The translations under genes and the position numbers were made by a program. From Bryobacterales bacterium (GTDB lineage: Bacteria > Acidobacteriota > Terriglobia > Bryobacterales > UBA6623): a stretch of DNA of 64,000 nucleotides. Shown one piece after another: positions 1-64,000 of this stretch. How positions within the stretch are numbered: the first letter of the stretch is position 1; each line of letters begins with the position of its first letter. Under the pieces are notes generated by a model. That model worked only from the letters and a program-made list of their open reading frames with translations. It was not told where the DNA came from and made no database searches. Where the stretch lies: assembly GCA_028819255.1 (NCBI GenBank), contig JAPPMB010000099.1, positions 1 to 64,000 on the forward strand. Direction: 5' to 3'.

Positions 1-423
1 CCGAACCACGCCCGCGCAAAAGCCTCTCGGCTTCAGCAGCAGCACGGATTTCTTCTGCGTAAGTGACAATTCGGGCCTCGATCTTCCTGTAAGTATACCC
101 GGCGGGTCTGCGTGGCAACCGGGCCCTCGAGGCAGACGTTCGTGGAAGTTCGCGCTCGGAGACGGCATGAGTTTCTGCGGGCTTGAGTGACTGCGGAATG
201 CGTTCGCCCGGGCGCAGATCGCTGGCTCTTCCGGATGCCGTCCACAGCAAGGTGCACGCGCTGCTTCGGGCCGTGCAGAAGAGCCGGTTCCCGAGCTGCC
301 CTCGCGGTGGACGACACCGGGCTCTGAGGGTTCGCTTCGCCCCGATGGAGCCGGCGTGCCGTCCCGATCAGTTCCGGCAAGGACCGCGGATCGGCTAGAA
401 TTGCGTTCGTCTCAGGAGTTCGA
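1..423. other. Left-edge stretch without a confident gene
   Basis: No gene can be assigned with confidence here. On the minus strand one frame stays open from about position 290 to the left edge and reads like a helical, charged segment near the edge (residues such as RKIEARIVTYAEE), so the end of an unrelated minus-strand gene may run off the window. It has no clear start codon and only moderate GC at third positions. The last 30 bases hold a TAGAAT hexamer (396-401) that could serve the gene starting at 463. Confidence 0.25.
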
Positions 424-462
424 TTGATCCCGAACCGGAGGCAAGTGAGGGCATCAGGTTCG

Positions 463-2061
463 ATGGATACACGGCTGACCGGCAATTCGTCGCGAGCGTC
501 CCGGCCGGTTTCCTGCAGGCGGCGGAGATCCCGGAGGCGTCGGATCGAAAGAGTCGTGCCGGGGACCCTCCCATTCGCACTCGCCGCGCTGCTTGCAGTG
601 CCACTTGCCGGTGACGTCGTGGAACAGGGGCCAGGTGACTCGCCGCCTTCCGGCTTGTACGCCGGAGTCGCGCGCGCCGACATTTCCCCGCCAGTGGGCA
701 TAGCCCAAATGAACTGGGGCTCCCAGACCCACGTCCGGGCCGTCGGCATCGATCCTGCCGGGATGAAGGCCACGGCGCTGGTCCTCTCCGATGGCGAGCA
801 GCGATTCGCCATGGTCGATGTCGACCGGATTTTCGTCGCAGGGCTCGAACCGGCGATCGAGGAAGCCTCGCGCCGCACCGGCATTCCTGAGGCGCACATC
901 AGGATCGGGGCGAGCCACACCCATGCCGGCGTGATGGTAAGTCCCGCGAAGGGTCCCCCCGGCTTGAACCTTGCCCCGCTTGCGGACATGGCGGAGCGCT
1001 ACCGCCTGAACCTGATCGACAAGATCGCGGGAATCGTCGCCGAAGCAGACGCCGGCCTCGAGGCCGCGCACATGCATGGCGGGCGCGGCACCGGAACGAT
1101 CAACATAAACCGGCGCGTGAGGGCGGAAGGCAGTCGCCCGCCGGCTGTCGGGAGGAATCCGGACGGGTTCGTCGATCGCGAACTGGTGGTCTTCCGCATC
1201 GACGATGCGCAGGGCGAGCCAATCGCCGTCATCGCCAACTTCCAGTGCCATGGAACGGTGCTTGCCTACGAGAACAAGGTCATCTCTTCGGACTGGATCG
1301 GCATGGCGAGGGCTACGGTCGAGCACGCGTTCCCAGGGGCTTTGAGTCTGGTCTTCCAGGGAGCGGCCGGCAACCAGGGCCCGATTGAGGGCTTTTCCGG
1401 AGACCTTGCCGTGGCCCACAGGCTTGGCCAAACGCTGGGCCATCAAATCGCAGCCGTGGCGATGCAGATCGAAACGGTGCGGAGGGTCCCCACCTTCGAG
1501 GGCTTCGTCGAATCCACTGCCTACCAGGCCAGGCAGCACTGGCGAGTCCGGGGGCCGCGAGACGCGCGGCTGGCGTTCGTTTCCCGGATCGTGGACGTTC
1601 CCAGGCGAACGTATTCCGAGTCCGAGATCGAGGGCATGCGCTCGAGGCTGCAGAAGGCAAGGAGCCAGCTCGAGTCCCGGACCGGCGGCCCCGACCCGCG
1701 GACTCGACACCAGGCTGCGGCGCGTGTCAGACGGTTTGCGGACCTTCTCGAACAGTGGACGCGCCCGGTCGATCCCTCCCCGCTGCAAGTTGAAGTCCAG
1801 GCTCTGCGTGTGGGCGACCTCGCAATCGTCGCGATGCCTGGTGAGCCATTCGCCGAAATTGGCAAGGCCGTGAAGGAGGGTTCTCCGTTCGAATTCACGA
1901 TGTTCTGCGGGTACTCGGACGGTGTCGGAGGCGACTACATTCCAACGGCGGATGAATACGCGCATGGAGGATACGAGGTCGAGAGGAGTCCCTACAATCC
2001 CGGCACTGCCGAAAGGGTGATCCGGACGGCGTCCGCCCTGCTGGCAAGCCTCCGCCGTTAG
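463..2061 (+). CDS. Neutral/alkaline ceramidase-like secreted hydrolase
   Basis: A 532-residue protein of the neutral/alkaline non-lysosomal ceramidase family, which cleaves the N-acyl bond of ceramides outside the cytoplasm. An arginine-rich N terminus followed by a hydrophobic stretch (FALAALLAVPLAG) looks like a signal peptide. The family's metal-site motif SHTHAG is at about residues 150-155, a second conserved histidine region reads NFQCHGTVL, and the C-terminal GGDYIPTADEYAHGGYE block is typical. At the nucleophile loop the sequence is GAAGNQGP instead of the GDVSPN-type motif of characterised ceramidases, so the substrate may differ. I prefer ATG 463, which has purine-rich sequence upstream, over an upstream TTG at 424. 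It lies upstream of a DUF1592/DUF1552 pair on the same strand. Confidence 0.8.
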   Translation: MDTRLTGNSSRASRPVSCRRRRSRRRRIERVVPGTLPFALAALLAVPLAGDVVEQGPGDSPPSGLYAGVARADISPPVGIAQMNWGSQTHVRAVGIDPAGMKATALVLSDGEQRFAMVDVDRIFVAGLEPAIEEASRRTGIPEAHIRIGASHTHAGVMVSPAKGPPGLNLAPLADMAERYRLNLIDKIAGIVAEADAGLEAAHMHGGRGTGTININRRVRAEGSRPPAVGRNPDGFVDRELVVFRIDDAQGEPIAVIANFQCHGTVLAYENKVISSDWIGMARATVEHAFPGALSLVFQGAAGNQGPIEGFSGDLAVAHRLGQTLGHQIAAVAMQIETVRRVPTFEGFVESTAYQARQHWRVRGPRDARLAFVSRIVDVPRRTYSESEIEGMRSRLQKARSQLESRTGGPDPRTRHQAAARVRRFADLLEQWTRPVDPSPLQVEVQALRVGDLAIVAMPGEPFAEIGKAVKEGSPFEFTMFCGYSDGVGGDYIPTADEYAHGGYEVERSPYNPGTAERVIRTASALLASLRR

Positions 2062-2162
2062 GGGACCGCAGCCGCCCGCCCTGCTGGCAAGCCCCTGTAA
2101 GATCGAGGCATGCCCGGCGGACCGCAGTCACTGGCTGCGACCTGCGCCGGGATGGCCCACCG

Positions 2163-4172
2163 ATGATCGTCGGTCTTCAGAAGTTCCGCCGCGAGTCCGC
2201 AGGTGGTGCGTTTGCGGCGAGGCACGTCGCCTGTTCCGTTGCGGCGCTGCTGGGTCTTGCGATTCCGTCAGCCGCGGCGCCTCCCATCGATTTCCGCCAG
2301 GACCTCTATCCGCGCCTCGAGGCGCACAATTGCCGGGCCTGCCACAACGCTTCCGGCGTGGCATCCGAGACGCGGCTCCACTTCCCCAAGCAAGGCGCGC
2401 CACCCTCCGCGATCCAGAGGTTCGGCGAGAACATGCAAGTGCTGGTGGACCGCAACGAGCCGGGCGCTTCTCTGTTGCTGGCGAAGCCAACGAACCGCAT
2501 ACCGCACACCGGTGGACCCCTGATTGCAGCTGGAAGCGAAGACGAGCGTCTGCTTGCTGCGTGGGCGGAGCACCTAGCGACCCGGTCGGTCCCGCAACGG
2601 GCTTCTGAGAGCGGGCCGCAGACGCCCCTCGTCGGGCCGGTCCGCAGGCTCACCCATGCCCAGTACGACAATTCCGTGCGCGACCTGCTCGGGGACAGGA
2701 CCCGGCCTTCGCGGAGATTTCCGCCCGAGGACTATGTGAACGGATACACCAACCAGGCCTCGTCGCAAGCGATCACGCCGGCCTTGGCGGAAGCCTACGG
2801 GAGCGCGGCCGAAAAGCTTGCCAGGCATGCCTTTCGGTACGGTGACGAGGGTGGCCTGGTGCCCTGTGATCCCTCCGGGCCGACTGACCGGGCATGCGCT
2901 CAGGCATTCGTTCGGGACTTCGGCTCGCGAGCATACCGGCGCCCCCTCGATCAGGCGGAAACCGAGAAACTGGTCGATCTTCTCCTGCTATGGTCGGCCC
3001 GAAGAAACAGCTTCCTGGCCGGCGCGTCTGCTGCGGTCGAAGCGATTCTGCAGTCGCCCTCGTTCCTCTTCGTCACATCTCGGGGGCCGGACAGCCCAAC
3101 CAGGCAGTACGAGATCGCCTCGAAGCTCTCGTACGCGCTGTGGGACTCCCTTCCCGATTCCGACCTGGTCCGCCGCGCGTCTCGCGGCGAACTCACCACT
3201 TTGGCCTCGATCGAACAGCAAGCCAAACGCATGCTGGACCGGCCGGCCGCCCGGGAGACGCTCGACCGCTTCTTCGCGCAGTGGATGCGATTCGACAAGC
3301 TGCGCGGCGCGGTCAAGGATCGCGGCCTCTTCCGAAACTACGGGCCGGAAGTCGCCGAGAGCATGACGGAGGAGTCGCGGAGGCTGTTTAGCCACGTCGT
3401 TTGGAACGACATCGACTTCCGCGAGTTCTTCACGGCCGGCTACACGTTCGTCGACGACTTTCTAACCGACGTCTACGATCTTCCCGACCCGGACGCGCCT
3501 TTCGCTAGGACCCGCTATCCGCTCGACTCGCCCCGGGGAGGCATCCTCGGACACGGCACGTTCCTCGCCCAGACGGGCAAGCCGGTCAGCACGTCGCCGA
3601 CAGAGCGCGGCCTGTTTGTTCGCGAGCACTTCCTCTGCCAGACGATTCCCCCGCCCCCGCCGGGCGTGGACGCCTCCCTTCCGCCGCTCTCTCTTGGGGC
3701 GGAGCCCATGACGGCCCGGAAACTCATGACGGGCGTTCACGCCAAGGACGAGTCGTGCGCTTCCTGTCACAGGCTCGTGGATCCCATCGGATTCGGGTTC
3801 GAGCATTTCGACACCGTCGGGGCCTTCCGCGAAACGGAACCGGTCCGGGTCGAGCCCACGCCGCGGCAGGAGCGGCAGGGCATGAAGACGGAGATTCACG
3901 AGTTGCCGATCGATTCTGCGGGCTTCATAGCGGGCGTCCCGAACTCGGAGTTTCGCTCGCCGCGCGAGGCCGGGCGAGTGCTGGCCGCTTCCGCAGCTTG
4001 CCACAAATGCGTTGCCAAACAGCTCTTCCGGTACTTCTTCGGACGGCACGAGACCAGGGGGGATGCGGAACTCATCGAACGCGCCTATAATCGATTCCGG
4101 GACTCGGGATTCCTTTTCCGCGAACTGATTCTGGAACTGGTGGTTTCCCGGGAGTTCCTGCAAGCGGGATGA
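2163..4172 (+). CDS. DUF1592-family secreted protein with cytochrome c domain
   Basis: A 669-residue exported protein with the multidomain order common in planctomycetes and acidobacteria: a planctomycete-type cytochrome c domain near the N terminus (CRACH at about residue 57), then DUF1587 ([16 protein letters not shown], about 165), DUF1595 (RAYRRPL), DUF1592 ([18 protein letters not shown]), DUF1588 with a second heme-like motif CASCH followed by [14 protein letters not shown], and DUF1585 at the C terminus. The N terminus has a signal-peptide-like hydrophobic run ([14 protein letters not shown]). The function is unproven; such proteins are thought to be periplasmic redox or polymer-degradation components. 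The stop overlaps the start of the next gene by ATGA, and pairing with DUF1552 is the rule in this family. Confidence 0.85.
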
Positions 4173-5494
4173 AGCGCGCGGCCACGGCGAGGAAACCGAT
4201 GAACCGCCGAGCCTTCCTGCATGGGCTGGGCATTGGCGGGGCCGCGGTCCGCATCGCACTGCCTCCGCTGGCCTGCATGTTCAACTCGGCGGGAACGGCT
4301 TACGCGAGTCGTTCGGAGGGTCCCAGCGTCGCTCCCGAAACGCGGTTCGTCTTCTGGTTCAACGGAAACGGGATTCCGGAGCGGTACTGGATCCCACGCG
4401 ACACCGGGAAGGACTACACGCTGACCCCCTGCCTCTCGCCGCTTGCGAGGCTCAGGGGCGACGTGCAGGTGCTTTCGGGCCTGGACAATCCGAACGGCCA
4501 GACGAGCGGGGTTGGCAACGGCCACCAGAGGACCATGAGTGCCCTGGTGTCGGGCGAGAAGTACACCGGCACTGGTGCGGGCGGTCCGTCGATCGACCAG
4601 GTCGTGGCCGCGAGAATCGGCGGCGACTCGCGCTTCCCCTCCGTACAGATCGGCGTCTGCCGGGAGTCCTTCGGCACCAGCATGCAGCGAAACATGAGCT
4701 GGAGCGCGAAGAACCGGGCACTGCCACCGGAGGTGGTGCCACAGAAGCTGTTCGACCGTCTGTTCGGCAGCCTCGACGATGGCTGGGTTGACCGCAAGCG
4801 GAGCATCCTCGACACCGTGAGAGCCGAAGCCGGCCGGCTGAGGGCGAGCCTCGGGAGCGAGGACTCGCATCGGATCGACGAATACCTGACCTCGATTTCC
4901 GACATCGAGCGTTCCATCGCGAGCTTTCCGGCCGAGTACGCGGAGACGGTCGAAGCCCCGGGTGCCGGCGGGGACCCGCGGGACTATCCGCGCATTGCCA
5001 AGGCGCAGAGCGACTTGCTGGTGCATGCGCTCGCCTCGGGCCAGACCCGAGTGGCCTCCTACATGCTGACGAAGTGCCAGGGCCTGACGAGGTTTCCGTG
5101 GCTCGGGCTCTCGTTCGCCAGGCACCACGAGTACTCCCATCTCGGGGGCTCGCACCGACAGCGGCAGCAGGAAGTCATGCGGGACATCTGTCGGTGGCAT
5201 GTCGAGGAGTTTGCGTATCTGGTCGCGAAGCTCAAGAGCACGCCAGAGGGCGCCGGATCTCTACTGGACAACTGCGCGCTGCTCTTCGTCCACGAGCATG
5301 CCGAGGCGAACGTTCACAAGAACAGCGGCGGGGCGGTGCTTCTTGCGGGCCGGGCCGGTCGGCTCAAGCCCGGTCACCACGGACGGGTCACGGGAACCTT
5401 CGGAGACCTGTACAGAACGGTGGCCAAGGAAGTGGGCGCTCCGATCGAGCACTTCCCCACTTCGTACGGCACCATCCCGGAGGCAACGGCCTAA
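4169..5494 (+). CDS. DUF1552 domain protein
   Basis: A 441-residue DUF1552 protein. The N terminus has a Tat-like or signal-anchor sequence ([15 protein letters not shown]) followed by a conserved start ([18 protein letters not shown]) and the family blocks [24 protein letters not shown] and SDIERSI. The region near the C terminus ([19 protein letters not shown], then [16 protein letters not shown]) is also typical. Biochemical function is unknown; the family is almost always encoded directly after a DUF1592 cytochrome protein, as here with a 4-bp overlap, so the two very likely act together in the periplasm. A second in-frame ATG at 4199 begins with MNRRAF and could be the true start, since signal sequences of this family usually begin right there. 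Confidence 0.85.
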
Positions 5495-5512
5495 GCTCTC
5501 CGCCCTACCCGT

Positions 5513-6613
5513 TCATCGGATCACGTCACGCCCGGAGCGCTCCGACGCGAACCTGCTGGCCTCCTCGACCGAAACAAGGGTCCCTACCGCCACCACCCGC
5601 TCCAGCGAGGGGTGGTCCCGCAGCGCCGCAAGGCCTTGATCGCCGAACCGCGTGTACGAGACGTCGATGGTCCGCAGCGCGCGGAGCTCCGCGAGTGCCG
5701 CTCCCGCCGTGTCGTCAACCGACTCGGCATGCGACAGGCTGAGTGTCTCGAGACGGGCAAGCGCAGCCAGAGAGCGGATCCCCCGGGCCGTCAGGACCGC
5801 CCGGGAGAGGTTCAGCTTCCGCAGACTCGACAGGCGGGCGAGCTTGGACGCGCCAAGGTCCGTGACGCGGATCGACCCGCGCAAGCGGGGGACGCCGCTG
5901 CTGACGGCCTCGACGTACTGCCTGCTGGGTGCGGCGAGATTCAGGCTCTCGATGCCGTGCAAGGCGGCAATGTCGCCTAGGCTCGCATCGTTGACGGAAA
6001 CCGCCCAGATCCCGCTGTCGGTTTCCTGAGCGCCGCTCAGGTCCAGGTGCTTCAGCCGCTTGAGCGCCCGCAGGCTCGCGACGCCGACCTCGCTGACCCG
6101 GTTGCCTCCTATGGCGAGGTGTTCCAGAAAGGGCATCGCTTCCAGCAGTTCGACCGAGGCGTCGCTGATCTCGGCGATTCCGATGTCGAGCCACCGCAGC
6201 CGGTCAAGCTCGGTGAGAAATCGAACGCCGGAATCGCTGATCTTGGTGCCTCGCACATTGAGCTTCTCAAGCAGTCCGGCCCGGCGGAGCGTCGATGCTC
6301 CGGCGTCGGTGACGTGTTCGCAGAAGAAGAGGTCCAGCTCCCGCAGCGAGGGCAGGCTCGCCACCACTCTCAGGGCCCTGTCCGTGACGTGCGTCTGGGC
6401 CAGCCCAAGACGCTCGAGCCGGGCAAGCCCTCCCAGCCGCCTCAGGTCGATGTCCGTCACCCAGCTTCGGCTGAGGTCAATCGACAGGATCTCGCCGTCT
6501 CCGTCGCGAACCAGTGAGCCTCCGGAATCAACGATCCACCCCGTGAGCGAGGGGGGCTCGGCCGCCGCGGCGGGGGCCAGCGCCGTCGCCGCCGCCAGGG
6601 AAACGAGCGCCAT
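5513..6613 (-). CDS. Secreted leucine-rich-repeat protein (short copy)
   Basis: A 366-residue exported protein with a clean signal peptide (MALVSLAAATALAPAAAA) followed by a head segment (WIVDSGGSLVRDGDGE) and about thirteen leucine-rich repeats of 22-25 residues with the T-x-V-T-D-x-G-L consensus of the cysteine-containing/RNI-like bacterial LRR type. LRR solenoids bind proteins; no partner is evident. I chose ATG 6613 because it starts the signal peptide; the frame stays open further upstream into the preceding gene. It lies just downstream of the long LRR gene in the same direction (26 bp between stop and start) and shares its head module, so the pair looks like a duplication. Confidence 0.8.
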   Translation of the reverse strand: MALVSLAAATALAPAAAAEPPSLTGWIVDSGGSLVRDGDGEILSIDLSRSWVTDIDLRRLGGLARLERLGLAQTHVTDRALRVVASLPSLRELDLFFCEHVTDAGASTLRRAGLLEKLNVRGTKISDSGVRFLTELDRLRWLDIGIAEISDASVELLEAMPFLEHLAIGGNRVSEVGVASLRALKRLKHLDLSGAQETDSGIWAVSVNDASLGDIAALHGIESLNLAAPSRQYVEAVSSGVPRLRGSIRVTDLGASKLARLSSLRKLNLSRAVLTARGIRSLAALARLETLSLSHAESVDDTAGAALAELRALRTIDVSYTRFGDQGLAALRDHPSLERVVAVGTLVSVEEASRFASERSGRDVIR

Positions 6614-6638
6614 TCGAGAGAGCCCGGGCACTTTCGAC

Positions 6639-8657
6639 CTACCGGCGGCGCGTCGGCTGGGCCGAATTCCTGTCCCACGCGATCCTGCAGTCGGGGAGTG
6701 CGGACCGCAGGGCATCGTATCCGCTGCTGGTCACGAGGGTGTGATAGAGGTTCAGAGAGAGCATCTCCCCGAACCGGCGGAGCGTTGCGACCGCTTCGTC
6801 GTCGATGGCCGTGTTGTCGAGGCTCAGGTCTCGCAGTCCGCTGCTCGAAGCAAGCGCGGCGATGCCGGCCGCCGAGATCTTCGTGTAGTCCAGGTTGAGC
6901 CGCCTGAGGCGATCCAGGCCTGCGAGCTCCGACAGGCCGGCGTCCGTCACGCGAGTGTTCGCCAGATCCAGGCTCGTGAGCCGCCGGAAGCCGCCGACTG
7001 CCTTCATGCCGGCGTCGGTGACGTCCGTGAATGCCAGCGACATCCGCCGAAGGTCCGGCAATGCCGCCAGCGCCTCAAGGCCCTCGTCGCCGAACCGCGT
7101 GCCTGTGAGACCCAGCTCCGACAGGCCTGCGACCTGGGCCAGCGCCTGGCCGGACTCATTCCCGATGGGCGTGTAGTCCAGATCAAGAATCTCCAGCTTT
7201 GCCAGGCCGGCGATTAGCCCAAGAGAGGAGTCGTCCGCACCGAGCCCCTTGAGAGAAAGGGATCTCAGATTCCGCAGGTTGCCGAGGTGAACCAGACCGC
7301 TTCCCTCCACCAGTGTCTCGTCGAGGGTCAGCTTGCGCAGCGAAGTCAGCTTGCCCACCGCGGCGAGACCGGCGTCAGTGACGCGTGTGCCGGAGAGATC
7401 GAGGGTCTCCAGCCGGGGGAGCGATTCGAGGGCTCCCAGCCCGAGGTCACTGATTTCCGTCGCGGAAAGGTCCAGTGCGGCGATCGACGGGAAGCGGCGC
7501 AACGCCTCAAGATCCCCGTCGCCCACCGGCATTGCGCGCAGGTCAAGCCACAGCGTCCCGTCCTGGCCCGTCGTCAGCTTGCCGCCGCCGGCCCGTGCCC
7601 ACTCGGCCAGGTCGTGAATTCCCGCCGTCGGAGGCGGTTGCAGTGAGTGCCGCGCGACCGTCGGCGCGGTTTCGACGAATGCGACATCGATCCCGGGCCG
7701 CAGCCGCATGAGCTGCTCCACTCCAGACGAGGTCACCCGGCTGTAGCGCAAGTCGACCGTAAGCAGCGAAGGCAGTTCCGCCAGGCGCGGCATCCCGGCG
7801 TTGGTCACTGACGTTCTGTAGAGATTGAGGTCCTCCAGGTCGCGCATCGGCGCCAGATGAGCCAGCCCGGAATCCGTGACGGCCGCGCCGCGCAGGTTGA
7901 GGACGCGCAGGCGATCGAGCGCGGCGAGGTGGGACACGCCTGCGTCGCCGAGTTCGAGGTCGGCCAGGTCCAGCTCAGTCAGCTCAGTCAGCCGCGTGAG
8001 TGCCGCCAATCCCTCATTGGTGACCTGCGTGCTGCGCAGGCGCAGGGTCCTCAGGGCGGAAAGCTCGGCGATTCGGAGGAGGCCCTCGTCGTTGACGTCG
8101 GTCTGTGTCACGTCCAGCCGCTCGAGTCGCGGGAACGCATCCAGATGCCTGCCCGTGATCCGTGTGGACTTCAGCTGTAGCGCCCTGAGGCCCTTGAGCG
8201 AGGTGATCTTCTCGATCCCGTGGTCGAAGATGCGGATGCCCTTGAAGACACTCATGAAGTGGTGGCTCAGGTGCAGCGACTCGAGGGACTCGATGCCGGC
8301 TAGGCTCTCGAGGCGGTCGCTGTCGTCAACGTTGCCCAGCTTCCCGCAGCACACGGGGTTCCACATCGTCCCGGGCAGCGTGAGGCTCCGAAGGCTGCGA
8401 AGAGAGCCGAGCCGCTTCAGGTCGCGAGGGTGAACCAGCGTGCCGGTGAGAACGACCTCCCGGATTTCGAACGGCGCTCCCGGAAGGTCATCCGCCGACC
8501 GGAATGCTCCGTCCACGCCGTGAAGAGAAACCCGGCCCCCGTTCGTCAGCACCCATACGGCCGCAGCCCGCTCCTCGGCATGCTGGCTTGCGGACGCCGC
8601 GGAAGCGAGCACCGTCTGGAGCAGAGCGACGACGAGGAGGATGCTGCGGGAACGCAT
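6639..8657 (-). CDS. Secreted leucine-rich-repeat protein (long copy, two modules)
   Basis: A 672-residue exported protein with an N-terminal signal peptide (MRSRSILLVVALLQTVL, ending near ASAASA) and more than twenty leucine-rich repeats. It contains two copies of one unit: each begins with a tryptophan-GG head (WVLTNGGRVSLHG near residue 36; WARAGGGKLTTGQDGT near residue 355) followed by a run of LRRs. The same head opens the adjacent shorter LRR protein. Two cysteines (NPVCCGKLG) lie in an insertion near residue 105. ATG 8657 is preferred to GTG 8666 because it starts the signal sequence; a TACAAT hexamer lies 43 nt upstream (8701-8706). Role unknown, probably surface or periplasmic binding. 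Confidence 0.8.
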   Translation of the reverse strand: MRSRSILLVVALLQTVLASAASASQHAEERAAAVWVLTNGGRVSLHGVDGAFRSADDLPGAPFEIREVVLTGTLVHPRDLKRLGSLRSLRSLTLPGTMWNPVCCGKLGNVDDSDRLESLAGIESLESLHLSHHFMSVFKGIRIFDHGIEKITSLKGLRALQLKSTRITGRHLDAFPRLERLDVTQTDVNDEGLLRIAELSALRTLRLRSTQVTNEGLAALTRLTELTELDLADLELGDAGVSHLAALDRLRVLNLRGAAVTDSGLAHLAPMRDLEDLNLYRTSVTNAGMPRLAELPSLLTVDLRYSRVTSSGVEQLMRLRPGIDVAFVETAPTVARHSLQPPPTAGIHDLAEWARAGGGKLTTGQDGTLWLDLRAMPVGDGDLEALRRFPSIAALDLSATEISDLGLGALESLPRLETLDLSGTRVTDAGLAAVGKLTSLRKLTLDETLVEGSGLVHLGNLRNLRSLSLKGLGADDSSLGLIAGLAKLEILDLDYTPIGNESGQALAQVAGLSELGLTGTRFGDEGLEALAALPDLRRMSLAFTDVTDAGMKAVGGFRRLTSLDLANTRVTDAGLSELAGLDRLRRLNLDYTKISAAGIAALASSSGLRDLSLDNTAIDDEAVATLRRFGEMLSLNLYHTLVTSSGYDALRSALPDCRIAWDRNSAQPTRRR

Positions 8658-8752
8658 CGCCAGCACTGGTCAGCCCATGCCGCGACCGACCTACAGGGCC
8701 ATTGTAATGGCCGCGGAATCGGGCGCGCCTCGCAAATCCGTCCCGTCTCGCG

Positions 8753-10363
8753 TCAGATCAGGTCGTGGCCGTCTCCGCAGACGTGGACTTCGATGCCAAG
8801 CCGCCGAAATGCCGCAATCTTTGCACACAGCGCGAGCCGCGCACCCGGCAGATCCGGAGCGTACGCCACCTGAATGTGATTCGACTTGTGCCGGCCCATC
8901 ATCCGGTCCCGGCTGATTCCGCGAGTCACGGCGTGCATGATCGGCCACTGGGGAGTGGTGATCCTCCAGCGCCGCTCCGTTTCTTCCTGCGGCAGCTCCA
9001 CGACCTCGGCAAGACCAACGTCGGCCTTCAACTTCCCGTCTTCGACGAAGATCCGGCTCCAGACGACCTCGCCCGGCTTGCTGATTCCCTTGATCGTGCC
9101 TCCCCCCAGCGGAAAGTACATCGGGGGCTGCCGCTCGCTGACGGATCCCGCGTATCCGCCTATGAGGTGCCTGGGAGGCACCGATCCGGAGATCTCGAAG
9201 ACCCAGACGAACTCGCTGCGCCCGCGGATCTCGAACGGCTCGCCGTACCGCAGGTCATGGAGGGTCGTCTCGGGATCGAAACCGAGGCTCGTCCAGACCC
9301 GGTTCGTAACCAGAGCGTCCAGGCCCGCGCACTCGTCGACCTCGTTGAAGTGCGGCATGGCCCTGCCCTCGAACAGCACCCTGCCGTCAGCGCTCCTTGC
9401 CGGCGGCCGGTCGACGTTGTTGAGCAGGCCCTCCACGAGGTCGGAGGCCGGGCAGATGTCCTTCAGGCCCTGCTGGTACTGGATCCCGATCGCATCGCAG
9501 CCGAACTCGTCCGCGATGCGCAGAGCGGCAATGTACATGCGGCATTGCCAGAGAATCTGGGCGTCGGTCAGGTCGGTGGCCTCGTCGGGGCCGATCAGGA
9601 ATCGCATGCCCTTCGCATCCAGCCAGTTCCGCACCTCTTGCGCCTCCTCGTCCGCAACCTGCCGCATGGCGGCCCACAGGGCCGACTGGCTGAGCCGCTC
9701 CTTGAACACGCCCGTGGCATTCAGCAGATGGTCCGGGATGATGGCGTTGTACATGCCCATGCATCCCTCGTCGAAGACGCCTAGGATGGCCTTCCTGGTG
9801 AGCAGATCGTCCGCGGCCCCGTGGCCGGCCAACATGGCCTTGTGGGGCAGGATAAGGTCGGACGCCGGATGCACATGGGGCTGCTGGTGCCGCACCGGAT
9901 GCCCGCCGGTCCAGCGCCGGAGGTTCGACATGAAGAACTCGTCCGTGAAGTCCTCGCTCCACAGCGTCGAGTACCGGACACCCGCCTTGGCAAGGCTCCC
10001 GTTGAGGTTCAGCATACCCACCAGACCGGGCCACTGGCCGCTCCAGTTGGCGACGGTCAGAATGGGCCCCGTGTGGCTCATCAGGCCGGGCAGGATGTGT
10101 TGGGAGTACTGCCAGACCGCCTCGGCGACGATCAGCGGTGCCTTGGGGTTGACGGACCGGAACACCTCGAGCCCGCGCTTCTGGCTGTCAATGAATCCGT
10201 GCTGCTTGGCGGCGTCGAACTCGTGGGCGCGCCGGACCAAACCGCCCGCATTCTCGACCGCGGCGGTCAGCTGCGCCTCCATGTTGCGCTGGGCTGGCCA
10301 GCACATCCGGTTCGCCGAGAGCCTAAGGTCGCCGTTCGCGACCAACAGAATTTCCTTGGCCAT
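8753..10363 (-). CDS. L-fucose/L-arabinose isomerase-like protein
   Basis: A 536-residue cytoplasmic protein resembling the L-fucose/arabinose isomerase superfamily: it starts with a Rossmann-like strand (MAKEILLVANGDLRLSANR), carries long isomerase-type segments such as VAEAVWQYSQHILPGL and GVFDEGCMGMYNAIIPD, and ends with KSNHIQVAY and a short C-terminal helix. Family members interconvert aldoses and ketoses with a divalent metal. I cannot assign catalytic residues with certainty, so substrate and activity are open. ATG 10363 is chosen because the conserved sequence begins exactly there; the frame is open upstream but runs into poorly coding sequence. It is divergent from the K+ channel gene. 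Confidence 0.65.
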   Translation of the reverse strand: MAKEILLVANGDLRLSANRMCWPAQRNMEAQLTAAVENAGGLVRRAHEFDAAKQHGFIDSQKRGLEVFRSVNPKAPLIVAEAVWQYSQHILPGLMSHTGPILTVANWSGQWPGLVGMLNLNGSLAKAGVRYSTLWSEDFTDEFFMSNLRRWTGGHPVRHQQPHVHPASDLILPHKAMLAGHGAADDLLTRKAILGVFDEGCMGMYNAIIPDHLLNATGVFKERLSQSALWAAMRQVADEEAQEVRNWLDAKGMRFLIGPDEATDLTDAQILWQCRMYIAALRIADEFGCDAIGIQYQQGLKDICPASDLVEGLLNNVDRPPARSADGRVLFEGRAMPHFNEVDECAGLDALVTNRVWTSLGFDPETTLHDLRYGEPFEIRGRSEFVWVFEISGSVPPRHLIGGYAGSVSERQPPMYFPLGGGTIKGISKPGEVVWSRIFVEDGKLKADVGLAEVVELPQEETERRWRITTPQWPIMHAVTRGISRDRMMGRHKSNHIQVAYAPDLPGARLALCAKIAAFRRLGIEVHVCGDGHDLI

Positions 10364-10472
10364 AATACTAGTAAGGATTCTCGCAAATCGTCCGCCGTGC
10401 TGCCGCCTCACGCGGCGATGCCCGCTGTCGAGTCCACGGTCCGCGACGACCGGGTCTGCCCCGTTCCTCACC

Positions 10473-10478
10473 TAGACT
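10473..10478 (+). promoter_or_regulatory. Putative -10 element before K+ channel gene
   Basis: TAGACT ends 7 nt before ATG 10486 and no Shine-Dalgarno sequence lies between. The spacing fits transcription starting at or next to the start codon. No convincing -35 element. Confidence 0.4.
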
Positions 10479-10485
10479 GCCGCTC

Positions 10486-11325
10486 ATGGATCCACTCAGG
10501 GACAGGCCGCCCCGAGGCGGCCGCCGGGCCAAGCTGCACGCCATCATCTTCGGCGTTCGTTCGCCCGCGGCAAAGGGCTTCGACGTCGGTTTGCTGGTGG
10601 TGATCGTGCTCAGCGTCCTGACCGTCCTGCTGGAGAGCGTGCCTGCGATCAACGCCACCTACGGCACGCCGCTGCGCGTTGCGGAGTGGTTCTTCACGGT
10701 CGTGTTCACGGTCGAGTATGCGCTGCGCCTGTGGACGGTGGCCCATCCCCGTTCGTATGCCCTGAGCTTCTTCGGAATCGTCGATCTGCTGGCGATTGTG
10801 CCCACCTACCTGAGTGCCCTCGTCAGCGGAACACAGTCGCTGGCCGCGGTCCGCGGGATCCGCCTGCTGCGCGTGTTTCGAGTGCTCAAGCTTGTGCGGC
10901 ACATGACCGAGGCCAAGGTGCTGACCGCCGCGATCGTCGCAAGCCGACCCAAGATCGTCGTCTTCCTGACGGGAGTGTTGAGCGTCGCGGTCATCTTCGG
11001 CACGGTGATGTATCTCATCGAGGGAGACGAAGCGGGCTTCACGAGCATCCCGACAAGCATCTATTGGGCCGTAGTGACCATGACGACGGTGGGCTATGGG
11101 GACATCGCTCCCCGCACGCCGCTGGGCCAGTTCCTGGCGCTCGCGCTGATGATCCTAGGCTACGCCATCATCGCGGTTCCGACTGGCATCGTGTCCGCCG
11201 AGCTTTCTCGGGCCCAACCGCAGGCCAGGCCGCGGGCCCGCTCCCGGCGCTCATGCGATGAGTGCGGCCGGTCAGGGCTCGCCCCCGACGCGGCGTACTG
11301 CGATGCCTGCGGGGCCGAGCTGTAG
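10486..11325 (+). CDS. Voltage-gated potassium channel with C-terminal zinc ribbon
   Basis: A 279-residue six-helix ion channel. The S4 voltage sensor is visible as regularly spaced arginines (RGIRLLRVFRVLKLVRH, about residues 122-138) and the selectivity filter as TTVGYGD (about residue 200), followed by the pore-lining helix. The N terminus is short and basic. The last 27 residues form a zinc-ribbon-like CxxC-x11-CxxC unit (CDEC ... CDAC), which is unusual for a Kv-type channel and may sense redox state or zinc. A TAGACT hexamer sits 7 nt before the ATG, so the transcript is probably leaderless. It is convergent with the ABC operon at 11351. Confidence 0.88.
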   Translation: MDPLRDRPPRGGRRAKLHAIIFGVRSPAAKGFDVGLLVVIVLSVLTVLLESVPAINATYGTPLRVAEWFFTVVFTVEYALRLWTVAHPRSYALSFFGIVDLLAIVPTYLSALVSGTQSLAAVRGIRLLRVFRVLKLVRHMTEAKVLTAAIVASRPKIVVFLTGVLSVAVIFGTVMYLIEGDEAGFTSIPTSIYWAVVTMTTVGYGDIAPRTPLGQFLALALMILGYAIIAVPTGIVSAELSRAQPQARPRARSRRSCDECGRSGLAPDAAYCDACGAEL

Positions 11326-11350
11326 GCGGGTCTCGCGGCTTGCCGGACGC

Positions 11351-12577
11351 TCAGCTCCTGGTCAGGTCCGAGCGGGCGGGCCGCAGCTTGCCGAAGTCGG
11401 CGCCTGAAATGACGTAGTACCACTCGGCGAATCGGGCCCGAAGCTCTTCCGAGAGTTCCCTGCCCTTCTCGGCGTCGCCCTCGTACGCCTCGGCCCTGGA
11501 CTCGCTGAAGTCCACCGTGACCATGAGGTAGCGGCGCTCGCCCTCGCCCTCGTCCGGCTGGCCGGCCTCCTGTCCCGAGCCTCCCGGCGCGATCTCGCCG
11601 AAACGCAGCACGTAGCGGAGTCCGTCCTTCGAGTCCACGATCATCTCGCCCTCGTTGGACAGGATCTGGCCGGTGTACGGGTTCGGGAAGAACCCCTTGC
11701 CCTGCAGGGAGCGGAAGTTCTCCCTGGTCGGCTGAATGCCCTGCCGCGCCTTCAGGTCCGCGCTCAGGCCGTCGGGCTTGGGCTGGACGTCTACGATGCG
11801 GAGCTTGTCCAGAGCCGTTGTCAGGTCGCTCATCGTGTCGGAGTTCGGCTCGGTCCCCGCAAGCTGCCACTTGTTGTCCTTCTTGGTCAGCGTGGTCTTC
11901 CGCCGGTTCTCGATGCGGCCAAGGCGCTCGTTGATGGTGTAGCTGTTGATCTCGATATGCCGAAGGTCGAACGGAGAGACCTTCAGGAGATCCGTCTCGA
12001 TCCAGTCTTGGAACCGGGCGGAAACGTCGGCCTCGGTCTTGACCTCGTAGGTCCGCTTCTGGCCCGGCACGCGCATATAGCGGTATCCGAACTTGCCGTC
12101 CACCTGCTTGCCGACGATGAAGTCCGCGAGCACATTCGAGTCGCCGTCGAGGATCTTGACCCGCTTTCCCCGGCCGGCAAGCGACGTTGCCTGGCCGTCC
12201 AGCGGATCGACGACCAAGTACTCCGCGTGGTCCTGGACGAGATCGGAAACCACGCGGTCCTTTCGCAACTCGATCAGCGCCGCCGCGGTGGTGGCCAGGC
12301 GCTCCTCGGCGTCCGCCGGGTAGCCGTGATGCGACGGGATCAGCCACTTGTTGTCGCGGAATTCCACCTTGAGCGGTGTTGCCGTCGCGGTGGATTCGTC
12401 GTAGTCGATCACCTCGATGGACCTCGGCGCCTGCGGGTCGCTGAATCCCTCGAAGAACACTTCGCCGACGTCGTCGAAGATGTCGGGCGTCGTCTTGCTG
12501 GGGTCGACCGCAACGGCCAGCCCGGCGGCAACGACAGCCGCGAGAACGAAATACAGGGTTCGAGTTGTCTCGCTCAT
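11351..12577 (-). CDS. DUF4340 domain protein of Gld-like ABC operon
   Basis: A 408-residue protein with one N-terminal membrane helix (LYFVLAAVVAAGLAVAV) and a large extracytoplasmic part made of DUF4340-type repeats (for example NKWLIPSHHGYPADAEERL and NKWQLAG...DKLRIVDVQPK). DUF4340 proteins are found after GldG-like auxiliary ABC proteins and probably form part of that export or envelope complex. The start overlaps the stop of the permease gene by 4 bp, so it is the last gene of a translationally coupled three-gene operon. The molecular role is unknown. Confidence 0.85.
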   Translation of the reverse strand: MSETTRTLYFVLAAVVAAGLAVAVDPSKTTPDIFDDVGEVFFEGFSDPQAPRSIEVIDYDESTATATPLKVEFRDNKWLIPSHHGYPADAEERLATTAAALIELRKDRVVSDLVQDHAEYLVVDPLDGQATSLAGRGKRVKILDGDSNVLADFIVGKQVDGKFGYRYMRVPGQKRTYEVKTEADVSARFQDWIETDLLKVSPFDLRHIEINSYTINERLGRIENRRKTTLTKKDNKWQLAGTEPNSDTMSDLTTALDKLRIVDVQPKPDGLSADLKARQGIQPTRENFRSLQGKGFFPNPYTGQILSNEGEMIVDSKDGLRYVLRFGEIAPGGSGQEAGQPDEGEGERRYLMVTVDFSESRAEAYEGDAEKGRELSEELRARFAEWYYVISGADFGKLRPARSDLTRS

Positions 12578-15216
12578 TGGTCAGAGGTCTCCACCAGCCT
12601 GTGCCGCGCCGCGCCCACGTCCTCCCGCTGGCGCCGCTTTACGGAAACCATCAGGAACAGCAGGAACGCCGGGACGGGGGACAGGGCCACGGCCACCAGC
12701 TTGATCGTGTTCTGGATTGCCCGGACCGCGGCTTCCATGTCTCCGCGGGCCCCCTCGATCAGGCGCTCCTTCTCGTCCTCGATGTTGCTGCGCGCCACCG
12801 ACAGCCTGCGGTTCTCGATGCGCTCCTGGTTCGAGATCATGATGCGCTTGGTCTGCGAGTCCAGATCGGTGCGGCTCTGCAGGGCCTGCACGGCGGCATC
12901 CAGGCGGGCCTGTGCCACCTCGAGCTTTTCCTCGGCCTCCTGCTCCGCGCGGCGCGTCTCCTCCAGCCGGTCCTCCTCGTACTTGCGGGTTCGCGCCTCC
13001 ACGGTCTCGAGGGTGCGGTGACGCCGCCGCCGCTTGCGGAGCTCGATGAACGAGTCGTCTCCCGCAAGCCGGTCCACCGCGTTCAGCAGGAACGTCACGT
13101 TGTCGAAGTTGAGGTCCTCCACGCCCTGCCGGCGCAGCTGGAAGAACTGCTCGCCCAGCATGTCGGCGTCCGCGATCACGATCGCGTGGACCGGGTTTTC
13201 TCCGTCTTCGGAGGAGACCCGGGCCGCCACAACGTGGCTGTCCTCGTCCGGCTCGTGGGGCAGGTTCGTCGCCAGTTGCATGCCGAAGACGGACTGCTGG
13301 ACCAGCCGGAACCACATGGTCGTCCCCGAGTCGGTTCCCGTGCGCAGCAGCGGGGTGAACTCGGTTCCGGCCTCGCTGTCCTCGGCCGCCTCCAAGACGC
13401 CGCCGTAGAGGATCACGACCTCCTGCAAGCCGGAGGACACCGGCTCGTCCTGGTTGAACGTTCCCTCGTAGCCGCTTCCCTCTCCCAGGAAGACCACCTC
13501 CTCGGGAAGGTTGTTGAAGGTCGGATGGGGGTTGTACTTGTCCCAGGCGATGCGGTCCGTCCGCCATTCGACCCCGAGGGCGTCCATCAGCGGCTTCGTG
13601 TCCGTCGGGACGCGCTGCGGCTGTCCCTGCTGGAAGGGGCTGGGAGGCATCTGCTGAGGAGAGGACTGGATGTCGAAGGCCGGCAGCGGATCCACGACCA
13701 GAAGGGAGGGATTGCCCTCCTTGACCCAGTCCGTCAGCCGCTCCAGGCCGTCCGTCTGAAGAGTGTTCGGAAGCACGGCGACCAGCACGTCCAGGTCGTC
13801 CGGATAGGTGCCGACTGCGGGCACCTGGACGACCTCGTACTGTTTCTCGAGCTCGGAGACGATCGACCACGACCGCGACTGCTGGCGGCTCTGGAAGTCG
13901 AAGCCTCCGAACATGTTGACTCCCGTGCCGAGGACGCCCACCTTCTTGCGCTCTGCGTCCGCCACAACCCGCACGGAGCGCGTGATCTCGTATTCCACCG
14001 GCAGGCCCACGTCGAAGAACGGGATCACGAACTCCTCGGCCGCACGGCTGAAGACCAGGCCGAGGAAGATCTCGTCCGGACTGCCCTGGGTCCGGTACAT
14101 GGGCGGAACCGGTCTGGGCCGGATGCTGAACCGGTCGCGCGCCTCCCGGGACTCGGGAGTGAACTTCTCGGTCTCGATGATGTTGGCGTGAATGCGGGCG
14201 CCGCCTCGCGAGTCGAACTCGCGCAGCATCGAGACGATGTTGTTGCGGGTCTGAACGAATCTTCTCGGGACATTCGGGCTGAGATAGGCTTGGATGAAGA
14301 CCGGCCGGTCCGGGTCAATGCCGCCGATCAGCTCGACGGTGTCCGGGGAGAGCGAGTGCAGCCGTTCGGCCGTGGTGTCGATTCGCCCTCCGAGCCGGCC
14401 GACGACCACGGTGACGCCGGCCACGGCCACAAGCAGCGCAATCCCCCGGACTGCATAGTGCCGTCCCAATGGGGGAGCATCCTTGCCTGTCGCCCAGTGC
14501 CGGCGCCCGAGCACGGCGACGTTCACGTAGATCATCACGGCAGTGAAGCCGAGAAAGTAGAGGACTCCTGAAATCGGAACGACACCGTCGGAAAAGTCGC
14601 GGAACTGCTCCACGAAGGAGAGGCTCTCGAGCACGCGCCGGAGCGGTCCGCCGACAATGTTGCCGGCGTGCTCGATGAATACCGGCACCGCGCAAAGCAG
14701 CGCCCCGAGGATGTAGGCGACCGTCAGGTTGGTCGTGAACTGGGACGCCAGCATCCCCACTGCGACCAGCGCGGCGCCCATCAGCCAGTACCCCGCGTAC
14801 GTGGCAAGCAGCAGCCCGAGATCCGGGCTGCCCAGGATCAGCAGGACGACCACATGGCTGATCGAGAATGCGAGCGCCACCGAGTAGATGGCCAGGTAGG
14901 CCGCGTACTTGCCGATCACAATCTGCAGATCGGTCGCGGGGAGGGTCAACAGGAGCTCGTCAGTGCCGTGCAGGCGCTCCTCGGCCCAGGCGGTCATCGC
15001 CAAGGCCGGCACCAGGAAGATCAGGAGATAGGGAAAGTAAAGGTTCAGCGCGTCGAGGTTGGCGAGGTTGCTCGCAAAGAAGGACTCCTGCCAGAACGCG
15101 GCCACGGCGCTCAGGAACACGAACAGCGAGATGAAGACATAGCCGGTCGGGCTGCTGAAGTACGAAGTCAGCTCCCGCCGGATCACGGACATCGAAACGT
15201 GCCACCTCTGGGTCAC
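12574..15216 (-). CDS. Fused ABC-2 permease and GldG-like protein
   Basis: An 880-residue fusion. The first 240 residues form six membrane helices of an ABC-2 permease (SYFSSPTGYVFISLFVFL; AWAEERLHGTDELLLTLP is the conserved cytoplasmic loop), equivalent to GldF. After a seventh helix (GIALLVAVAGVTVVVG) comes a GldG-like extracytoplasmic region (DTTAERLHSLSPDTVELI; DVLVAVLPNTLQTDG), then a charged coiled coil (about residues 740-830) and a final membrane helix (LVAVALSPVPAFLLFLMV). Elsewhere GldF and GldG are often separate. The partner ATPase lies upstream and the DUF4340 protein downstream, both with 4-bp overlaps. In Bacteroidota this set supports gliding; outside that phylum its job is unclear. 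Confidence 0.87.
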   Translation of the reverse strand: MTQRWHVSMSVIRRELTSYFSSPTGYVFISLFVFLSAVAAFWQESFFASNLANLDALNLYFPYLLIFLVPALAMTAWAEERLHGTDELLLTLPATDLQIVIGKYAAYLAIYSVALAFSISHVVVLLILGSPDLGLLLATYAGYWLMGAALVAVGMLASQFTTNLTVAYILGALLCAVPVFIEHAGNIVGGPLRRVLESLSFVEQFRDFSDGVVPISGVLYFLGFTAVMIYVNVAVLGRRHWATGKDAPPLGRHYAVRGIALLVAVAGVTVVVGRLGGRIDTTAERLHSLSPDTVELIGGIDPDRPVFIQAYLSPNVPRRFVQTRNNIVSMLREFDSRGGARIHANIIETEKFTPESREARDRFSIRPRPVPPMYRTQGSPDEIFLGLVFSRAAEEFVIPFFDVGLPVEYEITRSVRVVADAERKKVGVLGTGVNMFGGFDFQSRQQSRSWSIVSELEKQYEVVQVPAVGTYPDDLDVLVAVLPNTLQTDGLERLTDWVKEGNPSLLVVDPLPAFDIQSSPQQMPPSPFQQGQPQRVPTDTKPLMDALGVEWRTDRIAWDKYNPHPTFNNLPEEVVFLGEGSGYEGTFNQDEPVSSGLQEVVILYGGVLEAAEDSEAGTEFTPLLRTGTDSGTTMWFRLVQQSVFGMQLATNLPHEPDEDSHVVAARVSSEDGENPVHAIVIADADMLGEQFFQLRRQGVEDLNFDNVTFLLNAVDRLAGDDSFIELRKRRRRHRTLETVEARTRKYEEDRLEETRRAEQEAEEKLEVAQARLDAAVQALQSRTDLDSQTKRIMISNQERIENRRLSVARSNIEDEKERLIEGARGDMEAAVRAIQNTIKLVAVALSPVPAFLLFLMVSVKRRQREDVGAARHRLVETSDQ

Positions 15217-16022
15217 CGTGCACCTCCACTCGCCGGATCGCCGGCGTCGGGCGCATCCCCGCTGGGAGGCGGCGCCTCCCTTGGCGTACCGCCGTCCCCC
15301 AGCGTCAGCCGCTGGAACGCTGCGTCAAGGCCCTCACCAGCCGCCATCTCGGACGGCGTCCCGTCAAAGACGATCCGCCCCTCGCTGACGATGATGACGT
15401 GGTCGGCGACGGCCTCGACCTCCTGCAGGATGTGCGTCGAGATCAGCACCGTCTTCGACGGGCCCAGCCGCCGGATCAGACCCCGCACCTCGCGGATCTG
15501 GTTGGGATCCAGGCCCGCTGTCGGCTCGTCCATGATCAGGATGTCGGGCTCATGCAGCAAGACCTGCGCCATGCCGACGCGCTGGCGGTAGCCCTTCGAC
15601 AGCTTGTGGATGGCCTTCTCCAGAACGGCGTCGAGGTTGCACTGGTCCACGACGGTCTCGATTCTCTGCGCGAGCGTTCCGTTCGCCAGACCTCGTGCTT
15701 CGCCAAAGAAACGGAGCAGCTCGATGGGTGTCATCTGTGGGTAGAGTGGTCCGTTCTCCGGCAGATAGCCGATCTTCGCGGCCGCTTCGATGCGGTGCTC
15801 GGCAATGTCCAGACCGGCGATCCGCGCGACGCCCCTGGTCGCTTGCAGGTAGCCGGTCAGGATCTTGAGTGTCGTGGACTTGCCTGCCCCGTTCGGACCT
15901 AGGAAGGCGGCAACCTGCCCGGGAGGGACTTGAAACGACACGTCCCGGATGGCTGCGAAGTTGCCGTAGAATTTGCTGAGACGAACGGCCTCGATTGCGG
16001 CCGCTCCCACTGCGCGAGTCAT
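15213..16022 (-). CDS. ABC transporter ATP-binding protein (GldA-like)
   Basis: A 269-residue ABC ATPase with all motifs: Walker A GPNGAGKST, a signature-like LSKGYRQRVGMAQ, and Walker B ILIMDEPTAGLDP, followed by the H-loop STHILQEVEA. It would drive the permease encoded directly downstream. ATG 16022 begins the conserved domain (AIEAVRLSKFYGNF follows); the open frame continues upstream but lies in promoter sequence. It is the first gene of the operon, with a sigma70-like promoter (TTGAAA, 17 bp, TATATA) about 100 bp upstream. The C terminus ends in a short proline/glycine-rich tail. Confidence 0.9.
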   Translation of the reverse strand: MTRAVGAAAIEAVRLSKFYGNFAAIRDVSFQVPPGQVAAFLGPNGAGKSTTLKILTGYLQATRGVARIAGLDIAEHRIEAAAKIGYLPENGPLYPQMTPIELLRFFGEARGLANGTLAQRIETVVDQCNLDAVLEKAIHKLSKGYRQRVGMAQVLLHEPDILIMDEPTAGLDPNQIREVRGLIRRLGPSKTVLISTHILQEVEAVADHVIIVSEGRIVFDGTPSEMAAGEGLDAAFQRLTLGDGGTPREAPPPSGDAPDAGDPASGGAR

Positions 16023-16127
16023 AAGCCTGGATGTAGATTCCCGATGGAGGATGGCGGCCCGAGCCCAGCAGCTGGGTGATCGGACAGCCGGGAGGCGCGA
16101 GGGCGCTGTGAGCCCCGACTTTCCCCA

Positions 16128-16156
16128 TATATAGCGGAACCCCGGAACGTTTTCAA
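16128..16156 (-). promoter_or_regulatory. Sigma70-like promoter of the ABC operon
   Basis: On the minus strand TTGAAA (16156-16151) and TATATA (16133-16128) are separated by exactly 17 bp, giving a leader of about 100 nt to ATG 16022. This is the best -35/-10 pair I found. The rest of the 16023-16429 intergenic region shows no gene. Confidence 0.6.
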
Positions 16157-16415
16157 GTGTGCCGCGCTTACCGGGACGCCGCCTCGCCCCGGTCGGGCAA
16201 GGCGAGAGACCGGACCTCTCCACCGCCGGAATCCTCCGGGCGCCCCGGCGACGCGCTTGCACCGACCTGCTTTCGGCGGTCCCGTCCGCGGCTCTGCGCA
16301 AGCGACCCTCCATGCGTGTCTGGGCGAAGCCGTGCCGCGGATCCTCGTGTCCTGCCGTGGCGACAGGCGAAGGAAAATGCGTTGTCGGCGAGACGCCGAG
16401 GGCGTCTTGTGCGTC

Positions 16416-16421
16416 TACAAT
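16416..16421 (+). promoter_or_regulatory. Putative -10 element before DsbA-like gene
   Basis: TACAAT ends 8 nt before ATG 16430; there is no Shine-Dalgarno sequence, which fits a leaderless or near-leaderless transcript. Confidence 0.4.
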
Positions 16422-16429
16422 AGGCAGAG

Positions 16430-17425
16430 ATGGCGGGAATTCTAAAGGCAGCCTTGGTTCTGTGTCTGGTCTTGGCCGTGCCGCTGACCGCCGAGGAGCC
16501 GTTGGCCACCTTGGGCGGCGAGCCGATCTACGAATCAGACCTGGAGATTGACGCGGATTGGCACAAGCTCGAGCGGCAGCGGCACGAAATGCGCGAGAAG
16601 CTGATGAACAGCAAGATCGCGGAACGCCTTCTTGCCCAAGAGGCCGAACGTCGGGAGGTCACGGTCGAGGTGCTCCTGCAACAGGAGATTCTTCCAATGG
16701 TCGGACAGCCGACCGGCAAGGAAGTGCAGGACTTCTACAACAGCCAGAAGGCGCAGATCAACAGACCCCTCAAGGAGGTCCGCGACGAACTCGTCAGGGT
16801 CATGCAGCAGCAGAAGTTCCAGCGGCACGTCTCGGATTTCGTCAAGCGGCTGTTCGCCAGCGCCGACGTCAAGATTCTCCTCGATCCTCCGCGACTCCCG
16901 GTCGACCTTGACGGCATCCGCGCACGGGGTCCCAAGGACGCTCCGGTGACGGTTGTCGAGTATTCGGACTTCCAGTGCCCGTTCTGCAAGCGCGTCCAGC
17001 CGACGCTGGCCGAACTCGCGACCGAGTACGAGAAGGAGGTTCGCTGGGGCTTCAAGGACATGCCGCTCTCGGAGATCCACCCCGAGGCGGTTCGGGCCGC
17101 CCAGGCGGCCCGCTGCGCTGACGATCAGGGGAAGTTCTGGGAATTCCGGGCCCGACTCTTCGAGCAGGAGCTCTTCACGGACAAGACCTACACGGACTTA
17201 GCGAAGGAACTCAAGATCAAGGACGAAGCGCTGCTGGAGTGCATCAATTCCGGGAAGCACGAGGAGGCGGTCATGGCGGACTTTCGGGAGGCCCGCGGCT
17301 TCGGGATCGAAGGGACGCCGGGGTTTCTGATCAACGGCATCTTTCTGTCGGGCGCACAGGGGGCCGAGGTCTTCCGGGAGATCATCGACAGCGAGCTGGG
17401 TCGGGACGCGGAAGCGGACAACTGA
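16430..17425 (+). CDS. DsbA-family thioredoxin-fold protein with SurA-like N-terminal part
   Basis: A 331-residue exported protein. A signal peptide (MAGILKAALVLCLVLAVPLTA) is followed by a SurA/PpiC-like helical segment (LATLGGEPIYESDLE, then a long charged helix) and from about residue 165 a DsbA/thioredoxin_4 domain with the active-site motif CPFC (YSDFQCPFCKRVQP) and the cis-proline region GTPGFLINGIFLSG. It probably oxidises or reshuffles disulfides in the periplasm; the N-terminal part may hold unfolded clients. Such fusions occur in acidobacteria. It could support secreted cytochromes and hydrolases encoded nearby, which is inference. Confidence 0.87.
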   Translation: MAGILKAALVLCLVLAVPLTAEEPLATLGGEPIYESDLEIDADWHKLERQRHEMREKLMNSKIAERLLAQEAERREVTVEVLLQQEILPMVGQPTGKEVQDFYNSQKAQINRPLKEVRDELVRVMQQQKFQRHVSDFVKRLFASADVKILLDPPRLPVDLDGIRARGPKDAPVTVVEYSDFQCPFCKRVQPTLAELATEYEKEVRWGFKDMPLSEIHPEAVRAAQAARCADDQGKFWEFRARLFEQELFTDKTYTDLAKELKIKDEALLECINSGKHEEAVMADFREARGFGIEGTPGFLINGIFLSGAQGAEVFREIIDSELGRDAEADN

Positions 17426-17456
17426 GCCGGACGGGAGCGGCCGCGGGAGGCTTCTC

Positions 17457-18761
17457 ATGCCGGAGGGGAACGGAAGGATGCCAGTTTCCAGGAGGGCTTT
17501 CCTCGGAGCAGGCGCGGGAGTCCTTGCGCAAGCTCAGACCATCGCTCCCAGTGACCGGATCACCGTTGGAATGATTGCTGCCGGATCGCGCTCGCACGAG
17601 CTTCTCGAAGCCATCAAGAAGGTCGACGGCACCGAGATCGTAGGTGTTTGCGATGCCTACAAGGGGAGAGTCGAGCGCGCCATCGAGAGGACGGGATCCA
17701 GGGCAAGGGACTACGGAAGCTACGAGCGCATCCTGGGAGATCCGTCGATCGACGCCGTCACGATCGGGACGCCCGATCACTGGCACAGGCGGATGGTGGT
17801 CGAGGCCCTTCAAGCCGGCAAGGACGTCTATTGCGAGAAGCCCCTGACCTTCTCGATCGACGAGGGGCCGGAGATCGCCGGGGTCGCGGAGAAGACAGGA
17901 AGGATCGTGCAGGTCGGCAGCCAGGGCATCAGCGGCGACAATCAGCGGAAGCTGCGCGAGTGGATTCGTGCCGGCAGGCTCGGCCAGGTCACGATGATTC
18001 GCGCTGCCTACAATCGCAACAGCGCCGGTGGTTCCTGGATCTATCCCATTCCCCCCGACGCTTCACCCGAAACCGTTGACTGGGAGGCATTCCTGGGTCC
18101 CGCTCCCAGGCGAGAGTTCGATCTGGAGCGGTTCTTCCGCTGGCGCTGCTACAGGGAGTACTCCGGGGGTATCGCCACCGACCTTTTCGTGCATGCCTGC
18201 ACCACGGTGCACTACCTGATGGACGTGACCATGCCGTCGGAGGTGATGGCGATGGGCGACCTGTACCGCTGGACCGAGAGCCGGAACGTCCCTGACACGC
18301 TGAACGCGCTATTGAGGTACGAGGAAGGGTTCACCGTCAATCTCAGCTCGACGTTCAACAGCAGGTCTTCCGGAGTCTATCGGTTCCAGGTTCTGGGAAC
18401 CGAGGGCACCGCGGAGCTCGGCTTCAAGGACCTGACGTTCCACCCGGATCCGGCGTGGGACAACAATTCCTGGATCGTCGCCGGGTGGCCGAAGCGACTG
18501 GAGCAGGAGTACTACCGGACGCCTGCCGGCAGGGCCGAGCTGCAGAGGCCGCGGCCCGAGGAAGAGGTCTACTCCGGCCGGGGCCCCGCACCCACCGTCG
18601 CCCACTTTCAGGACTTCTTCTCCGCTGTCCGCAACCGCGGCGCCACGATTGAGGATTCGTGGGTGGGCCACCACGCTGCCTCCTGCGCCCACCTGATCAA
18701 CGCCTCGCTAGAGACCGGGGCCGCGACCCGCTGGGACTTCGACAGGCATCGCCAGGCCTAG
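17457..18761 (+). CDS. Gfo/Idh/MocA family oxidoreductase, Tat-exported
   Basis: A 434-residue NAD(P)-dependent oxidoreductase of the Gfo/Idh/MocA family. The N terminus has a Tat signal (SRRAFLGAGAGVLAQA), the Rossmann fold follows (ITVGMIAAGSR, glycine pattern degenerate), then the family lysine motif CEKPLTF and GTPDHWHRRMVVEALQAGKDV. The C-terminal domain begins with SGGIATDLFVH. The substrate, probably a sugar or cyclitol, is unknown. ATG 17457 has a GGGAGG Shine-Dalgarno 6 nt upstream; ATG 17478, with GGAGG 11 nt upstream, is an alternative. It follows the DsbA-like gene by 31 bp. Confidence 0.87.
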   Translation: MPEGNGRMPVSRRAFLGAGAGVLAQAQTIAPSDRITVGMIAAGSRSHELLEAIKKVDGTEIVGVCDAYKGRVERAIERTGSRARDYGSYERILGDPSIDAVTIGTPDHWHRRMVVEALQAGKDVYCEKPLTFSIDEGPEIAGVAEKTGRIVQVGSQGISGDNQRKLREWIRAGRLGQVTMIRAAYNRNSAGGSWIYPIPPDASPETVDWEAFLGPAPRREFDLERFFRWRCYREYSGGIATDLFVHACTTVHYLMDVTMPSEVMAMGDLYRWTESRNVPDTLNALLRYEEGFTVNLSSTFNSRSSGVYRFQVLGTEGTAELGFKDLTFHPDPAWDNNSWIVAGWPKRLEQEYYRTPAGRAELQRPRPEEEVYSGRGPAPTVAHFQDFFSAVRNRGATIEDSWVGHHAASCAHLINASLETGAATRWDFDRHRQA

Positions 18762-18821
18762 ACGCGCCTGCACCGGGCCTGACGGACGCCCGCAACGCAT
18801 TCTCTGAAAGGAAGGAGCATC

Positions 18822-19367
18822 ATGAACCAAGCTGGGCTGGGCTGGCTCGCCTACGCGCTGATGACGGTCACCTGCTGGGGCCTCTACGGCATCTTGCTGC
18901 ACGGTGGTCAGGTCGGCATGGCCGACCCGACGAACGGGAGATACAAGGCCTATCTGTTCGTTGGCATCGCGTACTTCCTGGTGGCCGTCCTGGCGCCGCT
19001 CGCCATTCTCGTTGCGACAGGGGCGGACTGGAACCTGCCTGCGAAGGGCATCACCTGGTCGCTCGTCGCGGGCATCGCCGGAGCCGTCGGAGCCTTCGGA
19101 GTCCTTCTGGCGTTTGGGGCCAAGGGCACGCCCGCAGTGGTGATGTCCATCGTTTTCGCGGGCGCTCCCATCGTGAACGCCATCGTGTCGATGGCCCTGC
19201 ACCCGCCGGCGGGCGGGGTAGGCGGCGTCCGCTGGCAGTTCTTCGCCGGGATCGCGTTTGCGGCGCTGGGCGGCTGTCTCGTCACGCTCTACAAGCCGGA
19301 CCCCGCCCCCCCGAGAGCCGCGGCCCCTCACGCGGTAACGACATCAGCCCAGTCGGCGGCGCCCTAG
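18822..19367 (+). CDS. DMT/EamA-like small integral membrane protein
   Basis: A 181-residue hydrophobic protein with five predicted membrane helices (LAYALMTVTCWGLYGILL; FVGIAYFLVAVLAPLAIL; ITWSLVAGIAGAVGAFGVL; VVMSIVFAGAPIVNAIVSM; FFAGIAFAALGGCLVTLY). The pattern is that of half a drug/metabolite transporter (EamA) fold, so it may work as a dimer. A strong AAGGAG ribosome-binding site lies 4 nt before the ATG. It follows an oxidoreductase gene on the same strand and could transport its substrate or product, but nothing in the sequence proves this. Confidence 0.7.
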   Translation: MNQAGLGWLAYALMTVTCWGLYGILLHGGQVGMADPTNGRYKAYLFVGIAYFLVAVLAPLAILVATGADWNLPAKGITWSLVAGIAGAVGAFGVLLAFGAKGTPAVVMSIVFAGAPIVNAIVSMALHPPAGGVGGVRWQFFAGIAFAALGGCLVTLYKPDPAPPRAAAPHAVTTSAQSAAP

Positions 19368-19407
19368 AATTCCGAACCGTCGCCGGGCCGGCTCCGGACT
19401 TCGAGCG

Positions 19408-20349
19408 ATGACGGTTTCGCCAGCCCAGTGGAAATCGGAGATCCGGATGCGCAAGGAGATCGGCGCCCGCCTGGCGGCCCGCGGACTCATGGGCGGTGCG
19501 CTGATGGGTCTGGCGAATCTGGTTCCGGGGGTTTCCGGCGGCACCATGCTGCTTGCCGCGGGCGTGTACCCCCAGTGCATCGACGCCGTTGCCAGGATCA
19601 CGACACTTAGGCCGGACCGTCGCTCCGTTGGCCTGCTCGCCTCGGTCGCAGTCTCGGGCGGCCTGATCATCCTGCTATTGGCCGGCACCGTCAAGGGCCT
19701 GGTTCTGGAGCATCGCTGGGCAATGTACAGCCTCTTCCTGGGATCAACCCTTGGGGGCGTCCCGGCCCTGTGGAACCTCATCGGCCGGCCGGACGGCAGA
19801 TGCGGGGCGGGGGCCGTCGCGGGCCTGTCCGCGATGGTCGTCGCGACACTCGCTCCCGAGGCGGCAGCCGGACCCGGAGATGTGCACGCCCCCGTTCTTT
19901 TTTTCGCCGGTCTCGGGGCGTTCGCCGCCATGATCCTGCCCGGCCTGTCCGGCGGCTACATTCTGTTGGTCAGCGGACAGTATGTGCCGATACTCGGAGC
20001 GGTTGACGGACTCAGGTCGGCGGTCTTCCGCGCGGACGGACCGACGTGGCCGGCCCTGCTCGATTCCGCCCGTGTGCTCCTGCCCTTCGGAGCGGGCGGA
20101 CTGGCGGCGCTCGTCGGCGTGAGCAGCCTTGTCGGATGGCTGCTGCGCCGACAGCGGTCGCTGATGCTCGGGCTTCTGCTCGGGCTCCTGCTGGGCGCTG
20201 TCCTGGGGCTGTGGCCCTTCGGCACGCCCGAGTCCCGCATCGGGCATCCGGCGCCGGCCCAGGCGACGATCGCGCTCGGCCTCGCTGCGGGCGGATTTGC
20301 CGTGACCGCCGCGGTCGCCCGCCTCGGAGGCCCGAAACGTCCCACTTGA
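19408..20349 (+). CDS. DUF368 family membrane protein
   Basis: A 313-residue polytopic membrane protein with the two DUF368 signature loops: NLVPGVSGGTMLLAAGVY near residue 37 and ILPGLSGGYILLVSGQY near residue 178, a pseudo-repeat arrangement. About eight helices are visible. Some DUF368 (PopT-type) proteins have been linked to recycling of the C55 lipid carrier, undecaprenyl phosphate; whether this copy does so is inference. The start ATG 19408 lies 37 nt after a TAGAAT hexamer that overlaps the stop of the preceding gene. Confidence 0.85.
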   Translation: MTVSPAQWKSEIRMRKEIGARLAARGLMGGALMGLANLVPGVSGGTMLLAAGVYPQCIDAVARITTLRPDRRSVGLLASVAVSGGLIILLLAGTVKGLVLEHRWAMYSLFLGSTLGGVPALWNLIGRPDGRCGAGAVAGLSAMVVATLAPEAAAGPGDVHAPVLFFAGLGAFAAMILPGLSGGYILLVSGQYVPILGAVDGLRSAVFRADGPTWPALLDSARVLLPFGAGGLAALVGVSSLVGWLLRRQRSLMLGLLLGLLLGAVLGLWPFGTPESRIGHPAPAQATIALGLAAGGFAVTAAVARLGGPKRPT

Positions 20350-20412
20350 CCGGTCCACTATGATGGTTCGGACGCGCGCCGTTCCCGGTGCCGCGATGCC
20401 GCCGCGGATTCG

Positions 20413-21441
20413 ATGAAAGCACTGCAGCTAGTCGCCCCCAAACGGCTGGAGATGGGCACTTTGCCGGATCCTCCGGATCCCGGTCCGGACGAGGTCCTGG
20501 TCCGGCTCCGGTCCACCGGTGTCTGCGGAAGCGACATGCACACGTTCTCGGAAGGGCACATCGCGGGACTGGAACCGGAGTACCCGTGTGTTCTGGGGCA
20601 CGAACCGGCGGGAGAGGTCGTGGAATGCGGCCCAGGCGTGTCCGATCTGCCGTCAGGCGCGAAGGTCGCGGTCGAGCCGTTCGTGGTTCGCGCTGACTGC
20701 GAGTTCACCAGAACCGGGCGGCAGAACCTAGCCCTCCACCACGCCTTCATGGGCAAGGACTACGACGGCGCCCTACGGGAGTTCGCGGTGATGCCCAGGC
20801 GCAATCTTGTCCGTGTCCCCGATGCGATGACGTTCGGGGATGCGGCCTTCATCGAGCCGCTCTCCGTGGTTCTCCACACGGTCGAGCTGGCCGAGCTTCG
20901 GATGGGCGAGTCTGTGGCCGTAATCGGAGCCGGCCCCATCGGCCTGATCGCCGTGGCGGTCGCGAGACTCTGCGGTGCGTCGGTCGTCGTCGCGGCGGAC
21001 CGCGTGCCCCACCGCGTCAGGCGCGCCGAGCAGCTCGGCGCGACAGCGGCCGTGAACGTATCGGATGAATCCCCAGTCGGCGCCGTCATGGATCTGACCG
21101 GAGTGGGAGCCCACGTCGTGATTGATGCGGCGGGCACAGCCGACTCCATCAACAGCGCGATCGCCTGCCTTCGCCCCGGGGGCCGGATGGTCCTAGTGGG
21201 AATCCCGTCCCGGAGCAACATTCCGGTGAACTTCTGGACCGCCTTGGACCGGGAGGCGCGGATCCACGTCCAGAAGCGGTCCAACGGCAACGACCACGAC
21301 GCGCTGAGCCTGCTGGAGCGCGGCCTGATCCGATCGGCCGACATCATGAGCCACCGCTTTCCGCTGGAACGGGGACAGGAAGCGTTCGAGATGATCGCGG
21401 GATACCGCGACGAGGTCATCAAGCCGCTCATCGAGTGGTAG
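20413..21441 (+). CDS. Zinc-type alcohol/sorbitol dehydrogenase lacking structural-zinc cysteines
   Basis: A 342-residue medium-chain dehydrogenase/reductase. The catalytic zinc residues are present: Cys in STGVCGSDMHTF, His-Glu in LGHEPAGEV, and Glu in the FIEPLSV block. The NAD-binding motif reads VAVIGAGPIGLIAV. The lobe that normally binds a structural zinc with four cysteines has only one (VVRADCEFTRTGRQN), so that zinc is probably absent. Likely oxidises a polyol or sugar. It is followed 62 bp later by a Gfo/Idh/MocA gene, suggesting a shared sugar pathway. Confidence 0.85.
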   Translation: MKALQLVAPKRLEMGTLPDPPDPGPDEVLVRLRSTGVCGSDMHTFSEGHIAGLEPEYPCVLGHEPAGEVVECGPGVSDLPSGAKVAVEPFVVRADCEFTRTGRQNLALHHAFMGKDYDGALREFAVMPRRNLVRVPDAMTFGDAAFIEPLSVVLHTVELAELRMGESVAVIGAGPIGLIAVAVARLCGASVVVAADRVPHRVRRAEQLGATAAVNVSDESPVGAVMDLTGVGAHVVIDAAGTADSINSAIACLRPGGRMVLVGIPSRSNIPVNFWTALDREARIHVQKRSNGNDHDALSLLERGLIRSADIMSHRFPLERGQEAFEMIAGYRDEVIKPLIEW

Positions 21442-21487
21442 CTCCGAAATGTCCGGCCCGGTTGGATGACGCCCGGCCGAGATCCAA

Positions 21488-21493
21488 TAGACT
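21488..21493 (+). promoter_or_regulatory. Putative -10 element before second Gfo/Idh/MocA gene
   Basis: TAGACT ends 10 nt before ATG 21504. A GGAAGGA stretch lies between them, so either a very short leader with a ribosome-binding site or another start point is possible. Confidence 0.35.
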
Positions 21494-21503
21494 GGAAGGA
21501 ACT

Positions 21504-22766
21504 ATGCGATCCAAAATCTCCAGACGCCTCTTCACAGCGTCGGCCGTCGCGGCGCCCGCGCTGCTTTCGGCCCAGTCCGCAGGCAGCAAGGTCCAGCTCG
21601 GCTGGGTCGGCCTCGGGAATCGCGGAGGCAAGCACATCCGCACCATGATGAAGGTCGCCAGCGACGACGCCAGCATCAAGGCGATCTGCGACACCTTCTC
21701 GCCGAGACTGGCGAAGACCAAGGATGACGTCATCACCGATCAGGGAACGGCACCTGAGGAGTACAACGACTACTACAAGATGATCGGGGATCCGGAGATC
21801 GACGCGGTCGTGATCATGACTCCCGAGCATCTTCACCGCGACATGGCGATCGCCGCGCTTGAGGCGGGCAAGCATGTCTACTGCGAGAAGCCGCTGTCGC
21901 ACACGATTGAGGAGGGCTTCGAGATCCTCCAGGCGGTCGAGGCGAGCGGAAAGCTGTTCCAGGTCGGCACGCAGCGGCGCAGCTCGCGCCTGTATGCGAA
22001 GGCCCGGGAGATCTACCAGTCCGGCGTTCTGGGCAAGGTTGTCTACGCCCGTGCGTTCTGGTACCGCAACAGCCCGCTGACCTTCCCCGCTTGGCGCTAC
22101 AACATTCCCGACGACTCGGAACCCGGCAACACCGACTACGAGAGGTTCCTCGGTCCGGCGAGGGCCACGGCCTTCAACAAGCAGCGCTACTTCCAGTGGC
22201 GGCTGTACTGGGACTACTCGGGGGGCATCTCCACCGACCTGCTCGTCCACCAGACCGATGCGATCCACATGATCACGGGAAGGCACTACTGCGATTCCGT
22301 CATGTGCAACGGAGGCATCCACTACTGGACACAGGACGACCGCGAGGTGCCTGACACGGTCACGGCGGGCTTCGAGTACGACGATCACTTCCACATCAAC
22401 TACAGCGCCGCGTTCAGCACCTCTCACTACGGCTACGGCGAACAGCTTTGCGGAAGTGAGGGCGTGATGGAGATCATGGGGATGCGCTATCTGAACGTCT
22501 ATCCCGAGAAGCAGCGGCAGCTGCCGGAGTCGGTCCGTTCGCGTCCGGAGATGCACTTCGACGCCCGCAAGGACTTCAACGAGTCGAACTCGACGAACGA
22601 CCATCTCAAGAACTTCATCGACGCGATCGCGCACGGAGCGGAACTGAACTGTCCGGCCCAGCTCGGCCACGAGGCGGCGGTGACGGGCCATCTGGCTACG
22701 ATGTCGTACCGTTCCAATAAAAAAGTCTATTGGAATCAAGGCGAAGGCACCTATCACTTCGGGTAA
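21504..22766 (+). CDS. Gfo/Idh/MocA family oxidoreductase, Tat-exported
   Basis: A 420-residue oxidoreductase. Tat-type signal SRRLFTASAVAAPALL, Rossmann motif LGWVGLGNRGGKH, catalytic-region motif YCEKPLSHT, HLHRDMAIAALEAGKHV and the C-terminal domain start SGGISTDLLVH. The long upstream extension of the frame is rejected because ATG 21504 has a GGAAGGA ribosome-binding site 3 nt upstream and begins the signal sequence directly. Similar in plan to the proteins at 17457 and 56507, but clearly not a recent copy. Substrate unknown, probably a carbohydrate. Confidence 0.87.
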   Translation: MRSKISRRLFTASAVAAPALLSAQSAGSKVQLGWVGLGNRGGKHIRTMMKVASDDASIKAICDTFSPRLAKTKDDVITDQGTAPEEYNDYYKMIGDPEIDAVVIMTPEHLHRDMAIAALEAGKHVYCEKPLSHTIEEGFEILQAVEASGKLFQVGTQRRSSRLYAKAREIYQSGVLGKVVYARAFWYRNSPLTFPAWRYNIPDDSEPGNTDYERFLGPARATAFNKQRYFQWRLYWDYSGGISTDLLVHQTDAIHMITGRHYCDSVMCNGGIHYWTQDDREVPDTVTAGFEYDDHFHINYSAAFSTSHYGYGEQLCGSEGVMEIMGMRYLNVYPEKQRQLPESVRSRPEMHFDARKDFNESNSTNDHLKNFIDAIAHGAELNCPAQLGHEAAVTGHLATMSYRSNKKVYWNQGEGTYHFG

Positions 22767-22881
22767 GGCCTGAAACCTCCCGCGCCGCTCCAACGTGCGG
22801 CGGGCAGGACGGCGCCGACAGGAACATCCGAAGCAGCGTCGTCCGTGGTTCCGGAATCCGCGGGCGGGTCCCTGCCGCCGG

Positions 22882-23648
22882 TTAGGGCTCGACGGCAGAA
22901 ACTCCATGAGCACCTGCGTGCCCTCGTCCCCAGGCACGCTCAGGTAGGTGTCGAGGGGAGTGTGTGCACGGCCCTTCCCTTCGTGGACGAATGCGCGGAC
23001 GCCGGCCCCTTCCAGCTTCCTCCACATGGGCATGACCTGGGTGTCCATCGTCGGCCGCCCGTCCGAGACGGGCTGCAGGAACGGCGGGATGCCCTTATCC
23101 GGCGCCACGTGATCCCAGGGCGAGACGGCAAGCCAGGTGCTCGGATCGTCGCCGGACGCCCAGGCATGTGCGGGGCCGGGTTGATTCATCTGCAGCGGCA
23201 TGTTGTACATCGCCGTGTCGATGGCGGCGACGCCGGCCAGATTGGCCAGCGCCCCCCCTGCATCGGACCGGAACCGCCCGTAGGTGCCAACGCCGGACAC
23301 TAGGTGCGCTCCGGCCGAGTGCCCCATCAGGAAGACTGACAAGCCCTCGCCGCCGTACTTCGCGGCCTGCGTGCGCGGGCATGCCGCTGCCGCCGCCACA
23401 TCCCGCGCCATGTCCGAGAGTGTCACCCTCGGACGAAAGCGGTAGGTCATCGAGGCGAACAGGTAGCCCTCCGGCACGAGCGCCGCGGCCTTGAACAGCG
23501 CTCGCCGCTTGTCTCCTCGAACCCACAAGCCTCCGTGCACGTACAGTACGGCCGGGGCGTTCGCGAGTCCTTGGCGCGTGAAGACATCCACGCTCTGCCT
23601 GCTCGGTTCGGCTCCCGGCGATTCGTCGTAGGGAATCTCAGGAATGCG
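22882..23648 (-). pseudogene. Alpha/beta hydrolase (BD-FAE-like), native stop lost
   Basis: The minus strand encodes a recognisable small esterase of the BD-FAE/carboxylesterase type: oxyanion motif YVHGGLWVRGDKR, nucleophile elbow GHSAGAH, a candidate acid in VSDGRPTMDTQ and a candidate histidine in GRAHTPLDTYL. The frame does not stop after the natural end (MEFL, about 22896) but runs on for over 2 kb antisense to two other genes; an out-of-frame TAA at 22884-22882 is probably the original stop, so a 1-2 nt indel near the end is likely. At its N terminus it is fused in frame to the remnant of another esterase, with no clear start codon of its own. I therefore call it a decayed gene, though a functional protein is not excluded. 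Confidence 0.6.
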
Positions 23649-23799
23649 GATGACGCCCTGCTCCTTCCTGAGCTCCTCGGAATCACGAAGGGCGCGCCGC
23701 TGGTCCGCAGGCCCCGAATCGTAGGATCGACGCGTCGACTGGGGCCTGCACCCGAAGGGCTCCATCCCGCGCGCCCGGTGGCTCTCCGCCGCGCGGGCC

Positions 23800-24121
23800 C
23801 GAGAAGCCTCCATGGCCGGTTCTGGCGGAGCTGGCGGCTCCAGATAGCGCGCTAGGAAGCGGTATAGATCGCGCGATCGCTCCATGATCGTGCCGCCGAC
23901 GCGGTTGGCCTAGAGGACCAGCCGAAATTCGTGCCGAATCCGATGGTGTTTTACAGCAGCCGGTGTATGAAGTCGATGCCTTCCGCGAAGTCGAATCCGT
24001 CCTCGTCACCCACCTCTAGGTAGATCGCCGAGTCCGCAAGCCGCGACGGATTCCGCTCGACGATCGAGGCGGGGCCCTCGCAACGCAGACTGCGTGGCGA
24101 GGCTCGACTAGCGACGCTGTG
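23800..24121 (-). pseudogene. Esterase (FrmB-like alpha/beta hydrolase) C-terminal remnant
   Basis: Reading the minus strand gives the C-terminal part of a putative esterase in two frames: first SRLADSAIYLEVGDEDGF and IDFIHRLL (stop TAA at 23953-23951), then after a frame change HRIRHEFRLVL, an in-frame TAG (23912-23910), and ANRVGGTIMERSRDLYRF. The expected catalytic His before VGG is Arg here. The frame closes upstream at about 24121, where the sequence switches to a cytochrome gene on the other strand. The matching N-terminal piece is at 27827-27946. Confidence 0.7.
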
Positions 24122-25041
24122 TCACCTGCCACACGGAGCACAGGCCGTAGATCACCGAACCAATGGGGGTGACGGTGCCGGGCGACTACTGCTTCCACTG
24201 CCGCGAGGGCATCGCGGAAGAGCGCCCGACACACGTCGGTATGGCCTTCGACTCCTGCGCGTCCGCAGGCTGCCGCAACTTGCACGACAACCGGGCGCTC
24301 TACGATGACTTCCTCGTCGAGCATGGCCGGGTGGAGATCCAAACGATGACGGTTGCCGCGCCGCTTCGCTCGGCGTATGTCGAATGGGACGCGGCGGGAC
24401 GTCGGGCCCGTGGCGAAACCGACGTGCCGGCTGGGCTCTTCGCAAACCCGACACTGACCGCCGCGTGGGCGGCCTCGGCCCACGCGGCGAGCGGCGTTGG
24501 CTGCTCGACGGGGCGCCACGGCATGCGGCCTGCAGCTGGACTGGAGCGAATGTCCCCGTCTGAGGCGCGGTTGGCGATGCAGCCTGATGCCCGTTCCCTG
24601 ATCCTCGACTGCGGATCGTGCCACGATCCGCACTCGGTGGGCGTGCGCCGGGCAGCGGCGGATGCGTGCCTCGCCTGCCACGCCGACGGGCACAGCAAGG
24701 CCTATCAGAATTCTGCCCATTTTCGACTATGGCAGTCGGAAATGGTTGGTGTTGGCAAGCCAGGCAGCGGAGTAAGCTGCGCATCCTGCCACCTTCCGCG
24801 AGAGGCGCGCCGCGTCTCAGGCGACCAGCGGATCGTCGTTCAGCACAACCAGAACGCGAATCTTCGACCGAACGAAAAGATGATTCGCGAGGTCTGCATG
24901 CGATGCCATTCCCTGGCATTCGCGATCGACTCGCTTGCTGACCTGGATCTCGTGCGGCGCAATTTGGCGGGTCCACCGAAACGCCACGTCCCCAGCATCG
25001 AGATGGCGCACTCTCGAGCAGGCTTGCCGGCAGACCGGTGA
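24109..25041 (+). pseudogene. Octaheme-like c-type cytochrome, decayed
   Basis: The frame starts at a junction near 24110 and reads a heme motif CVTCH (24118-24132), then an in-frame TAG (24148-24150) before the rest of the protein. Downstream, four CxxCH motifs remain (CGSCH, CLACH, CASCH, CMRCH), while three further sites have lost their heme-ligating residues (CFHCR, CASAGCR, CSTGR). Eight sites in total point to an octaheme ancestor of the multiheme cytochrome c type. ATG 24163 would give a 292-residue protein without signal peptide, so it could not be exported or matured. It was probably the first gene of a cytochrome, DUF3365 and porin cassette. Confidence 0.75.
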
Positions 25042-25065
25042 GCAAGGCAGGCAAGAGGAGACAAG

Positions 25066-25652
25066 ATGAACACGCTTACATTTCGCACTGCTTCGCGGCC
25101 ACGGCCGCAGCCGTTGTGGCATCCCTCACCGCCTGTGGCGGGGCACCGACGGATGTCAAGTTACACAAATCCCCGCACCTGATGGCGGATGCGCTGCACG
25201 CGGTCATGGAGTCGAACCGCACGGTCTACTCCCGCACCGTGGTCAACCGACTTCAAAACGAGGAGGGAGTCATCAAGGCGAGCGAACACTGGCAGGACGA
25301 CAAGGCCTTGCCCCTGCCCGCCCAAATGCTCCGCATGGGCGCCGAGATTGCGGCCGTCAAGACTGATGGCATTCAGCTACTCGCTGCTGTCGAAGTGGCC
25401 CATTCACAAGCAGAACGCACTCAAGACCGATGTCGAGATCGCTGGCCTTGACGCGGTGGCGGCAGATCCAGCGAAGCCCCACTATGCATCGGAGTCGCTC
25501 GGCGGCGCGACGTACTTCACCGCCGTCTATGCCGATGTTGCCGTGGCCCTCGCCTGCATCACATGCCACAACGACCACAAAGACAGGCCGCGTCAAGACT
25601 TCGAACTCGGCGAGACCATGGCGGGGTCATCATTCGGATCCCGATGGGGTAG
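25066..25652 (+). pseudogene. DUF3365 (Tll0287-like) heme lipoprotein, frameshifted
   Basis: A DUF3365 protein broken by frame changes. ATG 25066 has an AGGAG site 5 nt upstream, but the lipoprotein signal (VVASLTACGG) is in a second frame, implying an indel near 25085-25100. The middle of the domain (MLRMGAEIAAVKTDG) continues in a third frame as FSYSLLSKWPIHKQN after a shift near 25366-25372, with YFTAVYADVAVALACITCH carrying the heme motif CITCH. Near 25623-25627 one G appears lost and the natural ending GVIIRIPMG with stop (25650-25652) lies back in the earlier frame. It sits between the broken cytochrome and an intact porin. Confidence 0.75.
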
Positions 25653-25666
25653 AGAGGAGCACGATC

Positions 25667-27004
25667 ATGAAGACACTTTTCCTATTGGCAGTGGTCGCGA
25701 CGACTGCGCTCGATGCCGCCCCGCATGTTGGCGACCAGCAAGGCCCCTCCCGGCTGCTTGGCCGGCCCATCTCCAAGTTCGTCAGCGAGTCCACGCAGAA
25801 GTGGCTTTCGCTGAGCGGCGACTTCCGATTCCGGTTCGAGGACCGTCGGGGGCTCGGATTCAAGTCCGGGAGCGACGACGCCTGCGGGCTGGCCCGGCCC
25901 CGAATCGACGTCAGGATCTCTCCGAGCAAGTGGCTCAACTTCGGCTTTCAGGGCCAAGACTCAAGAGCTCCGGGAATCCGCAAGGGTGCCCACAACAACG
26001 GGGTCTTCCGCGACACGTTCGACGTACGCCAGGCCTACATGCAAATCGGCGGAAGCGAGGATTCTCCCGTCTGGGCGACTGTCGGTCGACAGTTGCTGAT
26101 CTACGGGGACCAGCGGCTGATCGGCGCGCTCGACTGGACGAACACATCACGGACGTTTGACGCGGCGAAGCTCTCGGTCAAGGCAGGCCCGGCCGAATTC
26201 GACGTGTTCTCGGCGTCCGTTGTGCAGAACGCTCCGGCCCGACGCATCAACCAGTCAGCCGAGGGCAACAACCTCCATGGTGCCTACGGTTCGCTGCGGA
26301 AGTTGCCGCCCAAATCGACTATCGAGCCGTACATGCTCTGGCCGACGACGCCGTCGCTTCTGGATGAGCTTGGACTGCGCGGGGATCTGGACCGGTACAC
26401 GGGTGGTGTGAGAATCTTCGCGAAGGGCATCGGGCCATTCGACTACAACGCTGCTGTGGTCCGCCAGTGGGGCAGTGTCGGAGCCGCCAGCATCAGCGGG
26501 TGGGGAGCATACGCTGAACTCGGCTACACCCTGCGCATGCCTTGGACGCCGCGCCTCTACGCGGAATACACGTTCGGATCGGGGGACGCCGACTCCACCG
26601 ACGGCGTTGCGGGCGGATTCGCGGACCTGCTCCCCACAGCTCACCTCTGGCACGGCTACAACGACATGGTCGGGTGGAGGAACCTGAGGAACGTCCGCGC
26701 CGGCTCCCAGCTCAAGCCGATCCGCAAGTTGTCGGTCCGGCTCGACTACCACTCGTCTTGGCTGGCGGACAAGGCTGACGGACTCTACAACGTGGCTGAA
26801 AGACGAACCCTCACCGTGCCGGCTGCCGGTGCGACTGACGCCAAGATCGGCGACGAGGTGGACGCGACACTGACCGTTCCGCTCACGCCGACCATCACCG
26901 TGGGTGGAGGCCTCGGATACATGTTTCCCGGCCCATTCCTCAAGGCGCACTCGCCGGGATCCGGCAACAGCTTCACCTTCCTGTTCGTCGGCTACAAGTT
27001 CTGA
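25667..27004 (+). CDS. Alginate-export-family outer-membrane porin
   Basis: A 445-residue protein with a signal peptide (MKTLFLLAVVATTALDA) and a beta-barrel of the alginate_exp type: SGDFRFRFEDRRGL, WATVGRQLLIYGDQRLIG and WLLxFGF-like strand patterns alternate hydrophobic and polar residues, and the chain ends in phenylalanine (FVGYKF), the usual outer-membrane signature. A GAGAGGAG site lies 7 nt before the ATG. Unlike its two upstream neighbours it is intact. The barrel could have served as the outer-membrane partner of the decayed cytochrome; alone it may act as a solute channel. Confidence 0.8.
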   Translation: MKTLFLLAVVATTALDAAPHVGDQQGPSRLLGRPISKFVSESTQKWLSLSGDFRFRFEDRRGLGFKSGSDDACGLARPRIDVRISPSKWLNFGFQGQDSRAPGIRKGAHNNGVFRDTFDVRQAYMQIGGSEDSPVWATVGRQLLIYGDQRLIGALDWTNTSRTFDAAKLSVKAGPAEFDVFSASVVQNAPARRINQSAEGNNLHGAYGSLRKLPPKSTIEPYMLWPTTPSLLDELGLRGDLDRYTGGVRIFAKGIGPFDYNAAVVRQWGSVGAASISGWGAYAELGYTLRMPWTPRLYAEYTFGSGDADSTDGVAGGFADLLPTAHLWHGYNDMVGWRNLRNVRAGSQLKPIRKLSVRLDYHSSWLADKADGLYNVAERRTLTVPAAGATDAKIGDEVDATLTVPLTPTITVGGGLGYMFPGPFLKAHSPGSGNSFTFLFVGYKF

Positions 27005-27023
27005 ACGCCGGGCGTCCGCGATG

Positions 27024-27040
27024 GCTGTCGATAAGACAGC
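27024..27040. repeat. Small hairpin after porin gene
   Basis: GCTGTC (27024-27029) and GACAGC (27035-27040) form a perfect 6-bp stem with a GATAA loop, 20 nt after the porin stop. No T-run follows, so it is at best a weak terminator. Confidence 0.3.
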
Positions 27041-27087
27041 GGCCATTCGCCTCGGCATCGGGCCGCGCCCTGATGCCGGGGACACTC

Positions 27088-27123
27088 GCCGGCCAGTCGC
27101 TGCAACAACGGCGGCTGGCCGGC
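27088..27123. repeat. 13-bp inverted repeat at the end of IS110 remnant
   Basis: GCCGGCCAGTCGC (27088-27100) and GCGGCTGGCCGGC (27111-27123) pair over 13 bp with one G-T type mismatch and a 10-nt loop. It abuts the stop of the IS110 remnant at 27124 and may be a terminator or an element end. Confidence 0.4.
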
Positions 27124-27777
27124 TTAACCGACCGGAGAGGCCGACTGATCCGGGCCCGGCCCAACCGGAATCGCGCAGGCGCCGCCCTGACCAGTGCCGG
27201 GCGCCCTCTCCAGCAGCCGCGCCTGTCCCTCGGGCTCCGCCAGTCCGTCCCGCAGGCGCTGGTCCACATCCTCGATGCTTGCATTCACCCGGTCATGCGC
27301 CGTGGGCAGGTCGGGCAGCTTTCGCGAGCCATGGGCGTGCAGGTCCGCCTCCAGAAGCTCCTCCAGCAGTTCGCGCTTGGGCCGCAAATGGCCCGCCGGA
27401 CTCCACAGGATTTCAGCCGCCGACCGCTCGGCCGCCAAGCCGTGCAGGATGCGCGGTCCGTTCCTGCCGAAGATGTCCGTCGGAGCCCCGCCCAGCCGCG
27501 CTCCGTCGTGGTCCAGCGTCTTGCGGACCCGGTTGCGTGTGCGACTGCGCTCGGACACCAGCTTGCGACGGTAGCGGCTCGACTGCCGCAACTAACGGAA
27601 CTCGCGCGGCGGCGCATTCGTGAGCCGGCACATGCCGAACTGGAAGGTGCGGGCCAGCCGAATGCCGTCGGCCACGTCCGTCTTGCGTCCCTCGATCTGC
27701 CGCACGAACCGCACATGGCAGAGGACCGGTTCGGAGCACGCAACTTCGAGCGCCTCGAAAGGCGGCTTCCGGACCAT
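27124..27777 (-). pseudogene. IS110-family transposase remnant
   Basis: On the minus strand one frame shows the IS110 (DEDD) transposase: GRKTDVADGIRLARTFQFG, then APPREFR, an in-frame TAG (27594-27592), and SRYRRKLVSERSRTRNRV with TDIFGRNGPRILHGL. The first 60 or so residues and most of the C-terminal transposase_20 half are missing; the frame ends after LLERAPGTGQ. About 220 codons remain of a protein normally of 340-400 residues. It lies between a porin gene and an esterase fragment, and probably marks the agent or scar of the rearrangement here. Confidence 0.8.
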
Positions 27778-27826
27778 CCCGGCGCCTTCGCCGGCTGCCG
27801 CGCTGACTCCGCAGGAAAGCACCCAG

Positions 27827-27946
27827 CAGCATGAGGAGCAGTGGCAGAGGCTCGCCGTCAGGCGAATAGCCCTCGGGAAGCAGAACGCCGTATCCGACAG
27901 CTCCTGCGGTGACCAGCTCCGCGGACAGTGTGTTGCGGATGATCTG
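27827..27946 (-). pseudogene. Esterase (FrmB-like) N-terminal remnant
   Basis: Forty codons on the minus strand read QIIRNTLSAELVTAGAVGYG followed by VLLPEGY and EPLPLLLML, the N terminus of a putative FrmB-like esterase. Similarity stops exactly where HGG of the oxyanion hole should follow (here LGAF), at about 27827. The C-terminal part of the same family is found 3.7 kb away at 23800-24121 in the same orientation. The central part with the nucleophile is missing from the window. Confidence 0.65.
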
Positions 27947-28130
27947 CGAGCCCTGCGCCGCGCCTGCAACGATCCGGCAACACGGCACGGCGAGGGGTGT
28001 TCCCCGTTGCGTTGTCGGCCGCTCTTCCTTCAGGCCGGAGGGAATCTCGGTCCTTGTCCGACGAAAGCCGAAGTACCGCACAAGTCCCGCGGACGGCGGA
28101 GAAGACTCGCGGCCAGGACAGGCCGTCCGC

Positions 28131-28136
28131 TAATCT
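28131..28136 (+). promoter_or_regulatory. Putative -10 element before acyl-CoA ligase gene
   Basis: TAATCT ends 11 nt before ATG 28148, with no ribosome-binding site between. Confidence 0.35.
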
Positions 28137-28147
28137 TGCCCTTAGCG

Positions 28148-29758
28148 ATGAATCCGTCTGTCAACTTTGCCCCCCTATCCCCGCTGGCGTTTCTGGACCG
28201 CAGCGTCCTGGCCTACCCGGACAAGCCGGCCGTCATTCACGGGGACACGGTGTACACGTACTCCGAGTACGGCGAGCGTGTCCGGCGGCTGGCCGCAGCC
28301 TTGAAGGCCGCGGATGTCGGACGGGGGGACCGAGTGGCCATCCTTGCGCCCAACATTCCGGCGATGCTCGAGGCCAAGTTCGGCCCCATTCGCATCGGTG
28401 CGATCCTCGTGCCTCTCAACACTCGCCTCGCGCCGAGGGAGATCGCCTATATCCTGAATCACTCCGGCGCGAAAATCCTGATCTTCGATTCAGAGCTCGC
28501 TCCCACGGTGAGGGACGTCCGGCCCCTGGCTCCCGGCATCGGTACGTACGTTCAGATCGCGGACGCGGCGCCAGCGGCGGAGGACATTCCCGGACCGGAA
28601 TACGAGGAGTTCCTCGCCCGGGGAGGGACCCGGGCGGTGCCGGCCGAGCCGATCGACGAGCGAGATGCGATCTGCATCAACTACACCTCTGGCACGACCG
28701 GGTTTCCGAAGGGCGTGGTCTTCCACGCCCGAGGCGCGTGGATCAACGCGATTGGGGAAGCCATGGAGACGGAGATGACGTGGCGGTCGGTGTACCTGTG
28801 GACGCTGCCCTTGTTCCACTGCAACGGCTGGTGCTTCCCCTGGGCCATCGCCGCGGTCGGCGCGACCAGCATCTGTCTGCGCAAGGTCGTGCCGGCGGAG
28901 GTATTCCGGCTGATCGGAAAGTGGCGGGTGACGCACATGTGCTGCGCCCCCACAGTTCTGACGTCTCTCTATTCGAGCCACGCAGCCGGCGGCCAGGACC
29001 TGAGCGGCGTGACGATCGCAACGGCCGGAGCGCCGCCTGCGCCGCAGGTCATCCGCACGATGGAAGGGATGGGTGCGCGAGTGGAACATGTCTACGGACT
29101 CACCGAGACCTACGGCCCGTACACGGTTTGCGCCGAGCAGCCGGACTGGGCGCGTGCTTCCGCAGACCAGCGAGCCCGCCTGAAGGCCCGGCAGGGGATC
29201 CCGTTCGCCGTCGCGGGGGACGGCCTCCGGGTCGTCGACGACGAGATGAACGACATTCCGAAGGACGGTCGGACCATGGGTGAGGTCGTGATGCGCGGCA
29301 ACATGGTCATGACGGGCTACTTCAACGACCCGGACGCCACAGAAGAGGCGTTCCGGGGCGGCTGGTTTCACTCCGGCGACCTCGCCGTGTGGCATCCCGA
29401 CGGGTACGTCGAACTCAAGGACCGGTCCAAGGACATCATCATTTCGGGCGCAGAGAACATTTCGAGCCAGGAAGTCGAGAAGGTCGTCATGGAACATCCC
29501 GGCGTGCTCGAGGTCTGTGTCGTGGGAGTGCCCGACGACAAGTGGGGGGAAGTGCCCAAGGCCTTCGTTGTGCCGCGCCCCGGAGCCGAAGTTTCCGGTG
29601 ACGCCATCATCAGGTTCACCCGCGAGCGGCTGTCGCACTTCAAGTGTCCCAAGCATGTTGAGTTCGGCCCGCTCCCCAAGACCGCCACAGGCAAGATCCA
29701 GAAGTTCGTCCTGCGCGATAGAGAGTGGAAGGGGCGAGGCGTTCGCATCCAGAGCTGA
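28148..29758 (+). CDS. Acyl-CoA synthetase (AMP-dependent ligase)
   Basis: A 536-residue member of the ANL superfamily that activates a carboxylic acid with ATP and CoA, probably a medium- or long-chain fatty acid. Motifs: P-loop YTSGTTGFPKG (about residue 180), GLTETYGP, the hinge and ADP-fold motif WFHSGDLAVWHPDGYVELK, DRSKDIIISGAENIS, and the C-terminal catalytic lysine in PKTATGKIQKF. ATG 28148 begins the conserved fold (FAPLSPLAFLDRSVLAYP); sequence upstream belongs to decayed hydrolase and IS DNA. An aldehyde dehydrogenase follows on the same strand, but with its own promoter-like element. Confidence 0.92.
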   Translation: MNPSVNFAPLSPLAFLDRSVLAYPDKPAVIHGDTVYTYSEYGERVRRLAAALKAADVGRGDRVAILAPNIPAMLEAKFGPIRIGAILVPLNTRLAPREIAYILNHSGAKILIFDSELAPTVRDVRPLAPGIGTYVQIADAAPAAEDIPGPEYEEFLARGGTRAVPAEPIDERDAICINYTSGTTGFPKGVVFHARGAWINAIGEAMETEMTWRSVYLWTLPLFHCNGWCFPWAIAAVGATSICLRKVVPAEVFRLIGKWRVTHMCCAPTVLTSLYSSHAAGGQDLSGVTIATAGAPPAPQVIRTMEGMGARVEHVYGLTETYGPYTVCAEQPDWARASADQRARLKARQGIPFAVAGDGLRVVDDEMNDIPKDGRTMGEVVMRGNMVMTGYFNDPDATEEAFRGGWFHSGDLAVWHPDGYVELKDRSKDIIISGAENISSQEVEKVVMEHPGVLEVCVVGVPDDKWGEVPKAFVVPRPGAEVSGDAIIRFTRERLSHFKCPKHVEFGPLPKTATGKIQKFVLRDREWKGRGVRIQS

Positions 29759-29914
29759 CCGCGTCCGAACCGTCCCGCACCAGCCTTGGGAAGATCCCTC
29801 CGGCGTCGCCCTTGGCGTGCGGACCGAACAGGCGATCGCGCCCCCGGGGACGCCGGCGCCGACCGGGCGGACACCTTCATCGAGGGATTGCGGGCGGCGC
29901 CAGGGGATGCTAGC

Positions 29915-29920
29915 TAGACT
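29915..29920 (+). promoter_or_regulatory. Putative -10 element deciding the aldehyde dehydrogenase start
   Basis: TAGACT directly abuts ATG 29921 and ends 6 nt before ATG 29927. A transcript cannot include 29921 if it begins about 7 nt after the hexamer, so ATG 29927 is the likelier start, without leader. Confidence 0.45.
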
Positions 29921-29926
29921 ATGGGA

Positions 29927-31354
29927 ATGATTCACTTGCCTGCCCTCCGCTGGGGTGAACCCTACGAGAGTCTGGACTCGGTGGAGGTGGTCCATTTCGA
30001 GACAGGGGAGCCGGTTGCGCGCGTGAGCCAGATCCTGTCCGCGATGGTCCGGCACGATCTCAAGCACGCGCCGCGCGCCCGGGCCGTTCTTCGCGATGAA
30101 GACCCCGGGCGGCTTGTCGAAAACATCCGTCGTGCAGGCGAGCTGTTCATGACCGCTGACCTGCCGCTGGGATCCGGCAGTCAGAATCCCGAAGAGTTCG
30201 TCCACCTGCAGTCGGCGACGACAGGCCTTCCGGAATCGATGTGCCGGGCGAACATGGAGAAGCTGGCATTCGTCTGCCGTGAGATGGGCGCGATTCTCGA
30301 CTCGCTGACGCGAGGCCTCGACCTAGGGATTCTCTCCCGCGGCTACGGCTACGACTCCGCCGGGCGCATGCTCAGCTATCAGTCCCAGACCGATGTCGTC
30401 GGCGCTGTCCTTCCCAGCAATTCCCCAGGTGTTCACACGCTCTGGATTCCGGCGATTCCGCTGCAGGTCGGCCTGTGCCTCAAGCCGGGTTCGCAGGAGC
30501 CCTGGACTCCGTACCGCATGGCGGTCGCGATGATCGAGGCCGGGATTCCCAGGGAAAGCGTTGCCGTGTACCACGGCAGGCACGACGTCGGCCAGGCGAT
30601 CGTGCAGCGATGCGGAAGATCGCTCGTGTTCGGCGGCCAGGCGACCATGGACACCTATGCCGGCAACCCTGCGGTCCAGGTGCACGGTCCGGGCTACAGC
30701 AAGGTCCTGTTCGGGGACGATGCCATCGACGGCTGGCGGGACCATCTCGAGACGATGGTCACCAGCATCTTCCTCAACAGCGGACGAAGCTGCATCAACG
30801 CCTCCTCGGTCTGGGTGCCTCGCCACGGCCGGGCGATCGCCAGGGCGCTTGCCGAGCGTCTTGCCAGCGTGGGGCCGCTTGACCCGCGGAACCCGGAGGC
30901 GGCCCTGGCCGCCTTTACGGTGCCGGGAGTGGCGGAGGCGATATCGGGGATGATCGACGGTGCGCTGGCCCAGGGCGGGGCCACGGACGTCACAGCGGAT
31001 TTCCGTTCGGATTCCAGGGCAGTCACCCGAGAGCATTGCTGCTACCTGCGTCCCACCGTCGTGCACTGCGACTCTCCGGACCACCCGCTCGCGAACAAGG
31101 AGTTCATGTTCCCGTTCGTGAGCGTCGTCGAATGCCCGGAGGAAGAGATGCTGTCGCGGATCGGACCGACGCTTGTCTGCACCGGCATCACGGACTCCCC
31201 GCAGTTGCAGGCTCGACTGGTCGCCTGCCCGTCGATCGACCGGCTGAACCTCGGTTCCATCCCGACCACGAAGCTCGACTGGCTGCAACCTCACGAAGGC
31301 AACATCGTCGAATGGCTGTACCAGCCTCGTTCGTTCCAGTTGCTGGCTTCGTAG
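29927..31354 (+). CDS. Aldehyde dehydrogenase family protein
   Basis: A 475-residue NAD(P)-dependent aldehyde dehydrogenase. The Rossmann region includes GAVLPSNSPGVHTLWIP and LKPGSQEPWTPYRMA, the nucleophilic cysteine is in FLNSGRSCINASSVW, and the C-terminal part has NKEFMFPFVSVVE and CPSIDRLNLGSIPT. The usual glutamate in the ELGG block is not obvious, so the substrate range may differ from typical members. The start is taken at the second ATG because a TAGACT hexamer abuts the first. It lies after an acyl-CoA ligase and could act on the corresponding aldehydes, which is inference. Confidence 0.82.
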   Translation: MIHLPALRWGEPYESLDSVEVVHFETGEPVARVSQILSAMVRHDLKHAPRARAVLRDEDPGRLVENIRRAGELFMTADLPLGSGSQNPEEFVHLQSATTGLPESMCRANMEKLAFVCREMGAILDSLTRGLDLGILSRGYGYDSAGRMLSYQSQTDVVGAVLPSNSPGVHTLWIPAIPLQVGLCLKPGSQEPWTPYRMAVAMIEAGIPRESVAVYHGRHDVGQAIVQRCGRSLVFGGQATMDTYAGNPAVQVHGPGYSKVLFGDDAIDGWRDHLETMVTSIFLNSGRSCINASSVWVPRHGRAIARALAERLASVGPLDPRNPEAALAAFTVPGVAEAISGMIDGALAQGGATDVTADFRSDSRAVTREHCCYLRPTVVHCDSPDHPLANKEFMFPFVSVVECPEEEMLSRIGPTLVCTGITDSPQLQARLVACPSIDRLNLGSIPTTKLDWLQPHEGNIVEWLYQPRSFQLLAS

Positions 31355-31363
31355 CCGTATCCG

Positions 31364-32314
31364 GTGCCGCTAGGCCCACGGGGTTCGAGGTTGGCTGAGC
31401 GGCGATGTTCCGCCGCCCGCGTGTCCACGGCGGATCGGCTTGCGTTTCCCGCGGCCGTTTGCCTGCTCCGCGTGCTCAGGCTCCTGCCTTCCTTCGCGGC
31501 GATTCGCGTCGCCCATGGAGTCGGTCTGGCTCTGGGCCTGTTGATGCGCAGGTGGCGGGAGACGGCCGAGGACAACCTCCGGAAAGCGCTTCCCGCCCTC
31601 CCGTACGCGGAGCGGAGGAGAATCTGGCGCGGCGCCTGCCGGGTCATCGGCAGAATCGCATTCGCCCTCGCGAAGCTTCCGACGTGGTCGGAGCGGCAGG
31701 TTCGGGAGCACGTGGAGTTTGTCGGCCTGGAGCACTTTCGCGCCGGGCGGTCGCGCGGCCGGGGCGTCTTGCTGTTGACGGCCCATCTGGGCAACTGGGA
31801 GCTGGGAGCGCTTGCCCACGGCAGGTTCGAGGGTCCGCTGCACGTTCTGGTGCGGCCGATCGACAACCCCTTGGTGGACAGCCTGGTGCAGCGCCTGCGG
31901 TGCGCGCACGGCAACGAGGTCATCGCCAAGCGCCACTCCGCCAGGCGGGTGCTGCAGGTCCTCCGCGACAACGGGACCGTGGGCATTCTCGCCGATCAGA
32001 ACGCCGTTCGGGAGGAAGCCGTGTTCGTCGACTTCTTCGGCATTCCCGCAGCCGCCAACAAGGGATTCGCTCAGCTTGCGCTGCGGTCCGGTGCGGCCGT
32101 GGTCCCTGCGGTGGCCTGGTGGGACGGGACCTCTGGCCGACACATCGTCGAGTACGGTCCGGAGATTGAGGTCACACGAACCGGCAACGACGCACGGGAC
32201 ATTCAAGTGAACACCCAGCGATTCCAGCGGTCGATCGAGGAACGTGTGCGACGGCATCCCGGGCAGTGGCTCTGGATGCACGGGCGCTGGAAAACAAGGC
32301 CGCCGCCCGAATAG
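31364..32314 (+). CDS. LpxL/HtrB-like lysophospholipid acyltransferase
   Basis: A protein of up to 316 residues with a hydrophobic N-terminal anchor region (AFPAAVCLLRVLRLLPSF) and the HX4E acyltransferase motif in TAHLGNWELG (about residue 146), followed by DQNAVREEAVFVDFFG and GAAVVPAVAW, all typical of lipid A late acyltransferases. It should add a secondary acyl chain to lipid A or a related glycolipid at the inner membrane. The start is uncertain: GTG 31364 gives the longest form, while TTG 31391 is also possible. It is 9 bp after the aldehyde dehydrogenase gene. Confidence 0.85.
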   Translation: MPLGPRGSRLAERRCSAARVSTADRLAFPAAVCLLRVLRLLPSFAAIRVAHGVGLALGLLMRRWRETAEDNLRKALPALPYAERRRIWRGACRVIGRIAFALAKLPTWSERQVREHVEFVGLEHFRAGRSRGRGVLLLTAHLGNWELGALAHGRFEGPLHVLVRPIDNPLVDSLVQRLRCAHGNEVIAKRHSARRVLQVLRDNGTVGILADQNAVREEAVFVDFFGIPAAANKGFAQLALRSGAAVVPAVAWWDGTSGRHIVEYGPEIEVTRTGNDARDIQVNTQRFQRSIEERVRRHPGQWLWMHGRWKTRPPPE

Positions 32315-32460
32315 AACGCCCTCGCGCGGACAGGGTTGCCGGAACTCTCTCCGCCGGCCCGGTCCGCGTGCTCTCCCAGTCAGCCAGCGGCGGATCGGAC
32401 CGAGACGATGGCGCTGTCATCGGGAACGCGCAGGGATGTCCAAGGGCACCGGGAAAGGGC

Positions 32461-32466
32461 TATACT
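32461..32466 (+). promoter_or_regulatory. Putative -10 element before TPR protein gene
   Basis: TATACT ends 12 nt before ATG 32479. No good -35 element is visible. Confidence 0.35.
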
Positions 32467-32478
32467 ATACGGGAAAGA

Positions 32479-34584
32479 ATGCCTTTCCCCTGCTCGGCCC
32501 ACGCGGCCGGATTCCGTAGGCAAGCCCTCCCAGGTACCCGCCACATCGCAGTCTGGCTGCTCCTCCTTTCGCTGCTCGCCGCCACCGGCCTCTCGGCCGC
32601 GGAGGGCGAGGGTGAGGACGGCGTCCGGAGCGAAGCCTACTACCACTTCGCTCTCGGGCACCTCTACCACCAGTTCGCCCAGCAGTACATGCGGTCCGAG
32701 TACGTGGACCGCGCTGCCGACGAGTACGCGGCGGCGCTCAGGAGCGATCCCGGATCGCTCGTGATCCGGATCGAGATGATCAATCTGTACGCTGGGGCGA
32801 ATCGGCTGGACAAGGCGGTCGAGCTGGCCGAACAGATCATCGCGGAGGCTCCGGACAATCTGGAGGTGCACAAGCTCCTGGGCAGCATCTACAGGAGTTA
32901 CGCGACACGAAACCGGCAGGGAGTGAACGCCGAGCTTCTAGGCAAGGCGATCGAGCAGTTCGAGCGCGTTGTGGAGATTGATCCGGACAACGCGGAGCAC
33001 CACGCGGATCTCGGTCTGCTGTACCGTTCCGCCCAGAATCCCGAGAAGGCTGAAAAGCTGCTCAAGCGCGCCTTGGAGCTCGACGCCACGTTGACGGATG
33101 CCAAGGGCAGTCTGGCCTACCTGCTGCTGGAACGCCGGAAGTTCCGGGAGGCGATCGAGATGCTCGAGGGCATCGTCGAGGGTTCGGGCGCGGACCGCCG
33201 CTACCTGAACGCCCTTGCTGACGCCTACGAGCAGACGGGCCGTCATCGCGACGCCGCCAAGGTGTACGAGAGCATCGTCTCCGGCGGGGGGAACGCCCTG
33301 CAGGCTCGCCGGCGGCTGGCGGAGAACCTGTTTCTGTCCAATCAGTTCGCTCGCGCGCTCCGTCACTACCAGGAACTGGCGAGCGAGGACGGGGAGAACG
33401 CGGACTACCCTCTCCGGATCGCCCTCATCCACGGCGAGCGGGGCGAGTACGAGAAGGCGTGGGCTTCGCTGGAGATCGCCCGGCGCCTCGATCCGGAGTC
33501 TCTCGACGTGCGCTGGGCCGCCATCGGGATCCTCGAAGCGGAGGGAAGGCTCGACGAGGCCGCCAAGGGAACGAGCCAGCTGCTGGAGTCGACCCGCAAG
33601 GCGGAGTACACGCCGAACGAGCGAAGGAGAAGGACGGCCCTCCTCGAGCGGCTGGGCGTTCTGCAGCGCGAGCTCGGGTCCAGCGTGGAAGCGGCGAGGA
33701 CGTTCCGCGAAATCGGGGAGCTCAATCCGACGATCAAACCGAGGATGCTCGTCCAGGTCGTCGAGACGTGGCGCCACGCTCGGGATTTCGCCCGGGCCGA
33801 GAGGGAGGCCCGGGAGTCGGTCGAGGAATTCGGGGACGACCGGCTCCTCGCCAACGTGCTGGCCAGCGTGCTGGCCGACCGCGGCAAGACGAAGGAAGCG
33901 ATCAGGGTGATCGAGCGCGCCAGCAAGGGCGTCGACTCCGGCATCGAGGAGCTCCTGGCGATGGCCCGGATCTACGAGAAGGGCCGGCAGTTCGACAAGG
34001 CGGAGGAGCGCATTGGCGCCGCCGACAGGCTGGCGGACTCGGACGAGGCGCGGATCGCCGTCCTGTTCGCCTACGGATCACTCTATGAGCGGTCCAAGAG
34101 GCACGACAAGTCGGAAGCAAGGTTCCGCGAGTTGCTCAAGATCGATCCCGACAACGCGAGTGCGCTGAACTATCTCGGCTACATGTTCGCCGACCGGGGC
34201 GTCCACCTAGAGGAAGCTCACGATCTGATTCAGCGGGCGCTCGATCTCGAGCCCGACAACGGAGCGTATCTGGACAGCCTCGGCTGGGTGTACTACCGGC
34301 AGGACAAGCTGGACCTGGCTGCAAAGTACCTTCAGAGATCCCTCAAGCAGTATGAGGACGACCCGGTGGTCCACACGCACCTGGGCGATGTCTACTACAA
34401 GCAGGGGCGCGTCGCCGAAGCCAAGGAGCACTGGAGCCGCGGCTTGAAGGAGTGGAACCGTTCGGCTCCCGCGGACCGGGATGCGGAGGAAGTGGAGAAC
34501 CTGCGCCGCAAGCTGTCCGAACTCGAACTCTCGATGGCGGAAGACTCGGACCGGAAGAAGAAGGACACCGTCAAGCGGCGGTAG
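32479..34584 (+). CDS. Exported tetratricopeptide-repeat protein
   Basis: A 701-residue protein with a signal peptide or anchor (HIAVWLLLLSLLAATGLSAAEG) followed by at least fourteen TPR-like helical hairpins, for example AIEQFERVVEIDPDNAEHHA and FRELLKIDPDNASALNYLGY. TPR solenoids bind other proteins; proteins of this build in Gram-negatives are often periplasmic scaffolds. The C terminus is a charged tail rich in lysine and arginine. ATG 32479 is chosen because it precedes the signal sequence; the long upstream frame overlaps the acyltransferase gene. Confidence 0.85.
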   Translation: MPFPCSAHAAGFRRQALPGTRHIAVWLLLLSLLAATGLSAAEGEGEDGVRSEAYYHFALGHLYHQFAQQYMRSEYVDRAADEYAAALRSDPGSLVIRIEMINLYAGANRLDKAVELAEQIIAEAPDNLEVHKLLGSIYRSYATRNRQGVNAELLGKAIEQFERVVEIDPDNAEHHADLGLLYRSAQNPEKAEKLLKRALELDATLTDAKGSLAYLLLERRKFREAIEMLEGIVEGSGADRRYLNALADAYEQTGRHRDAAKVYESIVSGGGNALQARRRLAENLFLSNQFARALRHYQELASEDGENADYPLRIALIHGERGEYEKAWASLEIARRLDPESLDVRWAAIGILEAEGRLDEAAKGTSQLLESTRKAEYTPNERRRRTALLERLGVLQRELGSSVEAARTFREIGELNPTIKPRMLVQVVETWRHARDFARAEREARESVEEFGDDRLLANVLASVLADRGKTKEAIRVIERASKGVDSGIEELLAMARIYEKGRQFDKAEERIGAADRLADSDEARIAVLFAYGSLYERSKRHDKSEARFRELLKIDPDNASALNYLGYMFADRGVHLEEAHDLIQRALDLEPDNGAYLDSLGWVYYRQDKLDLAAKYLQRSLKQYEDDPVVHTHLGDVYYKQGRVAEAKEHWSRGLKEWNRSAPADRDAEEVENLRRKLSELELSMAEDSDRKKKDTVKRR

Positions 34585-34640
34585 CCGGCCGGCCGACAGC
34601 GGGTCCGGCCCCGCACGCGCCAGCGCCCAAGGAGAAGAAC

Positions 34641-35294
34641 GTGAGAATCTACATCGACAGCGCGAACCTGGAGGAAATCCAACAGGCCGCCGACTTCGGA
34701 ATCATCGACGGAGTCACGACGAATCCCTCCCTGATCGCCAAGGAGGGCCGCGATCACCACGACCAGATTCGTGCGATCTGCGGAATCCTGGACGGCGACA
34801 TCAGCGCCGAGGTGGTGTCGACAGACACCGAAGGCATGGTGGCCGAAGGCCGGGATCTGGCCAAGATCCATGACTCGGTGGTGGTCAAGATCCCCCTGAT
34901 CCGCGACGGCATCAAGGCCGTCGGCAGGCTTGCAAGCGAGGGAATCAGGACCAACGTCACGCTCTGCTTCTCCCCCCTGCAGGCGCTGCTCGCGGCCAAG
35001 GCCGGCGCATACCTGATCAGTCCGTTCATCGGCCGGCTGGACGATTTGTCGCAGGACGGCATGGACCTGGTCAGGGAGATCGTCAAGATCTACGACAACT
35101 ACGGGTACTCCACGCAGGTCCTTGCGGCCTCTGCCCGGGGGCCGCTCCATGTCAAGGAAGCAGCCCTTGCGGGGGCCCATGTCTGCACGCTTCCGTACAA
35201 GGTCTTCGACAAGGTGTTCGATCACCCGCTGACCGAGATCGGACTCGAAAAGTTCCTGGCCGACTACCGCCGCTCGATGATGGTCCACGCGTAG
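34641..35294 (+). CDS. fsa: Transaldolase/fructose-6-phosphate aldolase
   Basis: A 217-residue protein of the short transaldolase (TalC/FSA) family. Landmarks: MRIYIDSANLEEIQQAADFG, GVTTNPSLIAKEG, the Schiff-base lysine in VVVKIPLI, NVTLCFSPLQALLAAKAGA and ISPFIGRLDD. Members either transfer dihydroxyacetone in the pentose-phosphate pathway or split fructose 6-phosphate; the length fits either. GTG 34641 is the start, with AAGGAGAA 4 nt upstream. A sugar-type MFS transporter gene follows 12 bp later. Confidence 0.9.
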   Translation: MRIYIDSANLEEIQQAADFGIIDGVTTNPSLIAKEGRDHHDQIRAICGILDGDISAEVVSTDTEGMVAEGRDLAKIHDSVVVKIPLIRDGIKAVGRLASEGIRTNVTLCFSPLQALLAAKAGAYLISPFIGRLDDLSQDGMDLVREIVKIYDNYGYSTQVLAASARGPLHVKEAALAGAHVCTLPYKVFDKVFDHPLTEIGLEKFLADYRRSMMVHA

Positions 35295-35306
35295 CCGACC
35301 GCGCGG

Positions 35307-36581
35307 TTGGAATCCCCCTTGCCTGCCACAGCGGCGGCGCCCCCCGCCCCCAGCAACGTCCGTCGGACGGTCATGCTGGGGCTGTTCCTGCTGTCCGTGG
35401 TCACGTACCTCGATCGCGTCTGCATCAACTCCGCCGGCCCGGAAATGCAGCGCGCTCTCGGGCTGTCCAACGCGCAATGGGGCATGGTGCTCGCCGCGTT
35501 CCTGGCGGCGTACGGGCTGTTCGAGGTGCCCGTGGGCTGGCTCGGCGACCGCTTCGGCCCGCGTGCGATCCTAACGCGCATCGTCGTCTGGTGGTCGGGC
35601 TTCACGGCCCTGACCGGAGCAGCATCCAGCTACTGGCAGCTGCTTGTCGTGCGGGCCCTGTTCGGCGCAGGCGAGGCTGGAGCGTACCCCAACGCATCGT
35701 GCGTCGTGTCCCGGTGGTTCCCCCCGCAGCAGCGGGCGCGGGCGCAGGGCATCGTGTTCCTGGCCTCCCGTCTCGGGGGGGCGCTTTCGCCCCTGCTCGT
35801 CCTTCCGCTCCTTGCGAACTGGGGCTGGCGCAGCGTGTTCTACGTATTCAGCCTGCTGGGCGTGATCTGGGCCGCGTGGTGGTGGCGGTTCTTCCGCAAC
35901 TTTCCGCAGGACCATCCACGGACGAACGCAGCCGAGGCAGCCTTGATCGGCGCCCCTCCGGTGCGCGGCGTCCGGATTCCGGCGGGCCGACTTCTCACCA
36001 GCGGCAACTTCTGGGCCATCCTCGGCGCGTACCACTTCTTCTGCTATGCGTCCAACTGGTACCTGTTCTGGACTGCCAGCTACCTAGCATCGCAGAAGGG
36101 CTGGGAAAGCTCCCAGCTCGCCGCCTACACCGCTCTGCCGTTCCTGCTGGCTGCGCTCGCCAACTGGACGAGCGGGTCGCTGAGCGACCGGCTGGTCGGG
36201 AAGATCGGGCTGACGTGGGGCCGCCGGATTGTGGGCATGAGCGGCGTGGGAATGGCCGGCGTCCTCATTCTGTTGTCTCTCGCCGTCGAGGACCGCGTCG
36301 CTGCGAGCCTGATTCTCGCCCTGGGCTTCGCCGCTTCGGACATGATGCTGCCCGTTGCCTGGGCCGTGTGCGTCGATGTGGGGAAGGCGGCGGCGGGAAC
36401 GGTCAGCGGAGCAATGAACACGGCGGGTCAGGCCGGCGCCGTGATCATGAGCATCGGATACGGCGCCCTGATTGACACGTACGGGTGGAACCTGCCTCTT
36501 GCCCTGATCGCGTGCTCCTGTTTCCTGTCGATGGCCTTCTGGCTCAAGATCGACCCTGAGCGGCCCTTGCTGGCTGGATGA
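35307..36581 (+). CDS. MFS transporter (ACS-type sugar acid/organic anion)
   Basis: A 424-residue major facilitator protein with twelve membrane helices. The first helix reads VMLGLFLLSVVTYLDRVCI and the conserved loop between helices 2 and 3 is GWLGDRFGPRAILT, typical of the anion:cation symporter group (hexuronates, phthalate, glycerate). The second half starts with FWAILGAYHFFCYASNWYLF. Start is TTG 35307 or TTG 35319; neither has a convincing ribosome-binding site, and coupling with the aldolase gene is likely. Confidence 0.87.
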   Translation: MESPLPATAAAPPAPSNVRRTVMLGLFLLSVVTYLDRVCINSAGPEMQRALGLSNAQWGMVLAAFLAAYGLFEVPVGWLGDRFGPRAILTRIVVWWSGFTALTGAASSYWQLLVVRALFGAGEAGAYPNASCVVSRWFPPQQRARAQGIVFLASRLGGALSPLLVLPLLANWGWRSVFYVFSLLGVIWAAWWWRFFRNFPQDHPRTNAAEAALIGAPPVRGVRIPAGRLLTSGNFWAILGAYHFFCYASNWYLFWTASYLASQKGWESSQLAAYTALPFLLAALANWTSGSLSDRLVGKIGLTWGRRIVGMSGVGMAGVLILLSLAVEDRVAASLILALGFAASDMMLPVAWAVCVDVGKAAAGTVSGAMNTAGQAGAVIMSIGYGALIDTYGWNLPLALIACSCFLSMAFWLKIDPERPLLAG

Positions 36582-36630
36582 CGGCCGGCGACCTAGCGGC
36601 GGACGCGTTCGGAAGACGCCGCCGACGCGC

Positions 36631-38304
36631 TCAAGCGTCCAGCACGACCGGCACTACAAGCGGCCGGCTACGGCGCGCGGTCTTCCTGGCGACGTGGCGT
36701 TGGACGCCGTTCCGAATTCTGTCCTCGATCACTTCGAGGTTCCTGAGCTCCGCCCGCGTGCTCTTGGCAATCGCCGTTTGAATCGCCGAGGTGGTCTCAT
36801 CGAGGAGCGCCTTGGCGTCTTCGGAACCGACAAAGCCGCGGGAGATGATCTCGACATCCGTCGCCTCTCCCTTCCGCTCGTCAATCGTGACAACCGGAAC
36901 CAGCACGCCGAAGTTCGATAGCCTGCGGCGATCCCACATCACCGCATCGCCCAGCACCTCTTCGCCCGTGCCGGCGTCAATGAGGCAATGCCCGACCGGT
37001 GCCTTGTCCGGCAGGACTCGCGCGCCGAATTCGTCGAACTGGAGGATCTGCCCGTTCTCGAGGACCCACGACTCCTCCAGTTCCCGCCCGCGGACCTCCG
37101 ACGCCAGCCGCCGGTGCTGGGCCAGCTGCCGGTAGTCGCCGTGAACGGGCAGGAAGTAGCGTGGCCGGACGAGATTGAGAACGAGCTTGAGCTCTTCCTG
37201 GCAGGGATGTCCGGAAACGTGGAGGTCGGGGCAGTTGCCGCCGTACAGGACGCTGGCCCCCTGGCGGTACAGGTGGTCCACCATCCGGTAGATCCTGGCC
37301 TCGTTGCCCGGAATCATCTTGGCGCTGAACGCGACGACGTCGCCTTCCTCGATTTCCACCGTGTTGTGCCTGCCGCGCGCCGCGCGCGACAGCGAGGACA
37401 TGGGCTCCCCCTGGGACCCGGCAATGATCGTGACGCGGTCGCGGCGGGGGTACGTCCGCAGGTCATGCGGCCGGACCATCGTGCCGGGCGGCATTCGCAG
37501 GAGCCCAAGGTTTGCGGCAATGTCGCAGGCCGTCGAAACACTGCGGCCGACGAGCGCCACCTTGCGGCGGTGCTCCACGGCCTGGTCGACGATTTGCTGA
37601 ACACGGTGGATGGCGGAAGAGAAGCAGGTGAAGAACAGCGCTTCCTCCGCGCCCGAGAATATCCGGTCGAGAGCCGTCGTCACGGCCCTTTCCGACTTGC
37701 AGAATCCCGGCACATCGGAGTTCGTGGAGTCGGAGCAAAGCAGCAGCACTCCGCGGTCACCGTATTCGGCAAATTTCGCGAAGTCGAACTTCCTCCCGTC
37801 GATCGGCGTCTGGTCGATCTTGAAGTCGCCGGTGTGCAGCACGTAGCCCGCGGGCGTGGAGATCGCGAGCGCCATGCACTGCACGGTGCTGTGCGTCACA
37901 TGGATTCCCTCGACGGTGAAGCGGCCGAGAACCAGGCTCTCGCCCGGCTTGATCGTCACGAGGTGCGGCGGCTTGTGGAAGGAAAACTCGGATAGCTGCT
38001 TGCGCACGAGGCCCAGCGTGAACGCAGTTCCGTAGACCGGAACGTCCAGTCGAGACAGCACGTGTGCGACTGCACCGATGTGGTCTTGGTGCGCATGCGT
38101 GAGCACCAGGCCGCGCAGGTTCTCCTTGCGCGAAAGGAGGTAGGCCAGGTCGGGAACGATGACATCGATCCCGGGTCGCTCGGGCCCCGGAAACAGGGTG
38201 CCTGCGTCGACCACGATCAGGTCGGAACCCGACTCGATCGCCATCATGTTCATGCCGAACTCGCCCAGCCCGCCGAGGGGAATGATTCGGAGTTCGTTGC
38301 TCAA
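36631..38304 (-). CDS. rnj: Ribonuclease J
   Basis: A 557-residue metallo-beta-lactamase/beta-CASP ribonuclease that degrades and matures RNA from the 5' end. The start SNELRIIPLGGLGEFGMNM is the standard N terminus of the family, so I choose TTG 38304 with GGTGAG just upstream; ATG 38367 would add 21 unmatched residues. The metal motif THAHQDHIGAV, the beta-CASP segment VVLLLCSDSTNSD-type (GVLLLCSDSTNSD) and the GNEARIYRMVDHLYRQG region are present, and the length matches characterised members. Confidence 0.92.
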   Translation of the reverse strand: MSNELRIIPLGGLGEFGMNMMAIESGSDLIVVDAGTLFPGPERPGIDVIVPDLAYLLSRKENLRGLVLTHAHQDHIGAVAHVLSRLDVPVYGTAFTLGLVRKQLSEFSFHKPPHLVTIKPGESLVLGRFTVEGIHVTHSTVQCMALAISTPAGYVLHTGDFKIDQTPIDGRKFDFAKFAEYGDRGVLLLCSDSTNSDVPGFCKSERAVTTALDRIFSGAEEALFFTCFSSAIHRVQQIVDQAVEHRRKVALVGRSVSTACDIAANLGLLRMPPGTMVRPHDLRTYPRRDRVTIIAGSQGEPMSSLSRAARGRHNTVEIEEGDVVAFSAKMIPGNEARIYRMVDHLYRQGASVLYGGNCPDLHVSGHPCQEELKLVLNLVRPRYFLPVHGDYRQLAQHRRLASEVRGRELEESWVLENGQILQFDEFGARVLPDKAPVGHCLIDAGTGEEVLGDAVMWDRRRLSNFGVLVPVVTIDERKGEATDVEIISRGFVGSEDAKALLDETTSAIQTAIAKSTRAELRNLEVIEDRIRNGVQRHVARKTARRSRPLVVPVVLDA

Positions 38305-38388
38305 TTTCTCACCGTGATCAAGATCCACGCTATCACAGGGAGCGGTCGGCCCCGCTCGCGAGAGCATCCGCCCGGGCTGAGACCGGCC

Positions 38389-38715
38389 TCAGAGCTCCTC
38401 CGCGGACACGTCGATTTCCATCCGGAGGAGAGCTGCCCCGAGAGTCTTTCCCTGAGCGTCGGCCCGCAGCGACAGCGTGCCGCCGCCCGCCAGGGCGCGG
38501 TGCAGCAGGAAGTTGAGCGCTCCTATGTTGGGCAGTTCGAATCGCTCGACGCGGCCGTTGCATAGATTTCCGAAATGCTCCTTGACGCGGCTGGAGGTCA
38601 CCTCGCGCACCAGCACCGGATAGTGGCGGTCCTTGATCGCGATCAATCCGATGTTTGCCGTGTCGCCCTTGTCTCCCGACCGGACGTGCGCGATCTCGAT
38701 CAACCGCAGCCGCAC
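38389..38715 (-). CDS. Stand-alone AtuA-like C-terminal domain protein
   Basis: A 108-residue protein matching the C-terminal ferredoxin-fold domain of AtuA/acyclic-terpene-utilisation proteins: HVRSGDKGDTANIGLIA at the N terminus, then VTSSRVKEHFGN and NIGALNFLLHRALAGG. Normally this domain follows the larger AtuA core in one chain; here it is separate and no AtuA core is seen in the window. Start is GTG 38715. Function unknown; the GDKGD-type loop may bind a phosphate. Confidence 0.8.
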   Translation of the reverse strand: MRLRLIEIAHVRSGDKGDTANIGLIAIKDRHYPVLVREVTSSRVKEHFGNLCNGRVERFELPNIGALNFLLHRALAGGGTLSLRADAQGKTLGAALLRMEIDVSAEEL

Positions 38716-38752
38716 GTTCCGATTCTAGTGCGCCGGATCGGCGCGGACTCGA

Positions 38753-39634
38753 TCAGCAGGTCAGAAGGCGGAAGCCGCTCTCCCCGACTCCGAACACCCG
38801 CCCGACGGATTCGACGCGCAAGCGGATCTCCTGCAGGACCGCGGCTTGGAATTCCGGGCGGTGCCAGCGATCGAACCCCCGGGTGCGACTGACGCGCAGG
38901 GCCTCGGGGCGAGTGGTGGCGCCGCGCGGCTTCAGCGCGCGCGTGTGCAGGGGATCGGCGATCACGCATCGGCTGGTGAAATCGAGAGCCAGGTTCGCCA
39001 GGTCCGTCGGGTTGCACGGCAGGATGGGCGCCAGGGTGCAGTGCACCGCGATTCCCGCGTCCCGGAGTGCGCCCATCGCCCAAACGCGGTCCTCCACGGA
39101 CTCGCAGTGCGGCTCGTACAGGCGTCGCACGTCGTCGCGGTCCGTGGTGATCGAGAAGCTGACCCGCAGGCGGGTGAGTGCCGCGAGCTCCCCCAGCAGT
39201 TCCAGGTCGCGAAGGATCAGAGTCCCCCTGGTCTGGAGCACGAACGCCGCCGGCGGCCTCTCGCACAACGCCCGCAAGACTTCCGGCATCAGCCTCTCCG
39301 CCGCTTCTGCGGGCTGGTAGGGATCGACCAGGGGCGAGCAGTAGATGATCTGGGACGCACGCAGCTCCCGGGCGAGCAGGCCCGCGGCGTTGGACTTGAA
39401 CGTCGTGTGGCGCCCCCATCTCTGCCAGTCCCGCGGCTTGAGCCCCGCATACAGTCTCAGGGTGGGGACGTAACAGTAGGTGCAGCCGTAGAGGCAGTTG
39501 CGCGCGGGGTTCAGGGAATGGGTGAATCCCGCACGGGCGATGAATCCGGATGTCCGGCTCAGGATCGTCCGTGCGGAGTTCCGGAACACCGGGGCCCGGC
39601 GGGCCGGGGGCCACTGCTTCAGGAGGTTGGACAC
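38753..39634 (-). CDS. SPL-family radical SAM protein
   Basis: A 293-residue radical SAM enzyme of the spore-photoproduct-lyase-like family (type PA0069/Rv2578c). The cluster motif is CLYGCTYCYVPTL (about residues 47-59) after SLNPARNCLYG, and the chain continues with IIYCSPLVDPYQPAE, SFSITTDRDDVRRLYEP and PILPCNPTDL. The reaction of this subfamily is not known. Start is GTG 39634; a TACAAT hexamer lies about 30 nt upstream (near 39667). Confidence 0.85.
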   Translation of the reverse strand: MSNLLKQWPPARRAPVFRNSARTILSRTSGFIARAGFTHSLNPARNCLYGCTYCYVPTLRLYAGLKPRDWQRWGRHTTFKSNAAGLLARELRASQIIYCSPLVDPYQPAEAAERLMPEVLRALCERPPAAFVLQTRGTLILRDLELLGELAALTRLRVSFSITTDRDDVRRLYEPHCESVEDRVWAMGALRDAGIAVHCTLAPILPCNPTDLANLALDFTSRCVIADPLHTRALKPRGATTRPEALRVSRTRGFDRWHRPEFQAAVLQEIRLRVESVGRVFGVGESGFRLLTC

Positions 39635-39784
39635 GGGGCGGTCACGGAGGTCGCGGCCTGCACGGCCATTGTACGCCGCGCGCGAGGGGCCACAGGTCGG
39701 ATCCGATACGGCGGCTGATCAGAGGAGGCGGTCGACAAGACCCCGCACAACAGGCACAATGAAGACAACGGCCAGTCCGCCCGC

Positions 39785-40606
39785 ATGCCTGATCAAGACC
39801 GCCCACAGTCCACACCCGCCCCACGGTCCAGAAGGGAACTGGAAGCACTGGAAGCCCGTACCCGAGGGGATTCGTTGCGGCAGATTCTCGCCAAGCCGGT
39901 TGTCGTCGTCGCGATCCTTCTCAGCTTCGGAGTCATCGGAATCGTGGCCTACCTGCAGCAGGGGCCCAGCGCCCTGACCTTGGAGGCGCCCGAGGCGCGG
40001 TACGAACTCCTCAGGAATCAGGGGCTGACCCAGGGCGTGCCCATCTCGATCCAGCTCGGGCCTTTGACGGTGTTTCACATCAGCGACCCCATGGCCGGCG
40101 GCGCGGGCGCCGCGCGCGCGAAACAGGTTGTGGACAGCCTTTCAGCGGCTGTTCAGGAGCTGTCGGAGACGCCTGGCCGCGTGATCACGATCGACACCGG
40201 AGCGCCGGAAGGAATGCCCCGCGTCGTCCAGAAGGAAACCGCGGATTCCTCGGCGTCACTGGAAATCGTCAGCGTCACGTCGGACGACATGCTTCTGGCG
40301 GACACCGACGACGCCAAGCTGCTGGCGCGCATCTGGGCAGAGCGGCTGACCGACAGCCTCAGGCTGCTGATCTTCGGCCAGCCGCCGGAATTCTCCAGGG
40401 ACACCAGCTTCGGGGCAGGGCTGGATGTTCTGCATGGAACCGCGATGCGCGAGAGTGGTAGCCTGACCTCGGACTCCCTGACGGCAGCCTTCGACGAGCT
40501 GTCCGCCGATCTACGGGAAGCACTGACTTCATTTCCCGCCCTGCCGTCCATGATCGAGTCGTCTCCCGGCGCAACCTCGGGCGACACGGTCGGGGATTCA
40601 AGCTAG
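39785..40606 (+). CDS. Unknown membrane-anchored protein
   Basis: A 273-residue protein I cannot assign. It has a charged N terminus, one membrane helix (VVVVAILLSFGVIGIVAYL, about residues 38-56) and a polar domain of about 200 residues. The segment from ISIQLGPLTVFHISDPM to LARIWAERLTDSLRLLIFG distantly recalls the extracytoplasmic sensor segment of some MscS-like channels (a serine/alanine helix, a beta strand, then D-x-D-A and a helix), but no channel follows. The tail is rich in serine and acidic residues. It is convergent with murJ and overlaps it by 4 bp. Confidence 0.7.
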   Translation: MPDQDRPQSTPAPRSRRELEALEARTRGDSLRQILAKPVVVVAILLSFGVIGIVAYLQQGPSALTLEAPEARYELLRNQGLTQGVPISIQLGPLTVFHISDPMAGGAGAARAKQVVDSLSAAVQELSETPGRVITIDTGAPEGMPRVVQKETADSSASLEIVSVTSDDMLLADTDDAKLLARIWAERLTDSLRLLIFGQPPEFSRDTSFGAGLDVLHGTAMRESGSLTSDSLTAAFDELSADLREALTSFPALPSMIESSPGATSGDTVGDSS

Positions 40607-42303
40607 GCTCCATCCCGGGCGTTCCGCCCCAGCCTCGCCAGGACGGCTTGCCGCGCCAGATCCAGTTCGGGCAGCCTCATGGCGCGACAGAGCGTGTACA
40701 GCAGGCCCACCCCCGCAGGAACGGTCACTGCAAGCACCGCCAGGCGCCCAACGAACGTGCCGGGCCCGATCCAGGACTCGATGAGGCGGGCGAGAACCCA
40801 GCAGCAGGCCCCCATCACAATCGAGGCCGCTCCGGTCTTGAGCCCCGCCGCCAGCAGGCGGCGCCCTCCCACGCCACGCACCTTCACGCGCATGAAGGCG
40901 AACAGAAGCACGAAGTTCAGATTCGCCACGAGCGAGGTTGAGAGTGCGAGAGCCCAGTGTCCCAGTCCCAGAACGTCAATGAAGACCTTGTTCAGGCTGA
41001 AGTTGAGAGCGATGGAGAGCACCGACACCAGCATCGGAGTGCGCACGTTGTCGAGTGCGTAGAACGCTGCCGCAAGCACCTTGGCCGAGGCGTACCCGAC
41101 GAGTCCCAGGCAGTAGAACGACAGCGCCAGCGCCGTCTGCTCGGTGTCGAACGGAGTGAACCGCCCGCGTTCGTAGATGGCCCCCACCAGCGGGCGGCTG
41201 AGCACCAGCAGGCCGACCGTGGAGGGAATCGTGAGCAGGAACACGAGACCGAGGGAGCGCGACAGGGTGTTCCTGAAGTCCTCGATTCGACCCGCACCGG
41301 CGTCCCTGGAAATCACGGGCAGAGTCGCCGATGCCACCGCCACACCGAACAGGCCCAAGGGAAGCTGCATGAAACGGAACGAGTAGGCAAGCCATGACAC
41401 GGGGGCATCGATGATCTGCCCGGCTGCGTCAGTCATGCGCGAAGCGAACACGCTGTTGACCATCACGTTGACCTGCACCGCCGCTGCCCCGATGGCGGCC
41501 GGGCCCATCAGGCGCAGCACCTGGCGGACTCCGGGATCCAGCACGCCCGCCATCGGACGGAACCGCAGGCCAGTCCGCCGCAGGCCGGGGATCTGGCAAA
41601 CATACTGGACTCCGCCGCCCAGCAGCGTTCCCACGGCCATGCCCACGATCGGATCAATGCCGAGTTCGGGTCCGACTACGAAGCCGAGGAGCAGCCCGGC
41701 CCCCACGGAAGTGACGTTGAAGAAGCCCGACGACAGCGCTGGAACGCCGAAGGTTCCGTGCGAGTTCAGCACCCCCATCGCCTTGGCGGCCAGCGCGATC
41801 AGCAGGAGGAACGGCATCATCACGCGGGCCAGCAGGACGGTGAGCTCCAACTTGCCCTCGATCGAGGCGTATCCGGGAAAGATCCGGTCCACCAGCACTG
41901 GGGCGAACAGGGCGCCTAGTGCGCAGATGCCGGTCAGGACGGGCACGAGCAGTGTTGTGAGTCGATTCGAGAGGGCGTGGGCCTCCTGCCTGCCCTTGGA
42001 CGAGAGCGTCTGCGAGTAGGTGGTGACGAACGCCGTCGAAAGTGCCCCTTCGGCGAGGAGGTCGCGCAGGAGATTGGGTATGCGGTAGGCGGCGACGAAA
42101 GCGTCGTACTTCATGCCGGCCCCGAAGAGGCCGGCAAAGACCGTTTCGCGGACCAGACCGGTGATCCGGCTGAAGAAAACCGCCAGGCTGACAACGCCCG
42201 CCCTGCGCACTACCTGGGCGTGAGCGGATTCCGCGTCGGGCACAGACCTGGATTCCGCGCTAGGTCGGGCCGCCGTCCGTCGGGATTCCGGGCGGCCCTG
42301 CAC
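40603..42303 (-). CDS. murJ: Lipid II flippase MurJ (MviN)
   Basis: A 566-residue polytopic membrane protein of the MurJ family, which moves lipid II across the inner membrane for peptidoglycan synthesis. Fourteen helices are predicted; landmarks are FFSRITGLVRETVFAGLFG, the GAGMKYDAFVAAYRIPNLLR loop with conserved basic residues, and FSLNKVFIDVLGLGHWALAL. The N terminus begins with a 30-residue polar extension. GTG 42303 lies 11 nt after a TACGCT hexamer, supporting this start. Confidence 0.92.
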   Translation of the reverse strand: MQGRPESRRTAARPSAESRSVPDAESAHAQVVRRAGVVSLAVFFSRITGLVRETVFAGLFGAGMKYDAFVAAYRIPNLLRDLLAEGALSTAFVTTYSQTLSSKGRQEAHALSNRLTTLLVPVLTGICALGALFAPVLVDRIFPGYASIEGKLELTVLLARVMMPFLLLIALAAKAMGVLNSHGTFGVPALSSGFFNVTSVGAGLLLGFVVGPELGIDPIVGMAVGTLLGGGVQYVCQIPGLRRTGLRFRPMAGVLDPGVRQVLRLMGPAAIGAAAVQVNVMVNSVFASRMTDAAGQIIDAPVSWLAYSFRFMQLPLGLFGVAVASATLPVISRDAGAGRIEDFRNTLSRSLGLVFLLTIPSTVGLLVLSRPLVGAIYERGRFTPFDTEQTALALSFYCLGLVGYASAKVLAAAFYALDNVRTPMLVSVLSIALNFSLNKVFIDVLGLGHWALALSTSLVANLNFVLLFAFMRVKVRGVGGRRLLAAGLKTGAASIVMGACCWVLARLIESWIGPGTFVGRLAVLAVTVPAGVGLLYTLCRAMRLPELDLARQAVLARLGRNARDGA

Positions 42304-42314
42304 GGCTGCTGACT

Positions 42315-42320
42315 AGCGTA
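42315..42320 (-). promoter_or_regulatory. Putative -10 element before murJ
   Basis: On the minus strand TACGCT ends 11 nt before GTG 42303. Confidence 0.35.
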
Positions 42321-42415
42321 TCACCGCACCCCCGGACCCGTGGCGACGCGCCGGGCCCGCGTGGCCGGCCGCGCGGACGACAGGCCCCTCGCTTCCGGCA
42401 CGGACGCCAGAGAGG

Positions 42416-44512
42416 CTAGAGCTGGGCGAAGACAAAGCTCCAGATGTCCGCCCACTCGTCGACCACCTTGTGAAGCGGCTTGCCACGGCCATGGCCCGCC
42501 GACTGCTCGTAGCGCAGGAGGATCGGATCGTCAAGCGTGGTTGCCGCCTGCAGCCGGGCAACCATCTTGCGGGCGTGCATCGGGTCGACTCGGGAATCCG
42601 AGTCCGCCGTGTAGATCAGCGTGGCAGGGTAGGCCGTGCCGTCCTTGACCCGGTGATAGGGCGAGTAGGCGTGAAGCCACTCGAAGTCCTCGGCCCGCTC
42701 GGCGGTGCCGTACTCCGAAACCCACAGCTTGGCCATCCGGAACCTGTCGTAGCGAAGCATGTCCAGCAAGGGCACGCCCGACACCGCGGCCCGCCACAGG
42801 CCGGGCCTCTGGGTCAGGGCCGCTCCCACCAGCAGGCCGCCGTTGCTGCGGCCATGGATGACGAGACGGTCCGGATCGACCAGTCCCTCGGCCCTGAGAT
42901 ACTCGCCGGCCGATATGAAGTCGTCGAACACGTTCTGCTTGTTGCCCAGCATGCCGGCCTGATGCCATTCCTCGCCGTATTCGCTCCCGCCCCGCAGGTT
43001 CGCAATGGCAAGCAGGTTGCCTGCCTCGATCCAGGGGAAGATCCACGTCGAGTAGCTGGGGGTGAGGGCGATGTTGAACCCGCCGTATCCGTAGAGCAGT
43101 CCCGGCACGGTTCCGTCGGCAGGTGTGCCGTGCTTCGAGATGAGGAACATGGGAATCCGCGTCCCGTCCTTGCTCGAATAGAACACCTGGCGGATCTCGA
43201 ACGCATCGGAGTCGACCGGAGAATCGACTCCGGCCCACTGGGACGGACTCCCCTGCTCCACGTCCAGACGGTAGATCGCGGGCGCCTGCACGAACGAGCT
43301 GAACGAGAAGAACGCCTCGCTGCTCGAAGGCCTGGAGCTGAAGGCTTGCACGGTTCCAAGGCCGGGCAGCCGGACTTCCCGCTTGTCGGAGCCGTCGAGC
43401 GCGTACGAATGGAGTTCCGAGTGGGCGTCCCGCATGCTTCCGACGAAGAGCCGGTTTCCAGCTAGGGAAGCGAATTCGATCACCGCGTCCGATTCGGGTA
43501 CTACTGTAGTCCAGTGCTTGCGCTCCGGGCGCTCCAGGTCGATCGCTAGGACCCGGTACCGGGGAGCCTCCGCGTTGGTCAGCAGGTAGAGCGTGCCGTC
43601 GACGATTTCACCCGTGTAGCTGGATTCCCCGTCCTCGGCGATCGTCGTCAACTTCCCGCTCGCAAGATTGCGGACGTACAGGTGGTTGCGTCCCCAGCCA
43701 AGGAACGTGTCGAGCATGAGGTGCCGCTCGTCCTCGCTCAGAATGGCATCGGGGATGTGTGCTTTCTCGAGGCCGTCACCGAATACCACTGGATCCTCTT
43801 CAATGCTGCGGCCGAGCTTGTGAAGGTAGACCCGGCGGTCGTAGAGTTCCTCCCCGGGACCGATTGTTTCCACGTCCCTGGGGCGTGAGTAGTAGAACCC
43901 GGAACCGTCCTCGAGCCACTGCGGGTTGGCGAACCGGACCTTCGGGAATACATCCGGGAGATCCTTCCGGGCGTCGATGTCGAGGATGTACATCGTGCTG
44001 GTCTCCGTGCCTTCGACGGACTTTCCATACGCCAGCAGCCTGCCGTCCTTGGACGGCACGTACCAGTCGACAGTGGTCGTGCCGTCGTCGCTCATGCTGT
44101 TCGGGTCAAGCAGCTTCCGGTCCTCCCCGTCGGGTCCCTCTCGCATGTATACGATGGGCTGGTTCTGGTCGCCGCTCCTGCGCGAGTAGAAATACCTGCC
44201 GCCGGCCTCCTGCGGCGTTGAGATCGAGCCCGACGCAAGGATCTCAGCCATCCGTCCGCGAATTCCTTCACGCATCGGAAGCTGATCCAGATAGTCCCGC
44301 GTGTACGAGGCTTGCGATTCGATCCACCGCCGGGCTTCCGCGGTGTCGCTGTCTTCCAGCCACCGATAGGGATCCCGGACTACAACGCCGTGCAGCGTTT
44401 CCTCAACCATTCGTACCTCTGTTGGCGGCGGGGGCTCCAGGGGTGGTCCCCCGCAGTTCGCGCCGATGATCACGACAAGTGCAAGCGCCGCTACAGGGAC
44501 TCTACTCAGCAT
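42416..44512 (-). CDS. Prolyl oligopeptidase family (S9A) serine peptidase, lipoprotein
   Basis: A 698-residue exported peptidase. The N terminus looks like a lipoprotein signal (ALVVIIGANCGG). After a beta-propeller region (DPYRWLEDSDTAEARRW onward) comes the catalytic domain with nucleophile motif GRSNGGLLVGA, aspartate in DSDSRVDPMHARKM and histidine in QSAGHGRGKP. It should cleave after proline in oligopeptides outside the cytoplasm. A TACGAT hexamer lies 6 nt before the ATG. A sulfatase gene lies upstream in the same direction. Confidence 0.92.
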   Translation of the reverse strand: MLSRVPVAALALVVIIGANCGGPPLEPPPPTEVRMVEETLHGVVVRDPYRWLEDSDTAEARRWIESQASYTRDYLDQLPMREGIRGRMAEILASGSISTPQEAGGRYFYSRRSGDQNQPIVYMREGPDGEDRKLLDPNSMSDDGTTTVDWYVPSKDGRLLAYGKSVEGTETSTMYILDIDARKDLPDVFPKVRFANPQWLEDGSGFYYSRPRDVETIGPGEELYDRRVYLHKLGRSIEEDPVVFGDGLEKAHIPDAILSEDERHLMLDTFLGWGRNHLYVRNLASGKLTTIAEDGESSYTGEIVDGTLYLLTNAEAPRYRVLAIDLERPERKHWTTVVPESDAVIEFASLAGNRLFVGSMRDAHSELHSYALDGSDKREVRLPGLGTVQAFSSRPSSSEAFFSFSSFVQAPAIYRLDVEQGSPSQWAGVDSPVDSDAFEIRQVFYSSKDGTRIPMFLISKHGTPADGTVPGLLYGYGGFNIALTPSYSTWIFPWIEAGNLLAIANLRGGSEYGEEWHQAGMLGNKQNVFDDFISAGEYLRAEGLVDPDRLVIHGRSNGGLLVGAALTQRPGLWRAAVSGVPLLDMLRYDRFRMAKLWVSEYGTAERAEDFEWLHAYSPYHRVKDGTAYPATLIYTADSDSRVDPMHARKMVARLQAATTLDDPILLRYEQSAGHGRGKPLHKVVDEWADIWSFVFAQL

Positions 44513-44518
44513 GCGACT

Positions 44519-44524
44519 ATCGTA
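44519..44524 (-). promoter_or_regulatory. Putative -10 element before prolyl oligopeptidase gene
   Basis: On the minus strand TACGAT ends 6 nt before ATG 44512, the spacing expected for a transcript starting at the start codon. Confidence 0.45.
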
Positions 44525-44578
44525 GACCGACTCGGATGGCCGTGGCGGCCATCGAGGGTGCGCCGACGTCCGTCCGGC

Positions 44579-45922
44579 TCAGAGGGGCGACCATCGAGGA
44601 CGGGGCGACGACGTGGATGCCTCGCTCCGCCCCGCCGGGATCATGAGCCCCCGCCTCGGCGCCGTTGCGAGAGCGCGCTGGAGCTTGGCCCGGGCTGGTC
44701 TGGAAGCATGGTGCGCCTCCGGCAGCGGCTTCGACTCCCCCGGGTCCGCCCGGATGTCGAAAAGCTCGCCGCTCGCGTAGAGCTTGTAGCGTCTGTCCCT
44801 CACGAAGACGACCTCGGGGTGCGAGTAAGGCGAATCGAACGCGTCGGCGAACGGACGCGGGAAGTAGTACGTGTAGAGCCATTCCCGCGGGTCCCCTTCC
44901 CTGCCCCGCAGCCTGTCCCAGAAGCTCCGGCCGTCCATCTCCGGCTGGTCGGGTGGTGAAAGGCCCGCCGCATCGGCGAGCGTGGGCAGGAAGTCGGAGA
45001 AGTCGATCAGGTCGTCCAGGACACGCCCGCCGGCAATCCTTCCCGGGGCGCTGACGACGAGCGGCACGTGTGTTCCGGCGTCCGTAGTCGCGCCCTTGTC
45101 GCCGCGGATCGTGTCTCCCCCCAGGCTCGAGACCAGCTGGTGGTGGGTTCCGTTGTCGGAGGTGAAGACGAAGAGCGTGTCGCGCAGCAGCCCGAGCTTC
45201 TCAAGCTTGTCCTGCAGGCGGCCGACGATGAAGTCGGTGTACTCGACCATGTCGACGAAGTTCTGCTGCTCGTCTTTGGACCGGCGATCCCCGGAATGCG
45301 GCGTCGGCACGAACGGGGAGTGCACCAGGATCATCGGGTAGTAGACGAAGAAGGGCCGTTCGCTGTTGGACTCGATGAAGTTGAGCAGGAAGTCGGTGAC
45401 GATGTCCGGGCCGTAGTCGTCCGCTGCCGATTCGAGGATCCGGCCGTCCTGCTCGAGTGACGGATTCCAGAACCGGCTTCGTCCTGTGTTCCCCGTGTTC
45501 CACAGACAGTATGTGTCGAAACCGGCACCCGCGGCGATCCCTTCCGCGTTCTGGGACCCCTGCAGCTGCCACTTGCCGCCCACGGCGGTCGCATAGCCGG
45601 CGTTGCCGAACAGGTCGGCGATGGTCGGCTGGCCTGGCGCCAGCGCACCGAAGTCGGTGTAGTTTCGGGCGTTGCTCATGCCCGTCATCAAGGCCACCCG
45701 ACTTGGCGTGCAGAGGGGGGTAGAGTAGCAGTGGTCGAAGCGCACGCCGCCGTCTGCGAGCCTGTCGATCCGCGGCGTCCTGTACTGGCGGCTTCCGTAG
45801 GCGCCGAAGCACTCGTAGCCGACGTCGTCCGCCATCACGAACACGACGTTGGGCGGGCGACCGGCATCCTGGGCAATCGCCGGCAACGCAGCCAACAGGA
45901 GCGAGGAAATCAGCAGTCGCAT
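44579..45922 (-). CDS. Sulfatase (arylsulfatase family), exported
   Basis: A 447-residue sulfatase with a signal peptide (MRLLISSLLLAALPAIA). The metal site starts with VVFVMADDVGYECFGAYG; the formylglycine motif is CTPSR (about residues 72-76) in the context YSTPLCTPSRVALMTG, so maturation by a formylglycine-generating enzyme is expected. Further landmarks are GGKWQLQG, LVFTSDNGTHH-type (FVFTSDNGTHH) and a C-terminal domain. It would remove sulfate esters from glycans or small aromatics in the periplasm. A TATACT hexamer lies 11 nt before the ATG. Confidence 0.92.
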   Translation of the reverse strand: MRLLISSLLLAALPAIAQDAGRPPNVVFVMADDVGYECFGAYGSRQYRTPRIDRLADGGVRFDHCYSTPLCTPSRVALMTGMSNARNYTDFGALAPGQPTIADLFGNAGYATAVGGKWQLQGSQNAEGIAAGAGFDTYCLWNTGNTGRSRFWNPSLEQDGRILESAADDYGPDIVTDFLLNFIESNSERPFFVYYPMILVHSPFVPTPHSGDRRSKDEQQNFVDMVEYTDFIVGRLQDKLEKLGLLRDTLFVFTSDNGTHHQLVSSLGGDTIRGDKGATTDAGTHVPLVVSAPGRIAGGRVLDDLIDFSDFLPTLADAAGLSPPDQPEMDGRSFWDRLRGREGDPREWLYTYYFPRPFADAFDSPYSHPEVVFVRDRRYKLYASGELFDIRADPGESKPLPEAHHASRPARAKLQRALATAPRRGLMIPAGRSEASTSSPRPRWSPL

Positions 45923-45933
45923 GCGTTCTGCCG

Positions 45934-45939
45934 AGTATA
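45934..45939 (-). promoter_or_regulatory. Putative -10 element before sulfatase gene
   Basis: On the minus strand TATACT ends 11 nt before ATG 45922. Confidence 0.4.
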
Positions 45940-45963
45940 GGCAACCCCGCCCCGCAGGTGGGG

Positions 45964-47061
45964 CTACTGCTCCGGCTCGTCCTCTCCCAGCGGCTCGAGG
46001 TCCTCGATCTCCTCGAATGAAATGGTCGCCTCGGCCGTGAACTTGCGGTAGAGCCGGAACTCCAGTTCGTTTCGGGACAGGAAGCGCCCGCTCCGGAGGA
46101 AGGTCTGGGCCTTCAGTGGCAGAAGGAACGAGTCCCCGCTGAGGGCAATGAAGTCGAAGTCGAGCCGCGAGCGCGCCTCTTGCATCGGGAATCCGGCGGG
46201 AATGTCCTGTGCTTCCATCACGATTCGGAGCACGCGGCCCGATTCCTTGCCGATGTAGACCAGCCCGGTGTATCCGGCGCGGATTCGGCGCAGGTCCGTC
46301 GTCTGGCCCGGACCGCCACTCCAGGTGAGAGACCAGCTCGAGCGGGACTGCGGCACCTCCATGTGAAACACGTAGACCGGCTTGCCTCGCAACAGCGAGT
46401 GGCGGGCCCAGCGGAACCGGGCGTCGGTTTCGGGGGCGAACAGGCCGCCGAGGACGGAGCCGAATTCTCCCGTGCTAGTCGTCCCGCCCAGATCGGAGAA
46501 ACCCTTGTTGCTGACGACGTCGTTGACGCTGAGCGTCTCGTAGTTCTCTCTGCTGTCGAAGTAGCTCAGGCGCGTCTTGATTTCGTCGTGCTTGAGCCAG
46601 TCCATCTCCAGGCCGGTCGGGTCGAAGTAGCGGCGGGTGATCTGGAGGCAGACGTAGTTCGGCAGTTCATCGGTATAGGCCCGGGCCTGCCTGCGGGCCT
46701 CCTCAATGACCTCTCGCTGTTTCCCCTCGCTGGGCGGCGGAGGCTGGCGCGGCTGGGATGCGGTGCTGGCGGCAGCCGCGGCCTTGGGCTCCGGCATGCC
46801 TGCCGTTGCCGTCTGCATGGTCTCGAGGGCCTTGAGTGTTCTGGGGCCGATGCCCCAGCCGACGAATTCCTCGACGAGCCGATCCGTGATCGCGAAACGC
46901 ACCACCTGCTTCTTGAGGTAGTTCGCGACTTCCTTGTCCTTCAGCCTCTGCTCGACAGACGACTTGATGAACTGGCGCAGCTGAGTGTAGCTCAGCCCCG
47001 ACTGTGCCAGCAGAGCGGCTGCCGCGCACAGCAGGAGCACCACTCTTCCGGCCCTGCGCAT
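45964..47061 (-). CDS. Secreted protein of unknown function, acidobacterial type
   Basis: A 365-residue exported protein (signal peptide VVLLLCAAAALLAQS). After a helical N-terminal part (FIKSSVEQRLKDKEVANYL) and a proline/alanine linker comes a domain opening with ARAYTDELPNYVCLQITRRY, a phrase I associate with secreted acidobacterial proteins, followed by a beta-rich, LolA-like region (TGLVYIGKESGRVLRIVME). The tail is acidic. I cannot name a function; lipid or lipoprotein binding is a guess from the fold pattern. A TAGAAT hexamer lies 6 nt before the ATG. Confidence 0.75.
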   Translation of the reverse strand: MRRAGRVVLLLCAAAALLAQSGLSYTQLRQFIKSSVEQRLKDKEVANYLKKQVVRFAITDRLVEEFVGWGIGPRTLKALETMQTATAGMPEPKAAAAASTASQPRQPPPPSEGKQREVIEEARRQARAYTDELPNYVCLQITRRYFDPTGLEMDWLKHDEIKTRLSYFDSRENYETLSVNDVVSNKGFSDLGGTTSTGEFGSVLGGLFAPETDARFRWARHSLLRGKPVYVFHMEVPQSRSSWSLTWSGGPGQTTDLRRIRAGYTGLVYIGKESGRVLRIVMEAQDIPAGFPMQEARSRLDFDFIALSGDSFLLPLKAQTFLRSGRFLSRNELEFRLYRKFTAEATISFEEIEDLEPLGEDEPEQ

Positions 47062-47067
47062 GGGAAC

Positions 47068-47073
47068 ATTCTA
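47068..47073 (-). promoter_or_regulatory. Putative -10 element before unknown secreted protein gene
   Basis: On the minus strand TAGAAT ends 6 nt before ATG 47061, and no ribosome-binding site fits between. Confidence 0.45.
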
Positions 47074-47176
47074 GCCCCCGACCGCCTCGGGCCGGCCTCG
47101 GGCGACCGTGCTCAGGGATCGGGAAACCGGCCTCTTGGGGCGCTCGCCCGTGCAATGATGGCTTGGTGAGTTCGCA

Positions 47177-47872
47177 ATGATTCGATACGAAATCCAGGGG
47201 GACAACCTCGAGATCGTCAGGATCCGCCTTTCCCCCGGCGATGAGGTGATCGCCGAGGCCGGCAAGATGATCTACAAGCAGTCGCAGGTCGCCTGGCGCA
47301 CGACGATGCACGGCAAGGGAATCGGCGGAAAGCTCCTGAGCGGACTCAAGCGCAAGCTCACGGGCGAGTCGCTGTTCCTGACCCATTTCTCGTGCCCAGT
47401 CGACGAGGGCGAGGTCGGGTTCGCGGGCGACTTCCCGGGTCGACTGAGGCCGGTCCATCTCGACCCCGGCCAGTCGGTTCTGGTGCAGCGCGACGGGTTT
47501 GTGGCCGCTGAGGCGAGCGTGCAGCTCGACATCGCGTTGACCAAGCGCCTGGGCGCGGGCTTCTTCGGCGGCGAAGGCTTCATCCTGCAGCGGCTCCGTG
47601 GCCCGGGCATCGCGTTCATCCACGCCGGAGGGGACTTCGTCGAATTCGATCTTGCGAGCGGCGAGACTCTTGAGGTCGACACGGGCTGTCTGGTGTGCTT
47701 TGACGAGTCTGTCGAATACAGCATCGGACTGGCCGGCGGGATCGCGACGTCTCTGTTCGGGGGAGAGGGGCTTTTCCTGGCAACTTTGACGGGACCCGGC
47801 AAGGTGACTCTTCAGACGCTGACGCTAAACAAGCTGCGGCGGGAACTGGGCGCGAGCGATCCGTCCTCCTGA
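47177..47872 (+). CDS. AIM24/TIGR00266 family protein
   Basis: A 231-residue beta-rich protein of the AIM24 family (TIGR00266). Landmarks: RIRLSPGDEVIAEAGKMIY, GGKLLSGLKRKLTGESLFL, GGEGFILQRLRGPGIAFIHA, the conserved CLVCFDESVEYSI, and GGEGLFLATLTGPGKV. Eukaryotic AIM24 is mitochondrial; bacterial members are of unknown function and often appear with membrane or stress genes. Complete length. The gene stands alone, with a degraded sulfatase downstream. Confidence 0.88.
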   Translation: MIRYEIQGDNLEIVRIRLSPGDEVIAEAGKMIYKQSQVAWRTTMHGKGIGGKLLSGLKRKLTGESLFLTHFSCPVDEGEVGFAGDFPGRLRPVHLDPGQSVLVQRDGFVAAEASVQLDIALTKRLGAGFFGGEGFILQRLRGPGIAFIHAGGDFVEFDLASGETLEVDTGCLVCFDESVEYSIGLAGGIATSLFGGEGLFLATLTGPGKVTLQTLTLNKLRRELGASDPSS

Positions 47873-48036
47873 TCCTCTGACGCGTCTCGCGTCCGGACTG
47901 GCGTGGACGCTCCGGGGAAGCAGGATGGCGGCATCACGTTGACCGAGAGGCTGGCAGCGAGCGTCTCGGCGAATCTTCAGCGGCGGCGGGCCTCGTCTTC
48001 CGGGCTTCCTGCGCCCCCAGGGAGACTCCGGGCGAT

Positions 48037-48452
48037 GTGCGGGTCCGAAACATGCCGGTCGTCAGCGCGGACGATCACGCCACGCACTCTTCGGGAGCGT
48101 ACGGGAACGATGTGGTCGGCACGCCCAATCCCGACCGCCCGGCCGAACGGGGACTCCGGCCCGGGCGGGCCTGCCTGAACTGCCCGTTCGCACGCCGTCG
48201 CGGCGGTCGCCGATCAGCGGCAAGTGTCCGCGCGGGTTCGGTTCGACGGTTCTGCAGACTCTGCCGGCGGAAGAGCTGATCACCGTTGCCGACGATCTGG
48301 AGTCGCCCAATTTCGGGACTGTCGCGATCCGCAAGATGCACATCAGGTGCGAGCGGCGACACGGGTTCGAGCACAGGGCCGACTCTCCCGGCCACGATGC
48401 CTTCCTTGCCCGGGAACCCGCGCCTAGGATGCTTCTGCGAGGGTGCCGTTGA
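48037..48452 (+). pseudogene. Sulfatase gene fragment
   Basis: Two frames read as a degraded sulfatase N-terminal part. The first shows VVSADDHATHSSGAYG and TPNPDR (about 48052-48150), the usual metal-site start DDHA...GAYG...TPN-DRL of sulfatases. The second, with strong third-position GC bias, shows ISGKCPRGFGS and then NFGTVAIRKMHIRCERRHGF, like the GK-H region of sulfatases, ending at TGA 48450-48452. The formylglycine motif between them is destroyed. No start codon, and no downstream part of the gene is seen. The flanks (47873-48036 and 48453-48514) show nothing else. Confidence 0.5.
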
Positions 48453-48514
48453 AGCCGCCGCGGAGGCCGTTCAGGATTCCTGCAGCGCACCGGTCGGCTA
48501 GACCCGGCCGCAGG

Positions 48515-50518
48515 TCAGAAGCCGACGGTCAGGCTCGTATGGCCTATATGCGACCGAAAGCCGCGAATTCCGGCGATGGTCTCGGCGTATCCGTAGTACT
48601 GCCAGCCGACATTCCATGCCAGATTCGGTCCCACTGCGATCGACAGGCGCACTTGGGGCGAGTGGTACGACATCGGCAGGCTGGTCGCCAGGATTCCGCC
48701 GCTGAGGGAGTACGCCGCCCGCTCGGCGAATGCCAGGTCGAATTCGCCGCCCCCGGTGTCCTTGGTGAGGTTGTATCCGAGGTGCAAAGTCAGGCGCTCC
48801 AACGGAGCCGCGCGCATTGCGAAACTCAGGTTGTGGATGTTCCCGGCGTAAACGCTGCGCAGCCGCTCGAGATCCCCTTCGAAGCTGAAGAGATCGACAA
48901 TCCCCGTCGACACATCGATGTCCAGCTGGCTGTAGCCTGCATCAAAGACTGTGCCGGAATCCGCGTGCACCCATGAGGCGTGGACTCCGTGGCCTCTGCT
49001 CCTCGAGCTGTAGGCCAGCAACTCGGTGGGGTTGTCGTTCACCCGGTTCTTGAAGTACCCGCTCAGCGTCAGGTTGTCGCGGCGCCAGCGCATCCGTGCG
49101 GACTGGTTGTGGAAGCGCCTATCGCTGGTGGGGGTCAGTGGCCGGTCAGCCCGGCCGATCTCGAGGTCGAATGAGGCCCGCAGGTTGCGCCCCGGGAGCC
49201 AGCGCACGCCGGCGGCCCCGGAACTGAACCGGTTGTCCACGGCCTCCAGATCCCTGCCGAAGCCGAAGTTCTCGTACTCGACGGCATCGGACGATCTCGC
49301 CCGCCGGCTTGAGAGCTTGTACGCCCCATACAGGCTGACCGCCTTGACCGCCCGGAAGTTGGCCTCCGTCGCGTTGGAGATGCGGCGGATTCCCAGGTGG
49401 CTGAAGGTGAGGAACTCGTCCCGGAAGAATCCGATCTCCACGAAGGACGCATGTCCGTCGATACGGGTGTTGTGGAACGCCGTCGTGTTGGTGATCGTCC
49501 AGCGGGGGGACGGCAGGAACAGGACGGTGGATTCCCCGGAACTCTGCCGCCGGTTGGCATCGCCCACGATGAAGGCCTCGCGAAAGCCGGCTGGCATCGC
49601 TGCCGAGTCGGGCACGGTGATCCGGTCCATGAGGGCCGAGTTCCGGGTCCCGCCGGCGTAGACAAAGCGGGAATTGAACCCGATGGCGCGCTCCTTCCTT
49701 GTCCGCAGAGCCACGGTCGTGATGGCCGTACGTCCGTGGAACGGCTGGGCACGCTCGAACTCGTCGACCGGCTGGATGTTCGATGTGGCCGACGGCAGCC
49801 TGGACGCGTCCTCCTGGACGCCCTCCTCCTCGTAGAAGTCGACGGCGCGCATCAGTGTCAGCGCCATCCCGCCGAACTTCGCCGTGAAGCCGGCCCGGTC
49901 CTGCCTGTTGGACTGCCGGAGGTTGACCAGGTACCGGAGATAGTTCAGCCCGTCCAGCACACCGAAGTTGTCGGTGGTCCCAACGGACGCGAAGCCGGGG
50001 CCCGACCTCTCGTTGCGGTCGTGGCCAAGCAGGATCTCGAAGGACGATCCCGGAAGCAGCGTGAGGTCGTGGACCTGCATCGCCCGCTCGACGGTCAGGC
50101 CGTGCTCCCCGCTCCACAGCGACGGCAGCCTGTTGTGGTACCTCACAAGGCGGTGCTGCAGGTCATACCGGTAGTAGCCGTTCTTTTCCGCTCGGATCAC
50201 ATGCGCCTGGTAGGGGTCGCCGGGCCCCCCGGAAGAGCGCAGCGAGAAGTCGTCCAGAGCCGCTCCCTTCCCGTCAGAGGAATTGATCCGGAGCCTGCCC
50301 CGGAACAGGCGCAGGCCGTTGCCGTAGTTCACGCTGGCGCGAAAGATGTCGTGGTCTCCGCCGACGCTTGCGAAGCGGTACCCGAACTCGAACGAGTTCG
50401 AGAGCGTGTAGCCGCCCACGTCGCGAGAGGACTCCGCCGACTCGACCGAAAGCGTGACCGGCTGCTGGGCCGCCGCGGCCGGACACAGGAGCAATGCTGC
50501 CAGAAGGTGGCGGGTCAT
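48515..50518 (-). CDS. MtrB/PioB-like outer-membrane beta-barrel protein
   Basis: A 667-residue protein with a signal peptide (MTRHLLAALLLCPAAAA) and a large barrel of alternating strands, for example NSFEFGYRFASVGGDHDIF, GYYRYDLQHRLVRYHNRL, MRWRRDNLTLSGYFKNRV and the end HTSLTVGF with terminal phenylalanine. Size and context fit the MtrB/PioB family, the porin sheath that holds a decaheme cytochrome in the outer membrane. The start overlaps the stop of the decaheme cytochrome gene by ATGA. The N-terminal CxxC of Shewanella MtrB is not seen. Family assignment rests mainly on context and barrel features. Confidence 0.72.
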   Translation of the reverse strand: MTRHLLAALLLCPAAAAQQPVTLSVESAESSRDVGGYTLSNSFEFGYRFASVGGDHDIFRASVNYGNGLRLFRGRLRINSSDGKGAALDDFSLRSSGGPGDPYQAHVIRAEKNGYYRYDLQHRLVRYHNRLPSLWSGEHGLTVERAMQVHDLTLLPGSSFEILLGHDRNERSGPGFASVGTTDNFGVLDGLNYLRYLVNLRQSNRQDRAGFTAKFGGMALTLMRAVDFYEEEGVQEDASRLPSATSNIQPVDEFERAQPFHGRTAITTVALRTRKERAIGFNSRFVYAGGTRNSALMDRITVPDSAAMPAGFREAFIVGDANRRQSSGESTVLFLPSPRWTITNTTAFHNTRIDGHASFVEIGFFRDEFLTFSHLGIRRISNATEANFRAVKAVSLYGAYKLSSRRARSSDAVEYENFGFGRDLEAVDNRFSSGAAGVRWLPGRNLRASFDLEIGRADRPLTPTSDRRFHNQSARMRWRRDNLTLSGYFKNRVNDNPTELLAYSSRSRGHGVHASWVHADSGTVFDAGYSQLDIDVSTGIVDLFSFEGDLERLRSVYAGNIHNLSFAMRAAPLERLTLHLGYNLTKDTGGGEFDLAFAERAAYSLSGGILATSLPMSYHSPQVRLSIAVGPNLAWNVGWQYYGYAETIAGIRGFRSHIGHTSLTVGF

Positions 50519-51567
50519 CGTCGGAACTTCGAGTCGGCGTTGGATCCGTGGATCCGCGAGTGGCAGAGGACGCAGTCCCGGAATGCCGGGTCGGCGAGGT
50601 TGTGAAACCACGGACTCGGCGGGAGGATGCCCTCGGCCCGCAGGCCGAACCCGCCGATGTCGTTGTGGCATTCGAGGCACAGGGTGAATGCGGACGGGCG
50701 GTTGAGCAGTCTGGCGTTCGTGCTCCCGTGGGGGTTGTGGCACGCGGGGCAGCCCTCGACGCGGACTGGCGGATGCTCGTGAACGAACGGTCCCCGCTTG
50801 TCCGAGTGGCACTTCGTGCATGCGATGTCGTTCCCGAGGCCGTGTGAGACCATCCTCGGCGAGTGTGCGGTCCTCCAGGTCGCCAGCGGGGCGCCGTGGG
50901 GGTTGTGGCAATCGGTGCATTCCATGGCGCCCTCGTTGACGCGGTGCTTGAACGGCATGTTGAACCGCGCCTCGATTTCCCTGTGGCACCCGTAGCAGAC
51001 GCTGCGCTGCTCGGCCGCAAGCAGAGGGCCCGGCTCGTGGGCGCCGTGGATAGAGTGGCAGCTAGTGCAGCCCACCTCGCCAGTCAGGTGTGCCGACCGC
51101 CGGACGTGCATCTTGCCGATGTCCCCGCTGTGGCAGCGGAGGCAGACGTCCTGGGCCTGGCTCGGCTCGATCTCGGGGAACTTGACGATCTTCCCGTTGT
51201 CCGGATCAATGACGTGGTAGCCGGCCGGGCCGTGGCATCCCTCGCAGCCGGTCCGTGCGGCGGGCCGGCCTCCCTTCGCCACGGACCTGAAGTGCGGGTT
51301 GCCGGGGAAGCCCTTCCACACAGTCGGGTGGCAGCCCTGGCAGATCTGGCTGCCCAGGAACTGTTGTCCGGGCGGCCAGTGCTCCTCGTCGAACGTGCGC
51401 AGGACCCTGCGGTCGGGCGGCCACTCAACCTGTGCTGCAGAGACAAGGGGGGCGAGCAGGACGATGGATGCGAGAGCCGCCGCCAGTCCTGTCGTTCTGG
51501 CCGGGAAGCGTCGCCTGCTACCGGCCTGCGGCCGCGGCTCGTCATCGATCGGCGACATCGAGATCAT
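50515..51567 (-). CDS. Decaheme c-type cytochrome (MtrA/DmsE-like)
   Basis: A 350-residue periplasmic cytochrome with exactly ten CxxCH motifs (CQGCH, CEGCH, CLRCH, CTSCH, CYGCH, CTDCH, CTKCH, CPACH, CLECH, CVLCH), spread evenly through the chain, and the MtrA/DmsE-type contexts GSQICQGCHPTVWKGF, CTDCHNPHG and CPACHNPHG. A signal-like hydrophobic run (LAAALASIVLLAPLVSA) precedes residue 60. ATG 51567 or ATG 51558 may start translation. Such cytochromes form an electron wire inside an MtrB-type barrel; the barrel gene follows with a 4-bp overlap. No outer-surface MtrC-like cytochrome is encoded in the window. Confidence 0.88.
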   Translation of the reverse strand: MISMSPIDDEPRPQAGSRRRFPARTTGLAAALASIVLLAPLVSAAQVEWPPDRRVLRTFDEEHWPPGQQFLGSQICQGCHPTVWKGFPGNPHFRSVAKGGRPAARTGCEGCHGPAGYHVIDPDNGKIVKFPEIEPSQAQDVCLRCHSGDIGKMHVRRSAHLTGEVGCTSCHSIHGAHEPGPLLAAEQRSVCYGCHREIEARFNMPFKHRVNEGAMECTDCHNPHGAPLATWRTAHSPRMVSHGLGNDIACTKCHSDKRGPFVHEHPPVRVEGCPACHNPHGSTNARLLNRPSAFTLCLECHNDIGGFGLRAEGILPPSPWFHNLADPAFRDCVLCHSRIHGSNADSKFRR

Positions 51568-51708
51568 TCTACATAACACGAATGGTCGATTCTGTCGTAG
51601 CGTCGCCATATGGTGATCCCACATGAGGCCAATGCGACATGTTGGCCCAGGGTTCCGCGAGAGTGGCCTGAGTCTCTGGGATAAGGGCCGGGCATCCGGC
51701 CTGGGATC

Positions 51709-51717
51709 TGGTATAAT
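51709..51717 (+). promoter_or_regulatory. Extended -10 promoter of rpsO
   Basis: TGGTATAAT is an extended -10 element (TGnTATAAT), with a perfect TATAAT at 51712-51717. No TTGACA-like -35 lies 16-18 bp upstream. A transcript from about 51724 would carry a 46-nt leader with an AAGGAGA ribosome-binding site. Confidence 0.65.
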
Positions 51718-51769
51718 GCACACAGGCCAAGCGGAATGAATTGGAAAAGGAAGGAGACCTGAATCGAGC

Positions 51770-52039
51770 ATGCCACTCGCACCTCAGGCGAAGCGAGAAC
51801 TTGTCAAGACCTATGGGGCTCACGCAAAGGACGTCGGCTCCGCTCAGGTTCAGATAGCAACCCTCACCCACCAGATCCTGGAACTGACCGAGCACCTCAA
51901 GACGCACAGGAAGGATTTCTCTTCGCGTCGCGGGCTCCTCAAGATGGTCAGTCGACGCCGGCGCCTCCTCCGCTATCTCAGGAGGAAGAGCCCGGGGGAA
52001 TACGTCAGGGTGGTGGAATCGCTGGGTCTCCGCGGTTAA
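51770..52039 (+). CDS. rpsO: 30S ribosomal protein S15
   Basis: An 89-residue S15 with standard length and motifs: [22 protein letters not shown], the [13 protein letters not shown] segment, and the closing [17 protein letters not shown]. It binds 16S rRNA in the central domain and starts platform assembly. An AAGGAGA ribosome-binding site lies about 12 nt upstream. Followed by two hairpins and pnp, the classical rpsO-pnp arrangement. Confidence 0.97.
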
Positions 52040-52075
52040 TGCGGAGCGACGCGGAATTAGGCAAAGGGTGCGGTG

Positions 52076-52092
52076 CCGGCGTCATTCGCCGG
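52076..52092 (+). repeat. Hairpin after rpsO
   Basis: CCGGCG (52076-52081), loop TCATT, CGCCGG (52087-52092). Perfect 6-bp stem, 36 nt after the rpsO stop, no T-run; a possible RNase processing or attenuation site in the rpsO-pnp leader. Confidence 0.4.
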
Positions 52093-52148
52093 GACTGCGG
52101 CTGAACCGTTGCCAGGCGACACGTCTGGCAGTTGTTGGGACCGGGGCT

Positions 52149-52165
52149 GCCCGCTCTTTGCGGGC
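52149..52165 (+). repeat. Second hairpin before pnp
   Basis: GCCCGC (52149-52154), loop TCTTT, GCGGGC (52160-52165), about 106 nt before the pnp start. No T-run follows. Confidence 0.4.
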
Positions 52166-52271
52166 CGGTCTAGAGTCCCCCGAATAGGAACCACGCTGTT
52201 CGTCCGCGAGGCCGCGGAGAGGCCTGCCCGCCCGCTGCATGGGCCGCAGGCCGATAAGGACAACAGAAATC

Positions 52272-54572
52272 ATGAAACACATCGTTGAATTCGAGCTGGA
52301 CGGCAAGACCGTCTCGCTCGAGGCCGGCCGTCTAGCGAAGCAGGCGGGCGGAGCCGTCGTCGTGCGCTGCGGCGACACGCAAGTGCTCGTCACCGCCACG
52401 TCCGCAGCCGAGCCGCGGGAGGGCATCAGCTTCTTCCCGCTGACCGTGGACTACAGGGAGTACACATACTCGGCCGGGCGTTTCCCCGGCGGCTACATCA
52501 AGCGCGAGGGTAGGCCCTCGGAAAAGGAGGTGGTCACCTGCCGCATGATCGATCGGCCACTTCGGCCGCTCTTCCCCGAAGGCTTCAAGAACGAGACACA
52601 GGTCATCGCGTTCGTCATGTCGGCCGACCCGAATCACGACCCCAGCATCTACGCGATGGCGGGAGCGTCGGCGGCCGTCGCCATTTCCGACATCCCTGTC
52701 ATGCACACGACGGGTTCGGTGCGTGTGGCCCGCATCGGGGAGGACGAATGGGTCCTGAATCCGGACTACGAGCAGGTCGCCCTGTCGAACATCAACATCA
52801 CGGTGGCGGCGGCCAAGGACGGAATCGTAATGGTCGAGGCCGACGCGGACGAGGCTGACGAAGGCGGCATGATCGAGGCGATTCGGCGCGGCCACGAGGG
52901 CTGCATGCAGGTCGTGGAGGCGATCGAGGAGCTGGTCGAAAAGGCCGGAAAGCCCAAGCGCCAGGTTCAGGCGCCGGAGATCGACCAGTCCGTGCGCGAC
53001 GAGATCGAGGAGAGGTGGGGCGAGCAGGCCGAGGAAGCCCTTGACACGAGCCGTCACCCGAAGCTCGAGAGCTACGCGCTGTTCCGGGCGCTGAAGTCGG
53101 AGATCCAGGCAGCCTACGCAGGGGACCCGGACAAGGCCGCACAGGCGTCGGCGTTCATGGGGCCCTGGCAGGAGAAGCTGTTCCGCAAGCACGTCTTCGA
53201 TCTGAAGCGGCGCCCCGACCACCGGGCTCCGGACGAGATCCGGTCGATCACCTGCGAGGTCGGCGAGCTGGCAAGGGCTCATGGTTCCGCGGTGTTCACG
53301 CGCGGTGAGACGCAGGCCATGGTGACGACGACTCTGGGGACCAAGACCGACGGCCAGCGGCAGGAGCGGATCGAAGCCCCGGACTATGAGAAGTACTTCA
53401 TGGTCCATTACAACTTCCCGCCGTTCAGCGTCGGCGAGACGGGATTCATGCGAGGCGCAGGCCGACGCGAGATCGGCCACGGCCTGCTCGCCGAGCGCGC
53501 CCTCACGCCGGTCATGCCCGAACACGAGAAGTTTCCCTACACCGTCCGCATCGTGAGCGACATTCTGGAATCGAACGGCTCCAGCTCCATGGCGACCGTA
53601 TGCGGCGGCACGCTGTCGCTGATGGATGCCGGGGTGCCGATTAAGGCTCCGGTCGCGGGAATCGCCATGGGCCTCGTCTCCCAGAACGACGACTTCGTGG
53701 TCCTGACCGACATCGCCGGGGCCGAGGACCACTTCGGCGACATGGACTTCAAGGTCGCTGGCACCAAGGCCGGAATCACCGCGCTCCAAATGGACATCAA
53801 GCAGCCCAACGTGCGGCTGGAGGTGCTCGAGACCGCACTCGAACAGGCGCGAAAGGCTCGCCTCGAGATTCTCGGCGAGATGGTCGGCACGATCGAAGCG
53901 CCGCGCAAGCAGCTGGCAGACCACGCCCCGCAGATCACGCAGATCAAGATTCCGGAGAGCAAGATTCGCGATCTCATCGGACCCGGAGGAAAGATCATCA
54001 AGGGCCTCCAGGAAGAAACGGGCGCGAAGATCGACGTTGACGACTCCGGGACCGTCAGTGTGGCGTCGACCGATCGTGCGGGAGGCGAACGGGCCATCGA
54101 GCGGATCAAGGCGATCACGGCCTCCCCCGAAGTGGGCAAGGAGTATCTCGGGAAGGTCACGAAAATCGCCACGTTCGGCGCGTTCGTCGAGATTTTCCCC
54201 GGCACCGAGGGGCTGCTGCACATCAGCGAGATCTCGGAGCAGCACGTTCGCGAGGTCAGCGACGAGCTCTCGGAAGGCGACCAGGTTCTGGTGCGGTGTC
54301 TGGCGCTCGAAGGCAACAGGATCAGGCTCAGCCGGAAGGCCATACTGCAGGATCAGCGAGGCTCGTTCCGGGGCCGCGGCCGCTCAGGCCAGTCTGACCG
54401 CTCCGGCCGCCCTGACCGCTCCGGCCGCCGTGCCCGGCCAAGCGGTCGCGACCGTCGGGACGGCAACCGGCCTCCCCGCGGAAGACGCGACCGTGCCGGA
54501 AGCAACAGGCCGCCCCGGTCGTCACGGCGGAGGAGATACGGCCGCAGGCGCCGCGAGCGTTCCGACAACTAG
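52272..54572 (+). CDS. pnp: Polyribonucleotide nucleotidyltransferase (PNPase)
   Basis: A 766-residue phosphorolytic 3'-5' exoribonuclease. Two RNase PH domains (TQVLVTATSAAEPREGISFFPL; TQAMVTTTLGTKTDGQ), the active-site stretch SNGSSSMATVCGGTLSLMDAG, an alpha-helical linker, a KH domain with IRDLIGPGGKIIKGLQ and an S1 domain (GKVTKIATFGAFVEIFPG). The last 65 residues are an arginine/glycine/serine-rich tail, longer than usual and probably RNA-binding. ATG 52272 begins the conserved sequence KHIVEFELDGKTV; the open frame extends upstream. The stop overlaps the convergent formimidoyltransferase stop by 4 bp. Confidence 0.96.
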   Translation: MKHIVEFELDGKTVSLEAGRLAKQAGGAVVVRCGDTQVLVTATSAAEPREGISFFPLTVDYREYTYSAGRFPGGYIKREGRPSEKEVVTCRMIDRPLRPLFPEGFKNETQVIAFVMSADPNHDPSIYAMAGASAAVAISDIPVMHTTGSVRVARIGEDEWVLNPDYEQVALSNINITVAAAKDGIVMVEADADEADEGGMIEAIRRGHEGCMQVVEAIEELVEKAGKPKRQVQAPEIDQSVRDEIEERWGEQAEEALDTSRHPKLESYALFRALKSEIQAAYAGDPDKAAQASAFMGPWQEKLFRKHVFDLKRRPDHRAPDEIRSITCEVGELARAHGSAVFTRGETQAMVTTTLGTKTDGQRQERIEAPDYEKYFMVHYNFPPFSVGETGFMRGAGRREIGHGLLAERALTPVMPEHEKFPYTVRIVSDILESNGSSSMATVCGGTLSLMDAGVPIKAPVAGIAMGLVSQNDDFVVLTDIAGAEDHFGDMDFKVAGTKAGITALQMDIKQPNVRLEVLETALEQARKARLEILGEMVGTIEAPRKQLADHAPQITQIKIPESKIRDLIGPGGKIIKGLQEETGAKIDVDDSGTVSVASTDRAGGERAIERIKAITASPEVGKEYLGKVTKIATFGAFVEIFPGTEGLLHISEISEQHVREVSDELSEGDQVLVRCLALEGNRIRLSRKAILQDQRGSFRGRGRSGQSDRSGRPDRSGRRARPSGRDRRDGNRPPRGRRDRAGSNRPPRSSRRRRYGRRRRERSDN

Positions 54573-55525
54573 CGAGTCATTCGTTCGGGGGCGTGCCGGT
54601 CAGCGGACCGGGCGCCTCCGTCCCCTCGCGTTCCGGCTTCAACCAGCCGGTCTTCGAGGATCATGCTGCGGTTGAAGCCGGCGATCCGAAGGCGGCTCGG
54701 GTCCGCTCCCAGCGCCGCGCGGGGGGCCAGGCCGACAAGTTCGCTGCCCAGCACAGTCGCCCCGAGCCTGGTGGCCTCTCTGCAAACGGCGTCAAAGGCG
54801 GCGAAGACGGGGGTCCGGCCGAGGTCGGTCAGATTCATGGATACCTGGGCGAGACCCGCGGAATCCAGATACATCCCCAGGGCCTTGACACCCGGCAGTC
54901 CTCCGGCGGACTGTCGAACCGATCGGGCGATCCGTCTTGCCGTGCGGGCGTCCCGCCCTTCCAGCCGGACGTTGAACGCGACCATACATTCGCGGACGCC
55001 GACGCAGCAGGCGCCGGCTGTCGGGTGCAGCTCCGGGCCACCCACGTCGGGAGGAATGTCGCCGCCGCGCGCAAGTTCGGCGAGCCTTTCGAACCCCAGC
55101 TTGCGCACTGACTCGAGGCGCTCCCGGGCGGGCCTGCTCGCCGCCTTGCCGTAGAAATAGACCGGGAGCCGCAATTCGCTCCACAGGCGGTCGCCCAGGT
55201 CACGGGCCGCATCCACGCAGTCGGCCGGGCGCACCTCACCGAGGGGCACGAGCGGAACCACATCGATCGCCCCCACGCGCGGGTGGGTGCCCCGATGCGC
55301 CCGCAGGTCAATGCTCTTCACCGCCACGGCGGCGGAGTCCAGCACGGCCCGCCGCAGTGAACCAAGGGATCCGGCGAGGGTGAAGACGGACCGGTTGTGG
55401 TCAGGGTCGGCGTGCCGGTCCAGCAGCGGAGCGCCCGCTCCGCGGATTGCAGCCTCGATGCGCCGCAGGACCTCGGCGTCACGCCCCTCGGAGAAGTTCG
55501 GAACGCATTCCGCGATGTTCGACAT
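54569..55525 (-). CDS. Glutamate formimidoyltransferase
   Basis: A 318-residue protein matching the formiminotransferase domain of histidine degradation, which moves the formimino group from formiminoglutamate to tetrahydrofolate. Landmarks: IAECVPNFSEGRDAEVL at the N terminus, HADPDHNRSVFTLAG, IDLRAHRGTHPRVGAIDVVP and VSMNLTDLGRTP. The cyclodeaminase domain of mammalian FTCD is absent, as in many bacteria. Other histidine-degradation genes are not in this window. Confidence 0.9.
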   Translation of the reverse strand: MSNIAECVPNFSEGRDAEVLRRIEAAIRGAGAPLLDRHADPDHNRSVFTLAGSLGSLRRAVLDSAAVAVKSIDLRAHRGTHPRVGAIDVVPLVPLGEVRPADCVDAARDLGDRLWSELRLPVYFYGKAASRPARERLESVRKLGFERLAELARGGDIPPDVGGPELHPTAGACCVGVRECMVAFNVRLEGRDARTARRIARSVRQSAGGLPGVKALGMYLDSAGLAQVSMNLTDLGRTPVFAAFDAVCREATRLGATVLGSELVGLAPRAALGADPSRLRIAGFNRSMILEDRLVEAGTRGDGGARSADRHAPERMTR

Positions 55526-55595
55526 CTTGCGCTTAGAGCCATTGTCGCTTCTGCCGACGGGTCCTGAAGTACACTCGAATCAGGCGGAAAGCGCG

Positions 55596-56276
55596 ATGCG
55601 CGACTCAGTTCCCAAACCTCTGGCGGCGGTGACGGGCCTTGGCCTGCTCGCTTCGACGTACCTGATCTTCGTGTGGGTTCCTACCGAAGCTTCGATGGGA
55701 ATCGTGCAGCGGATCTTCTACATTCACGTCGCTTCTGCGGCGGTCGCGTTCGGCGGGTTCTTCCTGGGCGGATTTGCCGCCATCGGATACATGCTCGACA
55801 GAAGCAGCCAGAGGGACGACCTGTCCGTCGCATGCAACGAAGTGGGCCTGCTGTTCGCCTGCGTGAACCTGATCACGGGCTGCCTGTGGGCGAAGCCCGT
55901 CTGGGGCGTCTATTGGGCCTGGGATGCGAGGCTGACGTCGATGCTGCTGCTGGCCCTGATCTATGCGGCGTACCTAATACTTCGCGAATCTGTTTCCGAC
56001 CCCGGTCAGCGCGCGGTCGTGTGTGCGGTCGTTTCGATCTTCGGGATGGTCGATGTGCCAATCGTGTACATGGCAAACCGTTGGTGGAGGACCCAGCATC
56101 CGGCTCCGGTCCTGGGCGGGGGCGGCTCGCTGGACCCGCGCATGACGTTCGTGCTGTTCGCGACGATGTTTGCGCTGGCGCTCCTGTACTGGTGCCTCGT
56201 GCGCCAGAGGCGGCGTCTGGAGGCCCTCCGCAAGCAGGCCGACGGGTTGCGCCGTGAAGTTCAGTCGGTTGCGTGA
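55596..56276 (+). CDS. ccmC: Heme export protein CcmC
   Basis: A 226-residue membrane protein with six helices and the tryptophan-rich heme-handling motif WGVYWAWDARLT (about residues 108-119). Conserved histidines flank it: FYIHVASAA and RTQHPAP. It brings heme to the periplasm for attachment to c-type cytochromes (system I). ATG 55596 is the start; the frame is open upstream but without homology. It is followed by a small CcmD-like gene. The rest of the ccm operon is not next to it. Confidence 0.92.
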   Translation: MRDSVPKPLAAVTGLGLLASTYLIFVWVPTEASMGIVQRIFYIHVASAAVAFGGFFLGGFAAIGYMLDRSSQRDDLSVACNEVGLLFACVNLITGCLWAKPVWGVYWAWDARLTSMLLLALIYAAYLILRESVSDPGQRAVVCAVVSIFGMVDVPIVYMANRWWRTQHPAPVLGGGGSLDPRMTFVLFATMFALALLYWCLVRQRRRLEALRKQADGLRREVQSVA

Positions 56277-56297
56277 ATCGCAAGGGGGAGGCCCACC

Positions 56298-56456
56298 GTG
56301 GGTGAGAATCTGAAATGGCTTTGGATGGCGTTCAGTGTGGCGTGGATCCTGCATATTGGCTACGTGGTCCTGCTCTCGCGACGCACGAGCAAGCTTGAGC
56401 GGCAGCTGAGGCATCTCGGCGCCCAGCTGACAGAGCGGAGAGACGACGGTCCCTGA
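56298..56456 (+). CDS. ccmD: CcmD-like small membrane protein
   Basis: A 52-residue gene, short enough to be missed. GTG 56298 with GGGGGAG 7 nt upstream starts a protein with one membrane helix (WMAFSVAWILHIGYVVLL) and a basic, helical tail (RRTSKLERQLRHLGAQL), the plan of CcmD, which helps release holo-CcmE from CcmC. It lies 21 bp after ccmC on the same strand. Confidence 0.72.
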   Translation: MGENLKWLWMAFSVAWILHIGYVVLLSRRTSKLERQLRHLGAQLTERRDDGP

Positions 56457-56506
56457 GTCCGCGGCCGGGACGCGCTTCAGCGCCGCCGCAGGTTGTCGCG
56501 CCCGGC

Positions 56507-57823
56507 TCAGACCTCGTCCGGGACCACCCAAGGCTCCCTGTAGTCCCTCGCCAGGAGCGAGTTGGCGCCGAAGTTGCCGACGAACCGCTCCCTGGCCGCG
56601 TCGAAGAGGAGCTTGTCGCCCGTGCGGTAGGAAATGTTCGCCAGGTGGCACAGCGCCGCGGACAGGTGGCCCTCGAGGACATCGCAGTTGAGGTCGCTCA
56701 CGCGACGGCTCAAGACTGCGCTGCGGAAGTTCTCGAAGTGCCGTGCAGTCGAATCGTCGCGAGTCGCCTGCATGCTCGGCCCCGGAATCCGCTTTTCGCC
56801 CAGATAGGTCTGGTAGCCCCTGTTTGAGACGGTGAGGAAGCCGTCGCTTCCGAAGAAGAGCACCCCGACCGTGTGGGGTCCGCTCCCGGAATCCTCCAGG
56901 AGCCTGCACTCTCCTCCCGTAACGAGGCCGCGCACCTCGAACTGCAGCATCCGATCACCGTAGTCGAACGCGGCGTGCTGCGTATTGGGCGTTTCCTGAT
57001 CGTCGTCGTAGACATAGTGGCCGCCGGCGGAGTAGGCATGCTGCGGCAGGCAGTCGAGGCCGAGGCCCCATCTCGCCACGTCCATCTCGTGCACTCCCTG
57101 GTTGCCAATGTCGCCGTTTCCGAAGGCCCAGTGCCAGTGCCAGTTGTAGTGGAACCGGTTCTGCTTGAATTCGTAGGGCTGCGCAGGTCCCAGCCAGATG
57201 TCGTAGTCCACGCCGGGCGGCACGGCACTCGGCTGGACGGATCCAATGGACTTCCTCCTCTTGAAGCAGAGGCCCTTTGCCATGTAGACCTCCCCGATCA
57301 CGCCCTCCCTGAGGGCCCGGACGGCCTCGATCTTGAACGGCGTGGAGCGGGACTGCTGGCCGATCTGGACGATCCGCTTGTACTTGCGGGCGGCTTCGAC
57401 CATCTTGCGGCCTTCCCAGATGTTGTGGCTTGCCGGCTTCTCGCAGTAGACGTCCTTTCCCGCCTGGACGGCCCAGATTGTCGACAGCGCGTGCCAATGG
57501 TTGGTCGTCGCGACGGTGACGACGTCGATTTCCTTGTCGCCCAGCATGTCCCGTAGGTCCCTGTACTCCCTCGGTGATTCCTGCTGATGCTGCTTTGCCA
57601 GGGCCACTGCCCGTTCTGCAGCGCCCTGGTCGATGTCCACCACCGCCGCGACCTGCATGCCCGTGTTCTGGGCCGTGGCTCGGATGTGGGACCTTCCGCG
57701 TCCGTTCACTCCGATGACCGCCGTTTGGAGCCTGTCGTTCGCGCCGAGAACGCGCGAGTACTGTGCTGCGGTGAGTGCCGCGGCGGTCGAGCCCGTGGCG
57801 GAGAGAAACCTGCGTCGATTCAT
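56507..57823 (-). CDS. Gfo/Idh/MocA family oxidoreductase, Tat-exported
   Basis: A 438-residue oxidoreductase: Tat signal NRRRFLSATGSTAAAL, Rossmann motif TAVIGVNGRGRSHI, family motif YCEKPASHNIWEG, THWHALS-type TNHWHALSTIWAVQAGKDV and the C-terminal domain start GDIGNQGVHEMDVARW. The export signal and the G-N-x-G-V-H-E-x-D pattern fit secreted members that act on sugars. A TACAAT hexamer lies 24 nt before the ATG. Third protein of this family in the window; substrates unknown. Confidence 0.87.
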   Translation of the reverse strand: MNRRRFLSATGSTAAALTAAQYSRVLGANDRLQTAVIGVNGRGRSHIRATAQNTGMQVAAVVDIDQGAAERAVALAKQHQQESPREYRDLRDMLGDKEIDVVTVATTNHWHALSTIWAVQAGKDVYCEKPASHNIWEGRKMVEAARKYKRIVQIGQQSRSTPFKIEAVRALREGVIGEVYMAKGLCFKRRKSIGSVQPSAVPPGVDYDIWLGPAQPYEFKQNRFHYNWHWHWAFGNGDIGNQGVHEMDVARWGLGLDCLPQHAYSAGGHYVYDDDQETPNTQHAAFDYGDRMLQFEVRGLVTGGECRLLEDSGSGPHTVGVLFFGSDGFLTVSNRGYQTYLGEKRIPGPSMQATRDDSTARHFENFRSAVLSRRVSDLNCDVLEGHLSAALCHLANISYRTGDKLLFDAARERFVGNFGANSLLARDYREPWVVPDEV

Positions 57824-57872
57824 GCCATACTCCGAGATTCGATCCCGATTGTAGGGTACGCGGCGCCGACGG

Positions 57873-58259
57873 CTATTCGTGGTCTTCGGAAAGGGGCACG
57901 TCGTGGTACTTCAGCGCCCACTCCCGCATGAACCGAACCCTCTCGGGGCGGATTCGGTACAGCATGAATTCGGGGTTCGTGATCGAGCCGAGAAAGCTGC
58001 GCAGCAGGGGATAGCCGTTCCATACCGTCTGCCTGACCGTCTCGTCCCGCACCAGCTCGGCCGTGCCTTCGATGCGAACCTGGTCGTGTCCGTCATCCAG
58101 GTAGCAGAGCTCGACCGCGGGGTTTGCAGCCAGCTCCCCGGTCTTGTGGGAACTGCGAAGCGAGGCGACGAAGACCGTGAAGCCTTCAACAGCCACCGGC
58201 GAGACGGGGCGGAGCCTTGGCCGTGCGCCGTCGACGCTTGCAAGCATCGGGAACGGACA
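57873..58259 (-). pseudogene. Pyridoxamine-phosphate-oxidase-family gene, 3' part split by IS
   Basis: The main part of a PPOX-family flavin/F420-binding protein (LASVDGARPRLRPVSPV; FVASLRSSHKTGELAANP; AVELCYLDDGHDQVRIEG). The frame is interrupted at the 11-bp repeat 58249-58259 by an IS4-family element. Joined to the 5' piece at 59886-59965 after removal of the element and one repeat copy, it reads through as a 151-residue protein without any frame change. ATG 58247 could in principle restart translation of a shortened 124-residue form, but lacks a ribosome-binding site. Confidence 0.85.
58249..58259 (+). repeat. Target-site duplication, left copy
   Basis: GGGAACGGACA; identical to 59886-59896. 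Eleven bp is within the usual range for IS4-family insertions. Confidence 0.85.
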
Positions 58260-58262
58260 CTA

Positions 58263-58270
58263 GTGTCCCA
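58263..58270 (+). repeat. IS left inverted repeat
   Basis: GTGTCCCA, inverted relative to 59873-59880; longer pairing is imperfect. Confidence 0.7.
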
Positions 58271-58403
58271 ACAAGATTCGGGAAGCGAGCGATAAGTCAT
58301 TTGCTTGCAATGTGATACAGAGAAGTCCGACCTGCATCGATTTCAACGCGCTTCGAGCGCTGCCCGGAGCCTTGGGCAGTCGATTTGTTTCTCTGAGGAG
58401 GTC

Positions 58404-59573
58404 ATGCATGAGGGCCGACTCGTCTTCACTCAACTGATGGACTTCCTGCCACGAAGGCGCTTCCACACTTGCGTCCGGCGCTACCGCGGCAATCGCCGGG
58501 TCCAATCGTTCACCTGCCTCGACCAGTTCTTCTGTATGGCATTCGCTCAACTCACCTCCCGCCGGAGCTTGCGCGATGTCGAACTCTGCCTGCGTGCCCA
58601 CCGCTCCAAGCTGTACCACATGGGCATCCGCGGCGGCGTCGCGCGGAATACTCTCGCGAACGCCAACAAGGTCCGGGACTGGCGGATCTACGCCGACCTC
58701 GCTCAAGTTCTGATCGGCATCGCCCGCCCGCTGTATGCCGACCAAGACCTCGGTCTGGACTTGGACAACACCGTCTATGCCTTGGATGCCTCGACCATCG
58801 ATCTCTGCCTCTCCGTCTTCCCCTGGGCCAGCTTCCGCTCAACCAAGTCCGGGGTCAAACTGCATACGCTGCTGGACTTGCGGGGGAACATACCGACCTT
58901 CCTCCACATCTCCAATGCCCGGCTGCACGACGTGAACGCCTTGGACTTGCTGGCTCCCGAACCGGGAGCGTTCTACGTTATGGATCGCGGCTACGTTGAC
59001 TTTCGTCGCCTGTTCGCTCTGGAAGTCGAGAAATCCTTCTTCGTTATTCGTGCGAAGTCCAATACGCGCTTGCAACGACGCTATTCCCGGCCAGTGGACA
59101 AGACCACGGGCCTGCTCTGCGACCAAACCATCCAACTGACCGGTCGAGGGACGTCTGTCAAATATCCGCATCCTCTGCGGCGCGTCAAGTTCCGCGATGC
59201 CGAGACGGACAGAACGTTCAACTTTCTCACCAACAACTTCAAGGTTCCCGCCATCGCGGTCGCCGACCTGTACCGCTCGCGCTGGCAGGTCGAGCTGTTC
59301 TTCCGCTGGATCAAGCAACATCTCCGGATCAAGGTCTTCCTCGGCACCACGGAGAACGCAGTGAAGACTCAGATCTGGATCGCCGTCAGTGTCTACGTCC
59401 TCGTGGCCATTGCCAAGAAGCGGCTGCAGGTGACCCACACCCTGTATGCGATGCTGCAGGTGCTGAGCCTGACGCTCTTCGAACGGGAGGCTCTGCGCGA
59501 CGTGCTGCTGGGCCCCACGCCGGAGCACGACGGAGCTGGCGGCCCCGAGCAGCTGCTCCTGTTCGGAACCTAA
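58404..59573 (+). CDS. IS4-family transposase with DUF4372
   Basis: A 389-residue DDE transposase. The N terminus is a DUF4372 domain (LVFTQLMDFLPRRRF; FTCLDQFFCMAFAQL). The catalytic acids are D in YALDASTIDLCL, D in YVMDRGYVDF and E in the YREK-like block YRSRWQVELFFRWIKQHL. ATG 58404 is chosen since the conserved domain begins there, with GAGGAGG just upstream; a TTG at 58305 would add 33 unmatched residues. The frame is intact, so the element is probably able to move. Confidence 0.92.
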   Translation: MHEGRLVFTQLMDFLPRRRFHTCVRRYRGNRRVQSFTCLDQFFCMAFAQLTSRRSLRDVELCLRAHRSKLYHMGIRGGVARNTLANANKVRDWRIYADLAQVLIGIARPLYADQDLGLDLDNTVYALDASTIDLCLSVFPWASFRSTKSGVKLHTLLDLRGNIPTFLHISNARLHDVNALDLLAPEPGAFYVMDRGYVDFRRLFALEVEKSFFVIRAKSNTRLQRRYSRPVDKTTGLLCDQTIQLTGRGTSVKYPHPLRRVKFRDAETDRTFNFLTNNFKVPAIAVADLYRSRWQVELFFRWIKQHLRIKVFLGTTENAVKTQIWIAVSVYVLVAIAKKRLQVTHTLYAMLQVLSLTLFEREALRDVLLGPTPEHDGAGGPEQLLLFGT

Positions 59574-59786
59574 TCGGCGCTGGCCGACGGTCCGTCTTTC
59601 TGTGGAAACCGATTTCTGCCTCGGGCGCGGAACTGCGTGGAACTGGCACCGACAAGCGGTCAGGGACCTGCCAACACGGGTCCAGCCGGATTTCATGGAA
59701 GGTGCGACAAGTGAAGCATGCGGGCTTCGGAGGGCAGAGTTCCTACACTTTTCCCCCAGCACCGGGGGCGGTCGCAGACCGCTAAC

Positions 59787-59869
59787 CCCTTAAGCATCAA
59801 CAACTTAGAAATCCGGATTACAGAACCTCAAATCCCTTGTCGCGTAAGCCCTTAAGAATCAACAGCTTA
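59787..59869 (+). repeat. Paired 21-bp repeats in IS right arm
   Basis: Two direct repeats of 21 bp, 59787-59807 and 59849-59869, identical at 19 positions and sharing CCCTTAAG and ATCAACA. They lie 10-90 bp inside the right end and may be transposase binding sites. The left end has no clear copy. Confidence 0.55.
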
Positions 59870-59872
59870 CAA

Positions 59873-59880
59873 TGGGACAC
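59873..59880 (+). repeat. IS right inverted repeat
   Basis: TGGGACAC, the inverse of 58263-58270. Confidence 0.7.
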
Positions 59881-59885
59881 GCGTG

Positions 59886-59896
59886 GGGAACGGACA
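59886..59896 (+). repeat. Target-site duplication, right copy
   Basis: GGGAACGGACA, identical to 58249-58259. Confidence 0.85.
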
Positions 59897-59965
59897 GCTT
59901 TTCATCGTCGATTGGGCAAGCTCGACGAGCCTTGACGTGTCCACGGGCGCGGGCTGGGGCTTCAT
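59886..59965 (-). pseudogene. PPOX-family gene, 5' part split by IS
   Basis: From ATG 59965 the minus strand reads MKPQPAPVDTSRLVELAQS, then TMKSCPFP up to the duplicated target site; the next codon is completed on the far side of the IS. This is the missing N terminus of the PPOX-family protein at 57873-58259. The rest of the 59970-60188 stretch shows no gene. Confidence 0.8.
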
Positions 59966-60188
59966 GGCCGTAGTTTACGGGTTGCCCGCGGACGCCGAGA
60001 CAGCCCGAGCGAATCCATGCCGGCGTTACTTGCAGAGCCGTTGGCTGGTCGGCTCCGCTCGCTGGGCAGGCGGAGCCTTGGTGCCTGCTCTCCGTCTGGC
60101 GGTCTGCGAGCTGACGACTGCGGACCGGGCGGCGCAGGCGTCAGCAGCGCAGGACGGGCCGGGAGGCCGCCCGCCGCCGGCTGGAATC

Positions 60189-60218
60189 GCACTCGGCCGG
60201 CTTTGGCCGGCCGAGTGC
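60189..60218. terminator. Strong 13-bp hairpin before nucleoside transporter gene
   Basis: GCACTCGGCCGGC (60189-60201), loop TTTG, GCCGGCCGAGTGC (60206-60218): a perfect 13-bp stem, the strongest hairpin noticed. It ends 18 nt before TTG 60237. A short T-run (60233-60236) comes 14 nt later, too far for a classical terminator. It may be a terminator or a transcription-factor or RNA-level control site. Confidence 0.45.
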
Positions 60219-60219
60219 G

Positions 60220-60225
60220 TAAGAT
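60220..60225 (+). promoter_or_regulatory. Putative -10 element before nucleoside transporter gene
   Basis: TAAGAT ends 11 nt before TTG 60237, directly after the hairpin stem. Confidence 0.35.
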
Positions 60226-60236
60226 AGAAGGCTCTT

Positions 60237-61463
60237 TTGGGCGTGCTCGGCATCATCTTCGCTCTCGCAGCGGCCTATGCCCTGTCCTCGAACCGTTCCC
60301 GGATCCGGCCCAAGATCGTGGTTTGGGGTCTGGGTCTCCAGTTCGTGACGGCAGTCCTCGTGCTGCGCACTCCGGTCGGGCGGCTGTTCGAGGGATTGGC
60401 CTTAGGCTTCAACCGGTTCATCACGTATGCCGAGGAGGGAACGCGGCTAGTGTTCGGCGACCTGGGCGCGTCCGAGAACGGCGTGATCTTCGCATTTCAG
60501 ATTCTTCCCCTGATCGTGGTGGTGTCGAGCCTGTCGGCGATTCTCTATCACATCGGAGTGATGCAGAAGGTCGTCGCGGCGCTCGCGTTCGTGATGCAGC
60601 GAGGCATGCGTGCGAGCGGGGCTGAGTCCCTCAACGTGGCTGTGAACATCTTCCTGGGCCAGGCAGAGGCCCCGCTCACGATTCGTCCCTATCTGGACAA
60701 GATGACCCGGTCCGAACTGATGACGATCATGACCAGCGGCATGGCCACCGTCTCCGGCGCCATTATGCTCGCCTACGTCCAGATCGGCGGCGCCAATGCC
60801 GAGAATCTCGTCACGGCCGTGGTGATGACGGCACCGGCCTGCATCATGCTGGCCAAGATCTTCGAGCCCGAGACCGGCATACCTGTCACCCTAGGGAGGA
60901 TTCCCAGCCAGTCGACGGCGGACGACCGGAATGTCATTGAGGCAGCCAGCCGGGGGGCGAGCGAGGGGCTGAAGATCGCACTCCAGGTCGGAGCCCTAGT
61001 CCTGACCTTCGTCGCTCTTATCGCCATTGTGAACGGGCTTCTGGCAGGGGTCAAGGGCGTCGTCGGCTGGCACTGGCTTCCGGGCAGCGTACAGAGCATC
61101 CTCGGGCCGGTGCTGGCTCCGGTGGCATGGCTGCTGGGCGTTCCCTGGCAGGACGCCCCGACCATTGGGAACCTCCTGGGCACCCGCATGATCTTGAACG
61201 AGTTCATCAGCTTCGCCGAGCTGGCGACCATCAAGGACTCCTTGGAGCCGCGTTCGTTCCTGATCGCGAACTACGCCCTTTGCGGCTTCGCCAACGTCGG
61301 CTCGGTCGGCATCATGATCGGCGCCCTGGGGGCCATCCTGCCGGGGCGCCGGGCCGAGCTCGCCACCTTGGGGCTGCGCGCCATGATCGCGGCGACGATT
61401 TCCAACTTCATGACCGCGGCGATTGTCGGCCTGATCGCCTATACGCCCCTGCTCGACTTGTGA
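60237..61463 (+). CDS. NupC/CNT-type nucleoside transporter
   Basis: A 408-residue concentrative nucleoside transporter using a sodium or proton gradient. Family motifs: LGQAEAPLTIRPYLDKMT, MTSGMATVSGAIMLAYV and CGFANVGSVGIMIGALG. Around ten helices. Start TTG 60237 or GTG 60243; a AGAAGG stretch lies 7 nt upstream of the former. plsY follows 7 bp after the stop and probably shares the transcript. Confidence 0.93.
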   Translation: MGVLGIIFALAAAYALSSNRSRIRPKIVVWGLGLQFVTAVLVLRTPVGRLFEGLALGFNRFITYAEEGTRLVFGDLGASENGVIFAFQILPLIVVVSSLSAILYHIGVMQKVVAALAFVMQRGMRASGAESLNVAVNIFLGQAEAPLTIRPYLDKMTRSELMTIMTSGMATVSGAIMLAYVQIGGANAENLVTAVVMTAPACIMLAKIFEPETGIPVTLGRIPSQSTADDRNVIEAASRGASEGLKIALQVGALVLTFVALIAIVNGLLAGVKGVVGWHWLPGSVQSILGPVLAPVAWLLGVPWQDAPTIGNLLGTRMILNEFISFAELATIKDSLEPRSFLIANYALCGFANVGSVGIMIGALGAILPGRRAELATLGLRAMIAATISNFMTAAIVGLIAYTPLLDL

Positions 61464-61470
61464 GCCAAAG

Positions 61471-62055
61471 ATGCCAATCGACACCTCCACACTTCTCTTC
61501 TTCCTCGCTAGCTTTCTGATCGGCTCGATTCCGTTCTCCGTGATCGCGATGTGGCGGTCCGGAACGGACATCCGGAGCATCGGATCGGGCAATCCCGGCT
61601 TCAACAACGTCCTGCGGTTCAGCAAGAAGCGCGCCCTGATCTCCCTCGTCGGCGATGTCGGGAAGGGCTTTGTTCCGGTCTGGCTGCTCTACTCGCCCGA
61701 CCAGTTCGTCAACGTCGGCTGGCTAATCTCGCTCGGCACGGTGTTCGGGCACTGCTACTCGCCATGGCTCAAGTTCCGCGGCGGCAAGGGCATCGCCACC
61801 TCCGCGGGAGCGATGCTGGCGATCTACCCTGCGATCGCCGCAGGCGCGATCGTGTTCTTCGTCGTGGTCCGCGTTCTCGGCAGCGTGACCAAGCTGAACG
61901 AGCGTGGCGCGTGGGCATCCCTCCTGACGTGGGTGTTCTTCACGGTCCTGATCCATTTCCAGCACGGCATGCCGGACACGAAGTACGCCCTGCTGATGAC
62001 CGCGTTCCTGGTGTGGTGCCACAAGTCCAACATCGGCAGGATGCTGGGCCGCTAG
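61471..62055 (+). CDS. plsY: Glycerol-3-phosphate acyltransferase PlsY
   Basis: A 194-residue inner-membrane enzyme that transfers an acyl group from acyl-phosphate to glycerol 3-phosphate, the first step of phospholipid synthesis. Motif 1 is RSIGSGNPGFNNVLR and motif 2 is KFRGGKGIATSAGAML, both complete; a third block reads FGHCYSPWLK. Five helices. The family usually has KGGKG; here FRGGKG. Only 7 bp separate it from the transporter gene. Confidence 0.9.
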   Translation: MPIDTSTLLFFLASFLIGSIPFSVIAMWRSGTDIRSIGSGNPGFNNVLRFSKKRALISLVGDVGKGFVPVWLLYSPDQFVNVGWLISLGTVFGHCYSPWLKFRGGKGIATSAGAMLAIYPAIAAGAIVFFVVVRVLGSVTKLNERGAWASLLTWVFFTVLIHFQHGMPDTKYALLMTAFLVWCHKSNIGRMLGR

Positions 62056-62089
62056 CGCGAATCGCCCGGCCCCCTCCTCGGAGTTCTGG

Positions 62090-62095
62090 TACGCT
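62090..62095 (+). promoter_or_regulatory. Putative -10 element before EVE-domain gene
   Basis: TACGCT ends 9 nt before ATG 62105; no ribosome-binding site lies between. Confidence 0.35.
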
Positions 62096-62104
62096 TCGGA
62101 CTGC

Positions 62105-62527
62105 ATGCCTTCGCTGCCGAACTACTGGCTCGTCAAGTCCGAGCCCAACGCCTACTCATGGGACGATCTGGTCCGCGACGAATGGACGTATTGGGACGGA
62201 GTGCGCAACTACGAGTCACGCAACAACATGCGCAAGATGGCCAAGGGCGACCAGGTGCTCTACTACCACTCGGGCAGGGTGAGGGCGGTCGTCGGCATCG
62301 CCGAGGTCACACGGGAGCACTACCAGGATCCGACGACCGAGGACACCCGGTGGAGCGCCGTCGATGTGAGGCCCGTTCGGATGCTTCCGCAGCCCGTCAC
62401 GCTCAAGGCCGTCAAGGGAGAGGCCAGGCTGGCATCCATGCAGCTCGTGACACGCGGACGGCTCTCGGTGACTCCGGTTCGCGAGGACGAGTACGGCATT
62501 GTCCTGGCGATGGGCGGGCTGGGCTGA
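62105..62527 (+). CDS. EVE domain protein
   Basis: A 140-residue EVE-domain protein (PUA-like fold, thymocyte nuclear protein 1 type). Landmarks: YWLVKSEPNAYSWDDLVRD, WDGVRNYESRNNMRKMAKGDQVLYYHS and GIAEVTREHYQDPT. EVE domains bind modified bases in DNA or RNA; the cellular role in bacteria is not settled. Complete length. Confidence 0.92.
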   Translation: MPSLPNYWLVKSEPNAYSWDDLVRDEWTYWDGVRNYESRNNMRKMAKGDQVLYYHSGRVRAVVGIAEVTREHYQDPTTEDTRWSAVDVRPVRMLPQPVTLKAVKGEARLASMQLVTRGRLSVTPVREDEYGIVLAMGGLG

Positions 62528-62590
62528 CGCGACGCGGACCGGCTTCTCCAGGCGGTCCGAGGATCCCCTGCGATCATCCGAGGGAATCCG

Positions 62591-63718
62591 TCAGTGCACG
62601 ACAAACCGCCGGCCGCCATAGAGCTGGCCGAATTCCTCGCTCCTCAGACGCACCTCGACGGCGTGCGCGGTGAGTTCCTCGTCCACGGCGCTCGGATAGT
62701 AGCCAACCACGTACTCCGTCTCGGCCAGCGTTGAGAGCGAACCGAGAATCTGGCGGATCACCTTGCTGTTGATCACGGGCAGGTCATAGCTGCGCCCGCC
62801 CGTCTTGGGACCGATCTCGGCGAAAATCTGCTGGAGCGTTTCCTGGGAGCGGGAATTGGACTGGCGGTTGAGCTGGCCTTGAGGCTGCTGCCTCGGACTA
62901 AACTCGGGCTCCCCCCGCCGGGCGCCCTGCTGGTTCCCGCCTCCCAGGCCCGCCGGATTCGGCTGCCGGTGTTCCGTTTGGCCGGCGCGGCCGATTCCGA
63001 CACCACCGGCCAGCCCCTGCGCCCGCTGCCTAATGCGCTCATGGCCGAGGACGACCGGGTAGATGGGGATTCCGAACGCGTTCGCCGAGCGGACCACAAG
63101 CTCGGGATCGAGGTTGGTTGTGCTGAGGCCGTCCGAAAACACAACCATCATCCGCGACACGTTGCCGCCTCGGCTGGAGGCGTGGCGGGCCGTCTGCATG
63201 ATGGCCTCATAGACGCGACTGCCTCCCGCCTCCGATTCGAAGGACTGGTCGAGCGCCTTCTGGAGCTTCTGGAGATCGCGGGTGGGCCCGGTGAAGATCC
63301 TCAGCTTGCTTGCAAAGCCGTAGACTGAGATTTGGACGTCCTGCCGGAGCCCTTCGAGCATCGTGCTGCGAATCGCGTAGAAGTCCAGCAGCCCGGGCGT
63401 CATGACGCTGTAGCTGAAGTCGATCAGGAAAATGATCTCCGTCGGTATGGACCTCTGCGAAACCTCGCCGTCCGCGGGAGGGCCCTCGACAAACGCGATG
63501 TTCTGGGGAACGCCGTCTTCCAGCAATTCGAACGCCTCGCGCCCCAGCCCGTTGACGGAGGACTTCTTTCGATAGACGTGCAGGGGAACGACGACGAGGT
63601 TTGATTCGACCGAGATGATCAGGTCGGACCCTTCGGCCTCCTCCTGCTGGGCAGGCTGGGCGCCGGCGAGCGCAGCCATCGCCAGCGTCCCCACGATCAG
63701 AAGTGCGCGCTGGACCAT
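62591..63718 (-). CDS. VWFA-related acidobacterial-type secreted protein
   Basis: A 375-residue exported protein (signal peptide LLIVGTLAMAALAGAQ) with a VWA-like domain of the family known as VWFA-related acidobacterial domain. After VESNLVVVPLHVYRKKSSVNGL, where the family has its VxLDVVVxD-like start, comes the metal-site region IIFLIDFSYSVM (DxSxS-like) and MMVVFSDGLSTTN. A glutamine/arginine/asparagine-rich low-complexity segment (about residues 230-285) interrupts the domain. Function unknown. A GGAGGGAG ribosome-binding site and a TATACT hexamer lie upstream. Strong lineage marker. Confidence 0.88.
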   Translation of the reverse strand: MVQRALLIVGTLAMAALAGAQPAQQEEAEGSDLIISVESNLVVVPLHVYRKKSSVNGLGREAFELLEDGVPQNIAFVEGPPADGEVSQRSIPTEIIFLIDFSYSVMTPGLLDFYAIRSTMLEGLRQDVQISVYGFASKLRIFTGPTRDLQKLQKALDQSFESEAGGSRVYEAIMQTARHASSRGGNVSRMMVVFSDGLSTTNLDPELVVRSANAFGIPIYPVVLGHERIRQRAQGLAGGVGIGRAGQTEHRQPNPAGLGGGNQQGARRGEPEFSPRQQPQGQLNRQSNSRSQETLQQIFAEIGPKTGGRSYDLPVINSKVIRQILGSLSTLAETEYVVGYYPSAVDEELTAHAVEVRLRSEEFGQLYGGRRFVVH

Positions 63719-63918
63719 GTCAGCAGTCTCCCTCCGTATTCCGGGAGTTCCCAGGCTCGTACCCCGGAAGTGTGTGTGGACGGAGTATAGCAGACGTCTT
63801 CCGGAGCCGGATGCGCCGGTGCGCCCGTCCGGACCCTGTCGGCAATTCTCAATCCGGTCGCTTGTTCGCCGTGGGCTGTTCCTGCGAGGCGGGAGAGCAC
63901 CGCTTCCGGCTTCCGGAC

Positions 63919-64000
63919 TCAGCGCCCCCCGGTTTCCACGACGGGATGCGGCCCCAGGCCGTTGACACGCTCTTCCCCGAACGCCTCGACATCCTTGCCC
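63919..64000 (-). CDS. Right-edge partial gene, C-terminal end
   Basis: The minus strand reads an open frame from the window edge, KDVEAFGEERVNGLGPHPV then VETGGR, to a TGA at 63921-63919, with strong third-position GC bias. It looks like the last 26 codons of a gene outside the window. The family cannot be named. Between it and 63718 lies about 200 bp with the promoter region of the VWFA gene. Confidence 0.4.
   Translation of the reverse strand, partial: GKDVEAFGEERVNGLGPHPVVETGGR

Follow-up and report, generated by a model that had tools for sequence, protein, structure and literature searches.

Two overlapping genes of a Bryobacterales bacterium, one for a multihaem cytochrome and one for a putative outer-membrane barrel, raise the question of whether their products carry electrons across the outer membrane and, if so, in which direction and between which partners. 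Acidobacteriota are among the commonest soil bacteria, and assessments of how far they can perform extracellular electron transfer have relied mainly on MtrB-type models and on searches for MtrCAB. The pair lies in a stretch of 64,000 nucleotides (positions 1 to 64,000 of contig JAPPMB010000099.1, assembly GCA_028819255.1), here called the window. On structural and genomic grounds, the two proteins very probably form an outer-membrane electron conduit that is MtrAB-like in fold and layout and has a divergent barrel.

Gene pair with an ATGA junction

A preliminary description of this DNA had reported a ten-haem cytochrome with a series of CxxCH motifs, coupled through ATGA to a 667-residue protein ending in phenylalanine, and both features are seen directly in the translations (Table 1). 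The cytochrome frame is free of stops, and the C-terminal end of the second protein reads ...SLTVGF. The stop codon of the first gene and the start codon of the second fall in one tetranucleotide, and the identical junction is present in 14 of 14 family-level relatives, so the overlap is not due to chance. Both products carry apparent export signals: an N-terminal Sec-type signal at about residues 20 to 45 of the cytochrome (read by eye) and a sequence at about residues 1 to 18 of the barrel that reads as Sec type.

Table 1. Features of the putative conduit locus (window coordinates)
Feature	Position	Strand	Basis
Decahaem c-type cytochrome, MtrA/DmsE type, 350 aa	50515..51567	-	TIGR03508 score; ten CxxCH motifs; ten further conserved histidines
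Predicted outer-membrane beta-barrel, MtrB-like, 667 aa, C-terminal F	48515..50518	-	AlphaFold2 model; Foldseek; VIA-align; hhalign
ATGA stop/start overlap, predicted translational coupling of cytochrome and barrel	50515..50518	-	Seen directly; kept in relatives

The decahaem cytochrome

The ten CxxCH motifs follow one another at 32, 34, 25, 24, 26, 33, 23, 24, and 35 residues (start to start), a spacing that is the same in nearly all of the 14 family-level relatives. In a profile search of the kind proposed earlier, the cytochrome scored 235.8 bits against TIGR03508 (DmsE; cut-off, 192.2 bits), with residues 72 to 345 aligned to positions 1 to 257 of the 258-position profile. It is the only protein of the genome above that cut-off. 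Against NF041028, the model for Geobacter GSU2203, it scored 204.2 bits (cut-off, 325). Among proteins of solved structure, the one closest to it in sequence is chain A of 6r2q, an entry for the Mtr complex in which this chain is listed as "cystathionine beta-synthase," plainly a mislabeling.

An alignment of 106 cytochromes contains 86 rows of the window type, and across these the ten motif histidines and ten others are kept in at least 97%. The further histidines (H92, 118, 160, 174, 208, 224, 265, 280, 322, and 340; 97 to 100% kept) are presumed to be the distal haem ligands, and a set of ten motif and ten additional conserved histidines fits ten bis-histidine haems. In a tree of 86 cytochromes, the partners of TIGR03509-type barrels and the partners of window-type barrels separate fully (support, 100/100).

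The barrel: missed by family models, nearest to MtrB in predicted fold

The MtrB/PioB model TIGR03509 found no match in the window barrel, in the whole genome, or in any of 30 relatives, and a place in the curated MtrB/PioB family, as implied by the preliminary description, is therefore not upheld by sequence. No Pfam family, TonB and Alginate_exp families included, matched the barrel up to an E value of 1, and a direct search against the sequences of solved structures returned nothing useful. The model for Geobacter GSU2204 (NF041027) gave 15.2 bits against the window barrel (cut-off, 350) and was matched weakly by 11 of the 30 relatives (best E value, 8e-7); by sequence, the barrel is classed in a divergent family of acidobacterial proteins, to which no other curated model comes nearer. 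When the family was aligned by hhalign with 20 TIGR03509-positive acidobacterial barrels, the match reached 94.9% (E value, 4.8e-8; 486 columns), and reversed and column-shuffled controls reached at most 0.2%. A profile comparison with a two-sequence MtrB alignment, too shallow for this use, gave no signal.

An AlphaFold2 model built from 30 aligned relatives (mean pLDDT, 78.9; pTM, 0.74) contains 27 strands of at least seven residues, a count that would fit 26 barrel strands and one further strand in a loop. The top Foldseek match of this model was 6r2q_B, the MtrB of the Mtr complex (E value, 9.6e-13; TM score, 0.65 to 0.67), followed by TonB receptors with TM scores below 0.5. Structural alignment by VIA-align placed model residues 32 to 667 end to end on residues 47 to 695 of the same chain (Z score, 22.7; rmsd, 3.9 Å; 555 of 649 residues), with 12% identity; the runner-up had a Z score of 15.8, and TonB receptors and porins lay at or below this value. 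A separate, shallower model (11 sequences; pLDDT, 65) gave the same order, with MtrB first. Thus, the MtrB-like fold of the model and the profile homology together mark the barrel as a remote MtrB homologue that lies beyond the curated MtrB/PioB family. That the protein is a barrel at all had been read from the sequence earlier and is now backed by the structure model. A TonB or alginate-export identity, named in the preliminary description as the outcome that would speak against a conduit, was rejected: neither family scored, and MtrB ranked far ahead by fold.

Constancy of the pairing and distribution of the barrel family

A multihaem cytochrome adjoins the window-type barrel in all 81 distinct loci examined across the phylum, and these cytochromes have at least ten motifs, except for one gene cut by a contig end. 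The 81 loci include 16 weak or distant matches picked to test the profile for unrelated barrels; in one of them, the cytochrome lies downstream of the barrel. The same cytochrome/barrel layout was found at 20 of 20 TIGR03509-type loci. Barrel and cytochrome distances are correlated (r = 0.96), which may come from shared descent alone.

By counts that are estimates, with weak matches inspected in part and every inspected one having a multihaem partner, the profile of the window barrel family matched 188 genomes of the 299 sampled from Terriglobia at an E value of 1e-3 (166 of 240 good genomes; 84 of 106 genera) and, at 1e-10, 91 of 396 genomes across the whole phylum. TIGR03509 found 27 of the same 299 Terriglobia genomes, eight of them above its cut-off. 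In one relative (G001; L013:1498-3447, plus strand, and L031), an in-frame TAG interrupts the barrel gene shortly ahead of the last strand, and the frame runs on past it; a sequence error, decay, or readthrough may lie behind this.

Possible electron transfer partners in the source genome and in relatives

The preliminary description had noted that the window holds no MtrC-like surface cytochrome. This is true and extends to the whole genome, which is 98% complete: the best match to the MtrC/OmcA model TIGR03507 scored 17 bits (cut-off, 209), and none of 11 genus members has an MtrC above the cut-off. The NapC/CymA family (PF03264) had no match in the genome, and a NapC-family protein above the cut-off occurs in two other genus members. 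With no MtrC-family protein, no NapC/CymA-family protein, and no second DmsE-family protein found, the conduit is an orphan in this genome. A haem-copper oxidase is present in the genome, and a cytochrome c assembly protein (PF01578) is encoded inside the window. Elsewhere in the genome (L127:7630-8865, plus strand; contig C78), a membrane-anchored eight-haem cytochrome is followed by a membrane protein. The eight-haem cytochrome, which we take to resemble the hydroxylamine oxidoreductase family, is a possible periplasmic partner.

Inspection of 18 relatives showed no conserved third gene adjoining the pair, and near the window the two genes stand alone. Other lineages have richer loci. In one (L133; G427 C107, positions 3635 to 12758, minus strand), an MtrC/OmcA-family protein (513 bits) comes first, next the window-type pair, and last a second decahaem/barrel pair with a barrel that is TIGR03509-like by its N-terminal sequence, so that two conduit families lie side by side. 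In two others (L131 and L136; phylum family f34), the window-type pair lies amid clusters of seven-, eight-, and nine-haem cytochromes that include a seven-haem NapC/NrfH-like membrane protein and a c7-b561 fusion as in CbcL; the barrels of this family have charged C-terminal residues (e.g., AADR) in place of phenylalanine. In a member of the window's own family (L134; G006 C12, positions 9811 to 13305 and 13395 to 15551, minus strand), an MtrC-family gene (480 bits) stands ahead of a 27-haem frame of 1,164 residues that comprises, in this order, a NapC/NrfH-like membrane domain, c7 repeats, and a DmsE decahaem domain and that overlaps, through ATGA, the gene of a paralogous barrel. Inside this frame, a signal-like segment has no start codon nearby, which suggests a true fusion of a quinol dehydrogenase, a periplasmic wire, and a conduit cytochrome. 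These MtrC, NapC/NrfH-like, and CbcL-like neighbors support a conduit role for the barrel family.

Proposed function and alternatives

We hold with considerable confidence that the two genes encode an electron conduit through the outer membrane, as the preliminary description proposed in likening them to MtrAB and PioAB; the DmsE-family cytochrome with its ten further conserved histidines, the MtrB-nearest fold, the profile homology to TIGR03509-type barrels, the constant pairing, and the partners found beside relatives all agree with this. The cytochrome would be exported, loaded with bis-histidine c-type haems, and held as an insulated wire within a barrel of about 26 strands, and electrons would cross between the periplasm and the cell surface. 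Because neither an MtrC-type surface cytochrome nor a NapC/CymA-type quinol dehydrogenase was found, the exposed end of the cytochrome would have to make direct contact with the external partner, whether a metal (chelated or mineral), humics, flavins, or a second cell; some periplasmic carrier would serve the inner end. MtrA-type haems might directly serve soluble or chelated acceptors or donors. Against the conduit stand the failure of TIGR03509 to match the window barrel or its 30 family members, the low identity to MtrB, and the fact that the rest of the electron path in this genome is missing or unrecognized.

A chance neighborhood of a periplasmic cytochrome and an ordinary transporter or porin of the TonB or Alginate_exp type would account for the silence of the Pfam models and TIGR03509 and for the TonB receptors in the Foldseek list. 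It is nevertheless very improbable, given the cytochrome pairing at every locus examined, an end-to-end alignment in which MtrB leads the TonB receptors by 7 Z units, and the lack of any TonB or Alginate_exp score. A conduit that feeds a dedicated extracellular reductase encoded elsewhere (e.g., a DMSO-type molybdoenzyme), as in DmsEF, appears improbable too, if less so: DmsE is the best curated family of the cytochrome and DmsE and DmsF share the same core, but no reductase gene recurs next to the pair, whether in the window or in relatives, and the DmsE model takes in MtrA-type proteins as well, so that its name is no indication of DMSO.

The direction of flow is the closer question. An inward conduit, supplying the haem-copper oxidase and the respiratory chain with electrons from Fe(II) or another external donor, would share with PioAB and MtoAB a two-gene layout that lacks MtrC, and it would suit a genome that has the oxidase and no NapC/CymA quinol dehydrogenase. 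We nonetheless regard it as rather unlikely, because no PioC- or MtoD-like gene lies beside the pair in any genus member and the partners of relatives are typical of reductive systems. The earlier comparison of the missing MtrC with iron-oxidizing PioAB thus holds for the two-gene layout; as a pointer to iron oxidation by itself it fails, since relatives keep reductive-type partners. We think that outward flow, with electrons disposed of at oxygen shortage, is somewhat likelier than inward flow and has slightly better than an even chance, the remainder being left to other uses; what favors it is that same-family relatives sit with MtrC, NapC/NrfH-like, and CbcL-like proteins.

Comparison with known conduits

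The putative conduit shares with Shewanella MtrCAB (6r2q) a decahaem cytochrome of the same family, the gene order A then B, and a full-length barrel fold, and it differs from that system in its distant barrel sequence and in a genome devoid of recognizable mtrC and CymA-type genes. Like the PioAB and MtoAB conduits of iron oxidizers, it has two components and no MtrC; unlike them, it has a barrel outside the MtrB/PioB model and no PioC, MtoD, or CymA gene beside the pair. Geobacter GSU2203 (OmcK) and GSU2204, whose genes are induced by hematite and magnetite (PMC4070692), are the nearest curated sequence families (NF041028 and NF041027, respectively), but the window pair falls below both cut-offs, and GSU2204 is described as CXXCH-containing whereas the window barrel has no haem motif.

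MtrCAB is already known in Bryobacterales: the Group 5 clusters described for Acidobacteriia/Bryobacterales (Baker et al. 2022, PMC8805035) include mtrC together with a gene for a tetrahaem cytochrome. The MtrAB principle is common to both, in the order of the window's named relatives, but neither additional gene accompanies the window pair, which is an MtrAB-like variant with a divergent barrel. Other reports for the phylum concern Solibacter and Terriglobus decahaem genes in tundra soil (PMC3669403), a Holophaga genome in which profile models found two porin-cytochrome complexes, one of them showing homology to MtrB (PMC7399161), and PioA/PioB homologues listed in Acidobacteria (PMC10654088). 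In the open-access literature, no description of the window barrel family as such was found, and a literature search on electron transfer in sponge-associated Acidobacteriota found nothing.

It seems to us an evenly balanced proposition that most Terriglobia and many other Acidobacteriota carry a long-separate conduit lineage with barrels that escape the standard MtrB model, kept in the genus of the source genome as a stand-alone two-protein wire without a known surface or inner-membrane partner. If such pairs conduct, the capacity for electron exchange with minerals or other cells would be far commoner in the phylum than one would gather from surveys by MtrB-type models and searches for MtrCAB. 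A further question, posed by the orphan form, is what role a conduit plays without MtrC and CymA.

Other features of the window

A second cytochrome/barrel pair lies at window positions 24163 to 27004 (plus strand). Its cytochrome is a 292-residue protein with four CxxCH motifs and several seemingly degraded ones (CFHCR, CASAGCRNLH, and CSTGRH); the barrel, of the Alginate_exp family (PF13372; 199 bits), comes after an intervening short frame. A transposase frame (DDE_Tnp_1 with DUF4372) is located at positions 58305 to 59573 (plus strand).
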